Of a DNA stretch of 64,000 bases, positions 1 through 64,000 are shown one piece after another. How positions within the stretch are numbered: position 1 is the stretch's first letter; each line of letters begins with the position of its first letter. Under the pieces are notes generated by a model. That model did no database searches, was not told the DNA's origin, and saw only the letters and a list, made by a program, of their open reading frames with translations. Where the stretch lies: the NCBI RefSeq assembly GCF_025273675.1, contig NZ_CP045809.1:1364001-1428000 (forward strand), given 5' to 3'. The DNA is from Gordonia pseudamarae (lineage in GTDB: Bacteria; Actinomycetota; Actinomycetes; Mycobacteriales; Mycobacteriaceae). The position numbers were made by a program, and so were the translations under genes.

Positions 1-274
1 CGACGCCGAGCATCATCGCCGCGGCCAGCGACATCGCCAGCACGATACCCAGTGTTCCACCGCCCGACAGCAGGGACTTGGAACCGAAGGTGACCTCGGA
101 GATCTGGTTGAGGACGTGCTTGCGGTAGTGGACCAGGGTGTACGGGATCGCCAGGGTCGCGCGGGTGATGAAGGTGACGTATTCGCCCAGGCGCACCACC
201 GCCGAGGTGGCGCCCTCGACCCGACGGGACATCGAGGTCCGGATGCGGTAGGTGGAGTCGTGTGTGGCAACCAT
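1..274 (-). CDS. YrbE/MlaE-family ABC permease B subunit (partial, 3' end outside window)
   Basis: This is the N-terminal part of a second MlaE/YrbE permease. It reads leftward from ATG at 274 and runs off the window edge. The visible protein begins MVATHDSTYRIRTSMSRRVE, followed by an amphipathic stretch (LGEYVTFITRATLAIPYTLV) and the start of a hydrophobic segment (GTLGIVLAMSLAAAMMLGV). Its start overlaps the stop of the upstream permease by one base (TGATG), which indicates translational coupling. In mycolata, YrbE-A/YrbE-B pairs head mce operons that import lipids or sterols with six Mce proteins; those should lie to the left of the window. That operon assignment is inference from the pair. 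Confidence 0.85.
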   Translation of the reverse strand, partial: MVATHDSTYRIRTSMSRRVEGATSAVVRLGEYVTFITRATLAIPYTLVHYRKHVLNQISEVTFGSKSLLSGGGTLGIVLAMSLAAAMMLGV

Positions 275-1083
275 CAGTACGCTCCCACTGCGGGAACGAT
301 CACCGTATACAACTGCGAGAACACGGTATTGAACACGAATACCAGCGCGAAGGCCATCACCACCGCTTCGTTGACCGCGTCGGCCACCCCTCGTGGGCCG
401 CCGCGGGCGTGTAATCCTTTGAAGCAGGCCACGATCGTCGATACCAGCGCGAATACCGCCGCCTTCACCAGCGCCATCACGAAGTCCGACATCCGGCCGT
501 ACTGGCTGAACGTGGCCATGAACGCTCCGGCCGGAAGATGTTGCACGTAGATGTGATACGCGTAGCACGCGCCCACTCCGACGACCGTGATCAGTGAGCA
601 CAACATGATCGACACGATGATTCCGGCGGCCACGCGCGGGGCGACCAGTCGCTCGATAACGTTCATGCCCATCACCTCGATGGCGTCGACCTCCTCGCGG
701 ATCTTGCGTGAGCCGAGGTCGGTGCAGATGGCCGATCCCGCCACGCCCGCCATCATCAGCGCACTGACCAGCGCCGAGGCCTGCCCGACGATGATGAACG
801 CGACCACGGCGCCCGAGTAGCCACCTGCCCCGATCCGGCCGGCGAGCTCGCCCACCGACACCGCGATGAACACGCCGACGGGGATCATCAGCAACAGGGC
901 GGGGCCTGTACTGACCCGGCCGATGAATACGACCTGGGTCAGTGTCTCGCTGAGCGACAGCCGCCGCCGGAGTATGGCGACCACGGTTGCCCCGATCGCC
1001 TGGAGTGCGAAACCGAGCGTGTGACCGGCTTCGGTGGCGAGATCCCGCAGGGGACCTTTTGACGCCGGAAGGTCGAATGTCAC
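274..1083 (-). CDS. YrbE/MlaE-family ABC permease A subunit
   Basis: This 269-aa integral-membrane protein belongs to the MlaE/YrbE permease family. It carries an N-terminal amphipathic region (residues about 1-40) and several membrane segments, for example LLLMIPVGVFIAVSVGELAG and the VAFIIVGQASALVSALMMAG stretch. The family motif around IGREEVDAIEVMGMNVIERL is present as IREEVDAIEVMGMNVIERL near residues 130-150; it is the coupling-helix-like EExDAIxxMG segment. The GTG start at 1083 follows a strong AGGAGG site (AAAGGAGGTTTCGGTG). It is the first gene of a leftward operon with the next yrbE gene. Known family role: permease of Mce lipid importers. The substrate cannot be told from these two genes. 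Confidence 0.9.
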   Translation of the reverse strand: MTFDLPASKGPLRDLATEAGHTLGFALQAIGATVVAILRRRLSLSETLTQVVFIGRVSTGPALLLMIPVGVFIAVSVGELAGRIGAGGYSGAVVAFIIVGQASALVSALMMAGVAGSAICTDLGSRKIREEVDAIEVMGMNVIERLVAPRVAAGIIVSIMLCSLITVVGVGACYAYHIYVQHLPAGAFMATFSQYGRMSDFVMALVKAAVFALVSTIVACFKGLHARGGPRGVADAVNEAVVMAFALVFVFNTVFSQLYTVIVPAVGAY

Positions 1084-1122
1084 CGAAACCTCCTTTGATT
1101 CTGTGTCCTAGCTCTCAGTGAG

Positions 1123-1148
1123 CATGCTAGCATGTTTCATATATGAAA
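1123..1148. promoter_or_regulatory. Two abutting perfect palindromes upstream of the yrbE operon
   Basis: CATGCTAGCATG (1123-1134) and TTTCATATATGAAA (1135-1148) are both perfect inverted repeats and touch without a gap. They lie 40-65 bp upstream of the leftward yrbE start and 51-76 bp upstream of the rightward SRPBCC gene, so they could serve either or both. Their AT-richness stands out in this GC-rich DNA. They are plausibly a pair of dimeric-repressor operators (TetR- or GntR-type regulators are known for mce operons). The regulator is not in the window. Confidence 0.55.
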
Positions 1149-1198
1149 TGTAAAGCTTCAAATCAATGGGACGATACGACCAGGTCGGAAGGGGCCAG

Positions 1199-1837
1199 AT
1201 GAGTACGTCGCAGATCGTGTGGCTGGTGATCGGGATGGTGGCGGCGCTGGCCGTCGCCGGAATCATCGGGTTGGTGGTGTTGTGGGGTACCGCGGCCGAT
1301 CCCGGCAGATCAGCGGTGCGTGAGGAGGTCACCGCAGACGAACTGGACCGCTATATCGCCCACGACGCGTCGTTCGCGATAGTGCTGACCGAACGGACTC
1401 CGCTCTCGCGCGGAGAGGTATGGGACCGGCTCGTCGACATCGAGTACATGTCGAGCCTGCCGATGCTGTCCGGGCCCACGTGGAGCGGTGAGGCGGTGGT
1501 GCGGGGGGCATCACCCACTGTGCCCGAGGGTGCGGTGCGCACCATGTCGGGAACACTGCTGTCGGTGACCGAACGCGTCACCCACGTCGAACACGGGGTC
1601 GAACTCGCCCTCACCGGCACCGCGCTGTCGTTGCCGCTGGTCATCCACAGCTTCGCCGAACGCTGGACGCTGACCGACGGGCCGCGCGGCACGCTCATCG
1701 TCACCTGGGCGATAGCCGGCTCACCCCGCTGGGTCGGTTGGTTGCCCTGGCGCTGGGCCGTGCCGCTGATGCGGCCTATCCTCGGCTTCGTTCTTCGGCA
1801 TGTGCTGCGCCTCAAAGCGTTCCGCTCGATCCGCTGA
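1199..1837 (+). CDS. Membrane-anchored SRPBCC-superfamily protein
   Basis: The protein is about 212 aa, with one N-terminal transmembrane helix (IVWLVIGMVAALAVAGIIGLVVL) followed by a soluble domain resembling polyketide cyclase/SRPBCC ligand-binding folds. Features of that fold are the opening SFAIVLTERTPLSRGEVWDRLVDIEYMSSLPML and a strand-rich centre with a late helix VPLMRPILGFVLRHVLRLK. I chose ATG 1199 because GGAAGGGG lies 5-12 bases upstream; an in-frame ATG at 1166 lacks such a site. Divergent from the yrbE operon across the palindromes. Lipid binding at the membrane would fit the family and context, but this is inference; no catalytic residues are recognisable. Confidence 0.75.
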   Translation: MSTSQIVWLVIGMVAALAVAGIIGLVVLWGTAADPGRSAVREEVTADELDRYIAHDASFAIVLTERTPLSRGEVWDRLVDIEYMSSLPMLSGPTWSGEAVVRGASPTVPEGAVRTMSGTLLSVTERVTHVEHGVELALTGTALSLPLVIHSFAERWTLTDGPRGTLIVTWAIAGSPRWVGWLPWRWAVPLMRPILGFVLRHVLRLKAFRSIR

Positions 1838-1904
1838 ACGAGCGGGAACCGGGCCGGTCCGGAAATCGCTGGACCGGTGTGGTGGTACCGGGCAGAATGG
1901 CGCC

Positions 1905-2735
1905 GTGACCAGACGATTCGCTCAGATCGATGTGTTCTCGCGGCAACCGACCCGTGGCAACCCGCTGGCCGTGGTCGTCGATGCCGACGGCCTCGATGAC
2001 GAGACGCTCGCCGCGTTCGCCCGGTGGACGAACCTGTCGGAGACGACCTTTCTGTTGCCGCCGACCCACCCCGACGCCGACTACCGGGTGCGGATCTTCA
2101 CCCCGGGTGGCGAACTGCCGTTCGCCGGACACCCCACGCTCGGATCGGCACATGCGTGGCTGGCCGCCGGTGGCGTGCCGAAAGCCGACCGGATCGTGCA
2201 GGAATGCGGTGTCGGTCTGGTGTCCGTCCGCGCGGACGCACAACGCCTGGCGTTCGCCGCGCCGCCGTTGAGCCGCACCGGATCCGTCGACGAGGTCATC
2301 GTCGACGAGGTCGCCGCAGCGCTCGGTGTGGGCCGTGAGGAGATCGCCGCGGCCGAATGGGTGGTCAACGGACCCGACTGGATGCTGCTGGTCCTTGATT
2401 CCGCGGACCGGGTACAGGGGCTCGAGCCCGACATGGCCGCGCTCGGCTCCCATAAGGTGGGTGTTGTCGGCCCGTACCTCGAAGACTCCGAAATCGCTTA
2501 CGAAGTAAGGGCATTCGCCCCGGGTATCGGCGTACCAGAGGATCCGGTCACGGGCAGCCTCAATGCCGGTGTCGCCATATGGATGCGCGCCGCGGGCCGG
2601 GTCCCCGAGCAGTACGTGGCCGCCCAGGGTGCCGCGGTCGGCCGGGCCGGGCGTATTCACATCACCGACGACGGCACCGACATCTGGGTCGGCGGTGACT
2701 GCGTCACCGTCATCGACGGGACTGTTGAGTTGTAG
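1905..2735 (+). CDS. PhzF-family isomerase/epimerase
   Basis: The 276-aa protein shows the PhzF fold hallmarks: an N-terminal QIDVFSRQPTRGNPLAVVVD segment, the catalytic Glu region NLSETTFLLPP (Glu about 46), FTPGGELPFAGHPTLG (about 66-80), and the second-half motif VPEDPVTGSLNAGVAIWM. The family is named for the phenazine enzyme PhzF, but most members are isomerases or epimerases of unknown substrate. No phenazine genes are nearby, so phenazine synthesis should not be assumed. I chose GTG 1905 because the homologous region starts there (MTRRFAQIDVF); upstream in-frame codons overlap the previous gene and look non-coding. Confidence 0.85.
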   Translation: MTRRFAQIDVFSRQPTRGNPLAVVVDADGLDDETLAAFARWTNLSETTFLLPPTHPDADYRVRIFTPGGELPFAGHPTLGSAHAWLAAGGVPKADRIVQECGVGLVSVRADAQRLAFAAPPLSRTGSVDEVIVDEVAAALGVGREEIAAAEWVVNGPDWMLLVLDSADRVQGLEPDMAALGSHKVGVVGPYLEDSEIAYEVRAFAPGIGVPEDPVTGSLNAGVAIWMRAAGRVPEQYVAAQGAAVGRAGRIHITDDGTDIWVGGDCVTVIDGTVEL

Positions 2736-2827
2736 CTCCGCGGGCGAGCGAGAGTCCCGTGCTGATCGGGCGACGACGGGGGGATGACTCCGTGCAGTCC
2801 TTGCGGACGCCGCGACCCGGCGCTACG

Positions 2828-2846
2828 TTAGGTAAACCTAAGTTTA
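2828..2846 (+). promoter_or_regulatory. IdeR/DtxR-type iron box
   Basis: TTAGGTAAACCTAAGTTTA matches the 19-bp DtxR/IdeR consensus TWAGGTTAGSCTAACCTWA at about 15 of 19 positions, counting the degenerate ones. It sits 38 bp upstream of the start of the siderophore-interacting flavoprotein. Known biology: Fe-bound IdeR represses from such boxes, so this gene should be induced under iron starvation. Confidence 0.75.
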
Positions 2847-2883
2847 CGGGGGCTTGGTCACGCGCTCGACCATGGGAGGCAGT

Positions 2884-3597
2884 ATGAACGCTATCGTCTC
2901 GCGTCTGGCAGACATCGTCGGCGACGCGATCCTGACAGATGTCCAGGTGTCCGGCGTGACGCCGGTTGCGCCCGGGTTCATTCGGGTCACGCTGCATGAT
3001 CAGGGTTTCGCCGACAAGCGATGGTCGCCCGGCGACAAACTGCAACTCCGGCCGTACCGTGGCAGCCTGTCACTGCGCACCTATACGCCGATCGCGTGGG
3101 ACAACGCGAACGCCACCACGCAACTGATCGGCTGGGCCACCGATCACGGGCCCGGTGGCCGGTGGTTCGGGGAGGTCGCCGATCGCGATACCTGCTCGGT
3201 GTTCGGGCCGCGCCGGTCGGTGGAACTCGGCAAGACCGGCGACGAGGTGGTGTTCGTCGGTGACGAATCCACCATCGGTCTCGCCTGCGTCGTCCGGGAC
3301 CTTCGACCCGATGCGCCGTTGGTTTTCGAGGCCGTCGACCCGGGGGCACTGGCCGCCGCACTCGATGCGCTCGGCTTCGGTGAGCGCGTCGTCGTCGCCA
3401 AGGATGAGGATCGGACCCTGCTCCTGGAACAGGTCCGAGAAGCCGCGGCAAGCCGCCCCGGGCCGGTCGATGTGGTCGCCGGCGGCGACGCCGCAACCGT
3501 CCGCGCAGTCCGGAGTAGCGTTCGGAGCTGGCCGAGCGCGCCGCGCCGCGTCCACGGAAAGCCGTATTGGTCCGAGGGGCGGTCGGGGCTGGACTAG
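2884..3597 (+). CDS. Siderophore-interacting protein (FAD-linked ferric-siderophore reductase type)
   Basis: This 237-aa protein has the ferredoxin-reductase-like layout of the SIP/ViuB family. An N-terminal FAD-binding barrel carries LSLRTYTPIAWD (the R-x-Y-T flavin motif), then GPGGRWFGEV and VFGPRRSVEL. A C-terminal NAD(P)H-binding half contains VVFVGDESTIGLACVVRDL and the terminal RRVHGKPYWSEGRS, typical of SIPs. Family role: cytoplasmic release of iron from siderophores by reducing Fe(III). I chose ATG 2884 because GGGAGG lies 5-10 bases upstream; an earlier in-frame ATG overlaps the iron box region. The upstream iron box supports iron regulation. No siderophore transporter genes are adjacent. 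Confidence 0.9.
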   Translation: MNAIVSRLADIVGDAILTDVQVSGVTPVAPGFIRVTLHDQGFADKRWSPGDKLQLRPYRGSLSLRTYTPIAWDNANATTQLIGWATDHGPGGRWFGEVADRDTCSVFGPRRSVELGKTGDEVVFVGDESTIGLACVVRDLRPDAPLVFEAVDPGALAAALDALGFGERVVVAKDEDRTLLLEQVREAAASRPGPVDVVAGGDAATVRAVRSSVRSWPSAPRRVHGKPYWSEGRSGLD

Positions 3598-3606
3598 CCG
3601 GGGCGG

Positions 3607-3969
3607 CTACGAGTCCGGCTGTGCCGGTAGGTAAGACATACGGTCGAAGATCAGGATGCTCTGCACGATCGTTCCGTGACGTACCGTGAACAGCTCCGCC
3701 GCCGGTGTGGTCGATGTCGCGGCGGTCTGTGGGTAGTAGAACAGCGCCACCCGCTCGCCGTCCGCGAATTCTGCGATATCCCCGATTCCTGTCAGGGTGG
3801 GTGCGAAACCGCCGATGAACGATCGGTAGGTGTCCTTTCCGTGGATATCGAAACCTGGTGCACAGCAGGTGATGTCGTCGTGTACAACAGTCATCGCGGC
3901 CTCGATGTCGCCGGTGGTCCATCCTCGGTGGTACCGCGCGACGATGTCGCGGGGAGTGTCGAGTGCCAT
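3607..3969 (-). CDS. SnoaL-like / NTF2-superfamily protein
   Basis: A 120-aa protein with the cone-shaped NTF2/SnoaL pattern: an opening helix (RDIVARYHRGWTTGDIEAAMTVV), HDDITCCAPGFDIHGKDTYRSFIGGF, and closing strands GERVALFYYPQTA and ELFTVRHGTIVQSILIFDRM. These small domains act as isomerases, cyclases or ligand binders; the substrate is not predictable. ATG 3969 is preceded by AGGAG at a good distance (ACAGGAGACACACATG); the longer open frame upstream is spurious because it crosses the divergent promoter. It is divergent from the HxlR regulator, which probably controls it. Confidence 0.8.
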   Translation of the reverse strand: MALDTPRDIVARYHRGWTTGDIEAAMTVVHDDITCCAPGFDIHGKDTYRSFIGGFAPTLTGIGDIAEFADGERVALFYYPQTAATSTTPAAELFTVRHGTIVQSILIFDRMSYLPAQPDS

Positions 3970-4044
3970 GTGTGTCTCCTGTTCTGGTGGTCGACCGGTC
4001 AATATCCCCGCCCAATCACGCAGTGCGGCCGAGGAAGACGGTGC

Positions 4045-4142
4045 ATTCTCAACCCGGCGGGGCCTTGTTCCTGCGGGGGTTTCGGTCGTGGGCCGATTCT
4101 CTGGCCGGGTGTAGAATTGAGAATGGCACGTGCGCTTGAGAA
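4045..4142. promoter_or_regulatory. Candidate HxlR operator region with repeated TTGAGAA half-sites
   Basis: The divergent intergenic region between the SnoaL-like gene and the HxlR gene holds TTGAGAAT at 4117-4124, a second TTGAGAA at 4136-4142, and the inverted copy ATTCTCAA at 4045-4052. The two direct copies are 19 bases apart, roughly two helical turns. This arrangement fits autoregulation and control of the neighbour by the HxlR protein, but it is inference from spacing only. Confidence 0.4.
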
Positions 4143-4175
4143 AAACAAGGAGATTGTGAAAGTGGTGGGAGATGG

Positions 4176-4805
4176 ATGCGTAGTTACGGGCAGTACTGTG
4201 GCCTGGCCCGGTCACTCGAGATCGTCGGTGACCGGTGGAATCTGCTGATCGTCCGGGAACTCCTCATCTCGCCGGCACGGTATCGCGATCTGGCGCAAGG
4301 CTTGCCGGGCATCGCGACCAACATGCTCGCCGACCGGCTTCGGGACCTGGAGACCGCCGGAGTGGTCGAGCGCCGACTCGCCGGCGAGGGCAGCGTCGTC
4401 GACTACGCCCTCACACCGTGGGGAGCCGAACTCCGCGAACCGCTGGAGGGGCTGATTCGCTGGTCCACGCCGCTGATGGTCCAGGGGCCGAAAGCCGGCG
4501 ACGTGTTCCGCCCGGAATGGCTGGCGCTGGCGGTGCCCGCACTTCTCGAAACCCGTGCCACGGTGCGCTCGGCGGTGACAGTGGGTCTGGACATCGGCGA
4601 TGCCCGGTTCGAGTTGCGGGCCACTCCGTCGGGGTTCTCGGTGTCGAAGCGGGATGATCTGTCGGGCGATGCCACGATCCGCGGTCAGGCGCACTACATC
4701 CTCGGTCTCGCAGCCGGTGCGCTGACGATAGACGACGCGAAGGCCCTGGAACTCATCGAGATCGACGGCGACGAGTCCGCGGTGCGGATGGTGTTCCGGT
4801 CCTGA
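4176..4805 (+). CDS. HxlR-family winged-helix transcriptional regulator
   Basis: A 209-aa regulator. Residues 1-95 form the HxlR winged helix, with the classic CGLARSLEIVGDRWNLLIVRELL opening and the recognition region RYRDLAQGLPGIATNMLADRLRDLETAGVVERR. The C-terminal half (about 105-209) resembles an SCP2-like small-molecule-binding domain (LEIDGDESAVRMVF end), a common HxlR extension. It reads divergently from the SnoaL-like gene, a usual arrangement for a regulator and its target. The ligand is unknown. ATG 4176 is chosen because the HxlR fold begins directly after it; GGGAGATGG precedes it. Confidence 0.88.
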   Translation: MRSYGQYCGLARSLEIVGDRWNLLIVRELLISPARYRDLAQGLPGIATNMLADRLRDLETAGVVERRLAGEGSVVDYALTPWGAELREPLEGLIRWSTPLMVQGPKAGDVFRPEWLALAVPALLETRATVRSAVTVGLDIGDARFELRATPSGFSVSKRDDLSGDATIRGQAHYILGLAAGALTIDDAKALELIEIDGDESAVRMVFRS

Positions 4806-4860
4806 CCGGTCGTCGCAATGTGCCCGCCCCGGCAGAGGCGCACGCCGCCGGCTCCCTACA

Positions 4861-7897
<3,037 letters not shown>

Positions 7898-7907
7898 GCT
7901 CTACAAC

Positions 7908-8855
7908 GTGTCAGGTGTGTCGTTGTCCGTGGTCTCCTCGTCGGTCACCGTGCGCGCGCCCGCCAAGGTCAACCTCCATCTGGGGGTGGGACCGCTGCGC
8001 AAGGACGGCTACCACGACCTCATCACCGTGTTCCAGGCGCTGTCGCTGTACGACGACATCACCGTGCGTCAGGACCCGGAACTGTCGGTGCACACCCGCG
8101 GTGACGGCGCCGCGTCGGTCGCCGACGATCACACCAACCTCGCCTACCGCGCGGCGGTGGTGCTGGCCGAATGGGCCAACCGGGCGGCCGGGCTGTCCAT
8201 CGACATCGACAAGTCCATTCCTGTCGCCGGGGGGATGGCCGGTGGCAGCGCCGACGCGGCGGGCGCACTGGTGGCCGTCGCCGAACTCTGGAGACTCGAC
8301 ATCGACCGCGCCGAGCTGTCCGCGCTGGCCGCCGGCCTCGGCTCCGACGTGCCGTTCGGCCTGCACGGCGGCACCGCGCTGGGCACCGGCCGGGGCGAAC
8401 AGCTCGTGCCGGTCCTGTCCCGCGGCGAATTCCACTGGGTGCTGGCCCTCGCCGACGGTGGTCTGTCCACCCCGACGGTCTTCGCCGAACTCGACCGGCT
8501 GCGCGAGAACCGCGCCGCGGCGGACACCCCGTCCGGCGATCCGGCCCGCCCCGACCGGTTGCTGGCCGCGCTGGCCTCGGGAGATCCGCACGCGGTGGCG
8601 CCGCTGCTGCACAACGACCTGCAGCCCGCCGCGCTGGGACTCAAACCGGCTCTCCGCCGAACGCTGCGCGCCGGACTGGAAACCGGCGCACTCGGCGGCA
8701 TCGTGTCCGGGTCGGGCCCTACCTGCGCCTTCCTCTGCGCCGACCATGACTCGGCGGTGGCCGTGGCGGCCGAACTCGCCGGTGCCGGGGTGGCGCGCGG
8801 TGTGCGTGTGGCCAGTGGACCGGTACCGGGTGCCAAGGTGATCGATCACGGCTGA
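7908..8855 (+). CDS. ispE: 4-diphosphocytidyl-2-C-methyl-D-erythritol kinase
   Basis: IspE phosphorylates CDP-ME in the MEP isoprenoid pathway, which supplies polyprenyl carriers for the cell wall. The 315-aa GHMP kinase has [22 protein letters not shown] near the N-terminus (substrate Lys and the DGYHDL motif), the ATP loop [17 protein letters not shown], and the C-terminal [14 protein letters not shown] motif. GTG 7908 is chosen because the family opening begins within 15 residues. It is the third gene of the rpfB operon. Its stop lies inside the start region of the next, methyltransferase-like gene. Confidence 0.94.
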
Positions 8856-9690
8856 GTCGTGGGAACCCGAAGGCGTCACGGAGCTCGCCGGGCGGCTGCG
8901 CGGGGCCGGATGCGTCTTCGCCGACGACGAGGCCCGGCTGTTCGCCGAGGCCGCCGCCCGCGGCGGGTCGCTCGACGCCGACCTGCTCGAATCGATGGTG
9001 CGCAGGCGCGAGAAGGGCGAACCGCCCGAACATATCGTCGGGTATGTGAAGTTCGCGGATCTGCGGCTGTCGGTGGGGCCGGGGGTGTTCATTCCGCGCC
9101 GTCGTTCGGCATTCGTGGCCGACCTGGTCATCGACGCCTGTCATGCTTCCGTGGTGCGGCCGGTCGTGGTCGAGGCGTACTGCGGTGCGGCGCCCATCGG
9201 TGCGGTCGTCGCCTCTCGGGCCGAATCGGCGCGGCTCATCGCCGTCGACCACAGTGCGGTGGCGCGGCGGCACGCGCGGCGCAACCTGCCCGCGTCCGCG
9301 CGGGTCGTCCACGGCGCACTACCCGGGGCGATGACCGGGGTGCTCGCCGGCGAGGGTGTACTCGGGGCGGTGGACGTGCTGGGCGCCGTCGCGCCCTACG
9401 TGCCCAGTTCGCGCCGCGATCTGCTGCCGGCCGAGGCGCTCGATCATGAGCCCGCCGACAGTCACGACGGTGGCCACGACGGCCTCGACGCCGTGCGCGG
9501 ACTGATCGCCGGCACCCGGCGGTGGTGTTCGGCGGACGGGGTGATGTTGCTCGAATGCCATCGCGATCAGGCCGGTGTGGCGCGCCTGTACGCTCAGTCG
9601 CACGGGCTCGGGTGTCGGGTGCGTCACAGCCATGACGGCCAGACCGCCGTCGTCGAGGTTCGTGTGGCCCGGGACCACCCGCCGGGGTGA
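8845..9690 (+). CDS. PrmC/HemK-like putative protein N5-glutamine methyltransferase, degenerate and without a canonical start
   Basis: The reading frame resembles the actinobacterial putative N5-glutamine methyltransferase family: an N-terminal helical region ([20 protein letters not shown]), [26 protein letters not shown], and a terminal [17 protein letters not shown]. Homology begins right at the ispE stop, but no ATG, GTG or TTG is in frame before ATG 8995. An ATC at 8845 is preceded by AAGGTGA at ribosome-site distance and is given here as the left limit. The SAM loop is altered ([15 protein letters not shown]), and the catalytic N-P-P-Y/N-A-P-Y motif reads VAPY, so the asparagine is missing. 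It may be a pseudoenzyme or a decaying gene. If translation starts at 8995, the protein has 231 aa. Confidence 0.6.
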
Positions 9691-11546
9691 GCTATCGTCG
9701 TCGGGTGGCACCCTCCAACCCGACGGCCCTGATCAACGCCGACCGCATCAGCAAGAGCTTCGGCATCAAACAGTTGCTCGACTCCGTCAGCCTCGGCGTG
9801 CACGAAGGCCAGCGAATCGGGGTGGTGGGCCTCAACGGCGGCGGAAAGACCACCCTGCTGGAGATTCTCGGTGGCATCACCGAACCCGACAGCGGCCGGG
9901 TATCGCGGGCCGGCGACATCCGGGTTGAGACGGTCACGCAGCGCGGCGACCTGCCCGCCGGTGCCACGGTCGCCGAGGTGGTGGTCGGCGGTCCGGAGGT
10001 GGCCGTGTACGAATGGGCCGGTGATGCCCGGGTGCGCGCGATCCTCGCCGGTATCGGGATCGACGGGCTGCTCGATCGCCGTGTCGACGAGTTGTCCGGC
10101 GGTCAGCGGCGGCGCGTCGGCCTGGCCACCGCGCTCATCTCCGACGCCGATCTGCTGATCCTCGACGAACCCACCAACCACCTCGACATCGAAGGGGTGC
10201 AGTGGCTGGCCGATCACCTGGTGTCGCGGCGCAGCGCGCTGATCGTGGTCACCCACGACCGCTGGTTCCTCGACACCGTCGCCACCCGCACCTGGGAGGT
10301 GCATTCGGGCCGTGTCGACGAGTACGAGGGCGGCTACAACGACTGGATCTTCGCGCGGGCCGAGCGGGTCCGTCTCGACGACGCCGCCGAGGAACGCCGC
10401 CGTAACCTGGCACGCAAAGAGCTCGCCTGGCTGCGCAGGGGCCCGCCCGCCCGAACCTCCAAGCCCCGCTACCGGATCGAGGCCGCCGAGAAGCTCATCG
10501 CCGACGTTCCACCGCCACGGGACACGGTCACGCTCTCCTCGTTCGCCCGTCGCCGGCTCGGCCGGGTGGTCATCGAACTCGAGAACGCTCACCTGGAAAC
10601 CCCTGGGGGCGTAACGCTTCTCGACGACCTGACCTGGCGGCTGGCGCCGGGGGAGCGGGTCGGTCTGGTGGGCGTCAACGGTTCCGGCAAGACCACGCTG
10701 CTGCGCGTGCTGGCCGGACAGGTCGCCGGTGCCGGTGACGACGCGGACGGAGCGCGGGTCAGCATTGCCCCCGGCCGTCGTATCGAGGGCACCACCGTCA
10801 AGATCGGCTGGCTGCGCCAGGAACTCGACGACCTCGACGAAGACCAGCGGGTCCTCGACGCCGTCGAGGACGTGGCCGGCCGGATCATGGTGGGTGACAA
10901 GGAGATGTCGGCCGCCCAGCTCGCCGAACGGCTCGGCTTCAGCCCCGCCAAACAGCGCACCCCGGTACGGGACCTGTCCGGAGGCGAACGCCGTCGGCTG
11001 CAGTTGACTCGCGTGCTGATGGCCGAGCCCAACGTGCTGCTGCTCGACGAGCCGACCAACGACCTTGACATCGACACCCTGCAGCAGGTCGAGGACATCC
11101 TGGACTCGTGGGCGGGCACCCTGGTGGTGATCTCCCACGACAGGTACCTGATCGAGCGGATCTGCGACAGCACGTGGGCGTTGTTCGGCGACGGCAAGCT
11201 CACCAACCTGCCCGGTGGCATTGAGCAATACCTGCACCGGCGTCGCGAGCTCGCCGCGAACGAGGCAAAGTCGACCGTTAAACAGGCTGTGGTGGAATCT
11301 GATTCGTCGCAGGCGTCGACCGTGTTGTCGGCCGCAGAGCATCGCGAGACGCGTAAGACGATGAACCGGCTCGAACGGCAGATCGAGCAGCTGTCGGCCA
11401 AGGAGGACAAGCTGCATGCCGATCTGGCGGCCGCCGCGACAGATCCCGGCAAGCTCGTTACCCTGGGCGCCGAACTCAAATCCGTGGTGGAGCAGAAGGA
11501 CACCGCCGAAGCACAGTGGCTCGAGCTCGCCGAGCTGATGGACTGA
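9687..11546 (+). CDS. ABC-F family ATPase, Uup-like
   Basis: A 619-aa soluble tandem-ABC protein without membrane segments. The first ABC domain has Walker A GLNGGGKTTLLEIL, signature ELSGGQRRRVGLA and Walker B LLILDEPTNHLDIEG. The second has GVNGSGKTTLLRVL, DLSGGERRRLQLT and LLLDEPTNDLDI. A linker follows the first domain (DDAAEERRRNLARKELAWLRRG). The C-terminus is a coiled coil (MNRLERQIEQLSAKEDKLHADLAAA), the Uup-type CTD. ABC-F proteins act on ribosomes or, for Uup, in DNA maintenance, not in transport. GTG 9687 overlaps the previous stop; GTG 9705 is an equally plausible start. Confidence 0.9.
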   Translation: MSYRRRVAPSNPTALINADRISKSFGIKQLLDSVSLGVHEGQRIGVVGLNGGGKTTLLEILGGITEPDSGRVSRAGDIRVETVTQRGDLPAGATVAEVVVGGPEVAVYEWAGDARVRAILAGIGIDGLLDRRVDELSGGQRRRVGLATALISDADLLILDEPTNHLDIEGVQWLADHLVSRRSALIVVTHDRWFLDTVATRTWEVHSGRVDEYEGGYNDWIFARAERVRLDDAAEERRRNLARKELAWLRRGPPARTSKPRYRIEAAEKLIADVPPPRDTVTLSSFARRRLGRVVIELENAHLETPGGVTLLDDLTWRLAPGERVGLVGVNGSGKTTLLRVLAGQVAGAGDDADGARVSIAPGRRIEGTTVKIGWLRQELDDLDEDQRVLDAVEDVAGRIMVGDKEMSAAQLAERLGFSPAKQRTPVRDLSGGERRRLQLTRVLMAEPNVLLLDEPTNDLDIDTLQQVEDILDSWAGTLVVISHDRYLIERICDSTWALFGDGKLTNLPGGIEQYLHRRRELAANEAKSTVKQAVVESDSSQASTVLSAAEHRETRKTMNRLERQIEQLSAKEDKLHADLAAAATDPGKLVTLGAELKSVVEQKDTAEAQWLELAELMD

Positions 11547-11567
11547 CCGGTACGGGCGTCCGAGGCC

Positions 11568-11681
11568 GGGGCGAGCGGAGCGACGGGAGAGACCGGGGCG
11601 AGCGGAGCGACGGGAGAGACCGGGGCGAGCGGAGCGACGGGAGAGACCGGGGCGAGCGGAGCGACGGGAGAGACCGGGGCG
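11568..11681. repeat. 27-bp tandem repeat, four perfect copies plus 6 bases
   Basis: The unit begins GGGGCGAGCGGAGCGACGGG and ends AGAGACC. Copies occupy 11568-11594, 11595-11621, 11622-11648 and 11649-11675, followed by a partial GGGGCG. All four copies are identical, which suggests recent expansion or contraction, and strains may differ in copy number. It lies in the 179-bp gap between the ABC-F gene and the membrane hydrolase gene. The period is a multiple of three and the repeat is open in several frames, but no coding signal supports a protein. Confidence 0.95.
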
Positions 11682-11725
11682 TACGCTGCCACGACCGGAC
11701 CGCCGGTGGGGATTGACAGAGGATC

Positions 11726-13486
11726 ATGGGCGACGACGACAGCACGACGAGCAACGATGCCATCGCGACAGGTGTCATCGGCGAGGAACCCGCGGCGACC
11801 GCCGAACCGGGTGTGCGGGGCCGACGGCCACGCCGCGCGCGCCGACTCCTGTCCAGACGGGTGCACCGGTACAGCTTCACCGGTCTGTCGGCCGCGCTGG
11901 TGATGCTGTGGTTATCGGTGACACCGTCGTTGCTGCCGCGCGAGCCGGTGTTCCAGGGTTTGATCAGCGCCATCTCAGCGGGTACCGGCTATCTGCTCGG
12001 GACGTTCGCGTCGTGGCTGGTGCGGTACCTGATCTCCCGTGAGCGTCCGTGGCCGCCGCCGCGCCGCGAATACTGGTTCGGTCTGCTGGTTGTGGCGCTG
12101 ATCGGCACCTCGATCATGCTGTACTGGTTCGCGCGCTGGCAGGACGAGATCAGAGATCTGATGGGGATGCCCCACATGTCCTGGCACGCCTACCCGGTCA
12201 TCGCGGTCATCGCGCACGTCGCATTCATCGTACTGATCTGGCTGGGGTGGGCGTGGGGCGACGCGGTCCGCTTTCTGGCGCGCCGGCTCGACAACTATGT
12301 CCCGCCGCGACTAGCCGGTGTCACCTCCGTATTGCTCGTGCTGGTGCTCACCGTGCTCGTCCTCAACGGTGTGGTGGCCCGGTATTCGATGCGGGCGATG
12401 AACTCCTCGTTCGCCTCGCTCAACGACGAGACGACCGCCGAATCCGAACCGACCACCTCGCCGCTGCGTTCGGGAGGTCCGGGCTCGTTGGTGACCTGGG
12501 ATTCGATCGGATTACAGGGGAGGGTGTTCATCGGCACCGGGCCCACCGTCGCCGACCTCGAACGCTTCAACGGGACCCCCGCCAAGGAACCGGTCCGGTC
12601 CTACGTGGGCCTCGGCGAGGACGCCGACCCGAGGGCGAACGCGAGGCTGGCCGTCGCCGAGATGGAACGCAGCGGAGCGTTCGACCGCAAGATCATCGCT
12701 GTCGCCGGCACCACCGGCACCGGCTGGATCAACCGGTCCACCGTGGACTCGCTGGAGTACATGTACAACGGGGACACCGCGACCGTCGCCATCCAATATT
12801 CGTATCTGCCGAGCTGGTTGTCGTTCCTCGTCGACAACGAACGCAGCCGCCGGTCCGGGCAGGCGCTGTTCGAGGCGGTGTCCGCGCGGATCCGGACAAT
12901 GCCCGAAGCCCAACGGCCAAAGCTGGTGGTATTCGGCGAGAGCCTGGGTACTTCGGGCGCCGAGGCCCCGTTCAGTACCATCCCCGACATCGCGGCCCGC
13001 ACCGACGGCGCGTTCTTCACCGGGCCGATCGTCAACAATCCATTGTGGAAAGCCACCACCCGCGACCGCGACAAGGGCAGCCCGGAACGTCTGCCGGTTT
13101 TCGAGAACGGCGATCAGGTGCGATTCGTCGCCGGTCACGACGATATCGCCGAGGCCGAGAAGCGGCCGTGGCCCACCACCAGCCGTATCCTGTTCCTTCA
13201 GCACGCCTCCGACCCGGTGGTGTGGTGGGATCCGGGAACCATTTTGCGCAAACCGGATTGGCTGCGCGAGAAGCGTGGCCCCGACGTACACCCCGATGTG
13301 CGGTGGATCCCGCTGGTCACCTTCCTGCAGATCTCGGCCGACATGGTCTCCTCCGACAAGGTGCCCGATGGTCACGGCCACAACTACTCCACCGAGATCC
13401 CCTACGCCTGGCAGGCGATCCTGCGGGTCCCCGGCTGGACCGACGACAAATCCGCCCGCCTCGGCCCGGAACTGGCCCGCTACTGA
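11726..13486 (+). CDS. Integral-membrane alpha/beta-hydrolase family protein (Rv1069c-like)
   Basis: The 586-aa protein has about five transmembrane helices in residues 45-230 (for example [39 protein letters not shown] and [18 protein letters not shown]). A soluble alpha/beta-hydrolase domain follows, with nucleophile elbow [14 protein letters not shown] (GESLG, Ser nucleophile), [24 protein letters not shown] and a late His in GHGHNYSTE. This matches the mycobacterial conserved membrane hydrolase family (Rv1069c type). The substrate is unknown; a lipid or ester in the envelope would fit the location. ATG 11726 follows GAGGATC. The gene overlaps the convergent ABC-F gene by 7 bases. Confidence 0.85.
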
Positions 13487-15147
13487 ACCGTTCGACTCTG
13501 CTGCCGGCTTTGAGTGGAAACTCCGCACTTTGTGCCGTTTCCCGCGACATAACGCGGAGTCACCGCACCGGCCCTGTCCTCTTCTGGCCCTGCCCTGTTC
13601 GGTTCCAGTGTCACGGTGCGATCCATCCCTACTCGCCGGACGAATCCTGGGTCGTGGGAGACCAGGATCAGCGCACCCTGCCAGCCGGTGAGGGCGTCGG
13701 CGAGTTGCTCGACGGTATCGATGTCGAGATTGTTGGTGGGTTCATCCAGGATCAGCAGTTTGGGTGTGGGTGTGTGCAGCAGCGCGGACGCGAGCGCCGC
13801 CCGGATCCGTTCGCCGCCGGACAGCTCCGACAGCAGTTGATCGCCGCGCCGGCCGCGGAACAGGAACCGGGCCAGCCGGCCGCGGATCTCGTTCTCGCCG
13901 ATGTCGGGGTTGGCATCGGTGATGGCCTGGGCCAAGGACTTCGACTCGTCTACGAACCGAAGGCGTTGCGGCAGGTAGGCGTACGGGACGCAGATCGTGT
14001 CGGCGGCGATCAGCGACTCCAGCAGCGTGGTCTTACCTGAACCGTTGGGTCCTGCGATCGCAACCCGTTCGGGCCCCAGGAGTTTCAGCCGGTCGTCGTC
14101 GACCACTTGGGCGCGGCTCGCCAGCGACATCTCCGGCAGAGTGATGCGTGCGGACTGGTCGACGCGTATCCCGTCGCGGGCCTCGTGTAGCCGATCAGTG
14201 GCGGCGATCACATCATCACGGTGCTTGTTCGCCAGTTTGCCCGCCGCCACCTCGGCATTGTTCTTGCGCAAACCCATGACGATCTTGGGAACCCTCTTGT
14301 CCCGCTCCGCTTTTCGGGCTGTTCGCTCGCGCCGGGCCAGTGTGGTGTTCGCCTCCTCCTTCTCGCGTTTCTGCTTGGCGAGATCGGATCGGGCGTCGGC
14401 CACCGCGGCCTGGGCGGCGCGGTGTTCAGCGTCGAGGATCTCCCGGTACACCGAGTGTGGCCCACCGAACAGCCGGATCGACCCGGTGTGCAACTCGAGG
14501 GTCGCCTCGACCCGTTCGAGCAGTTCCAGATCGTGGGTGACCACCAGCAGGACGCCGGAGAACTCGTCGATCATCCGGAAAAGTCTTGCCCGGGCGTGGG
14601 AATCGAGGTTGTTGGTGGGTTCGTCGAGCAGCAGTGCCCCCGGTCGTCGCAACAGGGCGCCGCAGATCGTCAGCAGCGTCGCCTCACCGCCCGACAGGGT
14701 GTCGACGGTGCGCAGCAGATCATCATGCGGCAGAACGGATTCCGACAGCAACGCGCGGGCGCGTTCCTCGATGTCCCAGTCGTCGCCGATGGTCTCGAAG
14801 TCCGCCGGATCCACCGAACCCGCCTCGACCCGGGAGAGTGCGGCCAGGATCGGGGCGATCCCCAGGACGTCGGCGATGGTACGACCGGGATCGGCCTGCG
14901 GGTTCTGCGTGACCAGGACGACGTCACCGGCGGTGGTCACGCTGCCCGACGCGGGCACCAGGGTGCCGGCGATCAGCCCCAGCAGTGTGGTCTTGCCCGC
15001 ACCGTTGGAGCCGACAAGCGAATGCGTGCGTCGGTCCACGGAGAACGACAGGCCGGCGAACAACGGTGTGCCGTCGGGCCAGGAAAAATCGAGATCGGAA
15101 ACGCACAGGGCGGATGAAGGCGTGGAAATAGAATGATTTTCGGGCAT
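13480..15147 (-). CDS. ABC-F family ATPase (second, short-form)
   Basis: A 555-aa tandem-ABC protein with Walker A loops GSNGAGKTTLLGLI and GPNGSGKTTLLESL, signature motifs TLSGGEATLLT and ELSGGERIRAAL, and LLLDEPTNNLD and LILDEPTNNLDIDT. The interdomain linker is long and very basic (AKQKREKEEANTTLARRERT, KRVPKIVMGLRKN), as in antibiotic-resistance ABC-F proteins that reach the peptidyl-transferase centre. It has no Uup-type C-terminal coiled coil. It differs clearly from the other ABC-F protein in the window. Ribosome protection against an antibiotic is plausible but not shown. A small leader ORF lies upstream. Confidence 0.88.
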   Translation of the reverse strand: MPENHSISTPSSALCVSDLDFSWPDGTPLFAGLSFSVDRRTHSLVGSNGAGKTTLLGLIAGTLVPASGSVTTAGDVVLVTQNPQADPGRTIADVLGIAPILAALSRVEAGSVDPADFETIGDDWDIEERARALLSESVLPHDDLLRTVDTLSGGEATLLTICGALLRRPGALLLDEPTNNLDSHARARLFRMIDEFSGVLLVVTHDLELLERVEATLELHTGSIRLFGGPHSVYREILDAEHRAAQAAVADARSDLAKQKREKEEANTTLARRERTARKAERDKRVPKIVMGLRKNNAEVAAGKLANKHRDDVIAATDRLHEARDGIRVDQSARITLPEMSLASRAQVVDDDRLKLLGPERVAIAGPNGSGKTTLLESLIAADTICVPYAYLPQRLRFVDESKSLAQAITDANPDIGENEIRGRLARFLFRGRRGDQLLSELSGGERIRAALASALLHTPTPKLLILDEPTNNLDIDTVEQLADALTGWQGALILVSHDPGFVRRVGMDRTVTLEPNRAGPEEDRAGAVTPRYVAGNGTKCGVSTQSRQQSRTVQ

Positions 15148-15204
15148 GACAACTCCAGAAGTGGCTCGAAAGGTCGACGCGAGGACGCGCCGGGTCGGGA
15201 CACT

Positions 15205-15235
15205 TCAGTCGTTCATTCCGAGAATCAGCTCCTCC
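15205..15235 (-). promoter_or_regulatory. Possible leader mini-ORF with strong ribosome site upstream of the ABC-F gene
   Basis: On the minus strand, GGAGGAG (15235-15229) precedes ATG AAC GAC TGA (15216-15205), a three-codon ORF, 57 bases before the ABC-F start. Antibiotic-resistance ABC-F genes are commonly controlled by short leader peptides and attenuation. The strong site followed by an immediate stop is suggestive, but I see no clear terminator/antiterminator pair after it. Confidence 0.35.
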
Positions 15236-15257
15236 GGCCGGTGACATATGGCTGTGG

Positions 15258-15280
15258 TCCGGGTGTTGTCACACCCCGGA
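15258..15280 (-). terminator. Hairpin downstream of the 102-aa gene, possible terminator of the large-protein cluster
   Basis: GGGTGT (15261-15266), loop TGTC, ACACCC (15271-15276), extended by TCC/GGA with one bulged base. It lies about 120 bases beyond the stop of the last leftward gene of the 15-30 kb cluster and ahead of the ABC-F gene. There is no T-tract, as usual in high-GC actinobacteria. It could instead belong to the ABC-F leader. Confidence 0.4.
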
Positions 15281-15396
15281 GCGGTCAGGCCCCTGGACTC
15301 ACAGTGGTCCACCATAGACGGCGTACCGGTGCCCGGCAACCTGTTTCGTAGCAGTCAACCTGTTCTGCGGTGCGGACCGTGCGGCGCGGGCGGTGC

Positions 15397-15705
15397 TCAG
15401 GCCACGACCTGGATGTGCAATGGTGCTCGCCCGCCCGTGGGATCGGCCGGCCGGCCGGTGACGATCTCGATTCTCGCCAGGCCTGGGGAGCGTGCCCTGA
15501 TGAGTACCACATTCGGTGTGCCACTGTGTGTCAGGATCGTCCCGTCGGTGCCGACGACGGACTCGGCGAGCACGCCGAGCACCTCAACACACTCATCGCC
15601 TGTCCGTACCCCTGTTCCTGGGCATCGAAGCACATCGCCGACGCCGAGGCGGAGACGGGATGGGCGACTCTCGGGTGCGTTGGGCAACTCGATGTAGCGC
15701 GCCAT
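15397..15705 (-). CDS. Small beta-rich protein of unknown function, last gene of the large-protein cluster
   Basis: A 102-aa protein without signal peptide or membrane segment. Alternating hydrophobic patterns (RPSRLRLGVGDVLRC, ECVEVLGVLAESVVG, NVVLIRARSPGLARIEIVTG, APLHIQVVA) suggest a beta-sandwich of the Ig-like/BACON kind. ATG 15705 has AAAGG upstream, and the gene sits 31 bases after the metallopeptidase, so it is probably cotranscribed. I do not recognise a named family. An accessory or inhibitor role for the protease is conceivable from the pairing but unsupported. Confidence 0.65.
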   Translation of the reverse strand: MARYIELPNAPESRPSRLRLGVGDVLRCPGTGVRTGDECVEVLGVLAESVVGTDGTILTHSGTPNVVLIRARSPGLARIEIVTGRPADPTGGRAPLHIQVVA

Positions 15706-15736
15706 GATCGCCTTTCACATCGGAGGATGCCCATTG

Positions 15737-16684
15737 TCACGCCGGCAGGGACACGTCGTCCGCCGGATCCCAGTCGGCGGTGATCTCGACGGACCCGCCG
15801 TGCGGTGGGAACAGGGGCTTGGGATAAATGACCGCCGCCATGGCGTAGTCGACGGCGTTGATGTCGGTGCCGCCGCGGATCGGTTGCCCGTCGTAGGTGA
15901 TGGCTCCGGGCAACTGGTAGCACATGATCGAATCCTGGTCGGGTGTGGTGCCGTAGATCGTCGCGTCGTCGAGCGGGGTGAGCACCTGCTGATCGACCAT
16001 TGCCGTCGACCAGCCCTGCGTGGCGAGGAAGTACGGGTACGCCTTCGCCGGATCGATGCGCTGGACCAGTTCCCGGCGCATGTGCTCATGAGGGAATCCG
16101 AGGGTGTGCCCGGCCTCGTGCCGGACGACACGCCGGAACTCCGATTCCGGGGTGGTCATCGTGAAGCTCTGCAGGCTCATCGTCGGGCGATTGCGTGGAA
16201 TCAACGTGATATCGGTGCCGAGATAGGACCAGTGCCCGCCGCCGTCCCGTGAGATACGGACGTCTCCGCTGCCGGCGGTCTCGGCGAACGAGATACTCGT
16301 CCACAGGCTCCAGGCGTTGAGATGTGACACTATCCTGGCGCGCAGATCGGCCGGTGTCGATTCGGTGAAACTCACAGAGAGTACCCGTGGTGCCGGACCC
16401 CAATATTTCGCCGTGGTCAATGTGAGTGCCAGGGGTGAGTCCGGTGCGAGGTCACCGACCGCGACGAATTCGCGCAAGGGGGCGTTCGCGGGGTTGATAC
16501 GTGTGCTGACCTCCGCGGCCTGCTGTTGCAGCCGGGTGGGGAGTCGCTTCACGCTGCAACCCGGGAATTGTTCTCCCGCAGGAGTGTCAACCGGGACACC
16601 GTTGATTTCCGGGTTCTCGTGCAGTGCGCTGAAAGCGATTCTCTTGATCTCTTCGAGGGCGTCTTCGAGCGGGATCGTACTCAT
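15737..16684 (-). CDS. Astacin-like zinc metallopeptidase (M12-type), leaderless
   Basis: A 315-aa protein with the metzincin zinc site HEAGHTLGFPHEH (HExxHxxGxxHE, astacin-type, near residue 187) and a Met-turn SIMCYQLPGA about 50 residues later. The central region (YWGPAPRVLSVSFTESTPAD and WTSISFAETAGSGDVRISRD) matches the astacin/matrixin fold. Astacins are normally secreted as proenzymes, yet no signal peptide is visible here: the N-terminus is MSTIPLEDALEEIKRIAFSA. Residues 1-85 could act as a propeptide. ATG 16684 follows AAAGGAA. It belongs to the leftward block of large proteins. Confidence 0.85.
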   Translation of the reverse strand: MSTIPLEDALEEIKRIAFSALHENPEINGVPVDTPAGEQFPGCSVKRLPTRLQQQAAEVSTRINPANAPLREFVAVGDLAPDSPLALTLTTAKYWGPAPRVLSVSFTESTPADLRARIVSHLNAWSLWTSISFAETAGSGDVRISRDGGGHWSYLGTDITLIPRNRPTMSLQSFTMTTPESEFRRVVRHEAGHTLGFPHEHMRRELVQRIDPAKAYPYFLATQGWSTAMVDQQVLTPLDDATIYGTTPDQDSIMCYQLPGAITYDGQPIRGGTDINAVDYAMAAVIYPKPLFPPHGGSVEITADWDPADDVSLPA

Positions 16685-16905
16685 TTCCTGATTCCTTTCG
16701 TCGGTGGTGATGGCGGAATGTTCTGTGCGTTGAGAATGACTCTATGAATGCCTGTGCAGTGGCGACAGGGTAGTCGGCTACTCGTATCGGGTATCGATTT
16801 CCGGTCGGTGCCAGGTAGTTTCCGGCGGTTGATTCCGACAGATGCCGATACTCCCGATGCCGATACCCCCGATGCGGGGCGGTCCACCGGTTCGTGCGGT
16901 TGGCG

Positions 16906-18420
16906 TCAGACTTCGACGACATCGTCGAACCGGACGGTGCGACCGGGTGGGCGCAGCACCGGGGCGCGGTGCCGCTCGAGCCAGAGACACGGTGTGCCGT
17001 CGGTTCCGCGGGCGAGTTTGTAGCGACTTTCCAGATGCGTTCCGGACGAGGGGATCGTGGCGGGGGTGATCGTGTGCACGGCCTCGCCCGCATCGGTGTG
17101 CACGCGCAACACCTGGGCGGTGGGAGGGGCGATCAGGTGGGGCGGATCGCTCGACAGATCGGCGACCGCCCGCTGCACGAAACGCGGAATCTCGGAGTCG
17201 CGGTCGATCTCGTACGGGTGCCAGTGCACCTGCGGGGCGATACCGGCCAGGTACCGGTATCGCCGGGTGCCCGGATCGCCGGCTCGTGGTTCGGTCCGCG
17301 GGTGCTCGTCCGGTGCCGGAGCCGCGGGTGCGTCGGGTTCGGTCACGTCCTGGCCCGCGATGCGCCGCTCGACTGCCCACAGCACGTTCGCGTACTCGTC
17401 CATCCCGAACAGGACGTCATCGAGAATCGGTCCTTCCAGCGGCGTCACCGCGCGAAGCCACAGCACCAGAGACCGGACGTCGGCACCTGTCGTTGTGAAC
17501 ATGGACCAATCGTCGACCGGAGCCGTCACGGCGGTCCGGTCGCCGAACGAGTCGGTGACGGTGATCGAGGCGTCCGGCAGTGTCGCGACGTGACCGACCG
17601 GGACATCGATCGGGAAGACGAACCAGTCATCGCCGTGGGTGCAGATCAGTTCGATCAGCAGCGCGGTCACCGGGTGCGCGCTGTCGGGCGGATACCCGCC
17701 GATGTCCACAGCGGCATCCTCGAACTCCCACCACCGGCTCACCGGTGCACCCGGATAGTGCAGGGGCGACGGCCGGCCCTCCCGGTCCACGCGGTCACCG
17801 GCGAAGTACGCGGACGAGGCGTCGGCGGTGACCCAGTCGACGTCCCCGCCCCGATGTCGGACGACGCTCAGCGTTGCCGAATCACTCTCCGGGTCACCCG
17901 TCGGAAATTGCGTCGCATACACGAGTTCGTCCGATTTCCAGGCAGATTCACGAGTGCGGGGCACGCCGAGGGCGTCGAACTCGGCGTCGGGGATCTGCAG
18001 TGCCGCACGGCGGCGCCAGATAGCGAGCCCGTCCGGCCGATCGATCAGGTGATGGTAGGGCGGCGGTGGGGTGAATCTGTCGGTGTGTCCGATCGTATAT
18101 CCGTCGGCGATCCGGGCTCCGATCCGCAGGCGTCGGCCTGTCGTCCACCAGCTGTCGGGATGGTCCTCGATGATGGATTCGGCCGGGATCCGGGTGGGAT
18201 CGGCGGCAGGTGCGACCGGGCTCGCCATGATGGGTGTGGTCACCAGCGAGTAGTCCACCCGCACCGGAGTGGCCGCGTTCTCGCCCTGGAATTCGCCCAT
18301 CTGCCACTGCCGGGTGAGAAACCACAGCGGATCGTGGATCCGGGCGGCGAATCCCGCGGCGAAGTCCGACTTCCGGGGATGCGGGTCGATACGCAGATGG
18401 TGCTCGATTGTTGTTTGCAC
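16906..18420 (-). CDS. Large-protein cluster component, 504 aa, unknown function
   Basis: The protein opens with MQTTIEHHLRIDPHPRKSDF, then FAARIHDPLWFLTRQWQMGEFQGENAATPVRVDY. The latter is a WFLxRQWQMGEFQGE block that I recall as conserved in uncharacterised proteins from actinobacteria and other phyla; that recall is not verified. No membrane helices, signal peptide or enzyme motif is visible; there are Trp-rich segments (DSWWTTGRR, RWWEFEDAAVDIGG) and a proline/acidic linker (EPDAPAAPAPDEHPRTEPRAG). GTG 18420 has GGAGG 7 bases upstream and is 39 bases after the 1,493-aa gene. It probably works with that protein, since they are adjacent and in the same direction. Confidence 0.7.
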   Translation of the reverse strand: MQTTIEHHLRIDPHPRKSDFAAGFAARIHDPLWFLTRQWQMGEFQGENAATPVRVDYSLVTTPIMASPVAPAADPTRIPAESIIEDHPDSWWTTGRRLRIGARIADGYTIGHTDRFTPPPPYHHLIDRPDGLAIWRRRAALQIPDAEFDALGVPRTRESAWKSDELVYATQFPTGDPESDSATLSVVRHRGGDVDWVTADASSAYFAGDRVDREGRPSPLHYPGAPVSRWWEFEDAAVDIGGYPPDSAHPVTALLIELICTHGDDWFVFPIDVPVGHVATLPDASITVTDSFGDRTAVTAPVDDWSMFTTTGADVRSLVLWLRAVTPLEGPILDDVLFGMDEYANVLWAVERRIAGQDVTEPDAPAAPAPDEHPRTEPRAGDPGTRRYRYLAGIAPQVHWHPYEIDRDSEIPRFVQRAVADLSSDPPHLIAPPTAQVLRVHTDAGEAVHTITPATIPSSGTHLESRYKLARGTDGTPCLWLERHRAPVLRPPGRTVRFDDVVEV

Positions 18421-18459
18421 GGTTGGCCTCCGGACTTGTGGGGTGACGGTTCGTCCCGG

Positions 18460-21400
18460 TCAGGCGGGCAGATGGAACGAGGTATCGATGTCGAGCGAGA
18501 TGCCGTGGCCGAGTTGTCCGCGCGCGGCGATCATCGCCGTTCCGATCGCCGCCTGGTAGTCGCCCATGTCCTGTATTCGGGCCGCACGGGCATGCACGCC
18601 CAGACGGGTGTCGGCGACCACCTCGACAAGTTGTTGCTCGTCGAATTCGGCACCGAACGATCCGAGGGACGGCGGTACCGCGATGAGTATGGCCTGCGGT
18701 GCCCGTGCCCCGGGCGCGTCGAAACCGAAGGCGGCCGTGGTTGTCTGTCGGCTTCTCGGTGCGGATTCGGTCCATGAGTCGACCAGGCCCACAGCCAATC
18801 GTCGGTCCGCCAGACCGTCGAGGGTGACCTCGGCGGTGGAGAACGCGGCGACAAACCGTTTGATCATGCCACCGGGTTGGGTGAGATGGTGCTGTTGATC
18901 GATGAACTCGGCCAATGCCTTGGTCTGCCAATGGTCTTGGGGCGCGTTGCTCCAGGCGATCGACAGCGCCGGGGCCGGTTCGAATTGTGCGGCCTCGATC
19001 CGTGCCATGTGCGGGCGGACAGCGGCCACCGTCGCGAGCCAGTCGTCAAGATCGTGATCCGGAGTGCGGACGAGCTCGCCGAGGGCCAGTAGGTTCTGCA
19101 CCGACACCGTTGACAGCACTGCCAACGTTCCCTCGGGAGAAGCCAATTCGGAGATCGCGGTCGCCAGTGACTCGTCGGCGCGCGGCAGGTCGCGGCCGGG
19201 GCCGGGGGCCGGGAGCGTCGGTGCCGTGGCGATGCGGTTGCCGAGTGCCGACCTTGCCTGATCGACGAGTTCGGCCAACGCCGCGTCATCGATGATGGTC
19301 GATCCGGCGGGTGGTTCGACGCCGAGCGTCACGGCCCGCACCGATGCCGTGACGTCGGAATCGGTGTGTGGCACAACGCCCCACAGCAGGGCGGTGAACA
19401 GTGCCGCACCCTGGGCCCGGCGGTCGCCGGTGATCGCCTCGGCGAGTTCGGCCGACGCCGTGGTGGCCGCCGCCCGCAGCGCCGTGTAGCGCCCCAGTAG
19501 GTCTTCGATGATCTCGGCGTCCAGCGCGGAGATAACGTCGGCGTCGGCGTTCGTGGTATCGGAGACGATTTCCGAGAAGAACGCGGGTCCGCCGAGCGAG
19601 GTGACGAAGTCGCGGGCGCGACGATGCATCTGAACACCGGAACTGTGCTCGGCGACCTCGTCCACGCCGAGCCTGCACGCGGCCAGGCCGGCCAGCGTCT
19701 CCGACGAGAGCAGCGTCGCGTCGATGGGGGACAGACCGAGATCCAGCAGGGACACCGCTCGCGGCGGCTGCCGATCATCGGCGGTCCAGGTCCATGCCTC
19801 CGCTGCACCGATCCGCGATTCGAGTGCGGCCGCGACCGACGGATCGGCGAGTGTCGCCGGGCTCGGCGACCCGGGTTGGCCGACCGGCACTATCGACAGC
19901 ACGGTGGTGCGCAGGGGGTGCGCGGTGAGGGGGGTTCGAATCGAGTTCAGCGTCGGTGGAGGTGCCAGGCCCGCGGCCGCATCCATGACCGCACCCGCGG
20001 CGTCGGGACGGCCACAGACCACCTGATGCACGCCCTCGGCGATGAGCAGGTCTGCGTAGGCGTCGAGAGCCTGACGGAGTGCTTCGAGGCCGCCGCGTCG
20101 GCTGTCGGACATCGGTATCGGCGGGACCGAACCGGGAGGATTCAGTAGCCCGGCCAGCGCGGCCGGTCCATGACAGACGGTTGCGGCGTCCTCGCGGCCG
20201 CGCCGCATAGGAAACTTCCCGCGTACCTGCTTGATGTCGTCCTGGTCGGCGATGACGCGTTCGACCTGCCGTCCGATGGCCTCGAACGGGTGGCAGCCGA
20301 TGCGGACATCGTCGGCTATCTCCCCGGCGAGGCGGACCCGGGCCGAGTCCAGTCGCATCGACCAGCGATCGGCGTCAGTGGGATCCTCGGTCGCCGACGA
20401 CACCGCCGCGTCGCGCAGGATCGCCGCGGTCAACGCCTGGGCGTGCGAGGGCGCATGTACGAGGCCGGGCGACGTGGTGCGGGTGGCGGGACGAATCGGG
20501 CCGTCGACCCATCCGAACGCGCCCAGGCGGTAGCGGGTCGACGGTGCCCCGGCGAGGGTTCGCAGGCGGCGGGCGGCCATGGCCGTGAACCACGGATCGA
20601 TGCGATGGGTCGCGGTGTCGAGAGTCGCCCGCAGCGCACGCTCCACATCCGGGATGATTCCCGGGGTCGCGAGCTCATGGGAGAGTTCGCCGAACGAGCG
20701 GGGGAGCGTCTCGGCGATCAGCCGGGCCTGCGATTGCGCGGTCGCGGTCGCACTGTTGCGCTGTGCGTGCATCAATGACTGCCAGAGGATCCGAACGAGC
20801 AGACTGTCGGGCATGAACTGACGCTCACCGCCCTGTCTTCCCCACATGACCGGGGCGCGCGAGCCGAACCGGGCGATCTCCTCGACGATCCGGGCCATCG
20901 CCTCCCCGACCGGGATCGGCAGCACCCGATGCCCCTGATCATCCCGCTCCCAGGAGAGATCTTCCCATTCCGGCCACTGCGTCGGAACCACCAGCGGCAG
21001 GGTCAGTTCGTTGAAATCGGCCGTACCGAGCAGTGGAATCGCAACCTGCCGACCCAGGTACGCCTTGCCGGCCGACGCGTAGAGCTCGCCGGCCCGGTCG
21101 GCGATACCACTCGGGTCCAGCCCTACCGTGGTGTACAGGTTCGCCCAGTGGCCCGGCGACAGGAACGGCCGATAGGTGTAGGCGTGCGACACCCCGTCCG
21201 CTCCGATCAACTCCATGAGCTGTTCGGTGGTCGCGCCCACAACCGTCGGGTGATCCTGTGATCGCACGGCATCGATGGCGCGGGAACGTAATTCCCACAG
21301 AACGTCGCGGATGTCCGGCTCGCACCGGCCGTCGGGTTCGTCGGTGTCGACCTGCCAACGGCCCATCGTGGAGGTGGGCAGGATGCCGTACGGCTGTTCC

Positions 21401-22941
21401 GCGATCCGGATGGGCGGGATCGGCCCCTGCGGTGCGAGGTTGTCCATCGCCCAGATGCCCAGGGCGTCGCTGTCGTCGCCGAAGCCCCACAGATCACGAA
21501 AGTGGTGTCCCCACAGCGTCGGCCAGGCGCATGTCACGAGCAGGCGGTCCAACCCCGTCGGCCCGCTGTTTCCCGGGACCGGTCCGAAGCCGTCGGGCCG
21601 TCCAGTCAGCGCCGACGCAAGATCGCCTTCGCCGTATCCGCCGTCGAGGCGTCGCCGCATGAGTTGGTACCAACCCTCAGGGTCGGAACCGAGGTCGGTG
21701 GTCGCCGCACCGTCGACGGCGTTGGTGGCGGTTCCCAGCGCGACACGAGCCAGTTCGCCGGAGTCGGCCAGCTGAGCGAAATGATCCGCGGGATCGGACG
21801 CCCCGATGCCCACCGCGTAGATCGCGGATATATCGGAGGGGGTGGCGCCGTCGGGCAGCGTGCAGGTCACTCCGAGTCCGGCCTGACATGCGGCATCGAA
21901 GGACATCCACCATCGGTCCTCGTCGGCGAAGTGATCCCCGTCGATCCCGCCGGCGGCGAACGCGTCCAGCACCAGGGCCGAGGTGTCGATCGGGGCGGTG
22001 GTAGCGATCAACCGCGGCTCACTGCCGGTGAACTCGCACCAGATTCCGATAGTCTCGGGCAGCCCGCCGACACGGTTCGGCGGAACGTCGTGGTCGACCG
22101 GTGGCTTCTCGGGGGTCACCGTGACGACACCGCCGTCGACTGTCGTCGCGAAGGTCCCGGCCAGCCAGGCGGCGCGGGCACCGCCGACCTGGTGGCACAG
22201 GGCTTCCCAGGGAGCGAGGGCATACTTCTCGTGCGCCGGCCACGTGGACACCGGCAACGCCCGGACCGCCTCGTCCAGACTGTCGTGGAGGTGCTGCCAG
22301 AACGCTTGCAGCAGTTCGATCTCGGTGGCCGTGGGATCGGGGTCGTGCCGAAGCACACTCGCCTCGTCGGGGATGATCCGCAGACGCATGGTCGTGGTCC
22401 CGGCCGGATCTGCGTCGAACTTCGTCTCCAGACGCAGCGGCATCATCACCGCGACGTCGCGCCACAACGCGGGGCGGGCCTCGGCCGGTTGGGCGAGCCG
22501 TTGCGCGCGGGCTGTGGCGAGGAGTACCCCGGTGGCGGCCGGGCCGATTGCGGTGATCACCGTCGTGACCGGTGTACCGGGTCCGAACACTATGTTTCCC
22601 AGTGCTTTCCACTCCGTATCGGTGACCGTCGGCCGGCGATGCGGGCCGGTCGCTAACCGGTGGACCGGGTCCTCGGCGAGCGCCGCCCGGGCCTCGTCGA
22701 CCGACCGTCGGCTCAACCACTCGATGAGGGCGAGTTCACCCGCAGAGTCGGTCCGCTCCTGCGCGGCTGCGCTCTCGAGATCCTCCAGTTCGCGCCGCAG
22801 ACGGGGCTGCAGCGACGTCAACCAGGGCCGGTCGGCGATGGGCAGGGGTCGCGTCGTGATGGGGCCCTTCCCCCCGACGAATACCGAAAGGCACTCTCGC
22901 AGTGCGGCCACCCGTGCGTCGAACAGGTGTGTGCTGGTCAT
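18460..22941 (-). CDS. Giant 1,493-aa protein of unknown function, core of the large-protein cluster
   Basis: This is the largest gene in the window. It has no signal peptide or transmembrane helices. An N-terminal helical part includes RPALWRDVAVMMPLRLETKF and MRLRIIPDEASVLRHDPDPT, then IPPIRIAEQPYGILPTSTM (about 510-530). Long helical segments follow, ending in EQQLVEVVADTRLGVHARAARIQDMGDYQ. The LPxRLETRF ... PDE and RxxxQPYGxLP blocks recall very large uncharacterised proteins of actinobacteria and other phyla. Size, lack of motifs and cytosolic character suggest a structural or scaffold role, but no function is assigned. ATG 22941 follows AAAGG; it starts 15 bases after the IS-split gene. 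Confidence 0.75.
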   Translation of the reverse strand: MTSTHLFDARVAALRECLSVFVGGKGPITTRPLPIADRPWLTSLQPRLRRELEDLESAAAQERTDSAGELALIEWLSRRSVDEARAALAEDPVHRLATGPHRRPTVTDTEWKALGNIVFGPGTPVTTVITAIGPAATGVLLATARAQRLAQPAEARPALWRDVAVMMPLRLETKFDADPAGTTTMRLRIIPDEASVLRHDPDPTATEIELLQAFWQHLHDSLDEAVRALPVSTWPAHEKYALAPWEALCHQVGGARAAWLAGTFATTVDGGVVTVTPEKPPVDHDVPPNRVGGLPETIGIWCEFTGSEPRLIATTAPIDTSALVLDAFAAGGIDGDHFADEDRWWMSFDAACQAGLGVTCTLPDGATPSDISAIYAVGIGASDPADHFAQLADSGELARVALGTATNAVDGAATTDLGSDPEGWYQLMRRRLDGGYGEGDLASALTGRPDGFGPVPGNSGPTGLDRLLVTCAWPTLWGHHFRDLWGFGDDSDALGIWAMDNLAPQGPIPPIRIAEQPYGILPTSTMGRWQVDTDEPDGRCEPDIRDVLWELRSRAIDAVRSQDHPTVVGATTEQLMELIGADGVSHAYTYRPFLSPGHWANLYTTVGLDPSGIADRAGELYASAGKAYLGRQVAIPLLGTADFNELTLPLVVPTQWPEWEDLSWERDDQGHRVLPIPVGEAMARIVEEIARFGSRAPVMWGRQGGERQFMPDSLLVRILWQSLMHAQRNSATATAQSQARLIAETLPRSFGELSHELATPGIIPDVERALRATLDTATHRIDPWFTAMAARRLRTLAGAPSTRYRLGAFGWVDGPIRPATRTTSPGLVHAPSHAQALTAAILRDAAVSSATEDPTDADRWSMRLDSARVRLAGEIADDVRIGCHPFEAIGRQVERVIADQDDIKQVRGKFPMRRGREDAATVCHGPAALAGLLNPPGSVPPIPMSDSRRGGLEALRQALDAYADLLIAEGVHQVVCGRPDAAGAVMDAAAGLAPPPTLNSIRTPLTAHPLRTTVLSIVPVGQPGSPSPATLADPSVAAALESRIGAAEAWTWTADDRQPPRAVSLLDLGLSPIDATLLSSETLAGLAACRLGVDEVAEHSSGVQMHRRARDFVTSLGGPAFFSEIVSDTTNADADVISALDAEIIEDLLGRYTALRAAATTASAELAEAITGDRRAQGAALFTALLWGVVPHTDSDVTASVRAVTLGVEPPAGSTIIDDAALAELVDQARSALGNRIATAPTLPAPGPGRDLPRADESLATAISELASPEGTLAVLSTVSVQNLLALGELVRTPDHDLDDWLATVAAVRPHMARIEAAQFEPAPALSIAWSNAPQDHWQTKALAEFIDQQHHLTQPGGMIKRFVAAFSTAEVTLDGLADRRLAVGLVDSWTESAPRSRQTTTAAFGFDAPGARAPQAILIAVPPSLGSFGAEFDEQQLVEVVADTRLGVHARAARIQDMGDYQAAIGTAMIAARGQLGHGISLDIDTSFHLPA

Positions 22942-22956
22942 GGGATTGCCTTTCTG

Positions 22957-24399
22957 TCACAGAAGACCGTGGGCCAGCAGGTCCCGGCCGTTGAAGGCGA
23001 CCCGCGTCGGTGTGTCGACGGTCGCCGCGGCAAAGGCCGCCGAGGTATCACCGGCGTCGGCGGCCACAGCGGTGGGGGCGCGGAAACGCAACTCCGCCGG
23101 CGGCTCGTCGAGCACCAGCCAGTAGTCCTTGAGATCGGTGGGCCGGATATCGAACGAAAAGAAGACGATGTCCTTGGCAACGGTTCCGGTGAAGTTCGGG
23201 CCGATGAATTCGCGTGCGGCGCGCGCCTGTTCGCTCGTGGCGGCCTGCGGGTAGGTCAGTACCGGTGTCTGGGCCAACTTCGCGTCGATCGAGCCCGGTG
23301 GTTGCGGCGCAGCAGGTGTCTTGACCAGGTAAACCAGCGTCTTGGGATACCGCCGGAACAGATCGGTGCGGAACACCAAAACCAGGTCGTTGTCCTGATC
23401 GTCGTCGCCCGGCTGGGGCACCTGATGTGACGGCGCACCGAGGGGGCTGTCGGCCGGCCAACTCCCCACCTCGCGGATATCGGCGACCCGCAGGCCGGTC
23501 TGATAGTCGACATGACGCCAGAAGGTGAGCAACGGTGTCGTCGACCGGTCGATCGGGATGTTGCGCCAGCGCATCTCATCCATCAGTTGGGTGTTGAGGC
23601 CGATCAGAAAGGCGTCGATGAACATCGGGTTGGTCTGCATCGCCACAACGGAATCCTTTTCCAGCTTGCCGACGCCCGGCAGCAGCCACTCCGGCTCACG
23701 ATCGCGCAACAGGATCCAGGTTGCGTAGTCGACTCCGGCCGGATACTCGGGCGGGCGCAGGTCATCGATGTCGATCCCCCTGATACGGCCGCGTACCCTT
23801 CGGCGGGCAGGGGCCTGTACCGAACCCGGATCTAGTGCTTCGGTGATGATGCCGGCGACATCGCCCAGGTCCGGCGCGCGGCAGTCGGAGGGACGCGGTT
23901 CGGGCAGCAGGCCTACAAGGTCGACGAGGCGACCGTCGAAATCCAATGGGAGCCAACGCCGCAGGACGGCCACAAGCACCGGCCACGACAACGGTGAACC
24001 CTGGTACCGGTCGAGGTGGTAGGTATCGTGGGGCCGGACCCCGGTGACGTCTGCGACGACGGTCCGAAATCTGTCGATGAGGTCGACGTACCGCGGGTCG
24101 GAGCGGTCGACCGTCATGCCCTCGAGTTCGGCCATGGCGGCGGCGATTTCCTCGGGGATCGGTGTGATCCCGGCAAGCCTGCGCACGTCCTCGCCCATGA
24201 TCGTGTCGATGGCCGGAAAGCCGGCCGACGGGGGCGGCTGTTCGTTCGGGCATTGATTGATCGTGCCGATGACACCCGCACGCGTGACGACCTCGCCGGA
24301 GTGTCGGGTGCGAGCGGTGCGTGGCCGCAACATCCGTCGCGCGGCAGTGGAGAACACCGCGGCGTCCAGCGGGCTGTCCGGGCCGGTGATCGCCGCCAT
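22957..24399 (-). CDS. 3' part (480 aa) of the IS-split large cluster protein
   Basis: The frame is open from ATG 24399 but continues upstream, without a stop, through YAGLDPTHGTA to the left end of the IS256-family element. The start lies inside protein-like sequence (AMAAITGPDSPLDAAVFSTAARRMLRPRTA) with no ribosome site. This is best read as the C-terminal half of a protein whose N-terminal half lies beyond the IS (25837-27108). Visible features are PEYPAGVDYATWILLRDREP, NPMFIDAFLIGLNTQLMDEMRWRNIP and TDLFRRYPKTLVYLVKTP. The function is unknown. Whether this half is translated separately is uncertain; it is 15 bases upstream of the 1,493-aa gene. Confidence 0.65.
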   Translation of the reverse strand: MAAITGPDSPLDAAVFSTAARRMLRPRTARTRHSGEVVTRAGVIGTINQCPNEQPPPSAGFPAIDTIMGEDVRRLAGITPIPEEIAAAMAELEGMTVDRSDPRYVDLIDRFRTVVADVTGVRPHDTYHLDRYQGSPLSWPVLVAVLRRWLPLDFDGRLVDLVGLLPEPRPSDCRAPDLGDVAGIITEALDPGSVQAPARRRVRGRIRGIDIDDLRPPEYPAGVDYATWILLRDREPEWLLPGVGKLEKDSVVAMQTNPMFIDAFLIGLNTQLMDEMRWRNIPIDRSTTPLLTFWRHVDYQTGLRVADIREVGSWPADSPLGAPSHQVPQPGDDDQDNDLVLVFRTDLFRRYPKTLVYLVKTPAAPQPPGSIDAKLAQTPVLTYPQAATSEQARAAREFIGPNFTGTVAKDIVFFSFDIRPTDLKDYWLVLDEPPAELRFRAPTAVAADAGDTSAAFAAATVDTPTRVAFNGRDLLAHGLL

Positions 24400-24431
24400 C
24401 GCGGTGCCGTGGGTGGGGTCAAGTCCCGCGT

Positions 24432-25836
24432 AGTGGTGTAACTGGTTGTGGTCCTTCGTAGGTGGTCAGGCGGGTAGTTGGATCAGTGGGTCGGTGTTCA
24501 CCTCCGGTGTGTGGTCGGTGTCGGTGACGGTCAGTCGGCAACGGCTGAGCACTTCGAGGCCGAGGTAGCGGCGGCCTTCGGCCCATTCGTCGGTCTGCTC
24601 GGCGAGCACTGCGCCAATGAGACGGACGATGGCATCGCGGTTCGGGAAGATGCCTACGACGTCGGTGCGGCGCCGGATCTCGCGGTTGAGTCGTTCTGTG
24701 GGGTTGTTGGACCAGATCTGGCGCCACACGTCATCAGGAAACGCGGCGAATGCCAGCAGGTCTTCACGGGCGTCGCCGAGGTGTTCGGCCACGTCGGGTA
24801 GGCGGTCTTCGGTGTATTCGAGCAGCCGGTCGAACTGGGCATTGACCGCACCAGCAGTGGGTTGGTCATAGACGCTGTGCAGCATGGCCTTGACTGCTGG
24901 CCACATCGACTTCGGACACACCGCCATCAGATTCGCCGCGTAATGGGTGCGGCAGCGTTGCCAGGCAGCTCCCGGTAGGTTCGCTGCGATCGCCTCGATG
25001 AGCCCGGCATGGGCATCGGAAGTCACCAGGCGAACTCCGCCCAGGCCGCGGGCCACGAGGTCGGCGAAGAAGGTGTTCCACGAGGCTGTGGTCTCACTGG
25101 TGGCGACCTGCATGCCGAGCACCTCACGATGACCGTCACCGTTGACTCCGGTAGCCAGCAGCACGACGGCTTTGACGACCTGCTTGTTCTCGCGGACCTT
25201 GATCGTCAACGCATCCGCGGTGACGAACGTGAACGGGCCGGCCTCGTCCAGTCGGCGGTGACGAAACGCGGCAACCTGTTCGTCGAGGTCTTCGGCCATG
25301 CGGGAGACCTGCGACTTCGACAACGAATCGATGCCCAGGGTCTTGACCAGCTTGTCCATCCGGCGGGTCGAGACCCCGGCGAGATAGCAGTCAGCGACCA
25401 CGGTGATCAGCGCGGACTCGGCGCGTTTGCGGCGTTCGAGCAACCACTCGGGGAAGTAGGTGCCCGACCGGAGCTTGGGCACGGCGACGTCGATGGTGCC
25501 TACGCGGGTATCGAGGGGTCGGTGGCGGTAGCCGTTGCGGTAGTTGGTGCGCTCTTCGGACCGGCGGCCCCATTCGGCGCCGCACACGGCGTCGGCATCC
25601 GCAGACAGCAGGGCGTTAATCACTGTCTGCAGCAGCTCGCGCATCAGATCCGGTGACGCGTCGGTCAGAGCTTGGCTCAACAGGCCGGCCGGGTCGACAA
25701 TGTGGGGTGCGGTCATCGTGATGACTCCATTCGAGGATTCTGTGAGAGGTTGACTCGAAGGATCACACGGTGACCGCTTCCCTGCCCGACAGCCACACGC
25801 TGCCGGCCACGGTCCTGGTCACCGAGTTACACCACT
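24432..25836 (-). mobile_element. IS256-family insertion sequence interrupting a cluster gene
   Basis: The element is about 1.4 kb. Its termini share the inverted repeat AGTGGTGTAACT (24432-24443, and as AGTTACACCACT at 25825-25836), extended imperfectly inward. It contains one IS256-type transposase. The flanking 8-mers do not match, so the usual 8-bp target duplication is not seen. This suggests a later deletion or recombination at one end. The element splits a single large gene, whose halves lie on both sides in the same orientation. Confidence 0.88.
24466..25716 (-). CDS. IS256-family (IS1081-like) DDE transposase
   Basis: A 416-aa transposase of the Mutator/IS256 superfamily. The catalytic acids are in FVTADALTIKV (Asp), RLVTSDAHAGLIEAI (Asp) and NPTERLNREIRRR (Glu). 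It has the family context CRTHYAANLM (C-x2-H) and the N-terminal ERTNYRNGYRHRPLDTRVGTIDVAVPKLRSGTYFPEW block. It is full length and intact, so the element is probably still active. It lies in the same orientation as the interrupted gene. Confidence 0.95.
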   Translation of the reverse strand: MTAPHIVDPAGLLSQALTDASPDLMRELLQTVINALLSADADAVCGAEWGRRSEERTNYRNGYRHRPLDTRVGTIDVAVPKLRSGTYFPEWLLERRKRAESALITVVADCYLAGVSTRRMDKLVKTLGIDSLSKSQVSRMAEDLDEQVAAFRHRRLDEAGPFTFVTADALTIKVRENKQVVKAVVLLATGVNGDGHREVLGMQVATSETTASWNTFFADLVARGLGGVRLVTSDAHAGLIEAIAANLPGAAWQRCRTHYAANLMAVCPKSMWPAVKAMLHSVYDQPTAGAVNAQFDRLLEYTEDRLPDVAEHLGDAREDLLAFAAFPDDVWRQIWSNNPTERLNREIRRRTDVVGIFPNRDAIVRLIGAVLAEQTDEWAEGRRYLGLEVLSRCRLTVTDTDHTPEVNTDPLIQLPA

Positions 25837-27108
25837 CTATGGGGCACTACTGTGGGTGGCCCGCATCCGTCGGAGGAGTGGGCTCAGGACATCGACTTGC
25901 CGGGCCCGATCCGACGGCAGGTGCCGGGCCAGCGATGAGGCGCCGTGGTGCAGTCCGAATGCCAGAGTGGATACCAGATGTGCGGCGAGAGGCAATGATC
26001 CGAGCTGGGTCATGACTGCCTCCACGAGCCCGTCCTGGGCGTCGCGGCCCATGCGGATGCCCAGTGACGCGGTGGCCCGCAGGCGGGGATCGGCGTTGAG
26101 GGCGGCCCCCCATTCGGTGGTATCGGGATCGGCGGCCCAGACCGAGCCATACCGCGCGAACCCGGTCACCTTGCGTCCCAGCGGATCGACGGCGGCTTCC
26201 AGGGACTCTCGGCGCCTGACCAAGTCGGCGGCGGCCTGTGCCGCGTTCAGCACCTCGGTTGTGTCGTCGGCGGCCAGACCGGTGATCGCTCCGCGTAGGT
26301 GGAGGTTGACCGCGTCGGCATCTGCCTCGGAGCCGCCACGTACGTACGTCAACGGCGCGCGACCCAGACCGCCGGCCCGTCCGAGCCGGATCGCACCGGC
26401 GAGGGTCTCGAAGTCGCCGGCGTCCCCGGTGCTGAAACTCCAGGAGAACATGAGCCGCAACCGCACTGCGGCCTGGTTCGTAGGGGAGGCCCAGGCTGGG
26501 CCCCCGCTGTCGTCGAACGCCGCCACGACCGCGGCCACATAGTCGGTGTCGGCGGCCAGAACGTCGTCGTCTGTCGCCGAACCCGGCGCGACCTGCGGAC
26601 ACACCAGTCGGGAGATCTGGTGGCCGCCCTCCTGTTGCACGTGCGCCCAGTTATGGGAACGCCGCTGCAGATCGAGACCCTGTAGCGAACTCGCCGGTAC
26701 CGTGATCACACCTCGCGCCCGGTCGACGACGGCTTCGTCACGTCGGGCGACGATCAGCACGATCCACGGACGGAGCCTCGCGCCGTGCGCCAACGTCGGC
26801 GAATACTGCCACGGCAGCGAGGGGTCAACGAAGTCGACGTGCACCATCTTGGTGGTTTCGGCTCCGGTGGAATCGGCCGCCGGCGCGCAGCGCAGGACGC
26901 TGCGCGGATCGATGGTGGCGATATCCCGGGCGCCGATGAGCGTGAACGCGGCGTTGCCGGTTGCCGGCGGATGCCCAGGCTCGCCGTCGTCGGTCAGCGA
27001 CAGCGTGACCCGGCCCGTCAACCTGCCGTCCGTCAGCGTTTCGGAGCCGACCAGGTCGTAGATTCCGGACCGGCTCCAGCTCAGGAACCTGATCTTGTCA
27101 GCGGTCAT
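25837..27108 (-). CDS. 5' part (423 aa) of the IS-split large cluster protein
   Basis: ATG 27108 is preceded by AAGGAG and lies 15 bases after the DUF6603 gene, so this is the true gene start. The protein runs MTADKIRFLSWSRSGIYDLV to LSPLLRRMRATHSSAP and then stops at a TAG created exactly at the IS terminus. Features: PWQYSPTLAHGARLRPWIVLIV, QISRLVCPQVAPGSATDD and WGAALNADPRLRATASLGIR. No signal peptide or membrane helix. Joined with the 480-aa half it would form a protein of about 900 aa. The function is unknown; the insertion has probably inactivated it or created a truncated form. Confidence 0.75.
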   Translation of the reverse strand: MTADKIRFLSWSRSGIYDLVGSETLTDGRLTGRVTLSLTDDGEPGHPPATGNAAFTLIGARDIATIDPRSVLRCAPAADSTGAETTKMVHVDFVDPSLPWQYSPTLAHGARLRPWIVLIVARRDEAVVDRARGVITVPASSLQGLDLQRRSHNWAHVQQEGGHQISRLVCPQVAPGSATDDDVLAADTDYVAAVVAAFDDSGGPAWASPTNQAAVRLRLMFSWSFSTGDAGDFETLAGAIRLGRAGGLGRAPLTYVRGGSEADADAVNLHLRGAITGLAADDTTEVLNAAQAAADLVRRRESLEAAVDPLGRKVTGFARYGSVWAADPDTTEWGAALNADPRLRATASLGIRMGRDAQDGLVEAVMTQLGSLPLAAHLVSTLAFGLHHGASSLARHLPSDRARQVDVLSPLLRRMRATHSSAP

Positions 27109-27123
27109 CTCGAACTCCTTCGC

Positions 27124-29214
27124 TCACAGCGCCACCGCGACATCGGAGGCGGCAATCGCGACCCCGCCCGACCGTTGTGAGCACAGGCGTGCCTGAACCG
27201 ACGAATCCTCGGTCGCCGAGACGACTCCGCCTGGGGCCAGGACGACGAACGTCTCGATGGAAACGCGGACCGCCCGATCCTGTGCGGCGACAGCGGGGGT
27301 GAAAGTGCTTTCCCACAGCGCCTCGACGAGTCCGGGTACGCCGTATCCCCGGAAAGTTCCCCCGGGGATCAGCAGTTTTCGCGGGAGCTTGACCACACGG
27401 ATGTTCAGGTTCGAGTCCCTCGCGTCGCCCGAGGTCGCCACCGCCGGTGCGGTGAACGTGATGCCGCCGGGCAGTTGCTCGAAACCCGCGTTGTTCATCA
27501 GCTCCGAGCTGTCGCACGAGGAGAAGGACGCCGGGCTGAACCATTCGCGGGCGGATTCGAATACCGGTGCGGGCGTGCCCGGTACGGGGACAACCGACAA
27601 TCGGTGTCCGGTTCCGGCGAGCGGAGCGTTCTCCAGCCGCTGGATGTCGACGCCCAGCGGTACCCGCCTCTGCGTCCATTTGAGTGTCCCGGAGGGGTAG
27701 AGCAGTGCCCGGTTCGCCGGCCGGGCGACATCGGTGCGCAGCCGCACTGCCCGGTCACCGCCGGAGGCCACGAGATTCTCCGGTTTCGGCAGTTCTCCGG
27801 CGATCGCGTCGATCACGCTGGGGATGGCCGTCACCGAATCGCCGTTGCGGGAGCCGAGAGTGAAAGTCGCGCTGCCACAGACACGAACGAGAAGAATCTT
27901 GACCGAGGCCCGGGCATGGATCACGAGCGGACCCGGCCCGGTGAGGCGACCGGACACGTCGACGCTCGCCAGACTCCTGCCGAAGACGCGGACCGCGAAA
28001 CCGGCCGCGAACTCGACATCAAAGGTGAACGGCTTGAACGTTATCAGGGTATCGAAGTCGAAGTAGCCGTCCGCGCTCAACGGCCCGAGCCGCATGCCCG
28101 CCTGGACATGGGCGCCGGCCTGGAGTGTGTTCGGGGTGAAAGCGGTGTACATCTCCAATCGGAGAAAGGCGCCGACCGGGGCTTCGAGCGCCGCGCCTAC
28201 GCGGGGCACGGCCGGCAGCGTGAGCGGACCAGGATCGAACCGCGGGTGAAATCCGCCGATGGTCAGGAGTACATACGGATCGGGGCCGTAGTACATGCGC
28301 AGCGCCATCCCTCCGGTGAGGCGGAAGATCTGTAACGCATGAGAATTGACGAGTTGCGCGTCCAGTGAGACCAGCTGTCGTTGCAGGTCGACCTCACCGA
28401 CGAAGTCCATTCTGAGAAACAGCAGCGCGGCGTTCTCGTTCGCGCCGATGAGCACCCGCAGACTGCCGATGATGATGATCTTGGCCGGCCCGGGCAGCTC
28501 GATCAGGATTCCGGCATCCGCCCGGATGATGGGCTTTATCCAGCTGAGTTGAAAGGTGGGGCCGACGATGACGCGCCCCTGTGCGCTCGGAAAAAAGTGA
28601 CTGAGATCGTCGAGGATGGTCGGCGCGTTCTTGACGGGGTCCTCGCAGAACAGTACGTTGCCGACCGCCCCGCCGGCGAGTCGCTCACGCATCAGATCGG
28701 TGTTCGCGGTCCGGTTGACGCCGATCAGTCCCCCCACCCCGGTCACTTCGAATCCGAAACCGATCTGAATGCCGGGGGCGAATCGGGCGCCGAGCACCGC
28801 CAGAAAACTCGGGATCCGGTCGACGCGGCCGATGATGAACAGTCCGGTGACCTCCACGGGCCCCAGGTCCGCGGCGATCGCGCCGAGCCACTCGTCGATC
28901 GGGGGCTCGTTCCGGTGCCGCAGGTATCCGCCTGCCGTCACGCCACCCAGGTCCAGACTCACCCGGGCGCCGGTCGGCGGGTGTGCCTGGACCTGCGGTA
29001 GCAGTCTGAGACGGCCGGATGAGAACTTTAGGGCAACAGTGGATTTCAGGACCATATGTTCGACGGTGACGGTTACGCCGGGTGGGCCGCCGGAGAAGTC
29101 GATCCCCATCTCGGCGCCGAGTTCGACGTCGAGGCGATTGTCGTGGCCCGTCCGGACATCGACGACGAGCACGATGTCGGTGCTCATGCCGGAGGAGTTC
29201 GTCGAATCAGTCAT
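27124..29214 (-). CDS. DUF6603-domain protein of the large-protein cluster
   Basis: This 696-aa protein matches my recollection of the DUF6603 family: GFGFEVTGVGGLIGVNRTANTDLMRERL, a FFPSAQGRVIVGPTFQLSW block, GIGGFHPRFDPGPLTLPAVPR-like TIGGFHPRFDPG, then YTAFTPNTLQAGAHVQAGMRLGPLSADGYFDFD. The long alternating hydrophobic pattern resembles an extended beta structure (outer-membrane or lipid-contacting beta sheets), but there is no signal peptide. ATG 29214 starts 26 bases after the preceding gene; ATG 29187 is an alternative. The C-terminal third (about 500-696) is a separate soluble region. The function is unknown in any organism as far as I know. Confidence 0.75.
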   Translation of the reverse strand: MTDSTNSSGMSTDIVLVVDVRTGHDNRLDVELGAEMGIDFSGGPPGVTVTVEHMVLKSTVALKFSSGRLRLLPQVQAHPPTGARVSLDLGGVTAGGYLRHRNEPPIDEWLGAIAADLGPVEVTGLFIIGRVDRIPSFLAVLGARFAPGIQIGFGFEVTGVGGLIGVNRTANTDLMRERLAGGAVGNVLFCEDPVKNAPTILDDLSHFFPSAQGRVIVGPTFQLSWIKPIIRADAGILIELPGPAKIIIIGSLRVLIGANENAALLFLRMDFVGEVDLQRQLVSLDAQLVNSHALQIFRLTGGMALRMYYGPDPYVLLTIGGFHPRFDPGPLTLPAVPRVGAALEAPVGAFLRLEMYTAFTPNTLQAGAHVQAGMRLGPLSADGYFDFDTLITFKPFTFDVEFAAGFAVRVFGRSLASVDVSGRLTGPGPLVIHARASVKILLVRVCGSATFTLGSRNGDSVTAIPSVIDAIAGELPKPENLVASGGDRAVRLRTDVARPANRALLYPSGTLKWTQRRVPLGVDIQRLENAPLAGTGHRLSVVPVPGTPAPVFESAREWFSPASFSSCDSSELMNNAGFEQLPGGITFTAPAVATSGDARDSNLNIRVVKLPRKLLIPGGTFRGYGVPGLVEALWESTFTPAVAAQDRAVRVSIETFVVLAPGGVVSATEDSSVQARLCSQRSGGVAIAASDVAVAL

Positions 29215-29240
29215 GGTGGCTCTCGCTTTCACGATCGTTC

Positions 29241-30092
29241 TCAGGTGCCACGGTGGTTGAGAACGAAAGAGGGTTCGCCCGATGCTGGCAATGTATATGC
29301 GGGACTGTATTGTTCGTCGATTGTCCTTATGTCGATCACGGTGCCCAGGATTCCGAGCATCGATCCGAAGTCGACGTGCGCGCGGACCCCGGCGTCGGCG
29401 GCCGTGTTCGGCGAGCCGAGGCCTGCCGTCAGCGAATAGCACTTCTCCGACGGGGCGGGGGTGCTGTTCAATGCGAGGGTGAGCCTGGCTCGTCCCGTGG
29501 TCACGGCAGCCGGGGAACGACCGAGATCCGGTAGGCCGTCGTAGAACAACCCGATATCGACGGAGACGTCGCCGTCCGGAGGTGTGGGCGGACTGCCGAA
29601 CTCGAACACCCACCCGCAGGTCCCGTCGGCCTTGAGTGTCAATCCGAACATGCTGTCCTGCTGCGGAATCGAGACATCCAGTGCCTGGGTGATGTCGAGC
29701 AGCAGCCCGCGCTTGAGGGTGGGGTCGCTCTCGTCGCCGACAATCGCCAGGCCCAGTGTGGCAGCGGGAGCAGGGCCTTCGGGGGTGTAGGTCAGCGTCA
29801 GCGTTCGCACCCAGCCCGGCGGCTTCCTGGCACCGACCCTCATGTGGTCGTGATCGAGTTCGGCGATGCGCACGAGGAGAAATACCAGCAGCGACCACCA
29901 ATCGGGATTGTCGGTGATCTGCTTCAGGCGTTCCTTCGCGGTGTCCGGGAGGTCCCGGACATCGTCGGTGAGCGTTCCGACCTGGTCGAAGAGATCCGTG
30001 AGCTGCCGGGAACCGTCGGCGCCCGCCTTCGTCGCGGCGTCCAGCAGCTGGGCGAATGCCGTCTGGAGATTGTCGGGGTTGATCGGTGGCAT
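29241..30092 (-). CDS. First gene of the large-protein cluster, 283 aa, unknown function
   Basis: An N-terminal helical segment (NLQTAFAQLLDAATKAGADG, QVGTLTDDVRDLPDTAKERLKQITDNPDWWSLLVFLLVRIAELD) precedes a beta-rich part (GWVRTLTLTYTPEG, LGLAIVGDESDPTLKRGLLLDITQ, GTCGWVFEFGSPP). I do not recognise a family. Because it directly precedes the DUF6603 gene (26 bases), it may supply a partner domain for it. ATG 30092 is chosen with GGAG 10 bases upstream; an in-frame ATG 33 bases earlier is possible. It is the promoter-proximal gene of the leftward block. Confidence 0.65.
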   Translation of the reverse strand: MPPINPDNLQTAFAQLLDAATKAGADGSRQLTDLFDQVGTLTDDVRDLPDTAKERLKQITDNPDWWSLLVFLLVRIAELDHDHMRVGARKPPGWVRTLTLTYTPEGPAPAATLGLAIVGDESDPTLKRGLLLDITQALDVSIPQQDSMFGLTLKADGTCGWVFEFGSPPTPPDGDVSVDIGLFYDGLPDLGRSPAAVTTGRARLTLALNSTPAPSEKCYSLTAGLGSPNTAADAGVRAHVDFGSMLGILGTVIDIRTIDEQYSPAYTLPASGEPSFVLNHRGT

Positions 30093-30281
30093 GACTTCAC
30101 ACTCCACCCGCCACCGGCCGGTCACGCGAGTAGAGAGCTACCTGTCTTCTCCTGCGGCGCTACCCGAACCGCCATCCGGTGACGGGGCTGGTCCGCGTAC
30201 GCGTGACGGCCGGTGACGACACGAGCGCGAGATCGGTGAGGTGGTGTGGGACCGGCCGCGCCCGTTCACTAGCGTGGAGGC

Positions 30282-31292
30282 ATGTCGTTTATCCGGACCA
30301 GCATCGCGAACGGAGTCGGCGAGATCATCCTCGACCGGCCCAAAGCCCTCAACGCACTCGATCAGAGCATGATCGACGAAATGTATCAGACCCTGCTCAC
30401 CTGGGGTGACGACGATGCGATCGAGACGGTACTGGTCACCTCGGCCCATCCACGGGCGTTCTGCGCCGGAGGCGACATCCGGGCCATCCGGCAACACGCG
30501 CTCGACGGCGAACCCCAGGCCATCGAGGCATACTTCACCGCGGAGTACCGGCTCGACCAGTTGGTCGCCGAATACCCCAAACCGTATGTGGCGCTGATCG
30601 ATGGCGCGGCGATGGGTGGGGGACTGGGCATCTCGGTGCATGGCGAGATCCGCGTCGTCACCGAGAACGCGTTGATCGCGATGCCCGAGACGGCGATCGG
30701 GTTCTTCCCGGACATCGGCGCCACCTACTTCCTGCCGCGCCTGCCCGACGGTGTGGGGCTGTGGCTCGGCCTGACCGGCGCCCGGTTGCGCGGCGCGGAC
30801 GCCGTGGCCGTCGGTCTGGCCACCCACCACGTGAAGGCTGACGATCTGCCCGCGCTCGCCGGCGACATCCGCGCCGGCGTCAGCTTGGGTGAGGCGCTGC
30901 GACCCCGCTCGGCGCACGTCGAGTCCGAGCTGCCGCTACGCCGGATCGCCGAATACTTCAGCGACTCGAACGTCACCGCGCTGGTCGGCGGATTACAGGG
31001 CGCCGCAGAAGATCCCGCCGACGAGTGGGCGCGGGAGATGCTCGACCTACTCGCCCACGCCTCCCCGACGAGCCTGTGGGTCACCGCCGCGCTGATCGAC
31101 GCGGGTAAGTCCTCTGACCTGGCCGAATGCCTGGACCGGGAACTGCGGGTAGGTGCTCGCGTCTGCGCCACCCCCGACTTCGTCGAAGGCGTCCGGGCGG
31201 TGCTCGTCGACAAAGATCGCAACCCGGCCTTCACCCCGTCTACGGTCGACGCCGTCGACCAGACCGAGATCCGTCGCCTCCTGGGCGAGTAG
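30282..31292 (+). CDS. Enoyl-CoA hydratase/isomerase-family protein, 3-hydroxyisobutyryl-CoA hydrolase type
   Basis: A 336-aa crotonase-fold protein. It carries FCAGGDIRAIRQ (oxyanion-hole residues), DGAAMGGGLGISVHGEIRVVTENALIAMPETAIGFFPDIGATYFLPRL, and the extra C-terminal region typical of HIBYL-CoA hydrolases (ECH_2; VRAVLVDKDRNPAFTP, in which KDRxPxW-type ends are characteristic). The PETAIGFFPDIGATYFL segment favours the valine-pathway 3-hydroxyisobutyryl-CoA hydrolase over a simple hydratase. ATG 30282 follows GGAGG. It stands alone, divergent from the large-protein cluster. Confidence 0.88.
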   Translation: MSFIRTSIANGVGEIILDRPKALNALDQSMIDEMYQTLLTWGDDDAIETVLVTSAHPRAFCAGGDIRAIRQHALDGEPQAIEAYFTAEYRLDQLVAEYPKPYVALIDGAAMGGGLGISVHGEIRVVTENALIAMPETAIGFFPDIGATYFLPRLPDGVGLWLGLTGARLRGADAVAVGLATHHVKADDLPALAGDIRAGVSLGEALRPRSAHVESELPLRRIAEYFSDSNVTALVGGLQGAAEDPADEWAREMLDLLAHASPTSLWVTAALIDAGKSSDLAECLDRELRVGARVCATPDFVEGVRAVLVDKDRNPAFTPSTVDAVDQTEIRRLLGE

Positions 31293-31554
31293 TCCGCTGC
31301 GGCGACCAAGCTCTGAACCGCTAACCAATCAGATAGCAGGACGCGCAGTGCCGATGCGGGTCGCCGACGTGGGATAGTCGATGACCGTACCGTACCCATC
31401 GTCTCGATTGCCGACGCGGGCACCCGGAACCCGGTGGCGGTCTTGCCGCCCAACTCGATCACAGTTCGGACATGCTACCCATTGGGGCGGAGGGCGTCGA
31501 GGTTGCTGTCAGTCCCGGAAAGCGGGTTCACCAGCAACCTCACATCAATCACAT

Positions 31555-33237
31555 TTAGTCGGCTGCGGCGACCAGCGGGTCGAGGGTCAGTTCGGGGTGT
31601 TCTTTCTCGACGTACTGCAGCCGCCACTTGTCGCTGAACAGGGCGAGTAGGGCACCGTCGGTGCGGGTGAACACCTCGACGCCGCGCTGCCGGTTCAGTT
31701 CGGCGGCGCTGCTCTCGTCGGTGCGTCGGGCCAGCGAGTAGCCGAGTGGCTCGATCACGGTGTCGACGTTGAACTCGGATTTGAGCCGAGCGGTGACCAC
31801 CTCGAACTGCATCGGTCCCACAGCGGCGAGCACCGGCGCCATGTCGCCGCGCAGGTCGTTGCGCAGCACCTGCACCACGCCTTCGCTGTCGAGCTGATCC
31901 ATACCCTTGCGGAATTGCTTGTACTTGTCGGCGGTGGTGGCCCGCAGCGACGAGAAGTGTTCCGGCGCGAACGACGGGATCGGCGGGAACTGTACCTTCG
32001 GGCCGGTGAACAGTGAATCACCGGGAGCCAGTGTCATCGCGTTGACCAGGCCCACCACGTCGCCCGGGTAGGCGCGGTCGACGGTGGACCGGTCGCGGCC
32101 GAACACCGCCTGCGCGTATTTGGTGGCAAACGGTTTGCCCGTCTGCGCGTGGGTGACCACCATGCCGCGTTCGAATTCGCCGGACACGATGCGCATGAAC
32201 GCGAGCCGGTCACGGTGGCTGGTGTCCATGCCCGCCTGCACCTTGAACACGACCGCGCTGAACGGGTCGGCCGGTTCGCGGACGTCGCCGTTCACCGATG
32301 CCCGCCCCGACGGTGCCGGGGCGAGTGCCACGAGCGCCTCCAGCAGCTGACGCACGCCGAAGTTGAGCATCGCCGAGGCGAAGATCATCGGCGAGGTCTG
32401 TCCGGCCAGGAACATCTCCTGGTCGTGGTCCTGGCCCATCTCCGAGAGCAGTTCGCTCTCCTCGAGTGCCGAACTCCACTCGTCGCCCTCGCGGACCGAC
32501 GCGGCATCCGGGTCCAGGATCTCCTCGGGCGCGATCTTCGCCCCGCCCGCGGTGCGGGTGAACGCGATGTATTCTCCGGTGCGCCGGTCCAGGAGTCCGC
32601 GGAAGTCGCCGGCGATACCGACGGGCAGGAACAGGGGAGTGGGGATCAGGCCGATCCGGTCGGTGATTTCATCGATCAGCTCGAGCGGACTCTGGCCGGG
32701 CCGGTCCCACTTGTTGATGACGGTGATCACCGGGATGCCGCGGTGGCGGCACACCTGGAACAGTTTCAGCGTCTGCGGTTCCAGACCCTTGGCGGCGTCG
32801 ATGAGCATCACCGCGGCGTCGACGGCGGTCAGCACCCGGTAGGTGTCCTCGGAGAAATCCGCGTGACCGGGCGTATCGACGAGGTTGATGACGAAAGTCG
32901 CGTCGGGGTCTGCGGGGGGAGCCGCGGGCGATCCCGAGGGACTGTAGTTGAACTGGAGCGCGGTGGAACTGACGGAGATGCCGCGGGCCTTCTCCATTTC
33001 CATCCAGTCCGACACGGTCGACTTGCGGCCGGCCTTGCCGTGAATGGCGCCGGCCTCGCTGATCATGCGTGCGTGCAGGGCCAGCGCCTCGGTCATCGTC
33101 GACTTACCGGCGTCGGGGTGGGAGATGATGGCGAAGGTCCGACGGCGGCGCACCTCGCCGGCCACCCGGGCGGATGCACCGCCCGATTGCCCTCCGCTGC
33201 CCGTCTGATCCTGAGTGCTTTGACCTTCGGTGCTCAC
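31555..33237 (-). CDS. prfC: Peptide chain release factor 3
   Basis: RF3 is the translational GTPase that removes RF1/RF2 from the ribosome after termination. The 560-aa protein has G1 SHPDAGKSTMTEALAL, switch region GRKSTVSDWMEMEKARGISVSS, G3 DTPGHADFSEDTYRVL, and G4 NKWDRPG, followed by RF3-specific domains 2-3 (RGDMAPVLAAVGPMQFEVV, then RLKSEFNVDTVIEPLGYSLARR). The N-terminal 25 residues are a Ser/Gly/Gln-rich tail longer than in E. coli RF3. It is not obviously in an operon; AlkB ends 83 bases upstream in the same direction. Confidence 0.96.
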   Translation of the reverse strand: MSTEGQSTQDQTGSGGQSGGASARVAGEVRRRRTFAIISHPDAGKSTMTEALALHARMISEAGAIHGKAGRKSTVSDWMEMEKARGISVSSTALQFNYSPSGSPAAPPADPDATFVINLVDTPGHADFSEDTYRVLTAVDAAVMLIDAAKGLEPQTLKLFQVCRHRGIPVITVINKWDRPGQSPLELIDEITDRIGLIPTPLFLPVGIAGDFRGLLDRRTGEYIAFTRTAGGAKIAPEEILDPDAASVREGDEWSSALEESELLSEMGQDHDQEMFLAGQTSPMIFASAMLNFGVRQLLEALVALAPAPSGRASVNGDVREPADPFSAVVFKVQAGMDTSHRDRLAFMRIVSGEFERGMVVTHAQTGKPFATKYAQAVFGRDRSTVDRAYPGDVVGLVNAMTLAPGDSLFTGPKVQFPPIPSFAPEHFSSLRATTADKYKQFRKGMDQLDSEGVVQVLRNDLRGDMAPVLAAVGPMQFEVVTARLKSEFNVDTVIEPLGYSLARRTDESSAAELNRQRGVEVFTRTDGALLALFSDKWRLQYVEKEHPELTLDPLVAAAD

Positions 33238-33319
33238 CCGACGAGGTTACTTGCCCGCTTGTGACCTGGCCAAATCTGTTGTGGAACCACATCTGCGCCG
33301 GGCAGTCGTGGGGCCGCGG

Positions 33320-34528
33320 CTACGCTGCGTCCTGCGCGGGACCGGCCTCGTCGTCGACGTGGCCACGGTTGAGCCGGGTCACGTCGCCGTCGTAGTAGGC
33401 GAGCAGGCGTTTGTCGATGACGCGGCGCCACAGCGGCGGGATCAGCGCGCACGCGCCCATCGACACATAACCACCGGGCAACTGCGGGGTGGAATCGCCG
33501 AACGACCGCAGGGTCTGATACCGCCGACCGGCATGCGCGTGGTGATCGCTATGCCGCTGGACGTGGTAGAGCAGCGCGTTGCTCATCACGAAGTCGCTGT
33601 TCCAGCTGTGATGCGGCGCGACCCGGACGTACCTGCCGTCGGGGCGCTTCTCGCGCAGCAACCCGTAGTGCTCGATGTAGTTGGCGATCTCCAGGAAGGA
33701 GAAACCGAACACGGCCTGGATGATCAGGTACGGCAGGATCGACCAGCCGAACACCGCGATGAGCACGATGTACAGCAACGCCGACATCAGCCACGCGTTC
33801 AGGACATTGTTGCGCAGGCTCCAGACACTTTTGCCCTGCCGCCTGAGCCGTTTGCTCTCGATCTGCCAGCCGAGCTTGAACGTGCCGGATACGGTGCGGG
33901 GCCAGAACCGCCAGAACGACTCGCCGAAGCGGGCGCTGGCGGGGTCGTCGGGGGTGGCGACCCGGGTGTGGTGGCCGTAGTTGTGCTCGACGTAGAAATG
34001 GCCGTACCAGGTTTGGGCGAGTGCGATCTTCGACAGCCACTGCTCGTGGCTGGTGCGCTTGTGGCCGAGTTCGTGGGCGACGTTGATCGCCAGGCCGCCG
34101 ACCACACCCACGGTGGTGGCCAGCGCGATGCGTTCGGGCACGCCCATCGGTGCGTACGCCCACAGGTAGCAGGCCAGGACCAGGCCCGCGTACTGCAACG
34201 GAATGTAGGGGAACAGGCACCACCGGTAGTAGCGCGAATTCTCCAGTTGCTTCATCACCTCGTCGGGCGGATTGGTCCGGTCGGGTCCGTAGAAACGGTC
34301 GAGGGACGGTATCAGGGCGATCACCAGCAGGCCCGCGGCCCAGAAGAGTCCCGGACCGAGCAGCGTGACCAGACCCCACGCGATGAACGGGGTCAGCGGA
34401 ACGATCAGCCCCGAGAGCCACAACCCCTTGTGCGGGTCGCGCCATTGCTGCCGGTGGTCGACATCCTGCTCGCGGGTGGCGCGGTTGCGTATCCGCATCG
34501 GACGGACGCGTGACTTATCAGCGCGCAT
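33320..34528 (-). CDS. alkB: Alkane 1-monooxygenase (AlkB)
   Basis: AlkB hydroxylates the terminal carbon of medium/long n-alkanes in the membrane, using a di-iron centre. The 402-aa protein has six-helix-type hydrophobic segments and the histidine boxes HELGHKRTSHE, EHNYGHHTRVATPDDPASAR and QRHSDHHAHAGRRYQTLR, plus the NYIEHYGLLR signature. ATG 34528 follows GGGAGGAC. Unlike typical Gordonia/Rhodococcus alkB operons, no rubredoxin or rubredoxin reductase gene follows (RF3 is next), and the protein has no C-terminal rubredoxin fusion. Electrons must come from elsewhere. Confidence 0.95.
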   Translation of the reverse strand: MRADKSRVRPMRIRNRATREQDVDHRQQWRDPHKGLWLSGLIVPLTPFIAWGLVTLLGPGLFWAAGLLVIALIPSLDRFYGPDRTNPPDEVMKQLENSRYYRWCLFPYIPLQYAGLVLACYLWAYAPMGVPERIALATTVGVVGGLAINVAHELGHKRTSHEQWLSKIALAQTWYGHFYVEHNYGHHTRVATPDDPASARFGESFWRFWPRTVSGTFKLGWQIESKRLRRQGKSVWSLRNNVLNAWLMSALLYIVLIAVFGWSILPYLIIQAVFGFSFLEIANYIEHYGLLREKRPDGRYVRVAPHHSWNSDFVMSNALLYHVQRHSDHHAHAGRRYQTLRSFGDSTPQLPGGYVSMGACALIPPLWRRVIDKRLLAYYDGDVTRLNRGHVDDEAGPAQDAA

Positions 34529-34711
34529 CCAGGTCCTCCCACGCCACAACACAATCTCGATACAAAGTGGAATCTCCCCCTGTCTACGTTCCATTCTGGC
34601 CGCTGACGGAACTGTGTCAAGGCGGCGTCCGGCCCGCTCCTCTGAACGGACGACAACGTAGTCGGGGATTGGGGGTGAGGTTGGCCGTGTCGAATCTGAC
34701 TGCCGGGCTTG

Positions 34712-34749
34712 TCCTGGGACTTTCGCCGAATCCTGGGATTTTCGCCGAG
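34712..34749. repeat. Tandem 19-bp direct repeat in the alkB upstream region
   Basis: TCCTGGGACTTTCGCCGAA (34712-34730) is followed directly by TCCTGGGATTTTCGCCGAG (34731-34749), 17 of 19 bases identical. It lies 184-221 bases upstream of alkB in the 311-bp gap that ends at the next leftward gene (34840). It could be an activator or repressor array for alkB. Otherwise the gap shows no gene. Confidence 0.7.
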
Positions 34750-34839
34750 ATGTAACCCGGAGAATCATTCAGGTGCAATTTGTATCACACCGTGAAGAAG
34801 TGTGTTGCAACTACGTCGCGGTATGCCGGTGAGGCCCGG

Positions 34840-35298
34840 TCACACGCCCAGAACGCCTTGTGTGTAGTCGCTGAACATGGTGCGGGCATCATTCATCCGG
34901 TTGCGGGGCGAGTAGAAACTCACCGCCGCCGACCGCGTATTCGGACACGTCACCTGAAGCCGATACCGGCCGGCGGGAAGGTAGTTCTGCGGCCAGGCGA
35001 AGTGCCCTCGGCCATTCACCCGGGCAACTCTGCGCACCTTGGTCGATGCCGGTGCGGCGACCCGGACCCGGCACTCGCGGTTGCCCTTGGTGTCCAGATA
35101 GGACCGCCAACCGGTCCACTCCTGCGGACCGTTGTACAGCGAGATCCGTAGGACCGGTGCGCTCGCGGCACGCGCCGGCGCGATGCCGGCGATGCCGACC
35201 GAGCAGACCGTCGCGGCGACCAGAGTGACGATCGCCACCGACCGTGCCGGGTTGCGGCGTCCGCCGCTGCTGTTGTGCCGGCAATGTCTCGAGTACAC
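34840..35298 (-). CDS. Small secreted protein of unknown function
   Basis: The protein is about 152 aa with a Sec signal peptide (SVAIVTLVAATVCSVGIAGIAPARA, cleavage likely after ARA-A). The mature domain of roughly 100 residues contains two cysteines (RECRVRV and QVTCPNT), which could form a disulfide, and a strand-rich pattern (VLRISLYNGPQEWTGWRSYL, YRLQVTCPN, AAVSFYSPR). GTG 35298 is chosen because GAGGAGGG lies 8-15 bases upstream; an in-frame ATG at 35343 is also open. Not a recognised family. Monocistronic, between alkB and fabH. Confidence 0.7.
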   Translation of the reverse strand: MYSRHCRHNSSGGRRNPARSVAIVTLVAATVCSVGIAGIAPARAASAPVLRISLYNGPQEWTGWRSYLDTKGNRECRVRVAAPASTKVRRVARVNGRGHFAWPQNYLPAGRYRLQVTCPNTRSAAVSFYSPRNRMNDARTMFSDYTQGVLGV

Positions 35299-35350
35299 GG
35301 CGTGGCCCTCCTCGGGAGACGAAACCTGACCGTATTCCAGCATGGACCCT

Positions 35351-36406
35351 TCAGGTGCCGGGGATCGAGCGATCGTCGAGACTGGTGACCTTCGGCGCGG
35401 GCGGCAATGTCACCACCTGCGCGGCATACGACAGGCCGGCGCCGAAGCCGAGCATCAGCGCGGTCTGGCCGCCCTTGGCCTTGCCGGTGGCGAGCATCTC
35501 CTCCATCGCCAGCGGGATCGACGCCGCCGAGGTGTTGCCGGTGAACTCGATGTCGCCTGCGACGGGGACGGTGTCGGGCAGGCCCAGGTTCTTCTTCATC
35601 AGATCATTGATGCGGGCGTTGGCCTGATGCGGAATGAATACCTCGATGTCCTCCGGGTGCATTCCGGCTAGGTCGAGGGCCCCCGAGAGCGCCTTGGGCA
35701 GGGTGATCGCGGCCCACCGGAAAACGCGTTGTCCTTCCATTGTGAGGAACATCCGCGGCTTGTCCTTGATCTCCGGGTTGATGAAGTCGGGAATGTTGAT
35801 GGTCTGTCCGATGGCCGAGGCGTTCTCGCCGTCGCTGCCCCACACGGTGGGGGAGATGCCGTTCTCCGCCGCGGGCCCGATGACCACGGCACCCGCACCG
35901 TCGCCGAACAGGAAGGCCGTCGAGCGCGAGGTGACATCCAGGCTCAGTGACATCGTTTCCGCGCCGATGAGCAGCACATTGGTGGCGCTGCCCGCGTTGA
36001 TCAGCGCACTCGCGACCGACACTCCGTAGCAGAAGCCGCCGCAACCGGACACGAGGTCGAAGGCGGGAACCCCGTTGATGCCGAGGTCGTAGGCGACCGA
36101 CGGGGCGCCGTGCGGGGTGATCGTGGGCCAGGTGCTTGTCGCCAGGATCACGCAATCGATCTTCGACCGGTCAATACCACTGTTGACGATGGCGCGTTCA
36201 CCGGCGCTGACCGACATCGTCCGGTTGGTCTCGTCGCCGCTGATCCAGCGCCGCGCGCGGATACCGCTGCGCTCGTAGATCCACTCGTCAGTCGAGTCGA
36301 GGGTCTGGCAGAGTTCGTCGTTGGTGATCAGACGCCGGGGGCGATACGCTCCCACGCCCAGCATCGCGACATTCTGCTGTCCTATTGTGGTTACGATCTG
36401 TGCCAC
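35351..36406 (-). CDS. 3-oxoacyl-ACP synthase III family protein (FabH/KAS III)
   Basis: A 351-aa thiolase-fold condensing enzyme with the KAS III triad: Cys in FDLVSGCGGFCYG, His in VFIPHQANARIND, and Asn in DIEFTGNTSAASIPLA. It also has the FGDGAGAVVIG and GFGAGLSYAAQVV motifs. It initiates chain elongation by condensing an acyl-CoA with malonyl-ACP; in mycolata FabH links FAS-I to FAS-II, though paralogues serve other pathways. I chose GTG 36406 because AGGAGGTAGTC immediately precedes it; the longer frame lacks one. No FAS-II genes are adjacent, so its pathway is not settled. Confidence 0.88.
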   Translation of the reverse strand: MAQIVTTIGQQNVAMLGVGAYRPRRLITNDELCQTLDSTDEWIYERSGIRARRWISGDETNRTMSVSAGERAIVNSGIDRSKIDCVILATSTWPTITPHGAPSVAYDLGINGVPAFDLVSGCGGFCYGVSVASALINAGSATNVLLIGAETMSLSLDVTSRSTAFLFGDGAGAVVIGPAAENGISPTVWGSDGENASAIGQTINIPDFINPEIKDKPRMFLTMEGQRVFRWAAITLPKALSGALDLAGMHPEDIEVFIPHQANARINDLMKKNLGLPDTVPVAGDIEFTGNTSAASIPLAMEEMLATGKAKGGQTALMLGFGAGLSYAAQVVTLPPAPKVTSLDDRSIPGT

Positions 36407-36527
36407 GACTACCTCCTGGCTGCTGTCCGCGTCGCTGCGGCTCGTCAATATAGGATTCTATGCCCGCAGAGCCCTGTCGCCGGTTCGTTCCGGGCCGAAG
36501 CACTTTCGTCTTCGGTCGTGGTGATTG

Positions 36528-37094
36528 TCACCACGCGTGCACGGTGTTCTGCGCAGTTTCGAGGCCACCGGCGGCCAGCAGTTCGACGGCATCGACACCG
36601 TGGGCGATCAGTAGCTCGACATCGGCCCGGGCTGCGGCCGGAAACGGTTTGAGAACGTAGTCGGCGGGGTCCTGGCGCCCTGGCGGACGGCCGATGCCCA
36701 GGCGCACGCGCAGATAGTCACGGGTCCCAAGGGTCTGGCTGATCGATCGGAGGCCGTTGTGTCCGCCCTCGCCGCCTCCGCGTTTGAGCCGCACGACCCC
36801 GAAATCGATGTCGAGTTCGTCGTGCACCACGATCAGATCGTCGGGTGCCACGGAGTAGAACTTGGCCAGCGGACCCACCTGCCGGCCCGTGGTGTTCATG
36901 AAGGTGGTCGGCCGTGCGATGAGGACCGACTCCCCGGCGAGGCGGGCGGTGGCCACCTGTGCACCCGACTTCTTGTGCACCTTCCACCGCTCACCCGCCG
37001 AGGCGGCCAGGGCGTCGACGACCATCGCGCCGACATTGTGCCTGGTCTTCTCGTATTGGGGGCCTGGATTACCCAGGCCGACAATGAGTTTCAC
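36528..37094 (-). CDS. pth: Peptidyl-tRNA hydrolase
   Basis: Pth releases tRNA from peptidyl-tRNA drop-off products. The 188-aa protein starts [20 protein letters not shown] with Asn9 and catalytic His19. It has [20 protein letters not shown] (Asn substrate contact), [31 protein letters not shown] (catalytic Asp and the GGHNGLRS loop) and [22 protein letters not shown]. It directly follows rplY (14-base gap), as in M. tuberculosis Rv1014c-Rv1015c. Confidence 0.97.
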
Positions 37095-37108
37095 TCCGAT
37101 GGTGAGTC

Positions 37109-37690
37109 TTACTCGGCCGCTTCGTCGGCGTTGTCGGCGTCGTCGTCGGCGGCCTGCGGGGCTTCGTTGACGGCCACGACCAGCAGTTCGGGATCGCTGG
37201 TGAGGGTCACGCCCTCGGGCAGAGTCACGTCGCCGGCGTGGATCGCGGTACCGGCGGCCACACCCTCGATGCTGACGACGATGTGCTCGGGGATCGACAG
37301 TGCGTCGGCCTCGACCTCGATGACGCTGGCGTCCTGGACAACCAGCGAGCCGGGTGCGGCGTCGCCCTCGATCGCGACGGTGACCTCGACGGTGACCTTC
37401 TCGCCGCGCTTGATCACCAGGAGATCGACGTGCTCGATGTAGCTGCGGATCGGATGTACGTCGACCTGCTTGGTCAGCGCGAGCTGGCTCGTGCCCTCGA
37501 TGTCGAGGTCGATGACGGCGTTGGTGCCGTTGGCGCGCAGGATGGCGGCGAATTCACGGGCCGGCAGGTTCAGGTGCACCGGATCGGTGCCGTGGCCGTA
37601 GAGCACGGCGGGGACGTTGCCCGCGCGGCGGGCGGCGCCCTTACCCTTCTCGGAACGGTTGGTCACCGCGAGCGTGGTGGTGGACGACAT
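37109..37690 (-). CDS. rplY: 50S ribosomal protein L25, long Ctc/TL5 form
   Basis: This 5S-rRNA-binding protein has 193 aa. The N-terminal L25 domain (about 1-95) is [33 protein letters not shown] and the C-terminal TL5 beta domain is about 100-180. The acidic Asp/Glu tail ([15 protein letters not shown]) is common in actinobacterial Ctc proteins. ATG 37690 follows GAGGAGAACATC. It is cotranscribed with pth, matching the mycobacterial order. Confidence 0.96.
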
Positions 37691-37862
37691 GATGTTCTCC
37701 TCTTGATCGGTTTTGCCGCGTGAGTGGTGAGCACCGCAGACGGCGCACGCACCACGACGACACCGGGATGCACAGGGAGGCATCGCCCAGGAGAGTCGCG
37801 ATGGTCGCGCCGATAACGGTGATCAGGTCACCCTCGCCGAGACAACGCCGCCGATTCTAGGG

Positions 37863-37919
37863 CACGTCGGGGCGATAAGTCACATCGGCGACCGGTGGCA
37901 CCCGATTCGCCCCGACGTG
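37863..37919 (-). terminator. Long inverted repeat after the LuxR gene, terminator-like
   Basis: CACGTCGGGGCGA (37863-37875) and TCGCCCCGACGTG (37907-37919) are a perfect 13-bp inverted repeat. An inner ATCGG/CCGAT pairing extends it through the 31-base loop. It begins 5 bases beyond the leftward LuxR-type gene's stop and precedes rplY in the same direction. There is no T-tract. It is probably a terminator insulating rplY-pth. Confidence 0.6.
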
Positions 37920-37924
37920 ATCAC

Positions 37925-38746
37925 TTACGGAAGCAGACGGTTTCGTCGCGCGATCACCACGGCCTCCACCCTGTTCGAGGCGCCCAGCTTATGCAGCACG
38001 GCCTTCATGTAGCCCTTGGTGGTGTGCAGGCCGATCCCCAGCGATTGCGCGATCCGGGCGTTCGAGAAGCCCAGTGCGGCCAGTGCCAGTACGTCCTGTT
38101 CACGCGCGGTCAACTCGCCGACCTGGCCGGTGGGGCCGGTGTCGCCGAGCAGTTCGTCGGTGATGCGGGTGATCGCGGACGCGAGGCCATGGTCGTCGAC
38201 GGTCCGGGTCAACTCCCGCAACTGGGCATAGGCGGCGGCGACCCGTTCGCGCAGGCCGTCACCGCCGACGTCATCGAGCCCCGCGGCGTGTGCGGCGACG
38301 ATCTGCTGTTCGAGCTGGCGCGCCTCGCCGGAGATGGCGTCGAGGGTGCGGTCGCCGATCGGGGTGACAGAGCGCAGCGCGGCGTAGATCACCGCCACCG
38401 GCACGCGGTCGACGATCACCGGCGCGGCCACCATCGTGTGCACGTTCTCGGCGGCGATCACCGGGTTGTAGCGGTGGGTGATATGCGGGCTCACCAGGTA
38501 ATCGTCGACCACCAGCGGGCGATTCAGTGTGAGTACCTTGCCGCCGAGTCCGTGGCCGAAGTCGACCGAGACGCCGTTGATCACCCCGGCGGTGTTTCCG
38601 GAGAACAGGTCCAGCCGGAGCGCGCGGTTGCGCTGGACGAGCGCGCCGATCGCCAGCGGCACGCCGCTGACCGTGCGGAGCCGGTGCAGTGAACTGTTGA
38701 CGCGGGCCGCCAGACTCGGATCGGGGATGGGAGCCGCGGTGTTCAT
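37925..38746 (-). CDS. GAF-domain LuxR-family transcriptional regulator
   Basis: A 273-aa regulator. Residues about 15-160 look like a GAF-type sensory domain (GLGGKVLTLNRPLVVDDYLVSP, and VAAPVIVDRVPVAVIYAAL). A linker helix follows (EARQLEQQIVAAHAAG), then a C-terminal LuxR helix-turn-helix: GELTAREQDVLALAALGFSNARIAQSLGIGLHTTKGYMKAVLHKLGASNRVEAVV. ATG 38746 has GGAGGTGA upstream. It is divergent from the AMP-ligase gene across about 130 bp, so it probably senses a metabolite of that pathway and controls the ligase. Confidence 0.88.
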   Translation of the reverse strand: MNTAAPIPDPSLAARVNSSLHRLRTVSGVPLAIGALVQRNRALRLDLFSGNTAGVINGVSVDFGHGLGGKVLTLNRPLVVDDYLVSPHITHRYNPVIAAENVHTMVAAPVIVDRVPVAVIYAALRSVTPIGDRTLDAISGEARQLEQQIVAAHAAGLDDVGGDGLRERVAAAYAQLRELTRTVDDHGLASAITRITDELLGDTGPTGQVGELTAREQDVLALAALGFSNARIAQSLGIGLHTTKGYMKAVLHKLGASNRVEAVVIARRNRLLP

Positions 38747-38879
38747 CGGTAGCTCATCACCTCCATTCACGCACCGCCGATGGTGCCGCCCCGGTACCCC
38801 TCTTCGGAGGGTGTTGTCGACATCGTCCTTATCGCAGAATAGCCGAGAAATGTGACCTGGCTTACCTCTGGGAGAGACC

Positions 38880-40454
38880 ATGACCAACACCGTTCCGTCC
38901 ACCGTGGACACGGCCGTCGCCTACTGGCTCGCGCGGTACGGCGCCGCCGACGCCGACGCCGCGCACCTGCTGGTCGACCGCCACGACCCCACGGCGGCCG
39001 CCTTCATCTCCGTCGCGCTCGACGAGGCCGGCGCACTGGTGACCACACCGATCACCTACGGCGAACTCGCGGACGACTCGCGCCGGCTGGCCACCGCGCT
39101 CGCCGGACTCGGCGTCGGCACCGGCACCCGCGTCGGTGTGCTGATGGGCAAGCGGGCCGAGCTGGTGGTGACGCTCCTGGCGCTGGCCCGGCTCGGCGCG
39201 GTGTACATTCCGCTGTTCACCGCGTTCGCCACACCAGCCATCGAGATGCGGCTGCGCGGCGGTGGCGCGAGCATCGTGGTCACCGAGACCGGCCAGGCCG
39301 ACAAGCTCACCCCGATCGACGGGCTCACCACGATCGTCGCCGGCGACACCGGTGTCCTCGGCTTCGACACCCTCGTCGCCGGCAGCGAACCCCTCGCGGA
39401 GTCGGTCGCGGTCGGCGGTGACGGACACCTGATCCTGTTGTTCACCAGCGGCACCACCGGAACCCCCAAGGGCGTGCCGGTTCCGATGCGCGCACTCGCC
39501 TCGTTCCGGACGTACATGCGCTACGGCCTCGACGTCCGCGACGACGACGTCTTCTGGAACGCGGCCGACCCGGGCTGGGCGTACGGCCTGTACTACGGCA
39601 TCCTCGGCCCGCTGGTGATCGGCCGGCCCAACATACTTCTGCAGGCGGGATTCTCTCCGGAGATCACGGCGAAGGTGTTCGCCGAACTGGGCGTCACCAA
39701 CTTCGCGGCGGCACCGACGGTGTATCGCTCGCTGAGCAAGACACCCGCCGTCGACGGCTTCGGTCTGCGGCGGGCGTCCTCGGCCGGGGAGCCGCTCACC
39801 CCGGATGTGATCGGCTGGGCGCGCACCGCGCTCGGTACCGAGGTGCGCGACCACTACGGGCAGACCGAACACGGCATGTTCATCAACAACCACTGGGCCG
39901 ACGAACTGCGCGCACCGCTGATCCCCGGGTCGATGGGGTGGCCGATGCCCGGCTTCGCCACCGGCATCGTGCGTGAGCAGATCGCCATCGACGTCCCCGC
40001 CAGTCCCGCGTTCTGGTTCCCCGGCTACCTCGACGCGCCGGAGAAGACCGCCGCCCGCTACACCGACGACGGACGCTGGTACCTGACCGGCGACACCGGC
40101 CGCGTCGACGAGGACGGCAACTTCTACTTCTCCGCCCGCGATGACGACGTGATCATCATGGCCGGCTATCGGATCGGGCCCTTCGACGTGGAAAGCGTGC
40201 TCATCACCCATCCGTCGGTGATCGACGTCGCCGTCGTCGGGCGTCCCGACGAGCTCCGCGGCGAGGTTCTGGAGGCGTTCGTGGTGCTCGCCGAGGGGCT
40301 GACCGGTGACGACGCCCTCGAGACCGAGTTGCAGCAACTGGTCAAGACCGGTTTCGCCGCACACGCCTACCCGCGCACCGTGCACTTCGTGGAATCGTTG
40401 CCCAAGACGCCGTCGGGCAAGATCCAGCGGTTCCTCCTGCGTCGCCGCGAATGA
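38880..40454 (+). CDS. AMP-dependent acyl-CoA synthetase/ligase (acetyl-CoA-synthetase-like)
   Basis: A 524-aa adenylating enzyme that converts an organic acid, ATP and CoA to the acyl-CoA. The P-loop is LILLFTSGTTGTPKGVPVP (about 188-205). Further motifs are WNAADPGWAYGLYYGILGPL, DHYGQTEHGM, YLTGDTGRVDEDGNFYFSARDDDVIIMAGYRIGP, and the C-terminal LPKTPSGKIQRFLLR with the catalytic Lys. The ADPGWAYG and QTEHG features favour short/medium-chain acids (propionyl/acetyl class), but the substrate is not determined. ATG 38880 follows GGGAGA. It is divergent from its likely LuxR-type regulator. Confidence 0.9.
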   Translation: MTNTVPSTVDTAVAYWLARYGAADADAAHLLVDRHDPTAAAFISVALDEAGALVTTPITYGELADDSRRLATALAGLGVGTGTRVGVLMGKRAELVVTLLALARLGAVYIPLFTAFATPAIEMRLRGGGASIVVTETGQADKLTPIDGLTTIVAGDTGVLGFDTLVAGSEPLAESVAVGGDGHLILLFTSGTTGTPKGVPVPMRALASFRTYMRYGLDVRDDDVFWNAADPGWAYGLYYGILGPLVIGRPNILLQAGFSPEITAKVFAELGVTNFAAAPTVYRSLSKTPAVDGFGLRRASSAGEPLTPDVIGWARTALGTEVRDHYGQTEHGMFINNHWADELRAPLIPGSMGWPMPGFATGIVREQIAIDVPASPAFWFPGYLDAPEKTAARYTDDGRWYLTGDTGRVDEDGNFYFSARDDDVIIMAGYRIGPFDVESVLITHPSVIDVAVVGRPDELRGEVLEAFVVLAEGLTGDDALETELQQLVKTGFAAHAYPRTVHFVESLPKTPSGKIQRFLLRRRE

Positions 40455-40577
40455 GTCCGAATCGGGCGCGGTGGCCGGCCGCCGCGGACGCCGGTCACCG
40501 CGTGCGTGTCGTTCCGATGAACGCTTCCCGCGGTGTCACCGTGACCGGACCCCATGTGGTCCGTACTATGTGCGCTC

Positions 40578-41066
40578 ATGACCTACCAACCACCCGAGCC
40601 CGACAAGAACGCCCAGTTCGGGCTGCCGCCGCAGCACTACGGGCAGCCTGCCGGACAGTTCGGTGCCCAGCCGACGCCCGGGATGCCGGGGATGTCGGGG
40701 ATGTCGGGGCAGTTCTACGTCAACCAGATGGGCTACGAGCAGGGGCCGGTCAGTTTCGCCCAGCTCCAGCAGATGGCGATCTCCGGGCAGGTGCGCGGCG
40801 ACACCCTGATCCGGTCGGCCGAGAGCCCGCACCCGTTTCCCGCGAAGCAGGTTCCGGGCCTGTTCTCCACCTCCGAGTGGCTCACCACGCTGCTGCTGTC
40901 GGTGTTCCTCGGCAGTCTCGGCGTCGACCGTTTCTATGTGGGTCAGACCGGCCTGGGCATCCTGAAGCTGATCACCTGCGGCGGCTTCTACGTGTGGTGG
41001 CTGATCGACATCGTGCTGATCGCCACCCGCAATTTCCGCGACAGCTCCGGCCGGCCGCTGGCCTGA
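40578..41066 (+). CDS. TM2-domain protein with GYF_2-type domain
   Basis: The 162-aa protein has a Pro/Gly/Gln-rich start with a short [11 protein letters not shown] repeat, then a GYF_2-like module ([37 protein letters not shown]). A C-terminal TM2 domain follows: two hydrophobic helices around [47 protein letters not shown], with the DRFYxGxxxxGxxKL motif. TM2 proteins are of poorly known function. ATG 40578 lies in the coding context; upstream in-frame ATG 40554 lacks a ribosome site. Confidence 0.88.
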
Positions 41067-41079
41067 ACCCGGTGACCCG

Positions 41080-41496
41080 GTGTCCACATCCAACGCTGTG
41101 TCCGGCTCGCTGAACCGGGTGGCGACCGCCGAATGGGTGGCCGCCGCAGGGGTGGCCGCCCTCGGCGTCGCCGCGGTGGTGTCACCGGCGCACATCGAGG
41201 ACGGGCCCATCCTTTGCCCGTTCCGGATGATGACCGGGCTGTCTTGTCCGGGTTGCGGATTGACCCGATCGTGGGTGTATGCGGTACACGGCGACTGGGC
41301 TGCGGCGTTCGGCGCCAACGTCTTCGGACCCCTGCTCATCGCCGCCGTCGTGATTCTGGCGGTGGTGGCGGGGGTGCGCCGGGTCCGTCGCCGCCCCCCG
41401 CCCGCGATCGAGACCATCGTCCGGCATCGCCTGACCCGCGTGGTTCTGGTGATATGGCTGGCCTATGCGGTGATCCGGTTGATCGGCGAGATCTGA
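41080..41496 (+). CDS. DUF2752 membrane protein
   Basis: A 138-aa protein with three predicted membrane helices and the DUF2752 signature CPFRMMTGLSCPGCGLTRS, whose Cys residues (CPF, CPGCG) are the family hallmark. The GTG start lies 13 bases after the TM2 gene's stop, so the pair is probably one transcript. TM2 and DUF2752 genes often co-occur in actinobacteria. The function is unknown. Confidence 0.88.
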   Translation: MSTSNAVSGSLNRVATAEWVAAAGVAALGVAAVVSPAHIEDGPILCPFRMMTGLSCPGCGLTRSWVYAVHGDWAAAFGANVFGPLLIAAVVILAVVAGVRRVRRRPPPAIETIVRHRLTRVVLVIWLAYAVIRLIGEI

Positions 41497-41539
41497 CATC
41501 GACAGCAAACCTCGGCGACGGCTGCGGCACACTGAGTCA

Positions 41540-41977
41540 ATGACCTCTCAGACACCTGTCGATCTCGCCACCCACTTCCTTGACGCACTCGCCCGCTCCG
41601 ATATCGCGACCGCTATGGCCGATCTGGACGATGACATCGTCTACACCAACGTCTCACTGCCCACGATCCGGGGGAAGCGCAAGGTGACCAGGGGCTTTGC
41701 CGGCATGCCGAAGTACCGGATCGGATTCGACTACCGCATGGTGAATGTGTCCGCCGAGGGATCGGTGGTGTTGACCGAACGCGTCGACGAACTGCGGTTA
41801 GGCCCTCTGACCATCCGTTTCTGGGTATGGGGGCGTTTCGAGACCTCTGAAGGCAGGATCACCGTGTGGCGCGACTACTTCGACTACTTCGACTGCCTGA
41901 AGGGCACCCTGCGTGGCGTCGCCGCGCTGCTGGTGCCGGCCGTGCAACGACCATTTCCCGCGAGGGTCGCGGTCTGA
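41540..41977 (+). CDS. Limonene-1,2-epoxide-hydrolase-like protein (LEH family)
   Basis: A 145-aa NTF2-fold protein. It keeps the Arg/Asp pair of the LEH active site in VLTERVDELRLG (R-x-D) and the second acid in RITVWRDYFDYFD. LEHs hydrolyse small epoxides in one step through these Asp-Arg-Asp residues. The C-terminal RGVAALLVPAVQRPFP is a longer tail. ATG 41540 follows a weak site. It stands alone, and the physiological epoxide is unknown. Confidence 0.82.
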   Translation: MTSQTPVDLATHFLDALARSDIATAMADLDDDIVYTNVSLPTIRGKRKVTRGFAGMPKYRIGFDYRMVNVSAEGSVVLTERVDELRLGPLTIRFWVWGRFETSEGRITVWRDYFDYFDCLKGTLRGVAALLVPAVQRPFPARVAV

Positions 41978-42011
41978 GTCGCCGGACGGCTGTCGGCGCG
42001 GTTGGTCGGCC

Positions 42012-42353
42012 TCAGATGATCTCGTCGAGCTTGTCGATCGGCCGGGTCAGCCGGGTTCCCTTGGCTGTCACAACGAACGGTCGCTCCACCAGGATCGGGT
42101 GCTCGAGCATCGCCTCGAGGATCTCCTCGTCGGATGCGCTCCCCAGATCCAGTTCCTTGTACAGCGTTTCACGTTTGCGTACGGCCTGGGCCGGGGTGAG
42201 TCCGGCATCGGCCAGCAAACCGGTGAGCTGCTCACGCGTGTACGGGGTGTCGAGATACGTGACGACCGTCGGCTCGATTCCCGCCTCCCGCAGATGGGCG
42301 AGCGCCTTGCGCGAGGTCGAGCACTTCGGGTTGTGATAGATCGTCGCGTCCAT
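42012..42353 (-). CDS. arsC: Arsenate reductase-like protein, glutaredoxin-coupled ArsC family
   Basis: A 113-aa thioredoxin-fold protein starting MDATIYHNPKCSTSRKAL, with Cys11 in the N-P-K-C-S active-site motif. The other ArsC/Spx-family feature, the late RPFVVTAKGTRLTRPIDKL (arsenate-binding Arg residues), is present. It reduces arsenate to arsenite with glutaredoxin/glutathione or mycoredoxin, the latter being likelier in actinobacteria (inference). There is no arsR or arsB neighbour, so it may be a general arsenate-tolerance gene. ATG 42353 is chosen over GTG 42362. Confidence 0.9.
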   Translation of the reverse strand: MDATIYHNPKCSTSRKALAHLREAGIEPTVVTYLDTPYTREQLTGLLADAGLTPAQAVRKRETLYKELDLGSASDEEILEAMLEHPILVERPFVVTAKGTRLTRPIDKLDEII

Positions 42354-42427
42354 GACGTCCACGGTAGGTCATTCGGTTGGTGCAATCGCAGCCGATTCGG
42401 GTACCCGATGCCGGGTTCCGCCCGATC

Positions 42428-43042
42428 ATGGCGGGTATGGCCGAACTCACCCGAGTACTGCGACGCCCCCGGACGCGGGCCGTGGTGCTGGTGGCCGCAC
42501 TCATCGCGTGCGCGATGCTGTCGCTGGCCGTCGGTACCTCCCCGGCATGTGCGTGCAGTTGCGCGCCGCGCACCGCCGAACAGATCGCCGACCGGGCCGG
42601 GGCGATCATCGTCGGCACCCCCGTCTCGGTGACGGAGGACGCGACGGGCTCGCGCAGCGTGGTGCGGGTGCAACGAAGTTACAAGAGGCGATTGCCCGAC
42701 ACCATCACCGTCGTCAGCGCGTCACCGGCGGGTGCGTGCGGAATCACCCTGACCAAGGGGCGGACGCGGACCATCGTGCTCGGATGGCCCGGTGGCGGTG
42801 TCACCACCGGGGATGGTGAGTGGGGTGCGTCGCTGTGCGACAACCTGAACTCCGACGCCTCGTCGGTCATCGCTCATGCGGGTCCGGTGTTCTCACCGGT
42901 GGCAACCGGCCCCACCCGGACTTCCGGCGAGTCCGGCACGGGCGGTGGCAACCGGGGTCACATCGGGATCGCCGTGGCCGCCGGAGCCGGGATCCTGCTC
43001 GCCGGTGGCACCGCCCTGATGGTGAAACGGCGCCCCGGCTGA
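42428..43042 (+). CDS. Exported single-pass protein with NTR/TIMP-like cysteine motif
   Basis: The protein is about 204 aa. A signal peptide (VVLVAALIACAMLSLAVGTSPA) is followed by CACSCAPRTAEQIADRAGAIIVGTPVSVTED, a C-x-C-x-C opening of the tissue-inhibitor/NTR-like OB-fold found in many actinobacterial surface proteins. Then come VVRVQRSYKRRLPDTITVVSASPAGACG and SLCDNLN, giving further cysteines. A Ser/Gly/Thr spacer leads to a C-terminal membrane anchor (IGIAVAAGAGILLAGGTALMV) and KRRPG. It is anchored outside the cell; the ligand is unknown. ATG 42437 is an alternative start. Confidence 0.8.
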   Translation: MAGMAELTRVLRRPRTRAVVLVAALIACAMLSLAVGTSPACACSCAPRTAEQIADRAGAIIVGTPVSVTEDATGSRSVVRVQRSYKRRLPDTITVVSASPAGACGITLTKGRTRTIVLGWPGGGVTTGDGEWGASLCDNLNSDASSVIAHAGPVFSPVATGPTRTSGESGTGGGNRGHIGIAVAAGAGILLAGGTALMVKRRPG

Positions 43043-43052
43043 GCCCGGACCG

Positions 43053-44030
43053 CTAGGCGCTGCCGTTGAACAGACTGGTCACCGAGCCGTTCTCGAACAC
43101 TTCCTGGATCGTCTGCGCGAGCAGCGGAGCGATCGACAGAACGGTCAGATTCTCGAACCGCTTGTCCTCGGGGATCGGCAGCGTATCGGTGGCGATGACC
43201 TCCTTGGCGCCGCAGGTGGCCAGGCGTTCGGCCGCCGGATCGGAGAACACGCCGTGTGTGGTGGCGATGATGACATCGCCCGCACCGGCCTCCTTGAGCA
43301 CTCGCACCGCCCCGGCGATGGTGCCGCCGGTATCGATCATGTCGTCGATCAGGACACAGGTCTTGCCGGCGACGTCACCGACGACACGGTTGGACTTGAT
43401 CTGGTTGGGCACGTCGGGGTCGCGGGTCTTGTGCACGAACGCCATCGGTGCGCCGTCGAGCGCGTCGGCCCACTTCTCGCCCACCTTGACGCGGCCCGCG
43501 TCGGGAGAGACGACGCACACGTTCTCGGTGCCGTAGTTCTTGCGCACGTATTCGGCGAGCTGGCCGAGGGCGTGCATGTGGTCGACCGGACCGTCGAAAA
43601 AGCCCTGGATCTGGTCGGTGTGCAGGTCGACGGTGATGATGCGGTCGGCGCCCGCGGTCTGCAGCAGGTCGGCGATGAGGCGCGCGGAGATCGGTTCGCG
43701 GCCGCGGTGCTTCTTGTCCTGGCGGGCGTACGGGTAGAACGGCAGGATCACACTGATGCGTTTGGCCGATCCGCGTTTGAGGGCGTCGATCATGATCAGC
43801 GCCTCCATCACCCACTGGTTGAGCGGGTTCGGGCAGCTCTGCAGCACGAAGGCATCCGACCCGCGCACCGACTCCTCGAACCGCACGAAGATCTCGCCGT
43901 TGGCGAAGTCCGTCGCGGTCTGGGGGGTGATCTTCACACCGAGCTCGTCGGAGACGGCCTGTGCGAGTTCGGGGTGGGCACGGCCAGAGAACAGCATCAG
44001 GTTCTTCTGGTTGTCAGTCGTCCAGGACAT
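43053..44030 (-). CDS. prs: Ribose-phosphate pyrophosphokinase
   Basis: PRPP synthetase makes PRPP from ribose-5-phosphate and ATP for purine, pyrimidine, His, Trp and decaprenyl-phosphoryl-arabinose synthesis. The 325-aa protein shows LQSCPNPLNQWVMEALIMIDALKRGSAKRISVILPFYPYARQDKKHRGREPISARLIADLLQ and the PRPP loop CVLIDDMIDTGGTIAGA. It is downstream of glmU (41-base gap), the same order as in M. tuberculosis Rv1017c-Rv1018c. Confidence 0.97.
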   Translation of the reverse strand: MSWTTDNQKNLMLFSGRAHPELAQAVSDELGVKITPQTATDFANGEIFVRFEESVRGSDAFVLQSCPNPLNQWVMEALIMIDALKRGSAKRISVILPFYPYARQDKKHRGREPISARLIADLLQTAGADRIITVDLHTDQIQGFFDGPVDHMHALGQLAEYVRKNYGTENVCVVSPDAGRVKVGEKWADALDGAPMAFVHKTRDPDVPNQIKSNRVVGDVAGKTCVLIDDMIDTGGTIAGAVRVLKEAGAGDVIIATTHGVFSDPAAERLATCGAKEVIATDTLPIPEDKRFENLTVLSIAPLLAQTIQEVFENGSVTSLFNGSA

Positions 44031-44071
44031 GAAATCTCTTCTACTCGGGGCTGGCGGGTGAGTCGTGGTGT

Positions 44072-45595
44072 TCAGTTGTCAAGGCCCGCGGCCTTGTGGG
44101 TGTTCGCATTACCGTCGGCGTCCGCATCGCCGTCGGCGTCCGCGTTGCCGTCGGTGTGCGCACCGTGCCGGGCGTCGAGCGCGGCCAGCGCCGCCGCCGT
44201 GCCCGGCCGTTTGCGCGGCACCCAATCCTCGATGATCCGCTGTGACCCAGCCGACACCGCAAGCGCCCCCGGTGGAACGTCCTCCCGCAGCACCGTCCCG
44301 GCTCCCGTGTAGGCGCCGTCACCGACCTGAACAGGGGCGACAAACATATTGTCAGATCCTGTACGGCAGTGGGAGCCGATCACCGTTTTGTGTTTGTTCA
44401 CTCCGTCGTAGTTAACGAACACACTCGAGGCGCCGATGTTGGTGTGCTCGCCGATCTCGGCGTCACCCACGTACGTCAGATGCGGAACCTTGGTGTGATC
44501 GCCGATCCGCGCGTTCTTGGTCTCCACGAAGGTGCCGATCTTGCCCGAGGTACCCAGACGGGTACCCGGACGCAGGTAGGCGAACGGTCCTACGGTGGCG
44601 CCGTCCCCGATCTGCGCGTCGGTGCCGTGGGTGCGGATCACCTGCGCACCAACCCCGATCGTGACATCGGTGAGGGTGCTGTCGGGGCCGACGACGGCAC
44701 CCCCGGCGATCGTGGTGTGCCCGCGCAGTTGGGTACCGGGTTCGATGGTGACATCGGCTTCGATGGTGACCTCGACGTCGATCCAGGTGGTGGCCGGGTC
44801 GACGACGGTGACCCCCGCGAGTTGATGGCCGCGCACGATCCGCCGGTTGAGCTCGGCCGCCAGATCGGACAGCTGCGCCCGATCGTTGCAGCCTGCCACC
44901 AGGTACGGGTCGTCGACGATGTGCGCGCGGACGGTGCGCCCGGCCTTGCGGGCGATCTCGATGACGTCGGTCAGGTAGAACTCGCCCTGGGCGTTGTCGG
45001 TGGACACCTGAGCCAGGGCGTCGCGCAGCAGGGCGGCGTCGAAGGCATACACACCGGCGTTGACCTCGGTGATCGCCCGCTGGTCGGCGGTGGCGTCCTT
45101 GTGCTCGACGATCGCCTCCGCCGCGCCGGCAGGTGAGCGCACGATGCGCCCGTAGCCGGTGGGATCGTCGGCGACGAAACTGGTGAGGGTGACCGCGGCA
45201 CCACCGTCGGCGGTGTGGGCGTCGATGATGGCGCGCAGCGTGTCGGCGTCGAGCAGCGGCACGTCGGCGGCGGTGACGACGACGGTGCCGGTGAAGTCGG
45301 CGGGCAGCCGGTCCAGACCCACGCGGGCGGCGTCGCCGGTGCCGCGCGGTTCGGGCTGGTCGGCGATGGCGACCGATACGCCCAGTTGCCCGGCGATCTC
45401 GCCGATCGCCGCGCTGACCAGTTCACGTTCGTGGCTGACGACGGCTACCAGGTGCTGCGGGTCCAGACCGGCGGCACCGTGCAGGGCATGGCCGACGAGA
45501 CTGCGCCCAGCCAGGGTGTGCAGGATCTTCGGGGTCGTCGACTTCATCCGGGTGCCCGCGCCTGCCGCGAGGACAACCACAGCGATGTCGGTCAT
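44072..45595 (-). CDS. glmU: Bifunctional UDP-GlcNAc pyrophosphorylase / glucosamine-1-phosphate N-acetyltransferase
   Basis: GlmU acetylates GlcN-1-P and then forms UDP-GlcNAc, the peptidoglycan precursor. The 507-aa protein has an N-terminal nucleotidyltransferase domain ([20 protein letters not shown], then [13 protein letters not shown]). The C-terminal left-handed beta helix carries hexapeptide repeats ([53 protein letters not shown]). A repetitive Asn/Asp/Ala/Gly tail (residues about 485-500) is an extra, low-complexity addition. ATG 45595 follows GGAGAAATCTC. It is divergent from fabG. Confidence 0.97.
44111..44164. repeat. 18-bp tandem repeat in the glmU 3' end
   Basis: Three units starting ACCGTCGGCGTCCGCATC, GCCGTCGGCGTCCGCGTT and GCCGTCGGTGTGCGCACC encode the Asp/Ala/Asn/Gly-rich tail of GlmU (repeats of six residues such as GDADAD). 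The unit keeps the frame, so copy-number changes only lengthen the tail. Confidence 0.75.
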
Positions 45596-45737
45596 GAGAT
45601 TTCTCCGCTCGTCCCGGGCACGGCGGCCCGCCTGTGAGTACCAAGCCCAAAGCCGGTGGCCAGGATAGGTGCCCGCACCTGATAAAACCAATGTGACGGG
45701 GCGTACAACTCATGATCACCAAACGGAGGTAGCTGTA

Positions 45738-46493
45738 GTGAGCACACAGAAGGTTGCGATTGTCACCGGATCGGCACGCGGGATCGGCGCGGCGGTCGCG
45801 CGGAGGCTGGCGAGTGACGGGCTGGCGGTTGCCGTGCTCGACCTCAATGCCGACTCGTGCGCCGACACCGTGAAGTCGATCACCGACGCCGGTGGCAAGG
45901 CGATCGCGGTGGGTGCCGACGTATCCGACGCCGACTCGGTGGCCGCGGCCGTCGACAAGGTTGTCGCCGAACTGGGCGCCCCCACCGTCCTGATCAACAA
46001 CGCCGGCATCATCCGCGACAACATGCTGTTCAAGATGAGCGTCGACGACTGGGACGCGGTCATGGCGGTTCACCTGCGCGGTGCGTTCAACATGTCCAAG
46101 GCCTGCCAGAAGCACATGGTCGACGCCGGCTGGGGCCGCATCGTCAACCTGTCGAGCACCTCGGCGCTCGGTAACCGCGGCCAGGCCAACTACTCGGCCG
46201 CCAAGGCCGGCATGCAGGGCTTCACCAAGACCCTCGCCATCGAACTCGGCAAGTTCGGCATCACCGCCAATGCCATCGCCCCCGGCTTCATCGCCACCGA
46301 GATGACCGCCGCCACCGCCGCCCGCATGGGGGTGGAGTTCGAGGACTTCAAGAAGGCCAGCGCGGCGGCCATCCCGGTCGCGCGCGTCGGCGAGCCCGAG
46401 GACATCGCGCACACCGCGTCGTTCTTCGCCAGCGAAGGCGCCGGTTTCGTGTCGGGCCAGGTCATCTACGTCGCCGGTGGCCCGAAGGACTGA
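45738..46493 (+). CDS. 3-oxoacyl-ACP reductase-family short-chain dehydrogenase (FabG-like)
   Basis: A 251-aa SDR. The NAD(P) motif is VTGSARGIGAAVARRLA (TGxxxGIG), INNAGIIRDN follows, and the catalytic residues are Ser in VNLSSTSALGNRGQANYSAAKAG (S and Y-x3-K). AIAPGFIATEMT is the FabG-type PGFI motif. It reduces a 3-oxoacyl substrate to the 3-hydroxy form in fatty-acid or beta-oxidation-like reactions. GTG 45738 follows GGAGGTAGCTGTA. It is divergent from glmU and ends at a hairpin terminator before tRNA-Gln. Confidence 0.92.
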   Translation: MSTQKVAIVTGSARGIGAAVARRLASDGLAVAVLDLNADSCADTVKSITDAGGKAIAVGADVSDADSVAAAVDKVVAELGAPTVLINNAGIIRDNMLFKMSVDDWDAVMAVHLRGAFNMSKACQKHMVDAGWGRIVNLSSTSALGNRGQANYSAAKAGMQGFTKTLAIELGKFGITANAIAPGFIATEMTAATAARMGVEFEDFKKASAAAIPVARVGEPEDIAHTASFFASEGAGFVSGQVIYVAGGPKD

Positions 46494-46518
46494 CCGCCCG
46501 GTCTCCCGCCCATCCGAT

Positions 46519-46554
46519 CGGCACGCGCTCACCGAATACCGTGAGCGCCTGCCG
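46519..46554 (+). terminator. Hairpin downstream of fabG
   Basis: CGGCA (46519-46523) with TGCCG (46550-46554), one C/C mismatch, then GCGCTCAC (46525-46532) with GTGAGCGC (46541-46548) and an 8-base loop. It begins 26 bases after the fabG stop. There is no T-tract, as usual here; it is a probable intrinsic terminator. Confidence 0.65.
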
Positions 46555-46620
46555 AGAGGGTGAGCGGGAATCGAGTTGCGGCGCGGGCGAGGTGCTGTGG
46601 CACAATCGTCAGCGCAGTGA

Positions 46621-46692
46621 TCCCCCATGGTGTAATCGGCAACACTTCTGATTTTGGTTCAGGCATTCTAGGTTCGAGTCCTGGTGGGGGAG
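46621..46692 (+). tRNA. tRNA-Gln (anticodon TTG)
   Basis: The 72-base cloverleaf runs TCCCCCA acceptor strand, D-arm GTG TAATCGGCAA CAC, anticodon arm TCTGA TTTTGGT TCAGG with TTG at positions 34-36, a 4-base variable loop, T-arm CTAGG TTCGAGT CCTGG, and TGGGGGA plus discriminator G. CCA is not fully encoded (GCA follows). It is the chromosomal neighbour of the TAC system, and tRNA genes are common integration sites. No duplicated 3' end (att) was found to the right. Confidence 0.96.
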
Positions 46693-46809
46693 CAACCATA
46701 TAAGACCAGGTAAACGCTGGTTTCTGCGGAAGCTCACCAACCGTCATGTCGATAGCGTGCCGATAGCGCAGCCGGACCACGCGGTCGGTCTGATGATGCG
46801 GCGTGCTCG

Positions 46810-47304
46810 TCAGCGATCGGGCAGGTTGAGCTCGATGCCGTCGCCGGCCCAAGGGCTGTGCGCCAGGTCGAGTGTGGCTGCGGGGTAACTCATCCGCGAT
46901 GTCATGTTCTGGATGAGCTCACGCGCGTAGGGGTGGCATGTCATCGCACCCTGTGCGGCGGCGAAGCACTGAGCATCGGCGTAGGTAACTTCGGCGCCGT
47001 CCCTGAGTACCCAGTTCACGCTGATCGATGCGGTGATCAGCCACTTGACTCCGTTGCCGTCTGGGCCGTCGTCGGTGTCATCATCGGTGGCCCAGGCGCG
47101 GTACTTGGAGGTAGTCACCAGTCGTCGTCCGTCAACGACTCCGTTCACGCCCACCTCCGTGAGGAGAGTCAGGTTGCCGCCGGAAACCGGTCGGCGCGCT
47201 TCGCAGTTCAAACTGACCAGGTGAATGTCGGCCAGGCTTTCTACCGAAATCAGTACGCGCTGGTTTGCGGCCGCGCCTTCCTCGGCAGAAATGTGCACCT
47301 TCAT
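46810..47304 (-). CDS. SecB-like chaperone of a TAC system
   Basis: The 164-aa protein resembles SecB: its C-terminal part TCHPYARELIQNMTSRMSYP matches the SecB end (FPYARE...SRGTFPxL), and the N-terminal beta part is ISVESLADIHLVSLNCEARRPVSGG. In toxin-antitoxin-chaperone systems, exemplified by M. tuberculosis Rv1957, such a chaperone protects the antitoxin and thereby controls the toxin. The ATG overlaps the antitoxin stop by four bases (ATGA), giving strict coupling. It ends 118 bases from tRNA-Gln. Family assignment by pattern only; no chaperone assay exists here. Confidence 0.78.
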   Translation of the reverse strand: MKVHISAEEGAAANQRVLISVESLADIHLVSLNCEARRPVSGGNLTLLTEVGVNGVVDGRRLVTTSKYRAWATDDDTDDGPDGNGVKWLITASISVNWVLRDGAEVTYADAQCFAAAQGAMTCHPYARELIQNMTSRMSYPAATLDLAHSPWAGDGIELNLPDR

Positions 47305-47699
47305 CCGGCGACGGCCTCGGGAGAGGTGGACGTACTTACGAGCCGCACCGGCGAGGTCCGATAGGTGACGGCATCGGGAACAGGCACCTGTTGACGCCGG
47401 CGAGCTGTGATGTCGTCGTTCGGGATCTCATCGTGCCGGGTGAGTGGCCTCGTCACGATCTTCGCTTCGAGGCCGAGTTCATGCAGCATCGCTGCGAACG
47501 ACCGGATGGTGAGATTCCGGCGACCACTGAGGCGCTGGCCGATCTCGCTCTTGGTAACGCCAAGTCGGCTGGCGAGGTTCGTTTTGGTTGTGCCGGAACG
47601 CTCCAAGGCCTCGTAGACGGTTTCTGTCGCCTCCAGAATGAGCCGTTCCTCGCTGAGTAGCCGCTCGCTCTCGGGCGTGGCCTTGAACCAGTCAGCCAT
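47301..47699 (-). CDS. HigA-like XRE antitoxin of a TAC system
   Basis: A 132-aa protein. The XRE helix-turn-helix lies at about 35-85: ALERSGTTKTNLASRLGVTKSEIGQRLSGRRNLTIRSFAAMLHELGLE. A C-terminal tail of about 45 residues (ITARRRQQVPVPDAVTYRTS ...) is the segment that, in known TAC systems, makes the antitoxin chaperone-dependent. ATG 47699 overlaps the toxin stop by eight bases, and the gene overlaps the SecB-like gene by four. As in other HigBA pairs, it should bind and repress the promoter. Confidence 0.85.
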   Translation of the reverse strand: MADWFKATPESERLLSEERLILEATETVYEALERSGTTKTNLASRLGVTKSEIGQRLSGRRNLTIRSFAAMLHELGLEAKIVTRPLTRHDEIPNDDITARRRQQVPVPDAVTYRTSPVRLVSTSTSPEAVAG

Positions 47700-48150
47700 T
47701 CTCGTTCTCCTGTTCCTCTCGCTCACACACGTCGCGGTAGTCCTCGCGGGTGCGTTGGGCGTGCTTCTTCACTGCTTTCGGCTTCGGTTTGCGCGTCCCG
47801 TGGGATGCGACGAACCGATGGGCCTCTTCGACGCCGAAGAGCCGATGCCCGTTTCGCGTCTTGATCTCGTGGACCCGGATATCGACACCTGACTCCTCGA
47901 TGATCCGCATCTCTTCAGGGCTGCGCAGGTAGCCGATCTGGGTGTATCGCTCGAACCGCGCCATGAACTGAGCCTGGTCCGCCGCGTTCAGTCCTGCCAG
48001 GTAGTCGTGCGCCTCGCACACGCCGTTGGTGTCGACTATGCCGACGATGGTCTTGACCGGCCCACTGTGGATCTCCTTGAAAAGCTGTGTAGTTTTAACT
48101 TCACTCCTCCTCCAGGATAGGTGACCTGTCAACTGCTGATCGACGGGCAT
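47692..48150 (-). CDS. RelE/HigB-superfamily-like toxin of a TAC system
   Basis: A putative ribosome-dependent RNase toxin. Core features are TIVGIVDTNGVCEAHDYLAG, MARFERYTQIGYLRSPEE, IRVHEIKTRNGHRLFGVEE and a basic C-terminus (GTRKPKPKAVKKHAQRTREDYRDV). The start is uncertain: ATG 48150 (given) and ATG 48192 are open. However, a strong GGAGGAGGAG site (about 48105-48114) and a palindrome at 48087-48104 lie inside this frame with no standard start after them. It is first in the order toxin-antitoxin-chaperone, the same as Rv1955-Rv1957. Confidence 0.72.
   Translation of the reverse strand: MPVDQQLTGHLSWRRSEVKTTQLFKEIHSGPVKTIVGIVDTNGVCEAHDYLAGLNAADQAQFMARFERYTQIGYLRSPEEMRIIEESGVDIRVHEIKTRNGHRLFGVEEAHRFVASHGTRKPKPKAVKKHAQRTREDYRDVCEREEQENENG
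48087..48104. promoter_or_regulatory. Candidate antitoxin operator of the TAC system
   Basis: GTGTAGTTTTAACTTCAC is an imperfect palindrome (7 of 8 arm bases, 2-base centre), AT-rich in a GC-rich background. It lies next to GGAGGAGGAG on the toxin's strand. An XRE antitoxin would be expected to bind such a site. Its position inside the toxin frame suggests the true toxin start lies further downstream or is non-standard. Confidence 0.4.
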
Positions 48151-48381
48151 CTGGGGTGGGTGCTGCACAGCCTGTACCAAGGCCGAACGCATCGGGACAT
48201 GGCAGACCGGTAGATCTCGATCCGCGCCTCGCAGCCGTGGCTGGTGCGCGCACTGTCGCTGGCGATGGGCACGAGCTCACAGCCGGCGAGTTTCCCCATC
48301 CCGCGATCGTAGATCGAGGTAGTGATAAATCCCGGGGCGACGGCGTGACCTGACCTCTGGCCTGGTTTCCGTTCTCGGCCA

Positions 48382-48558
48382 ATGACTTCCGGTGGCAGTG
48401 TGTGGGCGCTGATGGAAGCGATCGGCCGGACGGCCGACGGCGGTATGAATGACGCCCTGCCGACTGTCGCATGGATTCTGGTGACGTTTGTCGGCCCGTT
48501 CTTCACGATGGGCCAGGCGGCCTGGGATTTCAGTCGTTCCGGTGTCGTCCGGTACTGA
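48382..48558 (+). CDS. Small single-helix membrane protein (58 aa)
   Basis: The ORF begins MTSGGSVWALMEAIGRTADG and has one hydrophobic helix, TVAWILVTFVGPFFTMGQAA, followed by WDFSRSGVVRY. ATG 48382 has only a weak upstream purine stretch. It lies in the gap between the TAC system and the cobalamin locus and is convergent with the next leftward gene. The amphipathic-plus-membrane pattern looks coding, but a remnant of a longer gene is equally possible. Confidence 0.4.
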   Translation: MTSGGSVWALMEAIGRTADGGMNDALPTVAWILVTFVGPFFTMGQAAWDFSRSGVVRY

Positions 48559-48573
48559 ATCGGGGCGGGCCGG

Positions 48574-49311
48574 TCAGCGTTCCAGCCGCCGCCCGGCAGG
48601 TCCCGGTCCGTCGATCAGGGCCGCCGCGTCGTCGACGGCGAGGTGGCCGTACCACGTCGATTCCGGGTTGACGATGGCGAGAGGGCCGAGGTTGCAGGGG
48701 CTCAGACAGCCGGTGCCGGTCACCTTGGTGCCGGAGCCGGGGGCGTCCGGCCCGGCGGCCCGCGCTGCCTTCGACAGGGCGGTGAGTTCGCGGTGCAGCG
48801 GCCCGGCGCCGTAGGCCATGCACCGAGGTCCCTTGCACACCAGCACATGTCGGTCGTGCTGCTCGATCACTGACCAGGCCGGGGACCGGTAGGACGCCGG
48901 TGACGCCCGGATGTCGCTGCGCGGGGTGGTCCCGATCGCCGATGCGAGGTGGTCGGCGAGTGCGTCGAGAATGTCCGGCTCGGCGATCCGCACGTGCACG
49001 TCCGCGTCCGGCCGGGTCTCCCGCCAGTTGGCGACGGCGCGCTGAGTCCAGGTGGTCAGGTATTTGTCGCGCGGAACCGCCACGGGAAGCAGGGTGATCG
49101 ACGCCAGGCCGTCGCGGGCCGCCCGGTCGAGCTCCTCATGGATCGTCGGGGTCTCGATATCGAGGTAGGCGACTCCGATATCCCGGTCGCTCGATTCCCG
49201 GATCCGGTCCACGAGTGCGTCGGCCGATCGCCGGTCCAGCCCGCTCACGGTCGGGCGCAACACGATCACGACGCGGTCGTCGCCGGTGCCATCGCCGCTG
49301 TCATCGGTCAT
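48574..49311 (-). CDS. Degenerate CbiX-like plus thioredoxin-fold [2Fe-2S] ferredoxin protein
   Basis: The protein is about 245 aa. An N-terminal chelatase-like half (DRVVIVLRPTVSGLDRRSAD, and YLDIETPTIHEELDRAARDGLASITLLPVAVPRDKY) resembles CbiX/sirohydrochlorin chelatases but lacks the HGS motif and the second His (PRDK instead of GxH). The C-terminal half has C-x4-C (CKGPRC) and GC-x3-C (GCLSPC) of thioredoxin-like [2Fe-2S] ferredoxins. It follows the cobalamin-type ATPase, suggesting a role in corrinoid handling. ATG 49311 is chosen; GTG 49389 would add a hydrophobic N-terminus ending in a lipobox-like TAC. Confidence 0.72.
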   Translation of the reverse strand: MTDDSGDGTGDDRVVIVLRPTVSGLDRRSADALVDRIRESSDRDIGVAYLDIETPTIHEELDRAARDGLASITLLPVAVPRDKYLTTWTQRAVANWRETRPDADVHVRIAEPDILDALADHLASAIGTTPRSDIRASPASYRSPAWSVIEQHDRHVLVCKGPRCMAYGAGPLHRELTALSKAARAAGPDAPGSGTKVTGTGCLSPCNLGPLAIVNPESTWYGHLAVDDAAALIDGPGPAGRRLER

Positions 49312-49413
49312 GAACACGCCCGATGGTGCGGTGGCATTGCATGCTGTCACCGGCGGCACGGTGGTCAGCGTAACTGCGGCGAGCAGCACACCTGCCGACA
49401 GCGTTGCGATGCT

Positions 49414-50217
49414 TCATGGGCGGCGGCCTTCTTCCGGGGGTGGGGAGTCGAACACGAGGTGGGCTCGACCGGTGGAGGGGTCGACGAGTCGGCAGGCGTG
49501 GACGCCGAACACCTCGTCGACGATGCTCGTGCTGAGCGCGAGGTCGCCGGGTCCGGCCGCCCGCACTCGTCCGTCGTGCAGAACGACAAGCGAATCACAA
49601 TGGTGCGCTGCGAGATCCAGGTCATGCAGCGAGACCAGGATGGTGGTGCCCAGGGTCGGCAGCAGGTTCAGTAGGCCGATCTGGTGCCGGATGTCGAGGT
49701 GATTGGTCGGTTCGTCCAGCACCAGGAGACCGCAGTGCTGCGCCAGTCCCCGGGCCAGTGCGACGCGGCGCCGCTCCCCGCCGGACAATCGCTCGACGGG
49801 TGTGTCCCGGTACGCCGCCATGTCGACCATGTTCAGTGCCCGCATCACCGCACGGCGGTCGTCGGCCCGGCCCATGCTCCACGGCTGCGAATACGGCAGC
49901 CTGCCCAGCGCCACGTATTCGTGCACGAGCAGGTCCGGCGGCAGATCGACTTCCTGCCCGACGAAGGCGATCAGGCGGGCGCGTTCGCGTGCGCGCAGGG
50001 TGTCGGCGCGACGCCCGGCGATCTCCACGGTGCCCGATCGCATCGGCTGCAAGCCGACCACGGTGCGCATGAGGGTCGATTTGCCGGAACCGTTCGGGCC
50101 GACGATCCCGACGATCGACCCGGCCGGAACATCGAGTTCGACATCGTCGAGAATCCGGCGGCCATCGATCCGGACTTCGATTCCCTTCGCGCTCAGTGCG
50201 ATCGGTGAGCTACTCAT
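49414..50217 (-). CDS. ABC-transporter ATPase, cobalamin/iron-siderophore uptake type
   Basis: A 267-aa FecE/BtuD-type ATPase. Walker A is IVGPNGSGKSTLMRTVVGL, Q-loop VGQEVDLPPDLLVHEYVALGRLPY, signature ERLSGGERRRVALARGLAQH, Walker B LLVLDEPTNHLDIRHQ, and H-loop LHDLDLAAHHCD. It overlaps the stop of the collapsed permease ORF (ATGA at 50214-50217). A B12 riboswitch lies upstream, so cobalamin is the likely substrate. Without an intact permease or binding protein here, it cannot form a complete transporter from this locus alone. Confidence 0.9.
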   Translation of the reverse strand: MSSSPIALSAKGIEVRIDGRRILDDVELDVPAGSIVGIVGPNGSGKSTLMRTVVGLQPMRSGTVEIAGRRADTLRARERARLIAFVGQEVDLPPDLLVHEYVALGRLPYSQPWSMGRADDRRAVMRALNMVDMAAYRDTPVERLSGGERRRVALARGLAQHCGLLVLDEPTNHLDIRHQIGLLNLLPTLGTTILVSLHDLDLAAHHCDSLVVLHDGRVRAAGPGDLALSTSIVDEVFGVHACRLVDPSTGRAHLVFDSPPPEEGRRP

Positions 50218-50339
50218 GCGTCCGCCCCGAATCGGTAGCGGCGACCGCCCAGAATGAACAGGAACAGCGGTGCGTGCGGCGGTGCCGACCGGTCGGTCGT
50301 GCTGCGCGCAACATCGGTCGTCATTCCCTTCGCACCCAT
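50214..50339 (-). pseudogene. Internally deleted FecCD/BtuC-type permease, 41 codons in frame
   Basis: An ORF from ATG 50339 (or ATG 50324, with GAAGGG before it) to TGA 50214 starts MGAKGMTTDVARSTTDRSAP and ends APLFLFILGGRRYRFGADA. That ending is the typical C-terminus of FecCD permeases (GAPxFLxLL...). About 300 residues that should lie between are absent, and the frame is preserved. The stop overlaps the ATPase start, the normal permease-ATPase junction. It looks like a scar of a clean internal deletion that keeps translational coupling to the ATPase. Too short to be a working permease. Confidence 0.7.
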
Positions 50340-50364
50340 CTCTCGTGGTGTGGCTAGGCGTCGA

Positions 50365-50500
50365 GGCCGGTGTCTGGCTGGTTCGGACTACCCGAACGTC
50401 ACAGTGGCGGGACCGCGCCGGATTCGCACCGGCTTCCCAGGGGGTTCTCGACTTGAGAGATGAGACTACGACAAGGTGGAATCGGCCGGGTGGCACGGCC
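50365..50500 (-). ncRNA. Cobalamin (B12) riboswitch
   Basis: Read on the minus strand, the region contains GGGAAGCCGGTGCGAATCCG, then CGGTCCCGCCACTGTGACG (the B12-box/core GGGAA...GGTGnnAATCC...CCCGCnACTGT) and AGTCCGAACCAGCCAGACACC, the conserved 3' side. These are the standard core elements of adenosylcobalamin riboswitches. The 3' boundary (about 50365) is clear; the 5' limit is approximate. It precedes the collapsed permease and ATPase and should repress them when cobalamin is plentiful. Confidence 0.92.
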
Positions 50501-50593
50501 ATGTCGTCGTACCTCACCACTCGACGGGAGCTGACCGGGTCTCACCGGCGGTGATTTGCCGTGACGTGGGAGACATACCCTAGTGTGGAGCCC

Positions 50594-51301
50594 ATGGCTG
50601 TGAGTCGACCGACGAAGTCCGACGCCGCCGTGCGGGTGCCGCGTGCGCGGATGACGGCCGCACAACGCCGCGCCCAACTGATCGAGGTGGCGCGCGGGCT
50701 CTTCGCCGAACGCGGCTTCGAAGGCACCTCCATCGAGGAGATCGCTCAGCGTGCCAACGTCTCCAAACCCATCGTCTACGAGCACTTCGGAGGCAAGGAG
50801 GGCCTATACGCGGTCGTGGTCGACCGCGAGATGGAAACGCTACTGGAGATGGTCACCTCGTCGTTGTCGCGAACGAGCTCTTTCCAGCGCATTCAGCAGG
50901 TGGCGCTTGCGCTGCTCACCTACATGGAAGAACGCACCGACGGCTTCCGTATCCTGGTGCGCGGCGACAGCACCGCCACCGGTGGATTCTCCAGTCTGCT
51001 CAACGACGCGATCAGCCAGGTCGAACACATTCTCGCAAGTGAGTTCGAGCGGCGCGACTTCGATCCCGCTCTGGCCCCGATGTACGCGCAAGCACTTGTC
51101 GGAATGGTGTCGGTGACCGCCCAATGGTGGCTCGATGTGCGTGAACCATCGAAAGAGGTGGTGGCCGCGCACCTGGTCAACCTGTGCTGGAATGGTCTGG
51201 CCCGGCTCAATCCCAATCCACGGCTGGTCAGCGTGGACTCCGCCACCGAACGTGCTGCCGACACAGCCGATGTGGACGACGATACCGGCGACGCCGACTG
51301 A
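50594..51301 (+). CDS. TetR-family transcriptional regulator (Rv1019-like)
   Basis: The 235-aa regulator has an N-terminal TetR domain: AQRRAQLIEVARGLFAERGFEGTSIEEIAQRANVSKPIVYEHFGGKEGLYAVVVDREME. The C-terminal ligand/dimer domain is helical, with an acidic end (AADTADVDDDTGDAD). It corresponds by position to the TetR gene next to mfd in M. tuberculosis, there Rv1019. ATG 50594 follows GTGTGGAGCCC. The ligand is unknown. The riboswitch region lies directly upstream on the other strand. Confidence 0.9.
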   Translation: MAVSRPTKSDAAVRVPRARMTAAQRRAQLIEVARGLFAERGFEGTSIEEIAQRANVSKPIVYEHFGGKEGLYAVVVDREMETLLEMVTSSLSRTSSFQRIQQVALALLTYMEERTDGFRILVRGDSTATGGFSSLLNDAISQVEHILASEFERRDFDPALAPMYAQALVGMVSVTAQWWLDVREPSKEVVAAHLVNLCWNGLARLNPNPRLVSVDSATERAADTADVDDDTGDAD

Positions 51302-51311
51302 TCAACGGGAC

Positions 51312-51890
51312 TCAGCCGAGGCCCGGATCGCCGACACTGTATTGCAGGTAGACGGTGTCGATCCACTGGCCGGCTTTGCGTCCGACGGCGCGCAGTTGTC
51401 CGGCGTGGGTGAATCCGTGTTTGAGGTGCAGCGCGATAGAGGCCGCCCCGCCCGTCGCGGCTATCACCGCGATGATCTGCCGGACATCGCTACCGGCGGC
51501 ATCGGCGAGAAGCCGCGTCATCAACGCCGAACCGATTCCGGTGCCGCCCAGTCCGGGGCGCACGTAGATGGTGTCCTCGGAGGTCCGGTCGTAGGCGGGC
51601 ATGGTGCGGAATGCGCCGAGATAGGCGAACCCGGCGATCTGATCGCAGTCAGTTCGTTGATCGTTGTCAGTTCGTTGATCATTGTCAGTTCGTTGATCAT
51701 TGTCATCGCGCTTGACGGCCACGAGAAACGGCCTGCCCGCGGCGGCGATGGCGGCGACCTTCTCTTGCCACGCGCCGAGCGCCGGCGCGACGGTGTCAAA
51801 GGTGGCGACGGTGTGCTCCACGTAGTGCCGGTAGATGGCCGCTATCTGCGGGCAGTCGGTGTCGGTGGCGGGGCGCACCAGAATACTCAT
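51312..51890 (-). CDS. GNAT-family N-acetyltransferase (phosphinothricin-acetyltransferase-like) with repeat insert
   Basis: A 192-aa acetyltransferase of the Pat/YwnH type: VRPATDTDCPQIAAIYRHYVEHTVATFDTV, IAGFAYLGAFRTMPAYDRTSEDTIYVRPGLGGTGIGSALMTRLL (acetyl-CoA loop), and ALHLKHGFTHAGQLRAVGRKAGQWIDTVYLQ. Between the first strands and the core it contains repeats of NDQRTD (about 75-95), encoded by an 18-bp tandem repeat. ATG 51890 begins the conserved VRPATD segment; no ribosome site is seen, so it may be leaderless. The substrate is unknown; resistance to phosphinothricin-like compounds is only a family possibility. Confidence 0.85.
   Translation of the reverse strand: MSILVRPATDTDCPQIAAIYRHYVEHTVATFDTVAPALGAWQEKVAAIAAAGRPFLVAVKRDDNDQRTDNDQRTDNDQRTDCDQIAGFAYLGAFRTMPAYDRTSEDTIYVRPGLGGTGIGSALMTRLLADAAGSDVRQIIAVIAATGGAASIALHLKHGFTHAGQLRAVGRKAGQWIDTVYLQYSVGDPGLG
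51641..51704. repeat. 18-bp in-frame tandem repeat inside the GNAT gene
   Basis: Units GATCGCAGTCAGTTCGTT (51641-51658), GATCGTTGTCAGTTCGTT (51659-51676) and GATCATTGTCAGTTCGTT (51677-51694) are followed by GATCATTGTC. Divergence is only at unit positions 5-7. They encode NDQRTD repeats in a surface loop. The AT-rich unit stands out in this GC-rich gene. Copy number probably varies between strains. Confidence 0.9.
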
Positions 51891-51954
51891 GCCAAAGTTG
51901 TAGCCGTTCAGGTGTGACGCAGCCAACTACTGGCCCAAACGTATTCTGGGAACT

Positions 51955-52539
51955 ATGTCCGCGCGCGTGAAGCGACGGGAGATTTGCGGTTCCGTCGGGT
52001 ATATCGCCGTCGATGCCCGCCTTCATGGTGTGACGTCGGCGATTGTCTCGGCGACGCTGTCGGTTGCCGCGCACGGTCTCGTCTCGGGGACACTGCCCGG
52101 TACCGGGCCACTGGCCCTGGTGGCGTTGCTCAGTTCGGGCGCGGGATTGTTCGCGGCGGCCGCGCACCGTACGTCGGAAATGCGCCGTCTGTGTGGAACG
52201 CTGTCGCAGAGATGGCCCGCGACGCTGACGATCCTGGTCACGGCGCAGACATTGGGCCATGTCGTGTCCTCGCTCAGTTCATCCGGTGCGGGTCATTCAC
52301 ATGTCGTTCCCTCGCCCGCGATGCTGATGTCGCACGTCGTGGCGCTCGTGGCCGCCACGCTCGTGGTTGTCGGCGCCGAACGTTGCTATCGATCTATCAC
52401 CAGCCGGATTGCCGGCCTCGTGCAACCGGTCACGATTCCCGAACCCGGTAGGACGCCTGTCTGTCGGCAGCCACACGTTCTGCCCGTCCTGGTGTGGGCG
52501 GCGCGGATCTCCGAACGTGGCCCACCCCTATTCGCCTGA
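51955..52539 (+). CDS. Membrane protein, putative copper-associated
   Basis: The 194-aa protein has about four membrane helices (for example SAIVSATLSVAAHGLVSGTL, LALVALLSSGAGLFAAAAH and LMSHVVALVAATLVVVG). It has a His/Met-rich extracytoplasmic stretch: GHVVSSLSSSGAGHSHVVPSPAMLMSH. Proteins of this kind (MLxxH motif in a helix) often neighbour PCuAC genes in actinobacteria, as here. A copper-handling role is plausible but inferred from context. ATG 51955 is preceded by a weak site; it is divergent from the GNAT gene. Confidence 0.7.
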   Translation: MSARVKRREICGSVGYIAVDARLHGVTSAIVSATLSVAAHGLVSGTLPGTGPLALVALLSSGAGLFAAAAHRTSEMRRLCGTLSQRWPATLTILVTAQTLGHVVSSLSSSGAGHSHVVPSPAMLMSHVVALVAATLVVVGAERCYRSITSRIAGLVQPVTIPEPGRTPVCRQPHVLPVLVWAARISERGPPLFA

Positions 52540-52646
52540 CTGCTTATCCATCTCACACCCGTGGACCGATACCGATAATCGGGGTCTACGGCGGTTTGCG
52601 CGCGCATCCCACCCGGATGACACGCGGCATGAAAGGCAAACAGCCA

Positions 52647-53201
52647 ATGACGGCAACACAATTCATCAGTACTCGATTGTTCGCACGTGCGATCGCAGGC
52701 GCGGCCGCGGTGCTGACGGTAGGTGCACTCACCGCGTGCGGCTCCGACGACGACGCGTCGACGACGCTCACGCAGGCGGAATCGGTCACTCTGACCGACC
52801 AGTGGATCAAGGCCGCTGACACCGAGATGACAGCCGAGTTCGGCATCCTCACCAACAACTCCGACAACCAGGTCACCGTGACCGGTGGCCGATCGGACGC
52901 CGCGGGCAGCGTGGAGGTCCATGAGATCACCGAGGCCGACGGGGTCCGGTCGATGCAGGAAATCCAGGGAGGCCTGACGATCCCGGCCGGTGCGACGGTG
53001 GAACTGACACCCGGCGGCAACCACATCATGCTGATGGATCTGACCAGGCCGATCCGGGCCGGCGACCAGGTCACGATCACGTTGACGTTCGCCGACGGTT
53101 CAACCTTGGACGCGTCGGCCCAGGCGCGCGACTTCAGCGGCAATCAGGAGAAGTACGCCGACCACGAGACCTCGTCGGCAACGTCGCATGCCGGTGAGTA
53201 G
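52647..53201 (+). CDS. PCu(A)C-type copper chaperone lipoprotein
   Basis: A 184-aa protein with a lipobox signal (FARAIAGAAAVLTVGALTAC, Cys lipidated). The PCuAC domain carries the metal motif VEVHEITEADGVRSMQEIQ ... GGNHIMLMDL (H, M and HxM ligands for Cu(I)). PCuAC proteins deliver copper outside the membrane to cytochrome oxidase or copper oxidases. ATG 52647 is chosen because AAAGG lies 10 bases upstream; ATG 52629 and 52617 are in frame. It overlaps the DyP peroxidase gene by 14 bases and follows the putative copper membrane protein. Confidence 0.88.
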   Translation: MTATQFISTRLFARAIAGAAAVLTVGALTACGSDDDASTTLTQAESVTLTDQWIKAADTEMTAEFGILTNNSDNQVTVTGGRSDAAGSVEVHEITEADGVRSMQEIQGGLTIPAGATVELTPGGNHIMLMDLTRPIRAGDQVTITLTFADGSTLDASAQARDFSGNQEKYADHETSSATSHAGE

Positions 53202-54396
53202 CGGGATCGGCCGCCGCCGGTTCCTCGCCGGGGCGGCCGGTCTCGCCGGCCTCGGCGTCGGCGCCGGAGTGACCGCCGGTGGTGCCGCTGCGCTGCGGCC
53301 CGCGCCGACCGAGTGCACATTCGGTTCGGAAACTGTCGACTTCCACGGTGACCACCAGGCCGGGGTGACCACCACCCCTCCCGCGCACGTCACCTATGTG
53401 GGGGTCGACCTTGTGCCCGGCGCGAACGCGTCGGTCCTGGGGGGAATCCTCGGCATCTGGACCGATGATGCGGCCAGACTGACCCAGGGCCGTCCGTCAC
53501 TGTCGGACGCGGAGCCAGAACTGGCCCGACTGCCTGCCCGCCTGACCGTCACGGTGGGGATTGGTGAGCGGGTGTTCACTGTCGCCGACAAGGAGAAGCT
53601 ACGGCCGACGTGGCTTCGTCCGTTGCCGGCGTTCGGTATCGACAAACTCGACCCGAAATGGGGGCAGACCGACTTGTTGGTGGCGATCTGCTCCGACGAT
53701 CCGATGACCGTTGCACATACGGTCCGGGTGATGGTGAACGCCGTGCGCACCCGGATCCGGGTGCGCTGGGTACAGCGCGGCTTTCGGGAGTCACGCGGTG
53801 CGCAGGCCGACGGAGCGACCATGCGCAACCTGATGGGTCAGGTAGACGGCACGGTCCAGCCGGACAGTTCACTGCACGACAGCCTCATCTGGGACGACGG
53901 CTCGGCGCAACCATGGTTCGCCGGTGGTACGTCGTTGGTGCTGCGCCGCATCGCGATGGATCTGGACGGCTGGGCCGAACTGGACCGGCGAGGCAGGGAG
54001 TTGACCGTGGGGAGGCGTCTGTCCGACGGCGCCCCACTGTCCGGGACCAGTGAGCGAGACGATCCCGACTTCACAGCGATCAAGAACGGGCTGCCGGTGA
54101 TCCCGGCGTCGGCGCATGTGGCGCGGGCGCGCAGGACCGGCGATAGGGACCGGTTTCTGCGGCGGGCCTACAACTACGATGACCCACCGAACGGTGCGGC
54201 GATCTCCGACAGCGGTCTGCTGTTCGCCGCGTTCCAGCGGGACATCGACGCCCAGTTCGTGCCGGTACAGCGCAGGCTGGCCGAGCATGACGCGCTCAAC
54301 GAATGGACAGTGCCCATAGGATCGGCCGTGTACGCGATCCTGCCGGGAGTCCGGGAAGGAGAGGTGCTGGGATCGGCGCTGCACGAACGCCCGTAG
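53188..54396 (+). CDS. Dye-decolourising (DyP-type) heme peroxidase, Tat-exported
   Basis: The 402-aa protein begins MPVSSGIGRRRFLAGAAGLA, a twin-arginine signal (RRRFLAG), followed by a long hydrophobic h-region. It has the DyP GxxDG motif as LMGQVDGTVQ, the downstream GGTSLVLRRIAMDLDGW segment, and SERDDPDFTAIKNGLPV and a FAAFQRDIDAQFVPVQRRL end, all typical of DyP class A/B proteins. It uses H2O2 to oxidise phenolic or dye substrates. Overlap with the PCuAC gene suggests coordinated expression; in Streptomyces such pairs serve copper-oxidase maturation (known example DtpA/GlxA). Confidence 0.92.
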   Translation: MPVSSGIGRRRFLAGAAGLAGLGVGAGVTAGGAAALRPAPTECTFGSETVDFHGDHQAGVTTTPPAHVTYVGVDLVPGANASVLGGILGIWTDDAARLTQGRPSLSDAEPELARLPARLTVTVGIGERVFTVADKEKLRPTWLRPLPAFGIDKLDPKWGQTDLLVAICSDDPMTVAHTVRVMVNAVRTRIRVRWVQRGFRESRGAQADGATMRNLMGQVDGTVQPDSSLHDSLIWDDGSAQPWFAGGTSLVLRRIAMDLDGWAELDRRGRELTVGRRLSDGAPLSGTSERDDPDFTAIKNGLPVIPASAHVARARRTGDRDRFLRRAYNYDDPPNGAAISDSGLLFAAFQRDIDAQFVPVQRRLAEHDALNEWTVPIGSAVYAILPGVREGEVLGSALHERP

Positions 54397-54416
54397 CGAT
54401 GCCCTAAACTCGACGG

Positions 54417-57400
54417 GTGTCTACGCCTGCCTTACATGGACTGGCCGCCCTCACATGTAGCGACAAGGCGTTCGCCGGACTCGTCGCGCGGCGGGCCCAA
54501 CCCGAACTCGACATCACCGCCCCCGACGCGGCCAGGCCCTTCGTCGTCGCGGCACTCGCCGATCACGAGGCGGCACCTCTGCTGGTGGTGTCGGCCAACG
54601 GGCGGGAGGCCGACGATCTGACCGCCGAGCTGGCCGAGCTGTTGGGCGATCCACGCGCGGTTGCGCAGTTTCCGTCGTGGGAGACGCTGCCGCACGAGCG
54701 ACTCTCGCCCAGCGCGGACACGGTCGGTCAGCGCCTGGCGGTACTGCACCGGCTCGCCCACCCCGAAGGCGATCCTCTGCGGGTGGTGGTGACCACGGTC
54801 CGTTCGCTGGTGCAGCCGATGGCGCCCGGTCTCGGCGAGGCCCGGTCGATCACCCTCACCGAGGGCGCCGAGACCGACTTCGACGGCCTGCTCGCCCAAC
54901 TCGTCGAGATGGCGTACGAACGCGTCGACATGGTGGGACGACGCGGTGAATTCGCGGTACGCGGAGGCATTCTCGACGTGTTCCCGACGACGGCGGACTA
55001 TCCGGTGCGTGTCGAGTTCTGGGGTGACGAGATCAGTGAGACGCGGGCGTTCTCGGTGGCCGACCAGCGCACCCAGCCCGAGATCGATGTCGCCACCGTG
55101 CGGATCCATCCGTGCCGCGAACTGGTACTGAGTACCGAGGTCCGGGTGCGTGCGGCCGAACTCGCCGGGGAGGTCGGTGAGGATCAGATGCTCGTGGAGA
55201 TGCTCACCAAACTCTCCGAGGGCATACCCGTGGCCGGTATGGAGGCCCTGATCCCGGCGCTCGTCGACGGCGAGATGCAGCTGCTCACCCAGGTGGTGCC
55301 CGACGGCACGCGGGTGCTCATCCTGGACCCGGAGAAGGTGCGTACCCGGGCGGCGGGCCTGGCCGAGACCGGTGCGGAGTTCCTGGAGGCGTCGTGGCAG
55401 GCGGCCGCCGTCGGCGCCGACGCCCCGATCGACACCCGGGGCACCGCCATCGATCTGGAGGCGAGCGCCTATCGGTCGCTGGAGGCGGTGCGCCGGGCGA
55501 CGTTGCGGGCCGACAAGCCGTGGTGGACGGTCAGCCCGCTGTCCTCGGGCACCGGCGACGAGGTGGAACTCGAACTGGCCACCGGTCCCGCGCCGCACGG
55601 CGAGGAACCGGAGATCAAGAAGACCTTCGCGATGCTGCGGGCCCACGTCACCGGCGGCGGCGCCGCGGCGGTTGTGGTGGCGGGCAAGGGAACCGCACAA
55701 CGCGTGTGCGAACGTCTCGCCGACGCGGAGGTGCCCTCGGGTCTCGCCGACCCCGGCACGGCCCCGGAACCCGGCCGGGTCTCGGTGTTCCACGGCACGC
55801 TGCGCAGTGGCCTGGTGTGTCCGGGGGCCGCGCTGGTGATCGTCACCGAAGCCGACCTCACCGGCACGCGGGTCGCGAGCGTACGTGATGGTCGCAAGCT
55901 TCCGGCCAAGCGCCGCAACCAGGTCGACCCGCTCGCGCTGACCTCCGGCGACCTTGTCGTGCACGATCAGCATGGCATCGGCAAGTTCGTCGAGATGATC
56001 GAACGCACCGTGTCGGGGGCGCGCCGCGAATACCTGGTCATCGAATACGCGGCCGGTAAACGCGGTCAGCCCGGCGACCGGTTGTTCGTGCCGATGGACG
56101 CCCTCGACCAGTTGTCCCGGTATGTCGGTGGTGAGCAACCATCCCTGTCCAAGCTGGGCGGATCCGATTGGCAGAACACCAAACGCAAGGCCCGCAAGGC
56201 GGTTCGGGAGATCGCCGGTGAGCTGGTGCAGCTGTACGCGGCCCGGCACGCCGCACCGGGCTTCGCCTTCAGCCCCGACACCCCGTGGCAGCGGGAGATG
56301 GAGGATGCCTTCGACTTCACCGAGACCGTCGATCAGATGACGGTGATCGCCGAGGTGAAGTCCGATATGGAACGTCCGGTCCCGATGGACCGGGTGGTCG
56401 TCGGCGATGTCGGCTACGGCAAGACCGAGATCGCGGTGCGGGCGGCGTTCAAGGCGGTGCAGGACGGCAAGCAGGTCGCGGTGCTGGTGCCCACAACGAT
56501 TCTGGCGCAACAGCATCTGCAGACCTTCACCGAACGTATGACCGGCTTTCCGGTACGGGTCAAGGGTCTGTCACGGTTCACCGACGCCAAGGAATCCAAA
56601 CAGATCATCGACGAGATGGCCTCCGGCGAAGCCGATATCGTCGTCGGCACGCACCGGCTGCTGCAGACCGGCATCGTGTGGAAGGACCTCGGACTGGTGA
56701 TCGTCGACGAAGAACAACGGTTCGGTGTCGAGCACAAGGAGCACATCAAGTCGTTGCGCACCCACGTCGACGTTCTCACCATGTCGGCCACCCCGATTCC
56801 GCGGACCCTGGAGATGTCGATGGCCGGTATCCGGGAGATGTCGACCATCCTCACCCCGCCCGAGGAGCGGCACCCGGTGCTCACCTACGTCGGCGGGTAC
56901 TCGCCCAAACAGGTGGCCGCCGCCATCCGCCGCGAACTGCTGCGCGACGGCCAGGTGTTCTACGTGCACAACCGGGTTTCCACCATCGACAAGACCGCCA
57001 AGGAGATCGCGGCAATGGTGCCCGAGGCCAAAGTGGTTGTGGCACACGGGCAGATGAACGAAGATCAGCTGGAGAAGACGGTCGCCGGATTCTGGAACCG
57101 TGACTTCGACGTGCTGGTGTGCACCACCATCATCGAAACAGGTCTCGACATCTCCAACGCCAACACCCTCATCGTCGACCGCGCCGAGAATCTGGGACTG
57201 TCGCAGCTGCACCAATTGCGGGGCAGGGTGGGCCGTAGCCGCGAACGTGGCTACGCCTATCTGCTGTACAGCCCCGAAAAGCCGCTCACCGAAACGGCTT
57301 ACGACCGGCTGGCGACGATCGCGCAGAACAACGAACTCGGCGCCGGTATGGCCGTAGCACTCAAGGACCTCGAATTACGTGGCGCCGGAAACGTTCTCGG

Positions 57401-57983
57401 TGCCGAACAGTCCGGGCACGTGGCGGGCGTCGGATTCGACCTGTACGTGCGCCTGGTGGGCGAAGCGGTGGAGGCCTACCGGGCCGCCGCCGACGGCCGG
57501 ACGGTGCAGACTCAGGAGACCACCGAGGTTCGCATCGATCTGCCGGTCGACGCCCACATCCCCGTCGAGTACGTCGATTCGGACCGGCTGCGGTTGGAGG
57601 CATATCGCAAACTGGCCGCTGCCACCGACGACGACGCGGTCGATGCCATTCTCACCGAACTCACCGACCGTTACGGTGAACCCCCGGAGGAGACGAAGCG
57701 TCTGGCGCTGATCGCGCGGGTGCGGCTGCGGTGCCGCGAACGCGGCGTCGCCGAGCTCGGGGTGGTGGGTACGTCGGTGAAGATCTCCCCGCTCACCCTC
57801 CTCGACAGCGAACAGGTACGCCTCAAACGCATCTACTCCTCGGCTGCCTACCGGGCGACGACATCGGTGATCACGCTGCCGTTGCCGCGGACCGGGGGAG
57901 TGGGGTCGGCCAGGCTGCGGGACGAGGCGCTCATCGACTATCTCACCACGTTCCTCGTCACGATGAAACCGCTCACGGCATGA
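54417..57983 (+). CDS. mfd: Transcription-repair coupling factor
   Basis: Mfd displaces stalled RNA polymerase and recruits UvrA to lesions. The 1,188-aa protein has a UvrB-like N-terminal module ([62 protein letters not shown]), an RNAP-interaction domain ([25 protein letters not shown]), and RecG-type helicase domains with [16 protein letters not shown] (Walker A), [30 protein letters not shown] and [35 protein letters not shown], then a TRCF C-terminus. GTG 54417 is chosen; it overlaps the mazG ATG at its end (ATGA). Confidence 0.97.
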
Positions 57984-58642
57984 CGGCCGAGAAGGTTTCC
58001 GGGCAAGCCCTGCTCGATGCGGTGGCGCTGATGGACACCCTGCGGCGCAACGGACCGTGGGAGAGCACGCAGACCCACGAGTCGTTGCGTCGCTACCTGA
58101 TCGAGGAAACCTACGAACTCCTCGACGCCATCGACGCGGGCAAGCCCGAGGATCTGCTCGAAGAACTCGGTGACCTGTTGCTGCAGGTGCTCTTTCACGC
58201 CCGCATCGCCGCCGACCGTACCGGCGATGCCTTCGACATCGACGATGTCGCCCGCTCCTTCACCGCCAAGGTGTCCGGCCGCACCAGGGGCATCCTCGCG
58301 GGCTCCCACACCGACCTCAACACCCAGATCCGTGAGTGGGAAGAACTCAAGGCGGCCGAGAAGAAGCGTGACTCGGTGTTCGATGGCATCGCCCTGGGTC
58401 AGCCCGCCCTCGCGTTGACCCAGAAGATCCTCGAACGCCTCGACGCCGCGGGGTTCCCGGCCGACCGCATCGATCCCGCGATCGTGACCGTGACCGTCGT
58501 CCCGGGCGGGGACAGCGCCGAAGCGCTGGCCCGTTCCCGGGTCCTGGCCTTCATGGACGGGGTCCGCGCCGCCGAGGCGCGCGCCGCCGCCGACGACATC
58601 CGGCTCGACAATCTGCAGGCATGGCGCCGCTACCTGGGATGA
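57980..58642 (+). CDS. mazG: Nucleoside triphosphate pyrophosphohydrolase MazG
   Basis: MazG hydrolyses NTPs and dNTPs to monophosphates. The 220-aa protein has the MazG alpha-helical motif [42 protein letters not shown] (metal-binding EEx12-28ExxD pattern) and [18 protein letters not shown]. This single-domain length is typical of mycobacterial MazG. ATG 57980 overlaps the mfd stop (ATGA), so translation is coupled. The same order (mfd-mazG) is found at Rv1020-Rv1021. Confidence 0.95.
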
Positions 58643-58817
58643 CGCGCGAGCACGAACCGCCGTTCGGACGGTGACCGCCTACCGCGCGCCGACGTCGGGT
58701 GTGAGCGTGTGCCGATGTTTCGCTCATCGTGATTCTTGGGGGATGGTGTGCGTTTCTCCAGGCCGCGGTCTCCGGTCCGGTACGTCCGCGGCCGCCGGTC
58801 CGGGCATGATTGTGGAT

Positions 58818-60308
58818 ATGGCAGATGACACACGGGTGACTGGCGAACGCAGCGGCGCGAACGTGATCTTCGTCCACTGGCACGACCTGGGGCGGCACCT
58901 GGCCTGCTACGGAGCGGTGGGCGTGCAGAGTCCGGTACTCGATCAGCTGGCCGCCGACGGGGTACTGCTGACCTCCGCACATGCCACGGCGCCACTGTGC
59001 TCCCCGGCGCGCGGCTCACTGTTCACCGGGCAGTACCCCCACCGCAACGGACTCGTCGGGCTCGCCCACCACGGCTTCGCCTACCGGCCGGGGGTGCGGA
59101 CGCTGCCGTCGCTGCTGTCCGAGCACGGCTACCGCACGGTGCTGTTCGGCATGCAGCACGAAAGCACCGACCCGAGCAGCCTCGGCTTCGGCACCATCGA
59201 CGTATCCGACTCGCGCTGCGACTACGTCGTAGAACGCGCCACCGAATGGATCGACGACGACGGCGTGGGGGACCAGCCGTTCTTCCTGACCGCGGGCTTC
59301 TTCGAAACCCATCGGCCGTACCCGGAGGACGAGTACCCGCCCGCCGACCCGGACGCCATCGGTGTACCCGACTTCCTGCCCGACACCGCCGACGTTCGCG
59401 CAGATCTCGCCGGGCTGCACGGTTCCATCGCCAAAGCCGATGCGGCCGTGGGTCGTCTGCTCGACGCGATCGAGCGGGCCGGGCTCGCCGACAACACGTG
59501 GATCGTGTTCGCCACCGACCACGGGCTGGCCTTCCCGCGGGCCAAATCGACCCTGTACGCCGAAGGAACCGGCATCTCGTTCATCATTCGGCCGCCCCGC
59601 GTGCTCGCCCATCGCGGCAGCGTGTACGACGGCCTGTTCTCCGGTGTCGACCTCACCCCGACACTCCTGGACCTGCTCGGACTCCCCATCCCCGCCGACC
59701 TCGACGGCCTCTCCCACGCCCGCGAGCTGTTGGCGGACAGCACCCCCGCGCCACCTCAGCCGGCGAGCCCGGCCGGCGACGGACCCGTCCGGACGGCGGT
59801 GTTCACCGAGAAGACCTATCACGACGCCTTCGACCCGATTCGCGCGATCCGAACCAGGGATTTCAGCTATATCGAGAACCTCGCACCGCGTCCGCAGTTG
59901 CTGCTGCCGCTCGATATCGCCGACAGCCTGTCCGCACGGTCGCTGGATCCGCAATCCACAATTGTTCCGCGAGCGCAACGCGAACTGTATGACCTGCGTT
60001 TCGATCCGCATGAGCGAAACAACCTGGCCGGCAACCCTACCTACGCCGACATCGAGGCAGAACTGGCCGGACGGCTCGCGCAGTGGCGTTCGCGAACCGG
60101 TGACACCCTGCCCGGCACCGCTGTCGGCACCGAGATCGCCGCCGAGTTCATGCGCGCGTGGATGGCCCGTTCGGCGGACAAAGAGCCAGGTGAGGAGGCT
60201 TTGCCGTCGCGCAGGCCGCTCGGATCGCGGCGCGAACTCGCCGGTGAGATCACCACCGAACGGGTGTCGTCGGCGCGCCGGGACATGGATTCGGCGCGCA
60301 CGCCCTGA
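58818..60308 (+). CDS. Sulfatase-family hydrolase, N-sulfoglucosamine-sulfohydrolase-like
   Basis: A 496-aa type I sulfatase. FVHWHDLGRHLACYG is the HDLG variant of the N-terminal metal site, seen in heparan N-sulfatase-like enzymes. CSPARGSLFTGQYPHRNG has the C-x-P-x-R motif (Cys about 61), which is converted to formylglycine. ATDHGLAFPRAKSTLYAEGTGISFIIR is the second metal site (D-H). There is no signal peptide. It is followed by a Stf0 sulfotransferase and sulfate-activation genes. Removal of a sulfate group from a sulfated glycolipid or sugar is plausible but not shown. ATG 58806 is also possible. Confidence 0.88.
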   Translation: MADDTRVTGERSGANVIFVHWHDLGRHLACYGAVGVQSPVLDQLAADGVLLTSAHATAPLCSPARGSLFTGQYPHRNGLVGLAHHGFAYRPGVRTLPSLLSEHGYRTVLFGMQHESTDPSSLGFGTIDVSDSRCDYVVERATEWIDDDGVGDQPFFLTAGFFETHRPYPEDEYPPADPDAIGVPDFLPDTADVRADLAGLHGSIAKADAAVGRLLDAIERAGLADNTWIVFATDHGLAFPRAKSTLYAEGTGISFIIRPPRVLAHRGSVYDGLFSGVDLTPTLLDLLGLPIPADLDGLSHARELLADSTPAPPQPASPAGDGPVRTAVFTEKTYHDAFDPIRAIRTRDFSYIENLAPRPQLLLPLDIADSLSARSLDPQSTIVPRAQRELYDLRFDPHERNNLAGNPTYADIEAELAGRLAQWRSRTGDTLPGTAVGTEIAAEFMRAWMARSADKEPGEEALPSRRPLGSRRELAGEITTERVSSARRDMDSARTP

Positions 60309-60431
60309 TCGTTTCTCCGCCGGCCGGACCATCGCATCGGCACATCGGAGGCCAGAAGTAAAGAATTTGCTTCGGCGGTCCCGGAATTCCACCGGTTGCG
60401 ATCGGGTCCTCGCGCAATAGGCTTCGGCGCT

Positions 60432-61223
60432 GTGAACGCGAACAATGCGTACCTGGTGTGCGCGAGCCAGCGCAGCGGCAGCACGCTGCTGGTGGAGTCT
60501 CTTGCCGCGACCGGCGTGGCCGGCAGCCCGCAGGAGTTCTTCCAGTACTACCCGACATCGTCGCAGGCGCCGCAGCCCCGCGAGTGGTTCGCGGGGGTCG
60601 ACGACCCGGAGATCATCTCGCTGCTCGATGAGAGCGTGCCGGGCACCGTCGACACCCGGACCAGTGAGCAGTGGCGGGCCGACGTCCTGGCCGCAGGGTC
60701 GACCGGCAACGGCGTGTGGGGCGGAAAACTGATGTGGAATCAGACGCCGCTGCTGATCGCGCGCTCCCGGGTGGGCGACGGATCGCTGAGGGGCGCGATC
60801 CGTTGGCTGTTCGGGGGCGCCGACCCGCTGTTCATCCACGTGCATCGCGACAATCTGGCCAGTCAGGCGGTGTCGATGTGGCGGGCCGTGCAGACCCGGG
60901 TGTGGCGCGACGCCGGCAACTCACACCTCGACGACAAGGCCGTCTACCACGCCGAGGGCATCGCCCACCTGGCCCGGATCCTTGCCGAGCAGGAGCGTCG
61001 CTGGCGGGAATGGTTTGTGGCCGAGGGCGTCCCGGTGATCGACATCGAGTTCGGGCAACTCACCAAGGACCCGACCGGTACGACCGCCCAGGTGCTGCGG
61101 GCACTCGAACTGGACCCCGCGCTGGCCCCGCCGGCCCCACTCAAACCTCAGTCCAACGCGCGTTCCAAGGAATGGGTGACGCGCTACCGAGCCGACGCCG
61201 AACGAAACGGATACCCGCTATGA
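60432..61223 (+). CDS. stf0: Stf0-family sulfotransferase (trehalose 2-sulfotransferase type)
   Basis: Stf0 transfers sulfate from PAPS to the 2-position of trehalose, the first step of sulfolipid-1 synthesis in M. tuberculosis. The 263-aa protein opens with AYLVCASQRSGSTLLVESLAATGVAGSPQEFFQ (the PAPS 5'-phosphosulfate loop S-Q-R-S-G-S-T), then GVWGGKLMWNQ, IHVHRDNLASQAVSMWRA (3'-phosphate loop), and a short C-terminus. GTG 60432 is chosen because the family start is there. Its stop overlaps the cysD ATG (ATGA), so PAPS supply and use are translated together. Confidence 0.9.
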   Translation: MNANNAYLVCASQRSGSTLLVESLAATGVAGSPQEFFQYYPTSSQAPQPREWFAGVDDPEIISLLDESVPGTVDTRTSEQWRADVLAAGSTGNGVWGGKLMWNQTPLLIARSRVGDGSLRGAIRWLFGGADPLFIHVHRDNLASQAVSMWRAVQTRVWRDAGNSHLDDKAVYHAEGIAHLARILAEQERRWREWFVAEGVPVIDIEFGQLTKDPTGTTAQVLRALELDPALAPPAPLKPQSNARSKEWVTRYRADAERNGYPL

Positions 61224-62191
61224 CCCTCGATACCGCAGCCGTGGCACCAGCCGCCCCGGCCACCGCAACCGACGTCGAACACGTTCCCGCCCTGCGGATT
61301 CTGGAAGCCGAGGCGGTGCACATCATCCGTGAGGTGGTGGCCGAACTCGAACGTCCGGTGCTGCTGTTCTCCGGTGGCAAGGATTCGATCGTCCTGCTGC
61401 ACCTGGCGGAGAAGGCCTTCCGGCCGCATCCGCTGCCGTTCCCCATCCTGCACGTGGACACCGGACACAATTTCAGCGAGGTCATCGCGTTCCGCGACAA
61501 GCGGGTCACTCCGTCCGCGGCCCGGCCCGAGGGTGTCCGGCTGATCGTGGCCTCGGTGCAGGAGTCCATCGACACCGGCCGGGTCGAGGAAACCACCGAT
61601 CCGTCGGGTTCACGTAACCGGCTGCAGACCCGCACGCTACTCGACGCACTCGAAAAGTACCGGTTCGACGCCGCTTTCGGCGGTGCGCGCCGCGATGAGG
61701 ACCGAGCCCGCGCCAAGGAACGCGTATTCAGCTTCCGCGACGAATTCGGCCAGTGGGATCCGCGGGCGCAACGCCCCGAACCGTGGTCGATCTACAACGG
61801 CCGCATCCGGCGCGGTGAATCGGTTCGGGTGTTCCCGCTGTCGAACTGGACCGAACTCGACATCTGGCGATACATCGAACTGGAGAACATCGAGCTGCCG
61901 TCGATCTACTTCGCCGCACAGCGCGATGTCTTCGAACGCGACGGCATCCTGCTGACCGTCTCGCCGTTCACCCATCCGCGGCCGGAAGAGACCGTGAACA
62001 ACGAGTGGGTGCGGTACCGGACGGTCGGCGACCTGACGATCACCGGCGCGGTCCGTTCCACCGCCACCACGCTGCCCGAGATCATCGCCGAGGTATCGGA
62101 GGCAACAGTGTCCGAACGTGGCGAAACCCGTGCCGACGACCGAACCTCCAGTGCAGCAATGGAAGACCGCAAACGTGAAGGATACTTCTGA
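61220..62191 (+). CDS. cysD: Sulfate adenylyltransferase subunit 2 (CysD)
   Basis: CysD, with CysN, makes APS from sulfate and ATP. The 323-aa protein has the PP-loop ATP-pyrophosphatase motif LLFSGGKDSIVLLHLAEKAF (SGGxDS), followed by FGGARRDEDRARAKERVFSFRDEFGQWDPRAQRPEPWSIYN and LSNWTELDIWRYIELENIELPSIYFA. The GVQTTVS-type CysD end is replaced by a longer AMEDRKREGYF terminus, the conserved KREGYF. ATG 61220 overlaps stf0; its stop overlaps the cysNC ATG by one base. Confidence 0.96.
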   Translation: MTLDTAAVAPAAPATATDVEHVPALRILEAEAVHIIREVVAELERPVLLFSGGKDSIVLLHLAEKAFRPHPLPFPILHVDTGHNFSEVIAFRDKRVTPSAARPEGVRLIVASVQESIDTGRVEETTDPSGSRNRLQTRTLLDALEKYRFDAAFGGARRDEDRARAKERVFSFRDEFGQWDPRAQRPEPWSIYNGRIRRGESVRVFPLSNWTELDIWRYIELENIELPSIYFAAQRDVFERDGILLTVSPFTHPRPEETVNNEWVRYRTVGDLTITGAVRSTATTLPEIIAEVSEATVSERGETRADDRTSSAAMEDRKREGYF

Positions 62192-64000
62192 TGACCGTGA
62201 CAGATCTGGACGCCCCGCCCGCCCCCGCGGCCAACAGGCAGTTTCTGCGGCTGGCGACCGTCGGCAGCGTCGACGACGGCAAATCCACCCTCATCGGCCG
62301 GATACTGCACGACACCGGGTCGCTGCCCACCGACCACATCGAGTCGGTGACCGGCGAGGACGGTGAACTCGACCTGGCCGCACTGTCGGACGGGTTGCGT
62401 GCCGAGCGTGAACAGGGCATCACCATCGACGTTGCCTACCGGTTTTTCTCCACCGACACCCGTAGCTACGTCCTCGCCGACACGCCCGGTCACGAGCGGT
62501 ACACCCGCAACACCTTCACCGGGGCGTCCAACGCCCATGTGGCCGTGGTGCTCGTCGACGCCCAGCACGGCCTGCAGCGCCAGACGCGGCGCCACGCGCG
62601 GATAGCGTCGCTGGTGGGTATCCGGCATGTCGTGGCAGCGGTCAACAAGATCGATCTCGTCGACTTCTCCGAGGACCGGTTCGGCGCGGTCAAGGCCGAG
62701 CTCGACGAGTTGGCGCTGCAGGTGGGCATCGACACGATCACCGCGATCCCGGTCGCCGCCCGCAGTGGTGACAATGTGGTGCACCGATCGGCCTCCACTC
62801 CTTGGTACGGTGGCCCGACGCTGTTGGAATTCCTTGAGGAGATCGAACTTTCGGCACCATCGCCGCGTGCCCAGGAACTGCGGTTGCCCGTGCAGTACGC
62901 CTCGCGGCCCAGCGTCACTCACCGTCGGGTGTACAGCGGCCGTATCGTGGCCGGCACCATCAACGTCGGCGACGAGATCGCCGTACTGCCGTCGGGTAGC
63001 CGCAGCACCGTCACCGCCGTCGACACCCTTGACGACTCGCGGACGACAGGTGTTGCCGGACTGTCGGTGTCGGTGCAGCTCGCCGACGACATCGACGTCG
63101 GCCGCGGTGATGTGATCGTCAGCGCCGCCGACGACGCGCACCTTCCGGTGGTGGCCCGCGAACTCGAGGCCACCGTGTGCTGGCTGGCCGAGAAACCGCT
63201 GCGCGCCGGAGACCGGGTTGCGCTCAAACACGGTACGACCACGGTGCGGGCCACCGTGCAGTCGCTCGACCGTCGCCTCGATCCGGACAGTCTCATCGAA
63301 CAGGTCGGCCCGAGTTCGCTGGAACTCAACGATATCGGCACCGTCACCCTTCGCACCTCCTCGGTGGTGCTCGCCGACAGGTACGCGGAGAACCGGGACG
63401 GCGGTGCGTTCGTTCTCATCGACGAGGCATCAAACGAGACCGTCGCCGCCGGAACCATTTCCGAGGCACGGGAAGTGGTGCCGGGCAAGGCCGCCCGCAA
63501 CGACGTCAAGTGGCATCCCAGCTCGCTTGCGCGCAATGAACGCTGGCGCAAGACCGGCCAGCGCGGTGCGACGGTCTGGCTGACCGGTCTGCCCGCATCG
63601 GGCAAATCCACCCTGGCGGTGGCACTCGAACGGCTGCTGGTCACCCAGGGGCGGGTCGCGTACCTGCTCGACGGTGACAACATCCGCCACGGCATTTCCG
63701 ACGACCTCGGCTTCTCACCCGGAGACCGCGCCGAGAACATCAGGCGGGTAGGCCATCTCGCTCGGCTGTTCGCCGACGCCGGGGTCATCGCGATCGCCTC
63801 GCTGGTCTCGCCGCTGCGTTCGGACCGGGAGATCGCCCGCGAACTCCACGACGCCGCCGGCATCGACTTCGTCGAGGTACACGTTTCGACGCCGGTGGCC
63901 GAATGTGAACGCCGCGATCCCAAGGGGCTCTACAAGCGTGCCCGCGAAGGCACGCTGCGCGGCCTCACCGGCGTCGACGCCCCGTATGAGAAGCCGGAGT
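62191..64000 (+). CDS. cysNC: Bifunctional sulfate adenylyltransferase subunit 1 / APS kinase CysN-CysC (3' end outside window)
   Basis: The fused protein makes APS (GTPase-driven, with CysD) and phosphorylates it to PAPS. The GTPase half shows G1 TVGSVDDGKSTLIGR, G2 EREQGITIDVAYR, G3 DTPGHERYTRNT and G4 NKID. The APS kinase half begins after about residue 440: VWLTGLPASGKSTLAVALE (P-loop), LLDGDNIRHGISDDLGFSPGDRAENIRRVGHL and VEVHVSTPVAECERRDPKGLYKRAREG. The start overlaps the cysD stop by one base. The window ends before its stop, at CysC residues for VDAPYEKP. It supplies PAPS to the adjacent Stf0. Confidence 0.97.
   Translation, partial: MTVTDLDAPPAPAANRQFLRLATVGSVDDGKSTLIGRILHDTGSLPTDHIESVTGEDGELDLAALSDGLRAEREQGITIDVAYRFFSTDTRSYVLADTPGHERYTRNTFTGASNAHVAVVLVDAQHGLQRQTRRHARIASLVGIRHVVAAVNKIDLVDFSEDRFGAVKAELDELALQVGIDTITAIPVAARSGDNVVHRSASTPWYGGPTLLEFLEEIELSAPSPRAQELRLPVQYASRPSVTHRRVYSGRIVAGTINVGDEIAVLPSGSRSTVTAVDTLDDSRTTGVAGLSVSVQLADDIDVGRGDVIVSAADDAHLPVVARELEATVCWLAEKPLRAGDRVALKHGTTTVRATVQSLDRRLDPDSLIEQVGPSSLELNDIGTVTLRTSSVVLADRYAENRDGGAFVLIDEASNETVAAGTISEAREVVPGKAARNDVKWHPSSLARNERWRKTGQRGATVWLTGLPASGKSTLAVALERLLVTQGRVAYLLDGDNIRHGISDDLGFSPGDRAENIRRVGHLARLFADAGVIAIASLVSPLRSDREIARELHDAAGIDFVEVHVSTPVAECERRDPKGLYKRAREGTLRGLTGVDAPYEKPE

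What the first reader, a model, noticed from the sequence alone, without database searches (positions are those of the whole stretch)
15397..30092. Uncharacterised seven-gene block of very large proteins (DUF6603, 1,493-aa, 504-aa, split ~900-aa proteins, metallopeptidase)
Seven leftward genes span about 14.7 kb; gaps are mostly 15-40 bases (221 before the metallopeptidase, plus the IS). Apart from the metallopeptidase none has an enzyme motif, and none has a signal peptide or membrane helix. The 504-aa WFLTRQWQMGEFQGE block, the giant protein's LPxRLETKF/PDE/RxxxQPYGILP blocks and DUF6603 recall uncharacterised proteins in other phyla (recollection, unverified). A protease plus several giant structural-looking proteins could be an assembled particle, a surface layer or a delivery device. 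It is inserted into an otherwise Rv1008-Rv1021-like backbone.
Basis: partly seen in the sequence, partly recalled or inferred. Interest (0 to 1): 0.85.

Follow-up and report, generated by a model that had tools for sequence, protein, structure and literature searches.

The report
Mobile four-gene giant-protein system, function unknown
A block of very large, unclassified proteins in this bacterium is one copy of a four-gene system that appears to move as a unit among many bacterial phyla and salt-loving archaea, matched no known protein machine in the searches made, and is interrupted in this strain by a jumping gene.

Summary
The block is real and is one system. Its core is D (DUF6603), A (~900 aa), B (1,493 aa) and C (504 aa), in that order on one strand. 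Of 94 loci holding C, 92 have B next to it, 87 have A and 74 have D; most misses are sequence ends. Hosts span ten bacterial phyla in the C tree, plus haloarchaeal plasmids. In 396 genomes of the phylum, D occurs in 12, C in 10, both in 8. The four diverge in step under purifying selection.

The metallopeptidase is an accessory.

A second architecture keeps D and the start of A but has another giant protein, E, in place of B-C. Pfam named no core domain in the A, B and C proteins scanned. Predicted B is confident (pLDDT 82.7), yet Foldseek has no match at E<1. D is a long amphipathic beta-sheet. A soluble assembly that acts on membrane or lipid is my leading guess; function is unproven.

The parts
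29241..30092 (-). X, 283 aa, no named family; first gene of the block
   Evidence: Homologue directly upstream of D in congener G004 (E 1.9e-25); no significant match elsewhere in the ORFs of L001-L113; not detectably the N-terminal part of D of other loci.
27124..29214 (-). D, DUF6603 protein, 696 aa
   Evidence: PF20248 E 1.5e-99. Model pLDDT 78.8, pTM 0.63: long antiparallel beta meander about residues 81-457; 14 of 14 strands tested from residue 210 on alternate hydrophobic and polar residues.
25837..27108 (-). A1, N-terminal piece of gene A
   Evidence: Aligns to residues 1-400 of intact A (898 aa) in L034, 44% identity.
24432..25836 (-). IS256-family insertion sequence inside gene A (transposase 24466-25716)
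   Evidence: NF033543 342.5 bits, cut-off 150; inverted repeat arms 24432-24448 and 25820-25836; 10 full-length copies in this genome, this one included, four of the others at 99%.
22957..24399 (-). A2, C-terminal piece of gene A
   Evidence: Aligns to residues 401-896 of intact A in L034, 44% identity.
18460..22941 (-). B, giant core protein, 1,493 aa
   Evidence: No Pfam, NCBIfam, PHROG or PADLOC match at E up to 1; next to C in 92 of 94 loci; a homologue's model has pLDDT 82.7 without a convincing fold match.
16906..18420 (-). C, core protein, 504 aa, with the strongly conserved DPLWxLxRQWQ(L/M)GE block
   Evidence: 390 relatives confirmed in genome contigs; conserved columns; same reading frame as B in L083, L096, L100.
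15737..16684 (-). P, astacin-like metzincin, 315 aa; accessory
   Evidence: PF01400 26.8 bits, cut-off 22.5; HEAGHTLGFPH at residue 189 and SIMCY at 252.
15397..15705 (-). S, 102-aa ORF, no relatives found
   Evidence: weaker codon-position GC pattern than the other genes.
15303..30263 (.). inserted stretch, absent from congener G033
   Evidence: DNA homology to G033 ends at about 15302 and resumes at about 30264; no flank repeat over 11 bases in the stretches compared.

Best explanation
This is one copy of a horizontally moving four-protein system, D-A-B-C. SHOWN: the four families occur together, in one order, and diverge together under purifying selection; in three loci B and C are one reading frame; a second architecture keeps D and the N-terminal part of A and has another giant protein (E) where B-C stand. 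INFERRED (likely): the products form one large complex in which A joins the D module to an exchangeable module (B-C or E). INFERRED (uncertain): D, a long amphipathic beta-sheet without a recognised signal peptide, is the lipid- or membrane-contacting part, so the machine acts on a membrane or a hydrophobic ligand. Because it is mobile, patchy and independent of envelope type, I favour a conflict or competition role in which a soluble assembly is made in the cytoplasm and acts after release, over a housekeeping role. Proteases and other genes next to C are optional riders. In this strain IS256 interrupts A, so the copy is probably damaged, or works with A in two pieces; Rhizobium and Halobellus loci carry A in two adjoining genes.
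For: Order: 92, 87 and 74 of 94 C loci have B, A and D upstream (map); in five loci where D was not seen upstream though A was complete, the host genome does hold DUF6603. Co-occurrence counted over genomes not chosen by C: D in 12, C in 10, both in 8 of 396, hypergeometric P 1.6e-12; in five of the eight they share a contig, 7.8-9.1 kb apart. In 59 genus genomes DUF6603 is in two: the window's and G004, which holds all four in order. Plasmids: D in 15 records, C in 14, 13 shared. Mantel rho 0.83-0.92 for the six family pairs, 500 permutations at most 0.37. dN/dS below 0.4 in 20 of 20 comparisons, five close pairs times four genes. B+C frames L083, L096, L100. Second architecture D-A'-E. Sheet and strand alternation of D. 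Phylum mixing in the C tree: 18 changes, least possible 9. Plasmid copies in bacteria and haloarchaea. Two-piece A in Rhizobium and Halobellus.
Confidence: 0.45

Rival explanations
1. Intracellular lipid- or hydrophobe-handling machine: D is a cytoplasmic beta-groove or belt that carries or wraps lipid or another hydrophobic cargo, with A, B and C as scaffold; a niche adaptation, not a weapon.
For: Alternating hydrophobic/polar long strands of D; ApoB100 chains among Foldseek and VIA matches; no signal peptides by hydropathy; no toxin gene recurring nearby in the flanks scanned.
Against: ApoB matches are no better than unrelated porins and have very low TM-scores; no lipid-metabolism family stands out in the flanks scanned, of which only the 25 commonest families were shown.
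Confidence: 0.25
2. Anti-phage or anti-plasmid defence system working as a large cytoplasmic sensor or effector complex.
For: Patchy, mobile, often on plasmids; STAND, NB-ARC and CHAT genes lie near the module in some actinobacterial loci.
Against: No PADLOC family matches; no nuclease, NADase or other killing domain was recognised in the core proteins scanned; those neighbours are not recurrent in the downstream ORFs scanned (nSTAND1 in 1 of 95).
Confidence: 0.13
3. Virus- or injection-derived particle (phage tail-like or contractile device).
For: Giant proteins in a fixed order; one unannotated, unverified 'Bacteriophage sp.' fecal scaffold carries the module.
Against: Nothing in PHROGs below E 0.05; no relative of C confirmed in IMG/VR; B has no viral fold match at E<1; no tail, sheath or baseplate family among the commonest families of the flanks scanned.
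Confidence: 0.05
4. Surface layer or extracellular coat.
For: Haloarchaeal members carry annotated surface (BGTF) and lamin-tail domains; one upstream Streptomyces protein has a peptidoglycan-binding domain.
Against: No signal peptide by hydropathy in the window proteins; patchy genes; the extra domains are confined to some lineages.
Confidence: 0.1

Closest known systems
DUF6603 family (Pfam PF20248)
   Same: D is a clear member.
   Different: The Pfam entry covers D only and is described as of unknown function; A, B, C and E matched no Pfam family in the members scanned.
Contractile injection systems (eCIS, T6SS), from general knowledge
   Same: Multi-gene, mobile, large proteins made without signal peptides, variable riders beside a fixed core.
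   Different: No sheath, tube, baseplate or ATPase family found in the block.
ApoB/vitellogenin-type lipid belts and bridge-type lipid-transfer grooves, from general knowledge
   Same: Long antiparallel sheet with one hydrophobic face; ApoB chains among the fold matches of D.
   Different: TM-scores of at most 0.21 over the query; no sequence relation to PDB chains; partners A, B and C are not known from such systems.
Outer-membrane beta-barrels
   Different: Rmsd over 10 angstrom, no signal peptide by hydropathy, hosts include monoderms and archaea.
Polymorphic toxin and conflict systems
   Same: Mobile, patchy, giant proteins; recurrent subtilase-like neighbours.
   Different: No toxin domain or immunity gene recognised in the core; literature seen only as search listings.

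Membership tests
DUF6603 (PF20248) | profile match above gathering score | tested here: met
   334.3 bits, cut-off 27, profile positions 22-500 of 502.
Astacin-like metzincin (P) | family profile plus zinc motif and Met-turn | tested here: met
   PF01400 26.8 bits, cut-off 22.5; both motifs found by patterns written from general knowledge. Weak score; subfamily not settled.
IS256 family | transposase profile and terminal inverted repeats | tested here: met
   NF033543 342.5 bits; inverted arms. No target duplication recognised by eye.
Contractile injection system | sheath, tube and baseplate proteins | tested here: not met
   No such family among the eight block proteins in Pfam, NCBIfam, PHROGs. 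Sequence-level test only.
Phage or prophage element | relatives in viral genomes, structural or integrase genes | tested here: not met
   0 confirmed of 31 pattern stretches for C in viral contigs; 1 of 50,697 phage records, unverified and unannotated; no PHROG below E 0.05.
Known anti-phage defence systems | PADLOC model match | tested here: not met
   0 families for 8 proteins at E up to 1.
Outer-membrane beta-barrel | closed membrane barrel fold | tested here: inconclusive
Lipid belt or lipid-transfer groove | open hydrophobic beta groove | tested here: inconclusive
   Strand alternation and weak ApoB matches.
Surface layer | secretion signal and surface localisation | tested here: inconclusive
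   No signal-like start in a hydropathy scan; localisation not testable here.
Any solved-structure family (A, B, C, D) | sequence-profile match to a PDB chain | tested here: not met
   Best E 0.16 (C) and 0.075 (B), none up to E 1 for A and D.
D-A-B-C system as a physical complex | subunits bind each other | not testable with these tools
   Only genetic linkage, co-divergence and B+C frames are available.

The most novel reading that the evidence does not exclude
A so far undescribed class of modular, mobile giant-protein machine shared by Bacteria and Archaea: D plus the head of A form a common chassis that contacts lipid or membrane, onto which at least two unrelated giant modules (B-C or E) are mounted, giving two architectures that spread between phyla.
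Probability: 0.4. Interest if true: 0.95.

Novelty: categorically new. Interest (0 to 1): 0.8.

Why it matters
C alone was confirmed in 390 stretches of a one-genome-per-species collection, in many phyla, and the module also sits on archaeal plasmids. Yet three of its four core families matched no Pfam family in the members scanned, and its largest protein has a confidently predicted structure without a convincing match in the PDB or the viral model library. No paper in the open-access library holds DUF6603 or PF20248. If the complex is real it is a new kind of microbial machine, and the fixed gene order, fusions and two architectures make its assembly directly testable.

Tried and rejected
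Protease as a core part: rejected. P has no match in the 60 other genomes searched. Twelve of 95 downstream ORFs match Peptidase_S8, and a subtilase profile hits ten loci next to C. The six of those ten that are in the C tree all fall in one seven-row clade; the other four are not in the tree. L068, in another clade, has two more (one search scanned one; both carry the motif). Of eight S8-like sequences checked by pattern, one of them cut by a contig end, only the two of L068 have the serine motif, so many may be inactive or divergent.

X as the missing N-terminal part of D: not supported. A first comparison gave a 54-residue match at probability 46, which vanished when the G004 homologue was added.

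A1 and A2 as two natural genes: rejected, because they align to residues 1-400 and 401-896 of one gene in L034; two-piece A does exist in Rhizobium L025 and Halobellus L033.

Phage origin: rejected. Promoter and terminator scan of the block: no more than shuffles. Literature: searches gave no paper; some searches gave listings only; no paper was read.

Foldseek and VIA for B and D gave no usable family; absence there does not prove a new fold. A and C were not modelled (two jobs only). An attempt to put B's C-terminal part and C in one alignment (A9) was dropped because B rows aligned onto the C half. My length-based gene picking lost some downstream genes, so I used a codon-position filter; of its 127 same-strand ORFs, 95 were scanned (two with later starts). 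That census therefore misses genes, and one search shows only the 25 commonest of 179 families. Upstream and A-B interval ORFs: 25 scanned.

The 80 loci are the best of 390, so they favour closer relatives. In one search the C motif selected the loci; the genomes were not chosen by it, but one search uses a profile built from those loci. The D query missed the DUF6603 genes that are annotated beside E, so D is under-counted for the second architecture.

Full report
WHAT IS THERE. The surroundings are ordinary chromosome: ksgA, ispE, two ABC-F-type ATPases, prfC, rplY (L25), prs, glmU and mfd. In G033, the genus genome with the closest ABC-F protein, DNA homology stops at window 15302 and resumes at 30264, with about 122 bases in between. 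So the block is an insertion of about 15 kb. No integrase was found among the block proteins, no tRNA gene lies near its edges, and the flanks share no repeat over 11 bases in the stretches compared.

ONE GENE IS BROKEN. A1 aligns to residues 1-400 and A2 to residues 401-896 of the intact 898-aa A of L034, at 44% identity each. The IS256 element lies between them, with terminal inverted repeats. The genome holds 10 full-length copies of this element, this one included; four others are 99% identical, so the insertion is probably recent. Whether two pieces of A can still work is open; Rhizobium lusitanum and Halobellus have A in two adjoining genes.

ONE SYSTEM. tblastn with C found 14 plasmid records: Streptomyces, Nocardia, Paraburkholderia, Rhizobium, Gemmatirosa, and the haloarchaea Natrinema, Salinigranum, Halalkalicoccus and Halobellus. 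It also found one unverified fecal 'phage' scaffold. A profile scan of one genome per species confirmed 390 relatives among 458 stretches; the best 80 were kept. I built profiles of D, A, B and C and mapped them over L021-L113 and the window. Of 94 loci with C, B lies directly upstream in 92, A in 87, D in 74.

THE EXCEPTIONS. L099 has 258 bases upstream of C. L023 is a lone C with 18 kb upstream, and its whole plasmid has no DUF6603. The five loci with B but no A have under 3 kb upstream. Of the 13 with A but no D, eight (L051, L052, L076, L080, L081, L092, L104, L105) begin within A or less than 400 bases before it. For the other five I searched the host genomes, and all five hold DUF6603. 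In L068 it is the copy downstream of C. In L084, L093 and L101 the coordinates put D just beyond the fetched end, on the same strand, with another ORF between D and A. In L112 they put it just upstream but on the other strand. That these lie on the same contig is inferred from matching coordinates. B and C are one reading frame in L083, L096 and L100.

INDEPENDENT CO-OCCURRENCE. In 396 genomes of the phylum, DUF6603 is in 12, C in 10, both in 8, where 0.3 is expected by chance; hypergeometric P 1.6e-12. In five of those eight the two share a contig 7.8-9.1 kb apart; in three they are on different contigs. C without D: G328 and G365, both fragmented. B, sought with a single sequence, was in 7. 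In 59 genomes of the genus, DUF6603 is in two. Among 37 genus genomes searched for C it is in the same two; a third, G027, has an 82-residue partial match. The other carrier, G004, has D-A-B-C in order and an X homologue before D, but no P or S homologue in the fetched region.

HOW IT EVOLVES. Pairwise distances of D, A, B and C correlate at Mantel rho 0.83-0.92; the highest of 500 permutations is 0.18-0.37. Five close pairs show dN/dS under 0.4 in all 20 comparisons. The C tree of 59 rows mixes phyla: 18 label changes where 9 is the minimum. Together with plasmid carriage, the patchy genus distribution and the empty site this points to transfer of the module as a unit, though losses, paralogues and mis-binned contigs may add changes.

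A SECOND ARCHITECTURE. Four of the 396 genomes have DUF6603 without C. I examined three (L142-L144). Each has D, then a protein alike to A only in its first part (hhalign probability 88-97), then a giant protein E, whole or in pieces, without detectable similarity to B or C where tested; the L142 E is 1,226 aa. The fourth, G401, has D on a contig of 3,388 bases and cannot be judged. E has relatives in eight plasmid records, among them Streptomyces clavuligerus, Embleya, Paenibacillus polymyxa and P. sonchi. In the four I opened, A' and E were found in all four and D in three; L152 (P. sonchi) showed no D. In plasmids the window's D matched 15 records and C 14, 13 of them shared; the two D-only records, both Embleya, carry E, in one of them about 4.5 kb from D, and the only C-only record is S. 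anthocyanicus. A D plus A-head chassis with exchangeable B-C or E modules is my reading.

ACCESSORIES. P is a metzincin with 52-57% identical homologues in Fischerella and Paraburkholderia plasmids. In P. caribensis the homologue is about 648 kb from that replicon's C (positions). Subtilase-like genes follow C in a minority of loci. Cyanovirin-like lectin, lamin-tail, peptidoglycan-binding, kelch, WD40 and pentapeptide-repeat genes or domains appear in some loci. None is constant.

MECHANISM. Shown: linkage, order, co-divergence, purifying selection, B+C frames, two architectures; mobility rests on plasmid carriage, patchiness and the empty site. Likely but inferred: a physical complex with A as joint. 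Uncertain: D as the lipid or membrane part, and a conflict role. I put 0.45 on the whole of this account; the linkage itself I regard as settled.

KNOWN OR NEW. D is a DUF6603 protein. I found no described system with these parts: no paper in the open-access library holds DUF6603 or PF20248. That library lacks most subscription journals and preprints, so a description elsewhere is possible.

Noticed in passing
window 24432-25836 and G000: IS256 element with 10 full-length copies at 91-100% identity in this genome; probably recently active.
   Followed up: yes
L026 (MT835531.1): An unannotated, unverified fecal record named Bacteriophage sp. carries the end of D plus A, B and C; probably a bacterial contig misnamed as phage.
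   Followed up: partly
L081, L091, L092, L095, L098, L104, L105, L109, between A and B: An extra gene of about 320-340 aa lies between A and B in eight loci, most of them Nitrospira, in two sequence groups of six and two.
   Followed up: no
L084, L093, L101, upstream of A: These three share an ORF between A and the fetched end, and by coordinates D lies just beyond it, so a gene may stand between D and A.
   Followed up: partly
window B residues about 283-412 and 949-1486: A profile of the C-terminal part of B also matches an internal stretch of B, which hints at an internal duplication.
   Followed up: no
L151/L154 (Paenibacillus polymyxa plasmid p-YT9A): Genes named phage baseplate assembly protein V, DUF4280 and GH-E nuclease lie roughly 8-14 kb upstream of the D-A'-E locus; chance or link unknown.
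   Followed up: no
L027, L029, L150 (Streptomyces plasmids): NB-ARC, CHAT and CATRA conflict-system genes lie within about 15 kb of the module.
   Followed up: no
L006 (G027): A congener holds a 299-aa ORF alike to only about 80 residues of C, possibly a remnant.
   Followed up: no
window 11726-13483 (+): 586-aa ORF between the two ABC-F genes with no NCBIfam match at E 1e-10.
   Followed up: no
L068 (Phycicoccus): Two tandem subtilase-like genes with the serine motif stand between C and a downstream D, a rearranged module.
   Followed up: partly
L093 host genome G477: Three DUF6603 matches in one genome, so some hosts hold several D genes.
   Followed up: no
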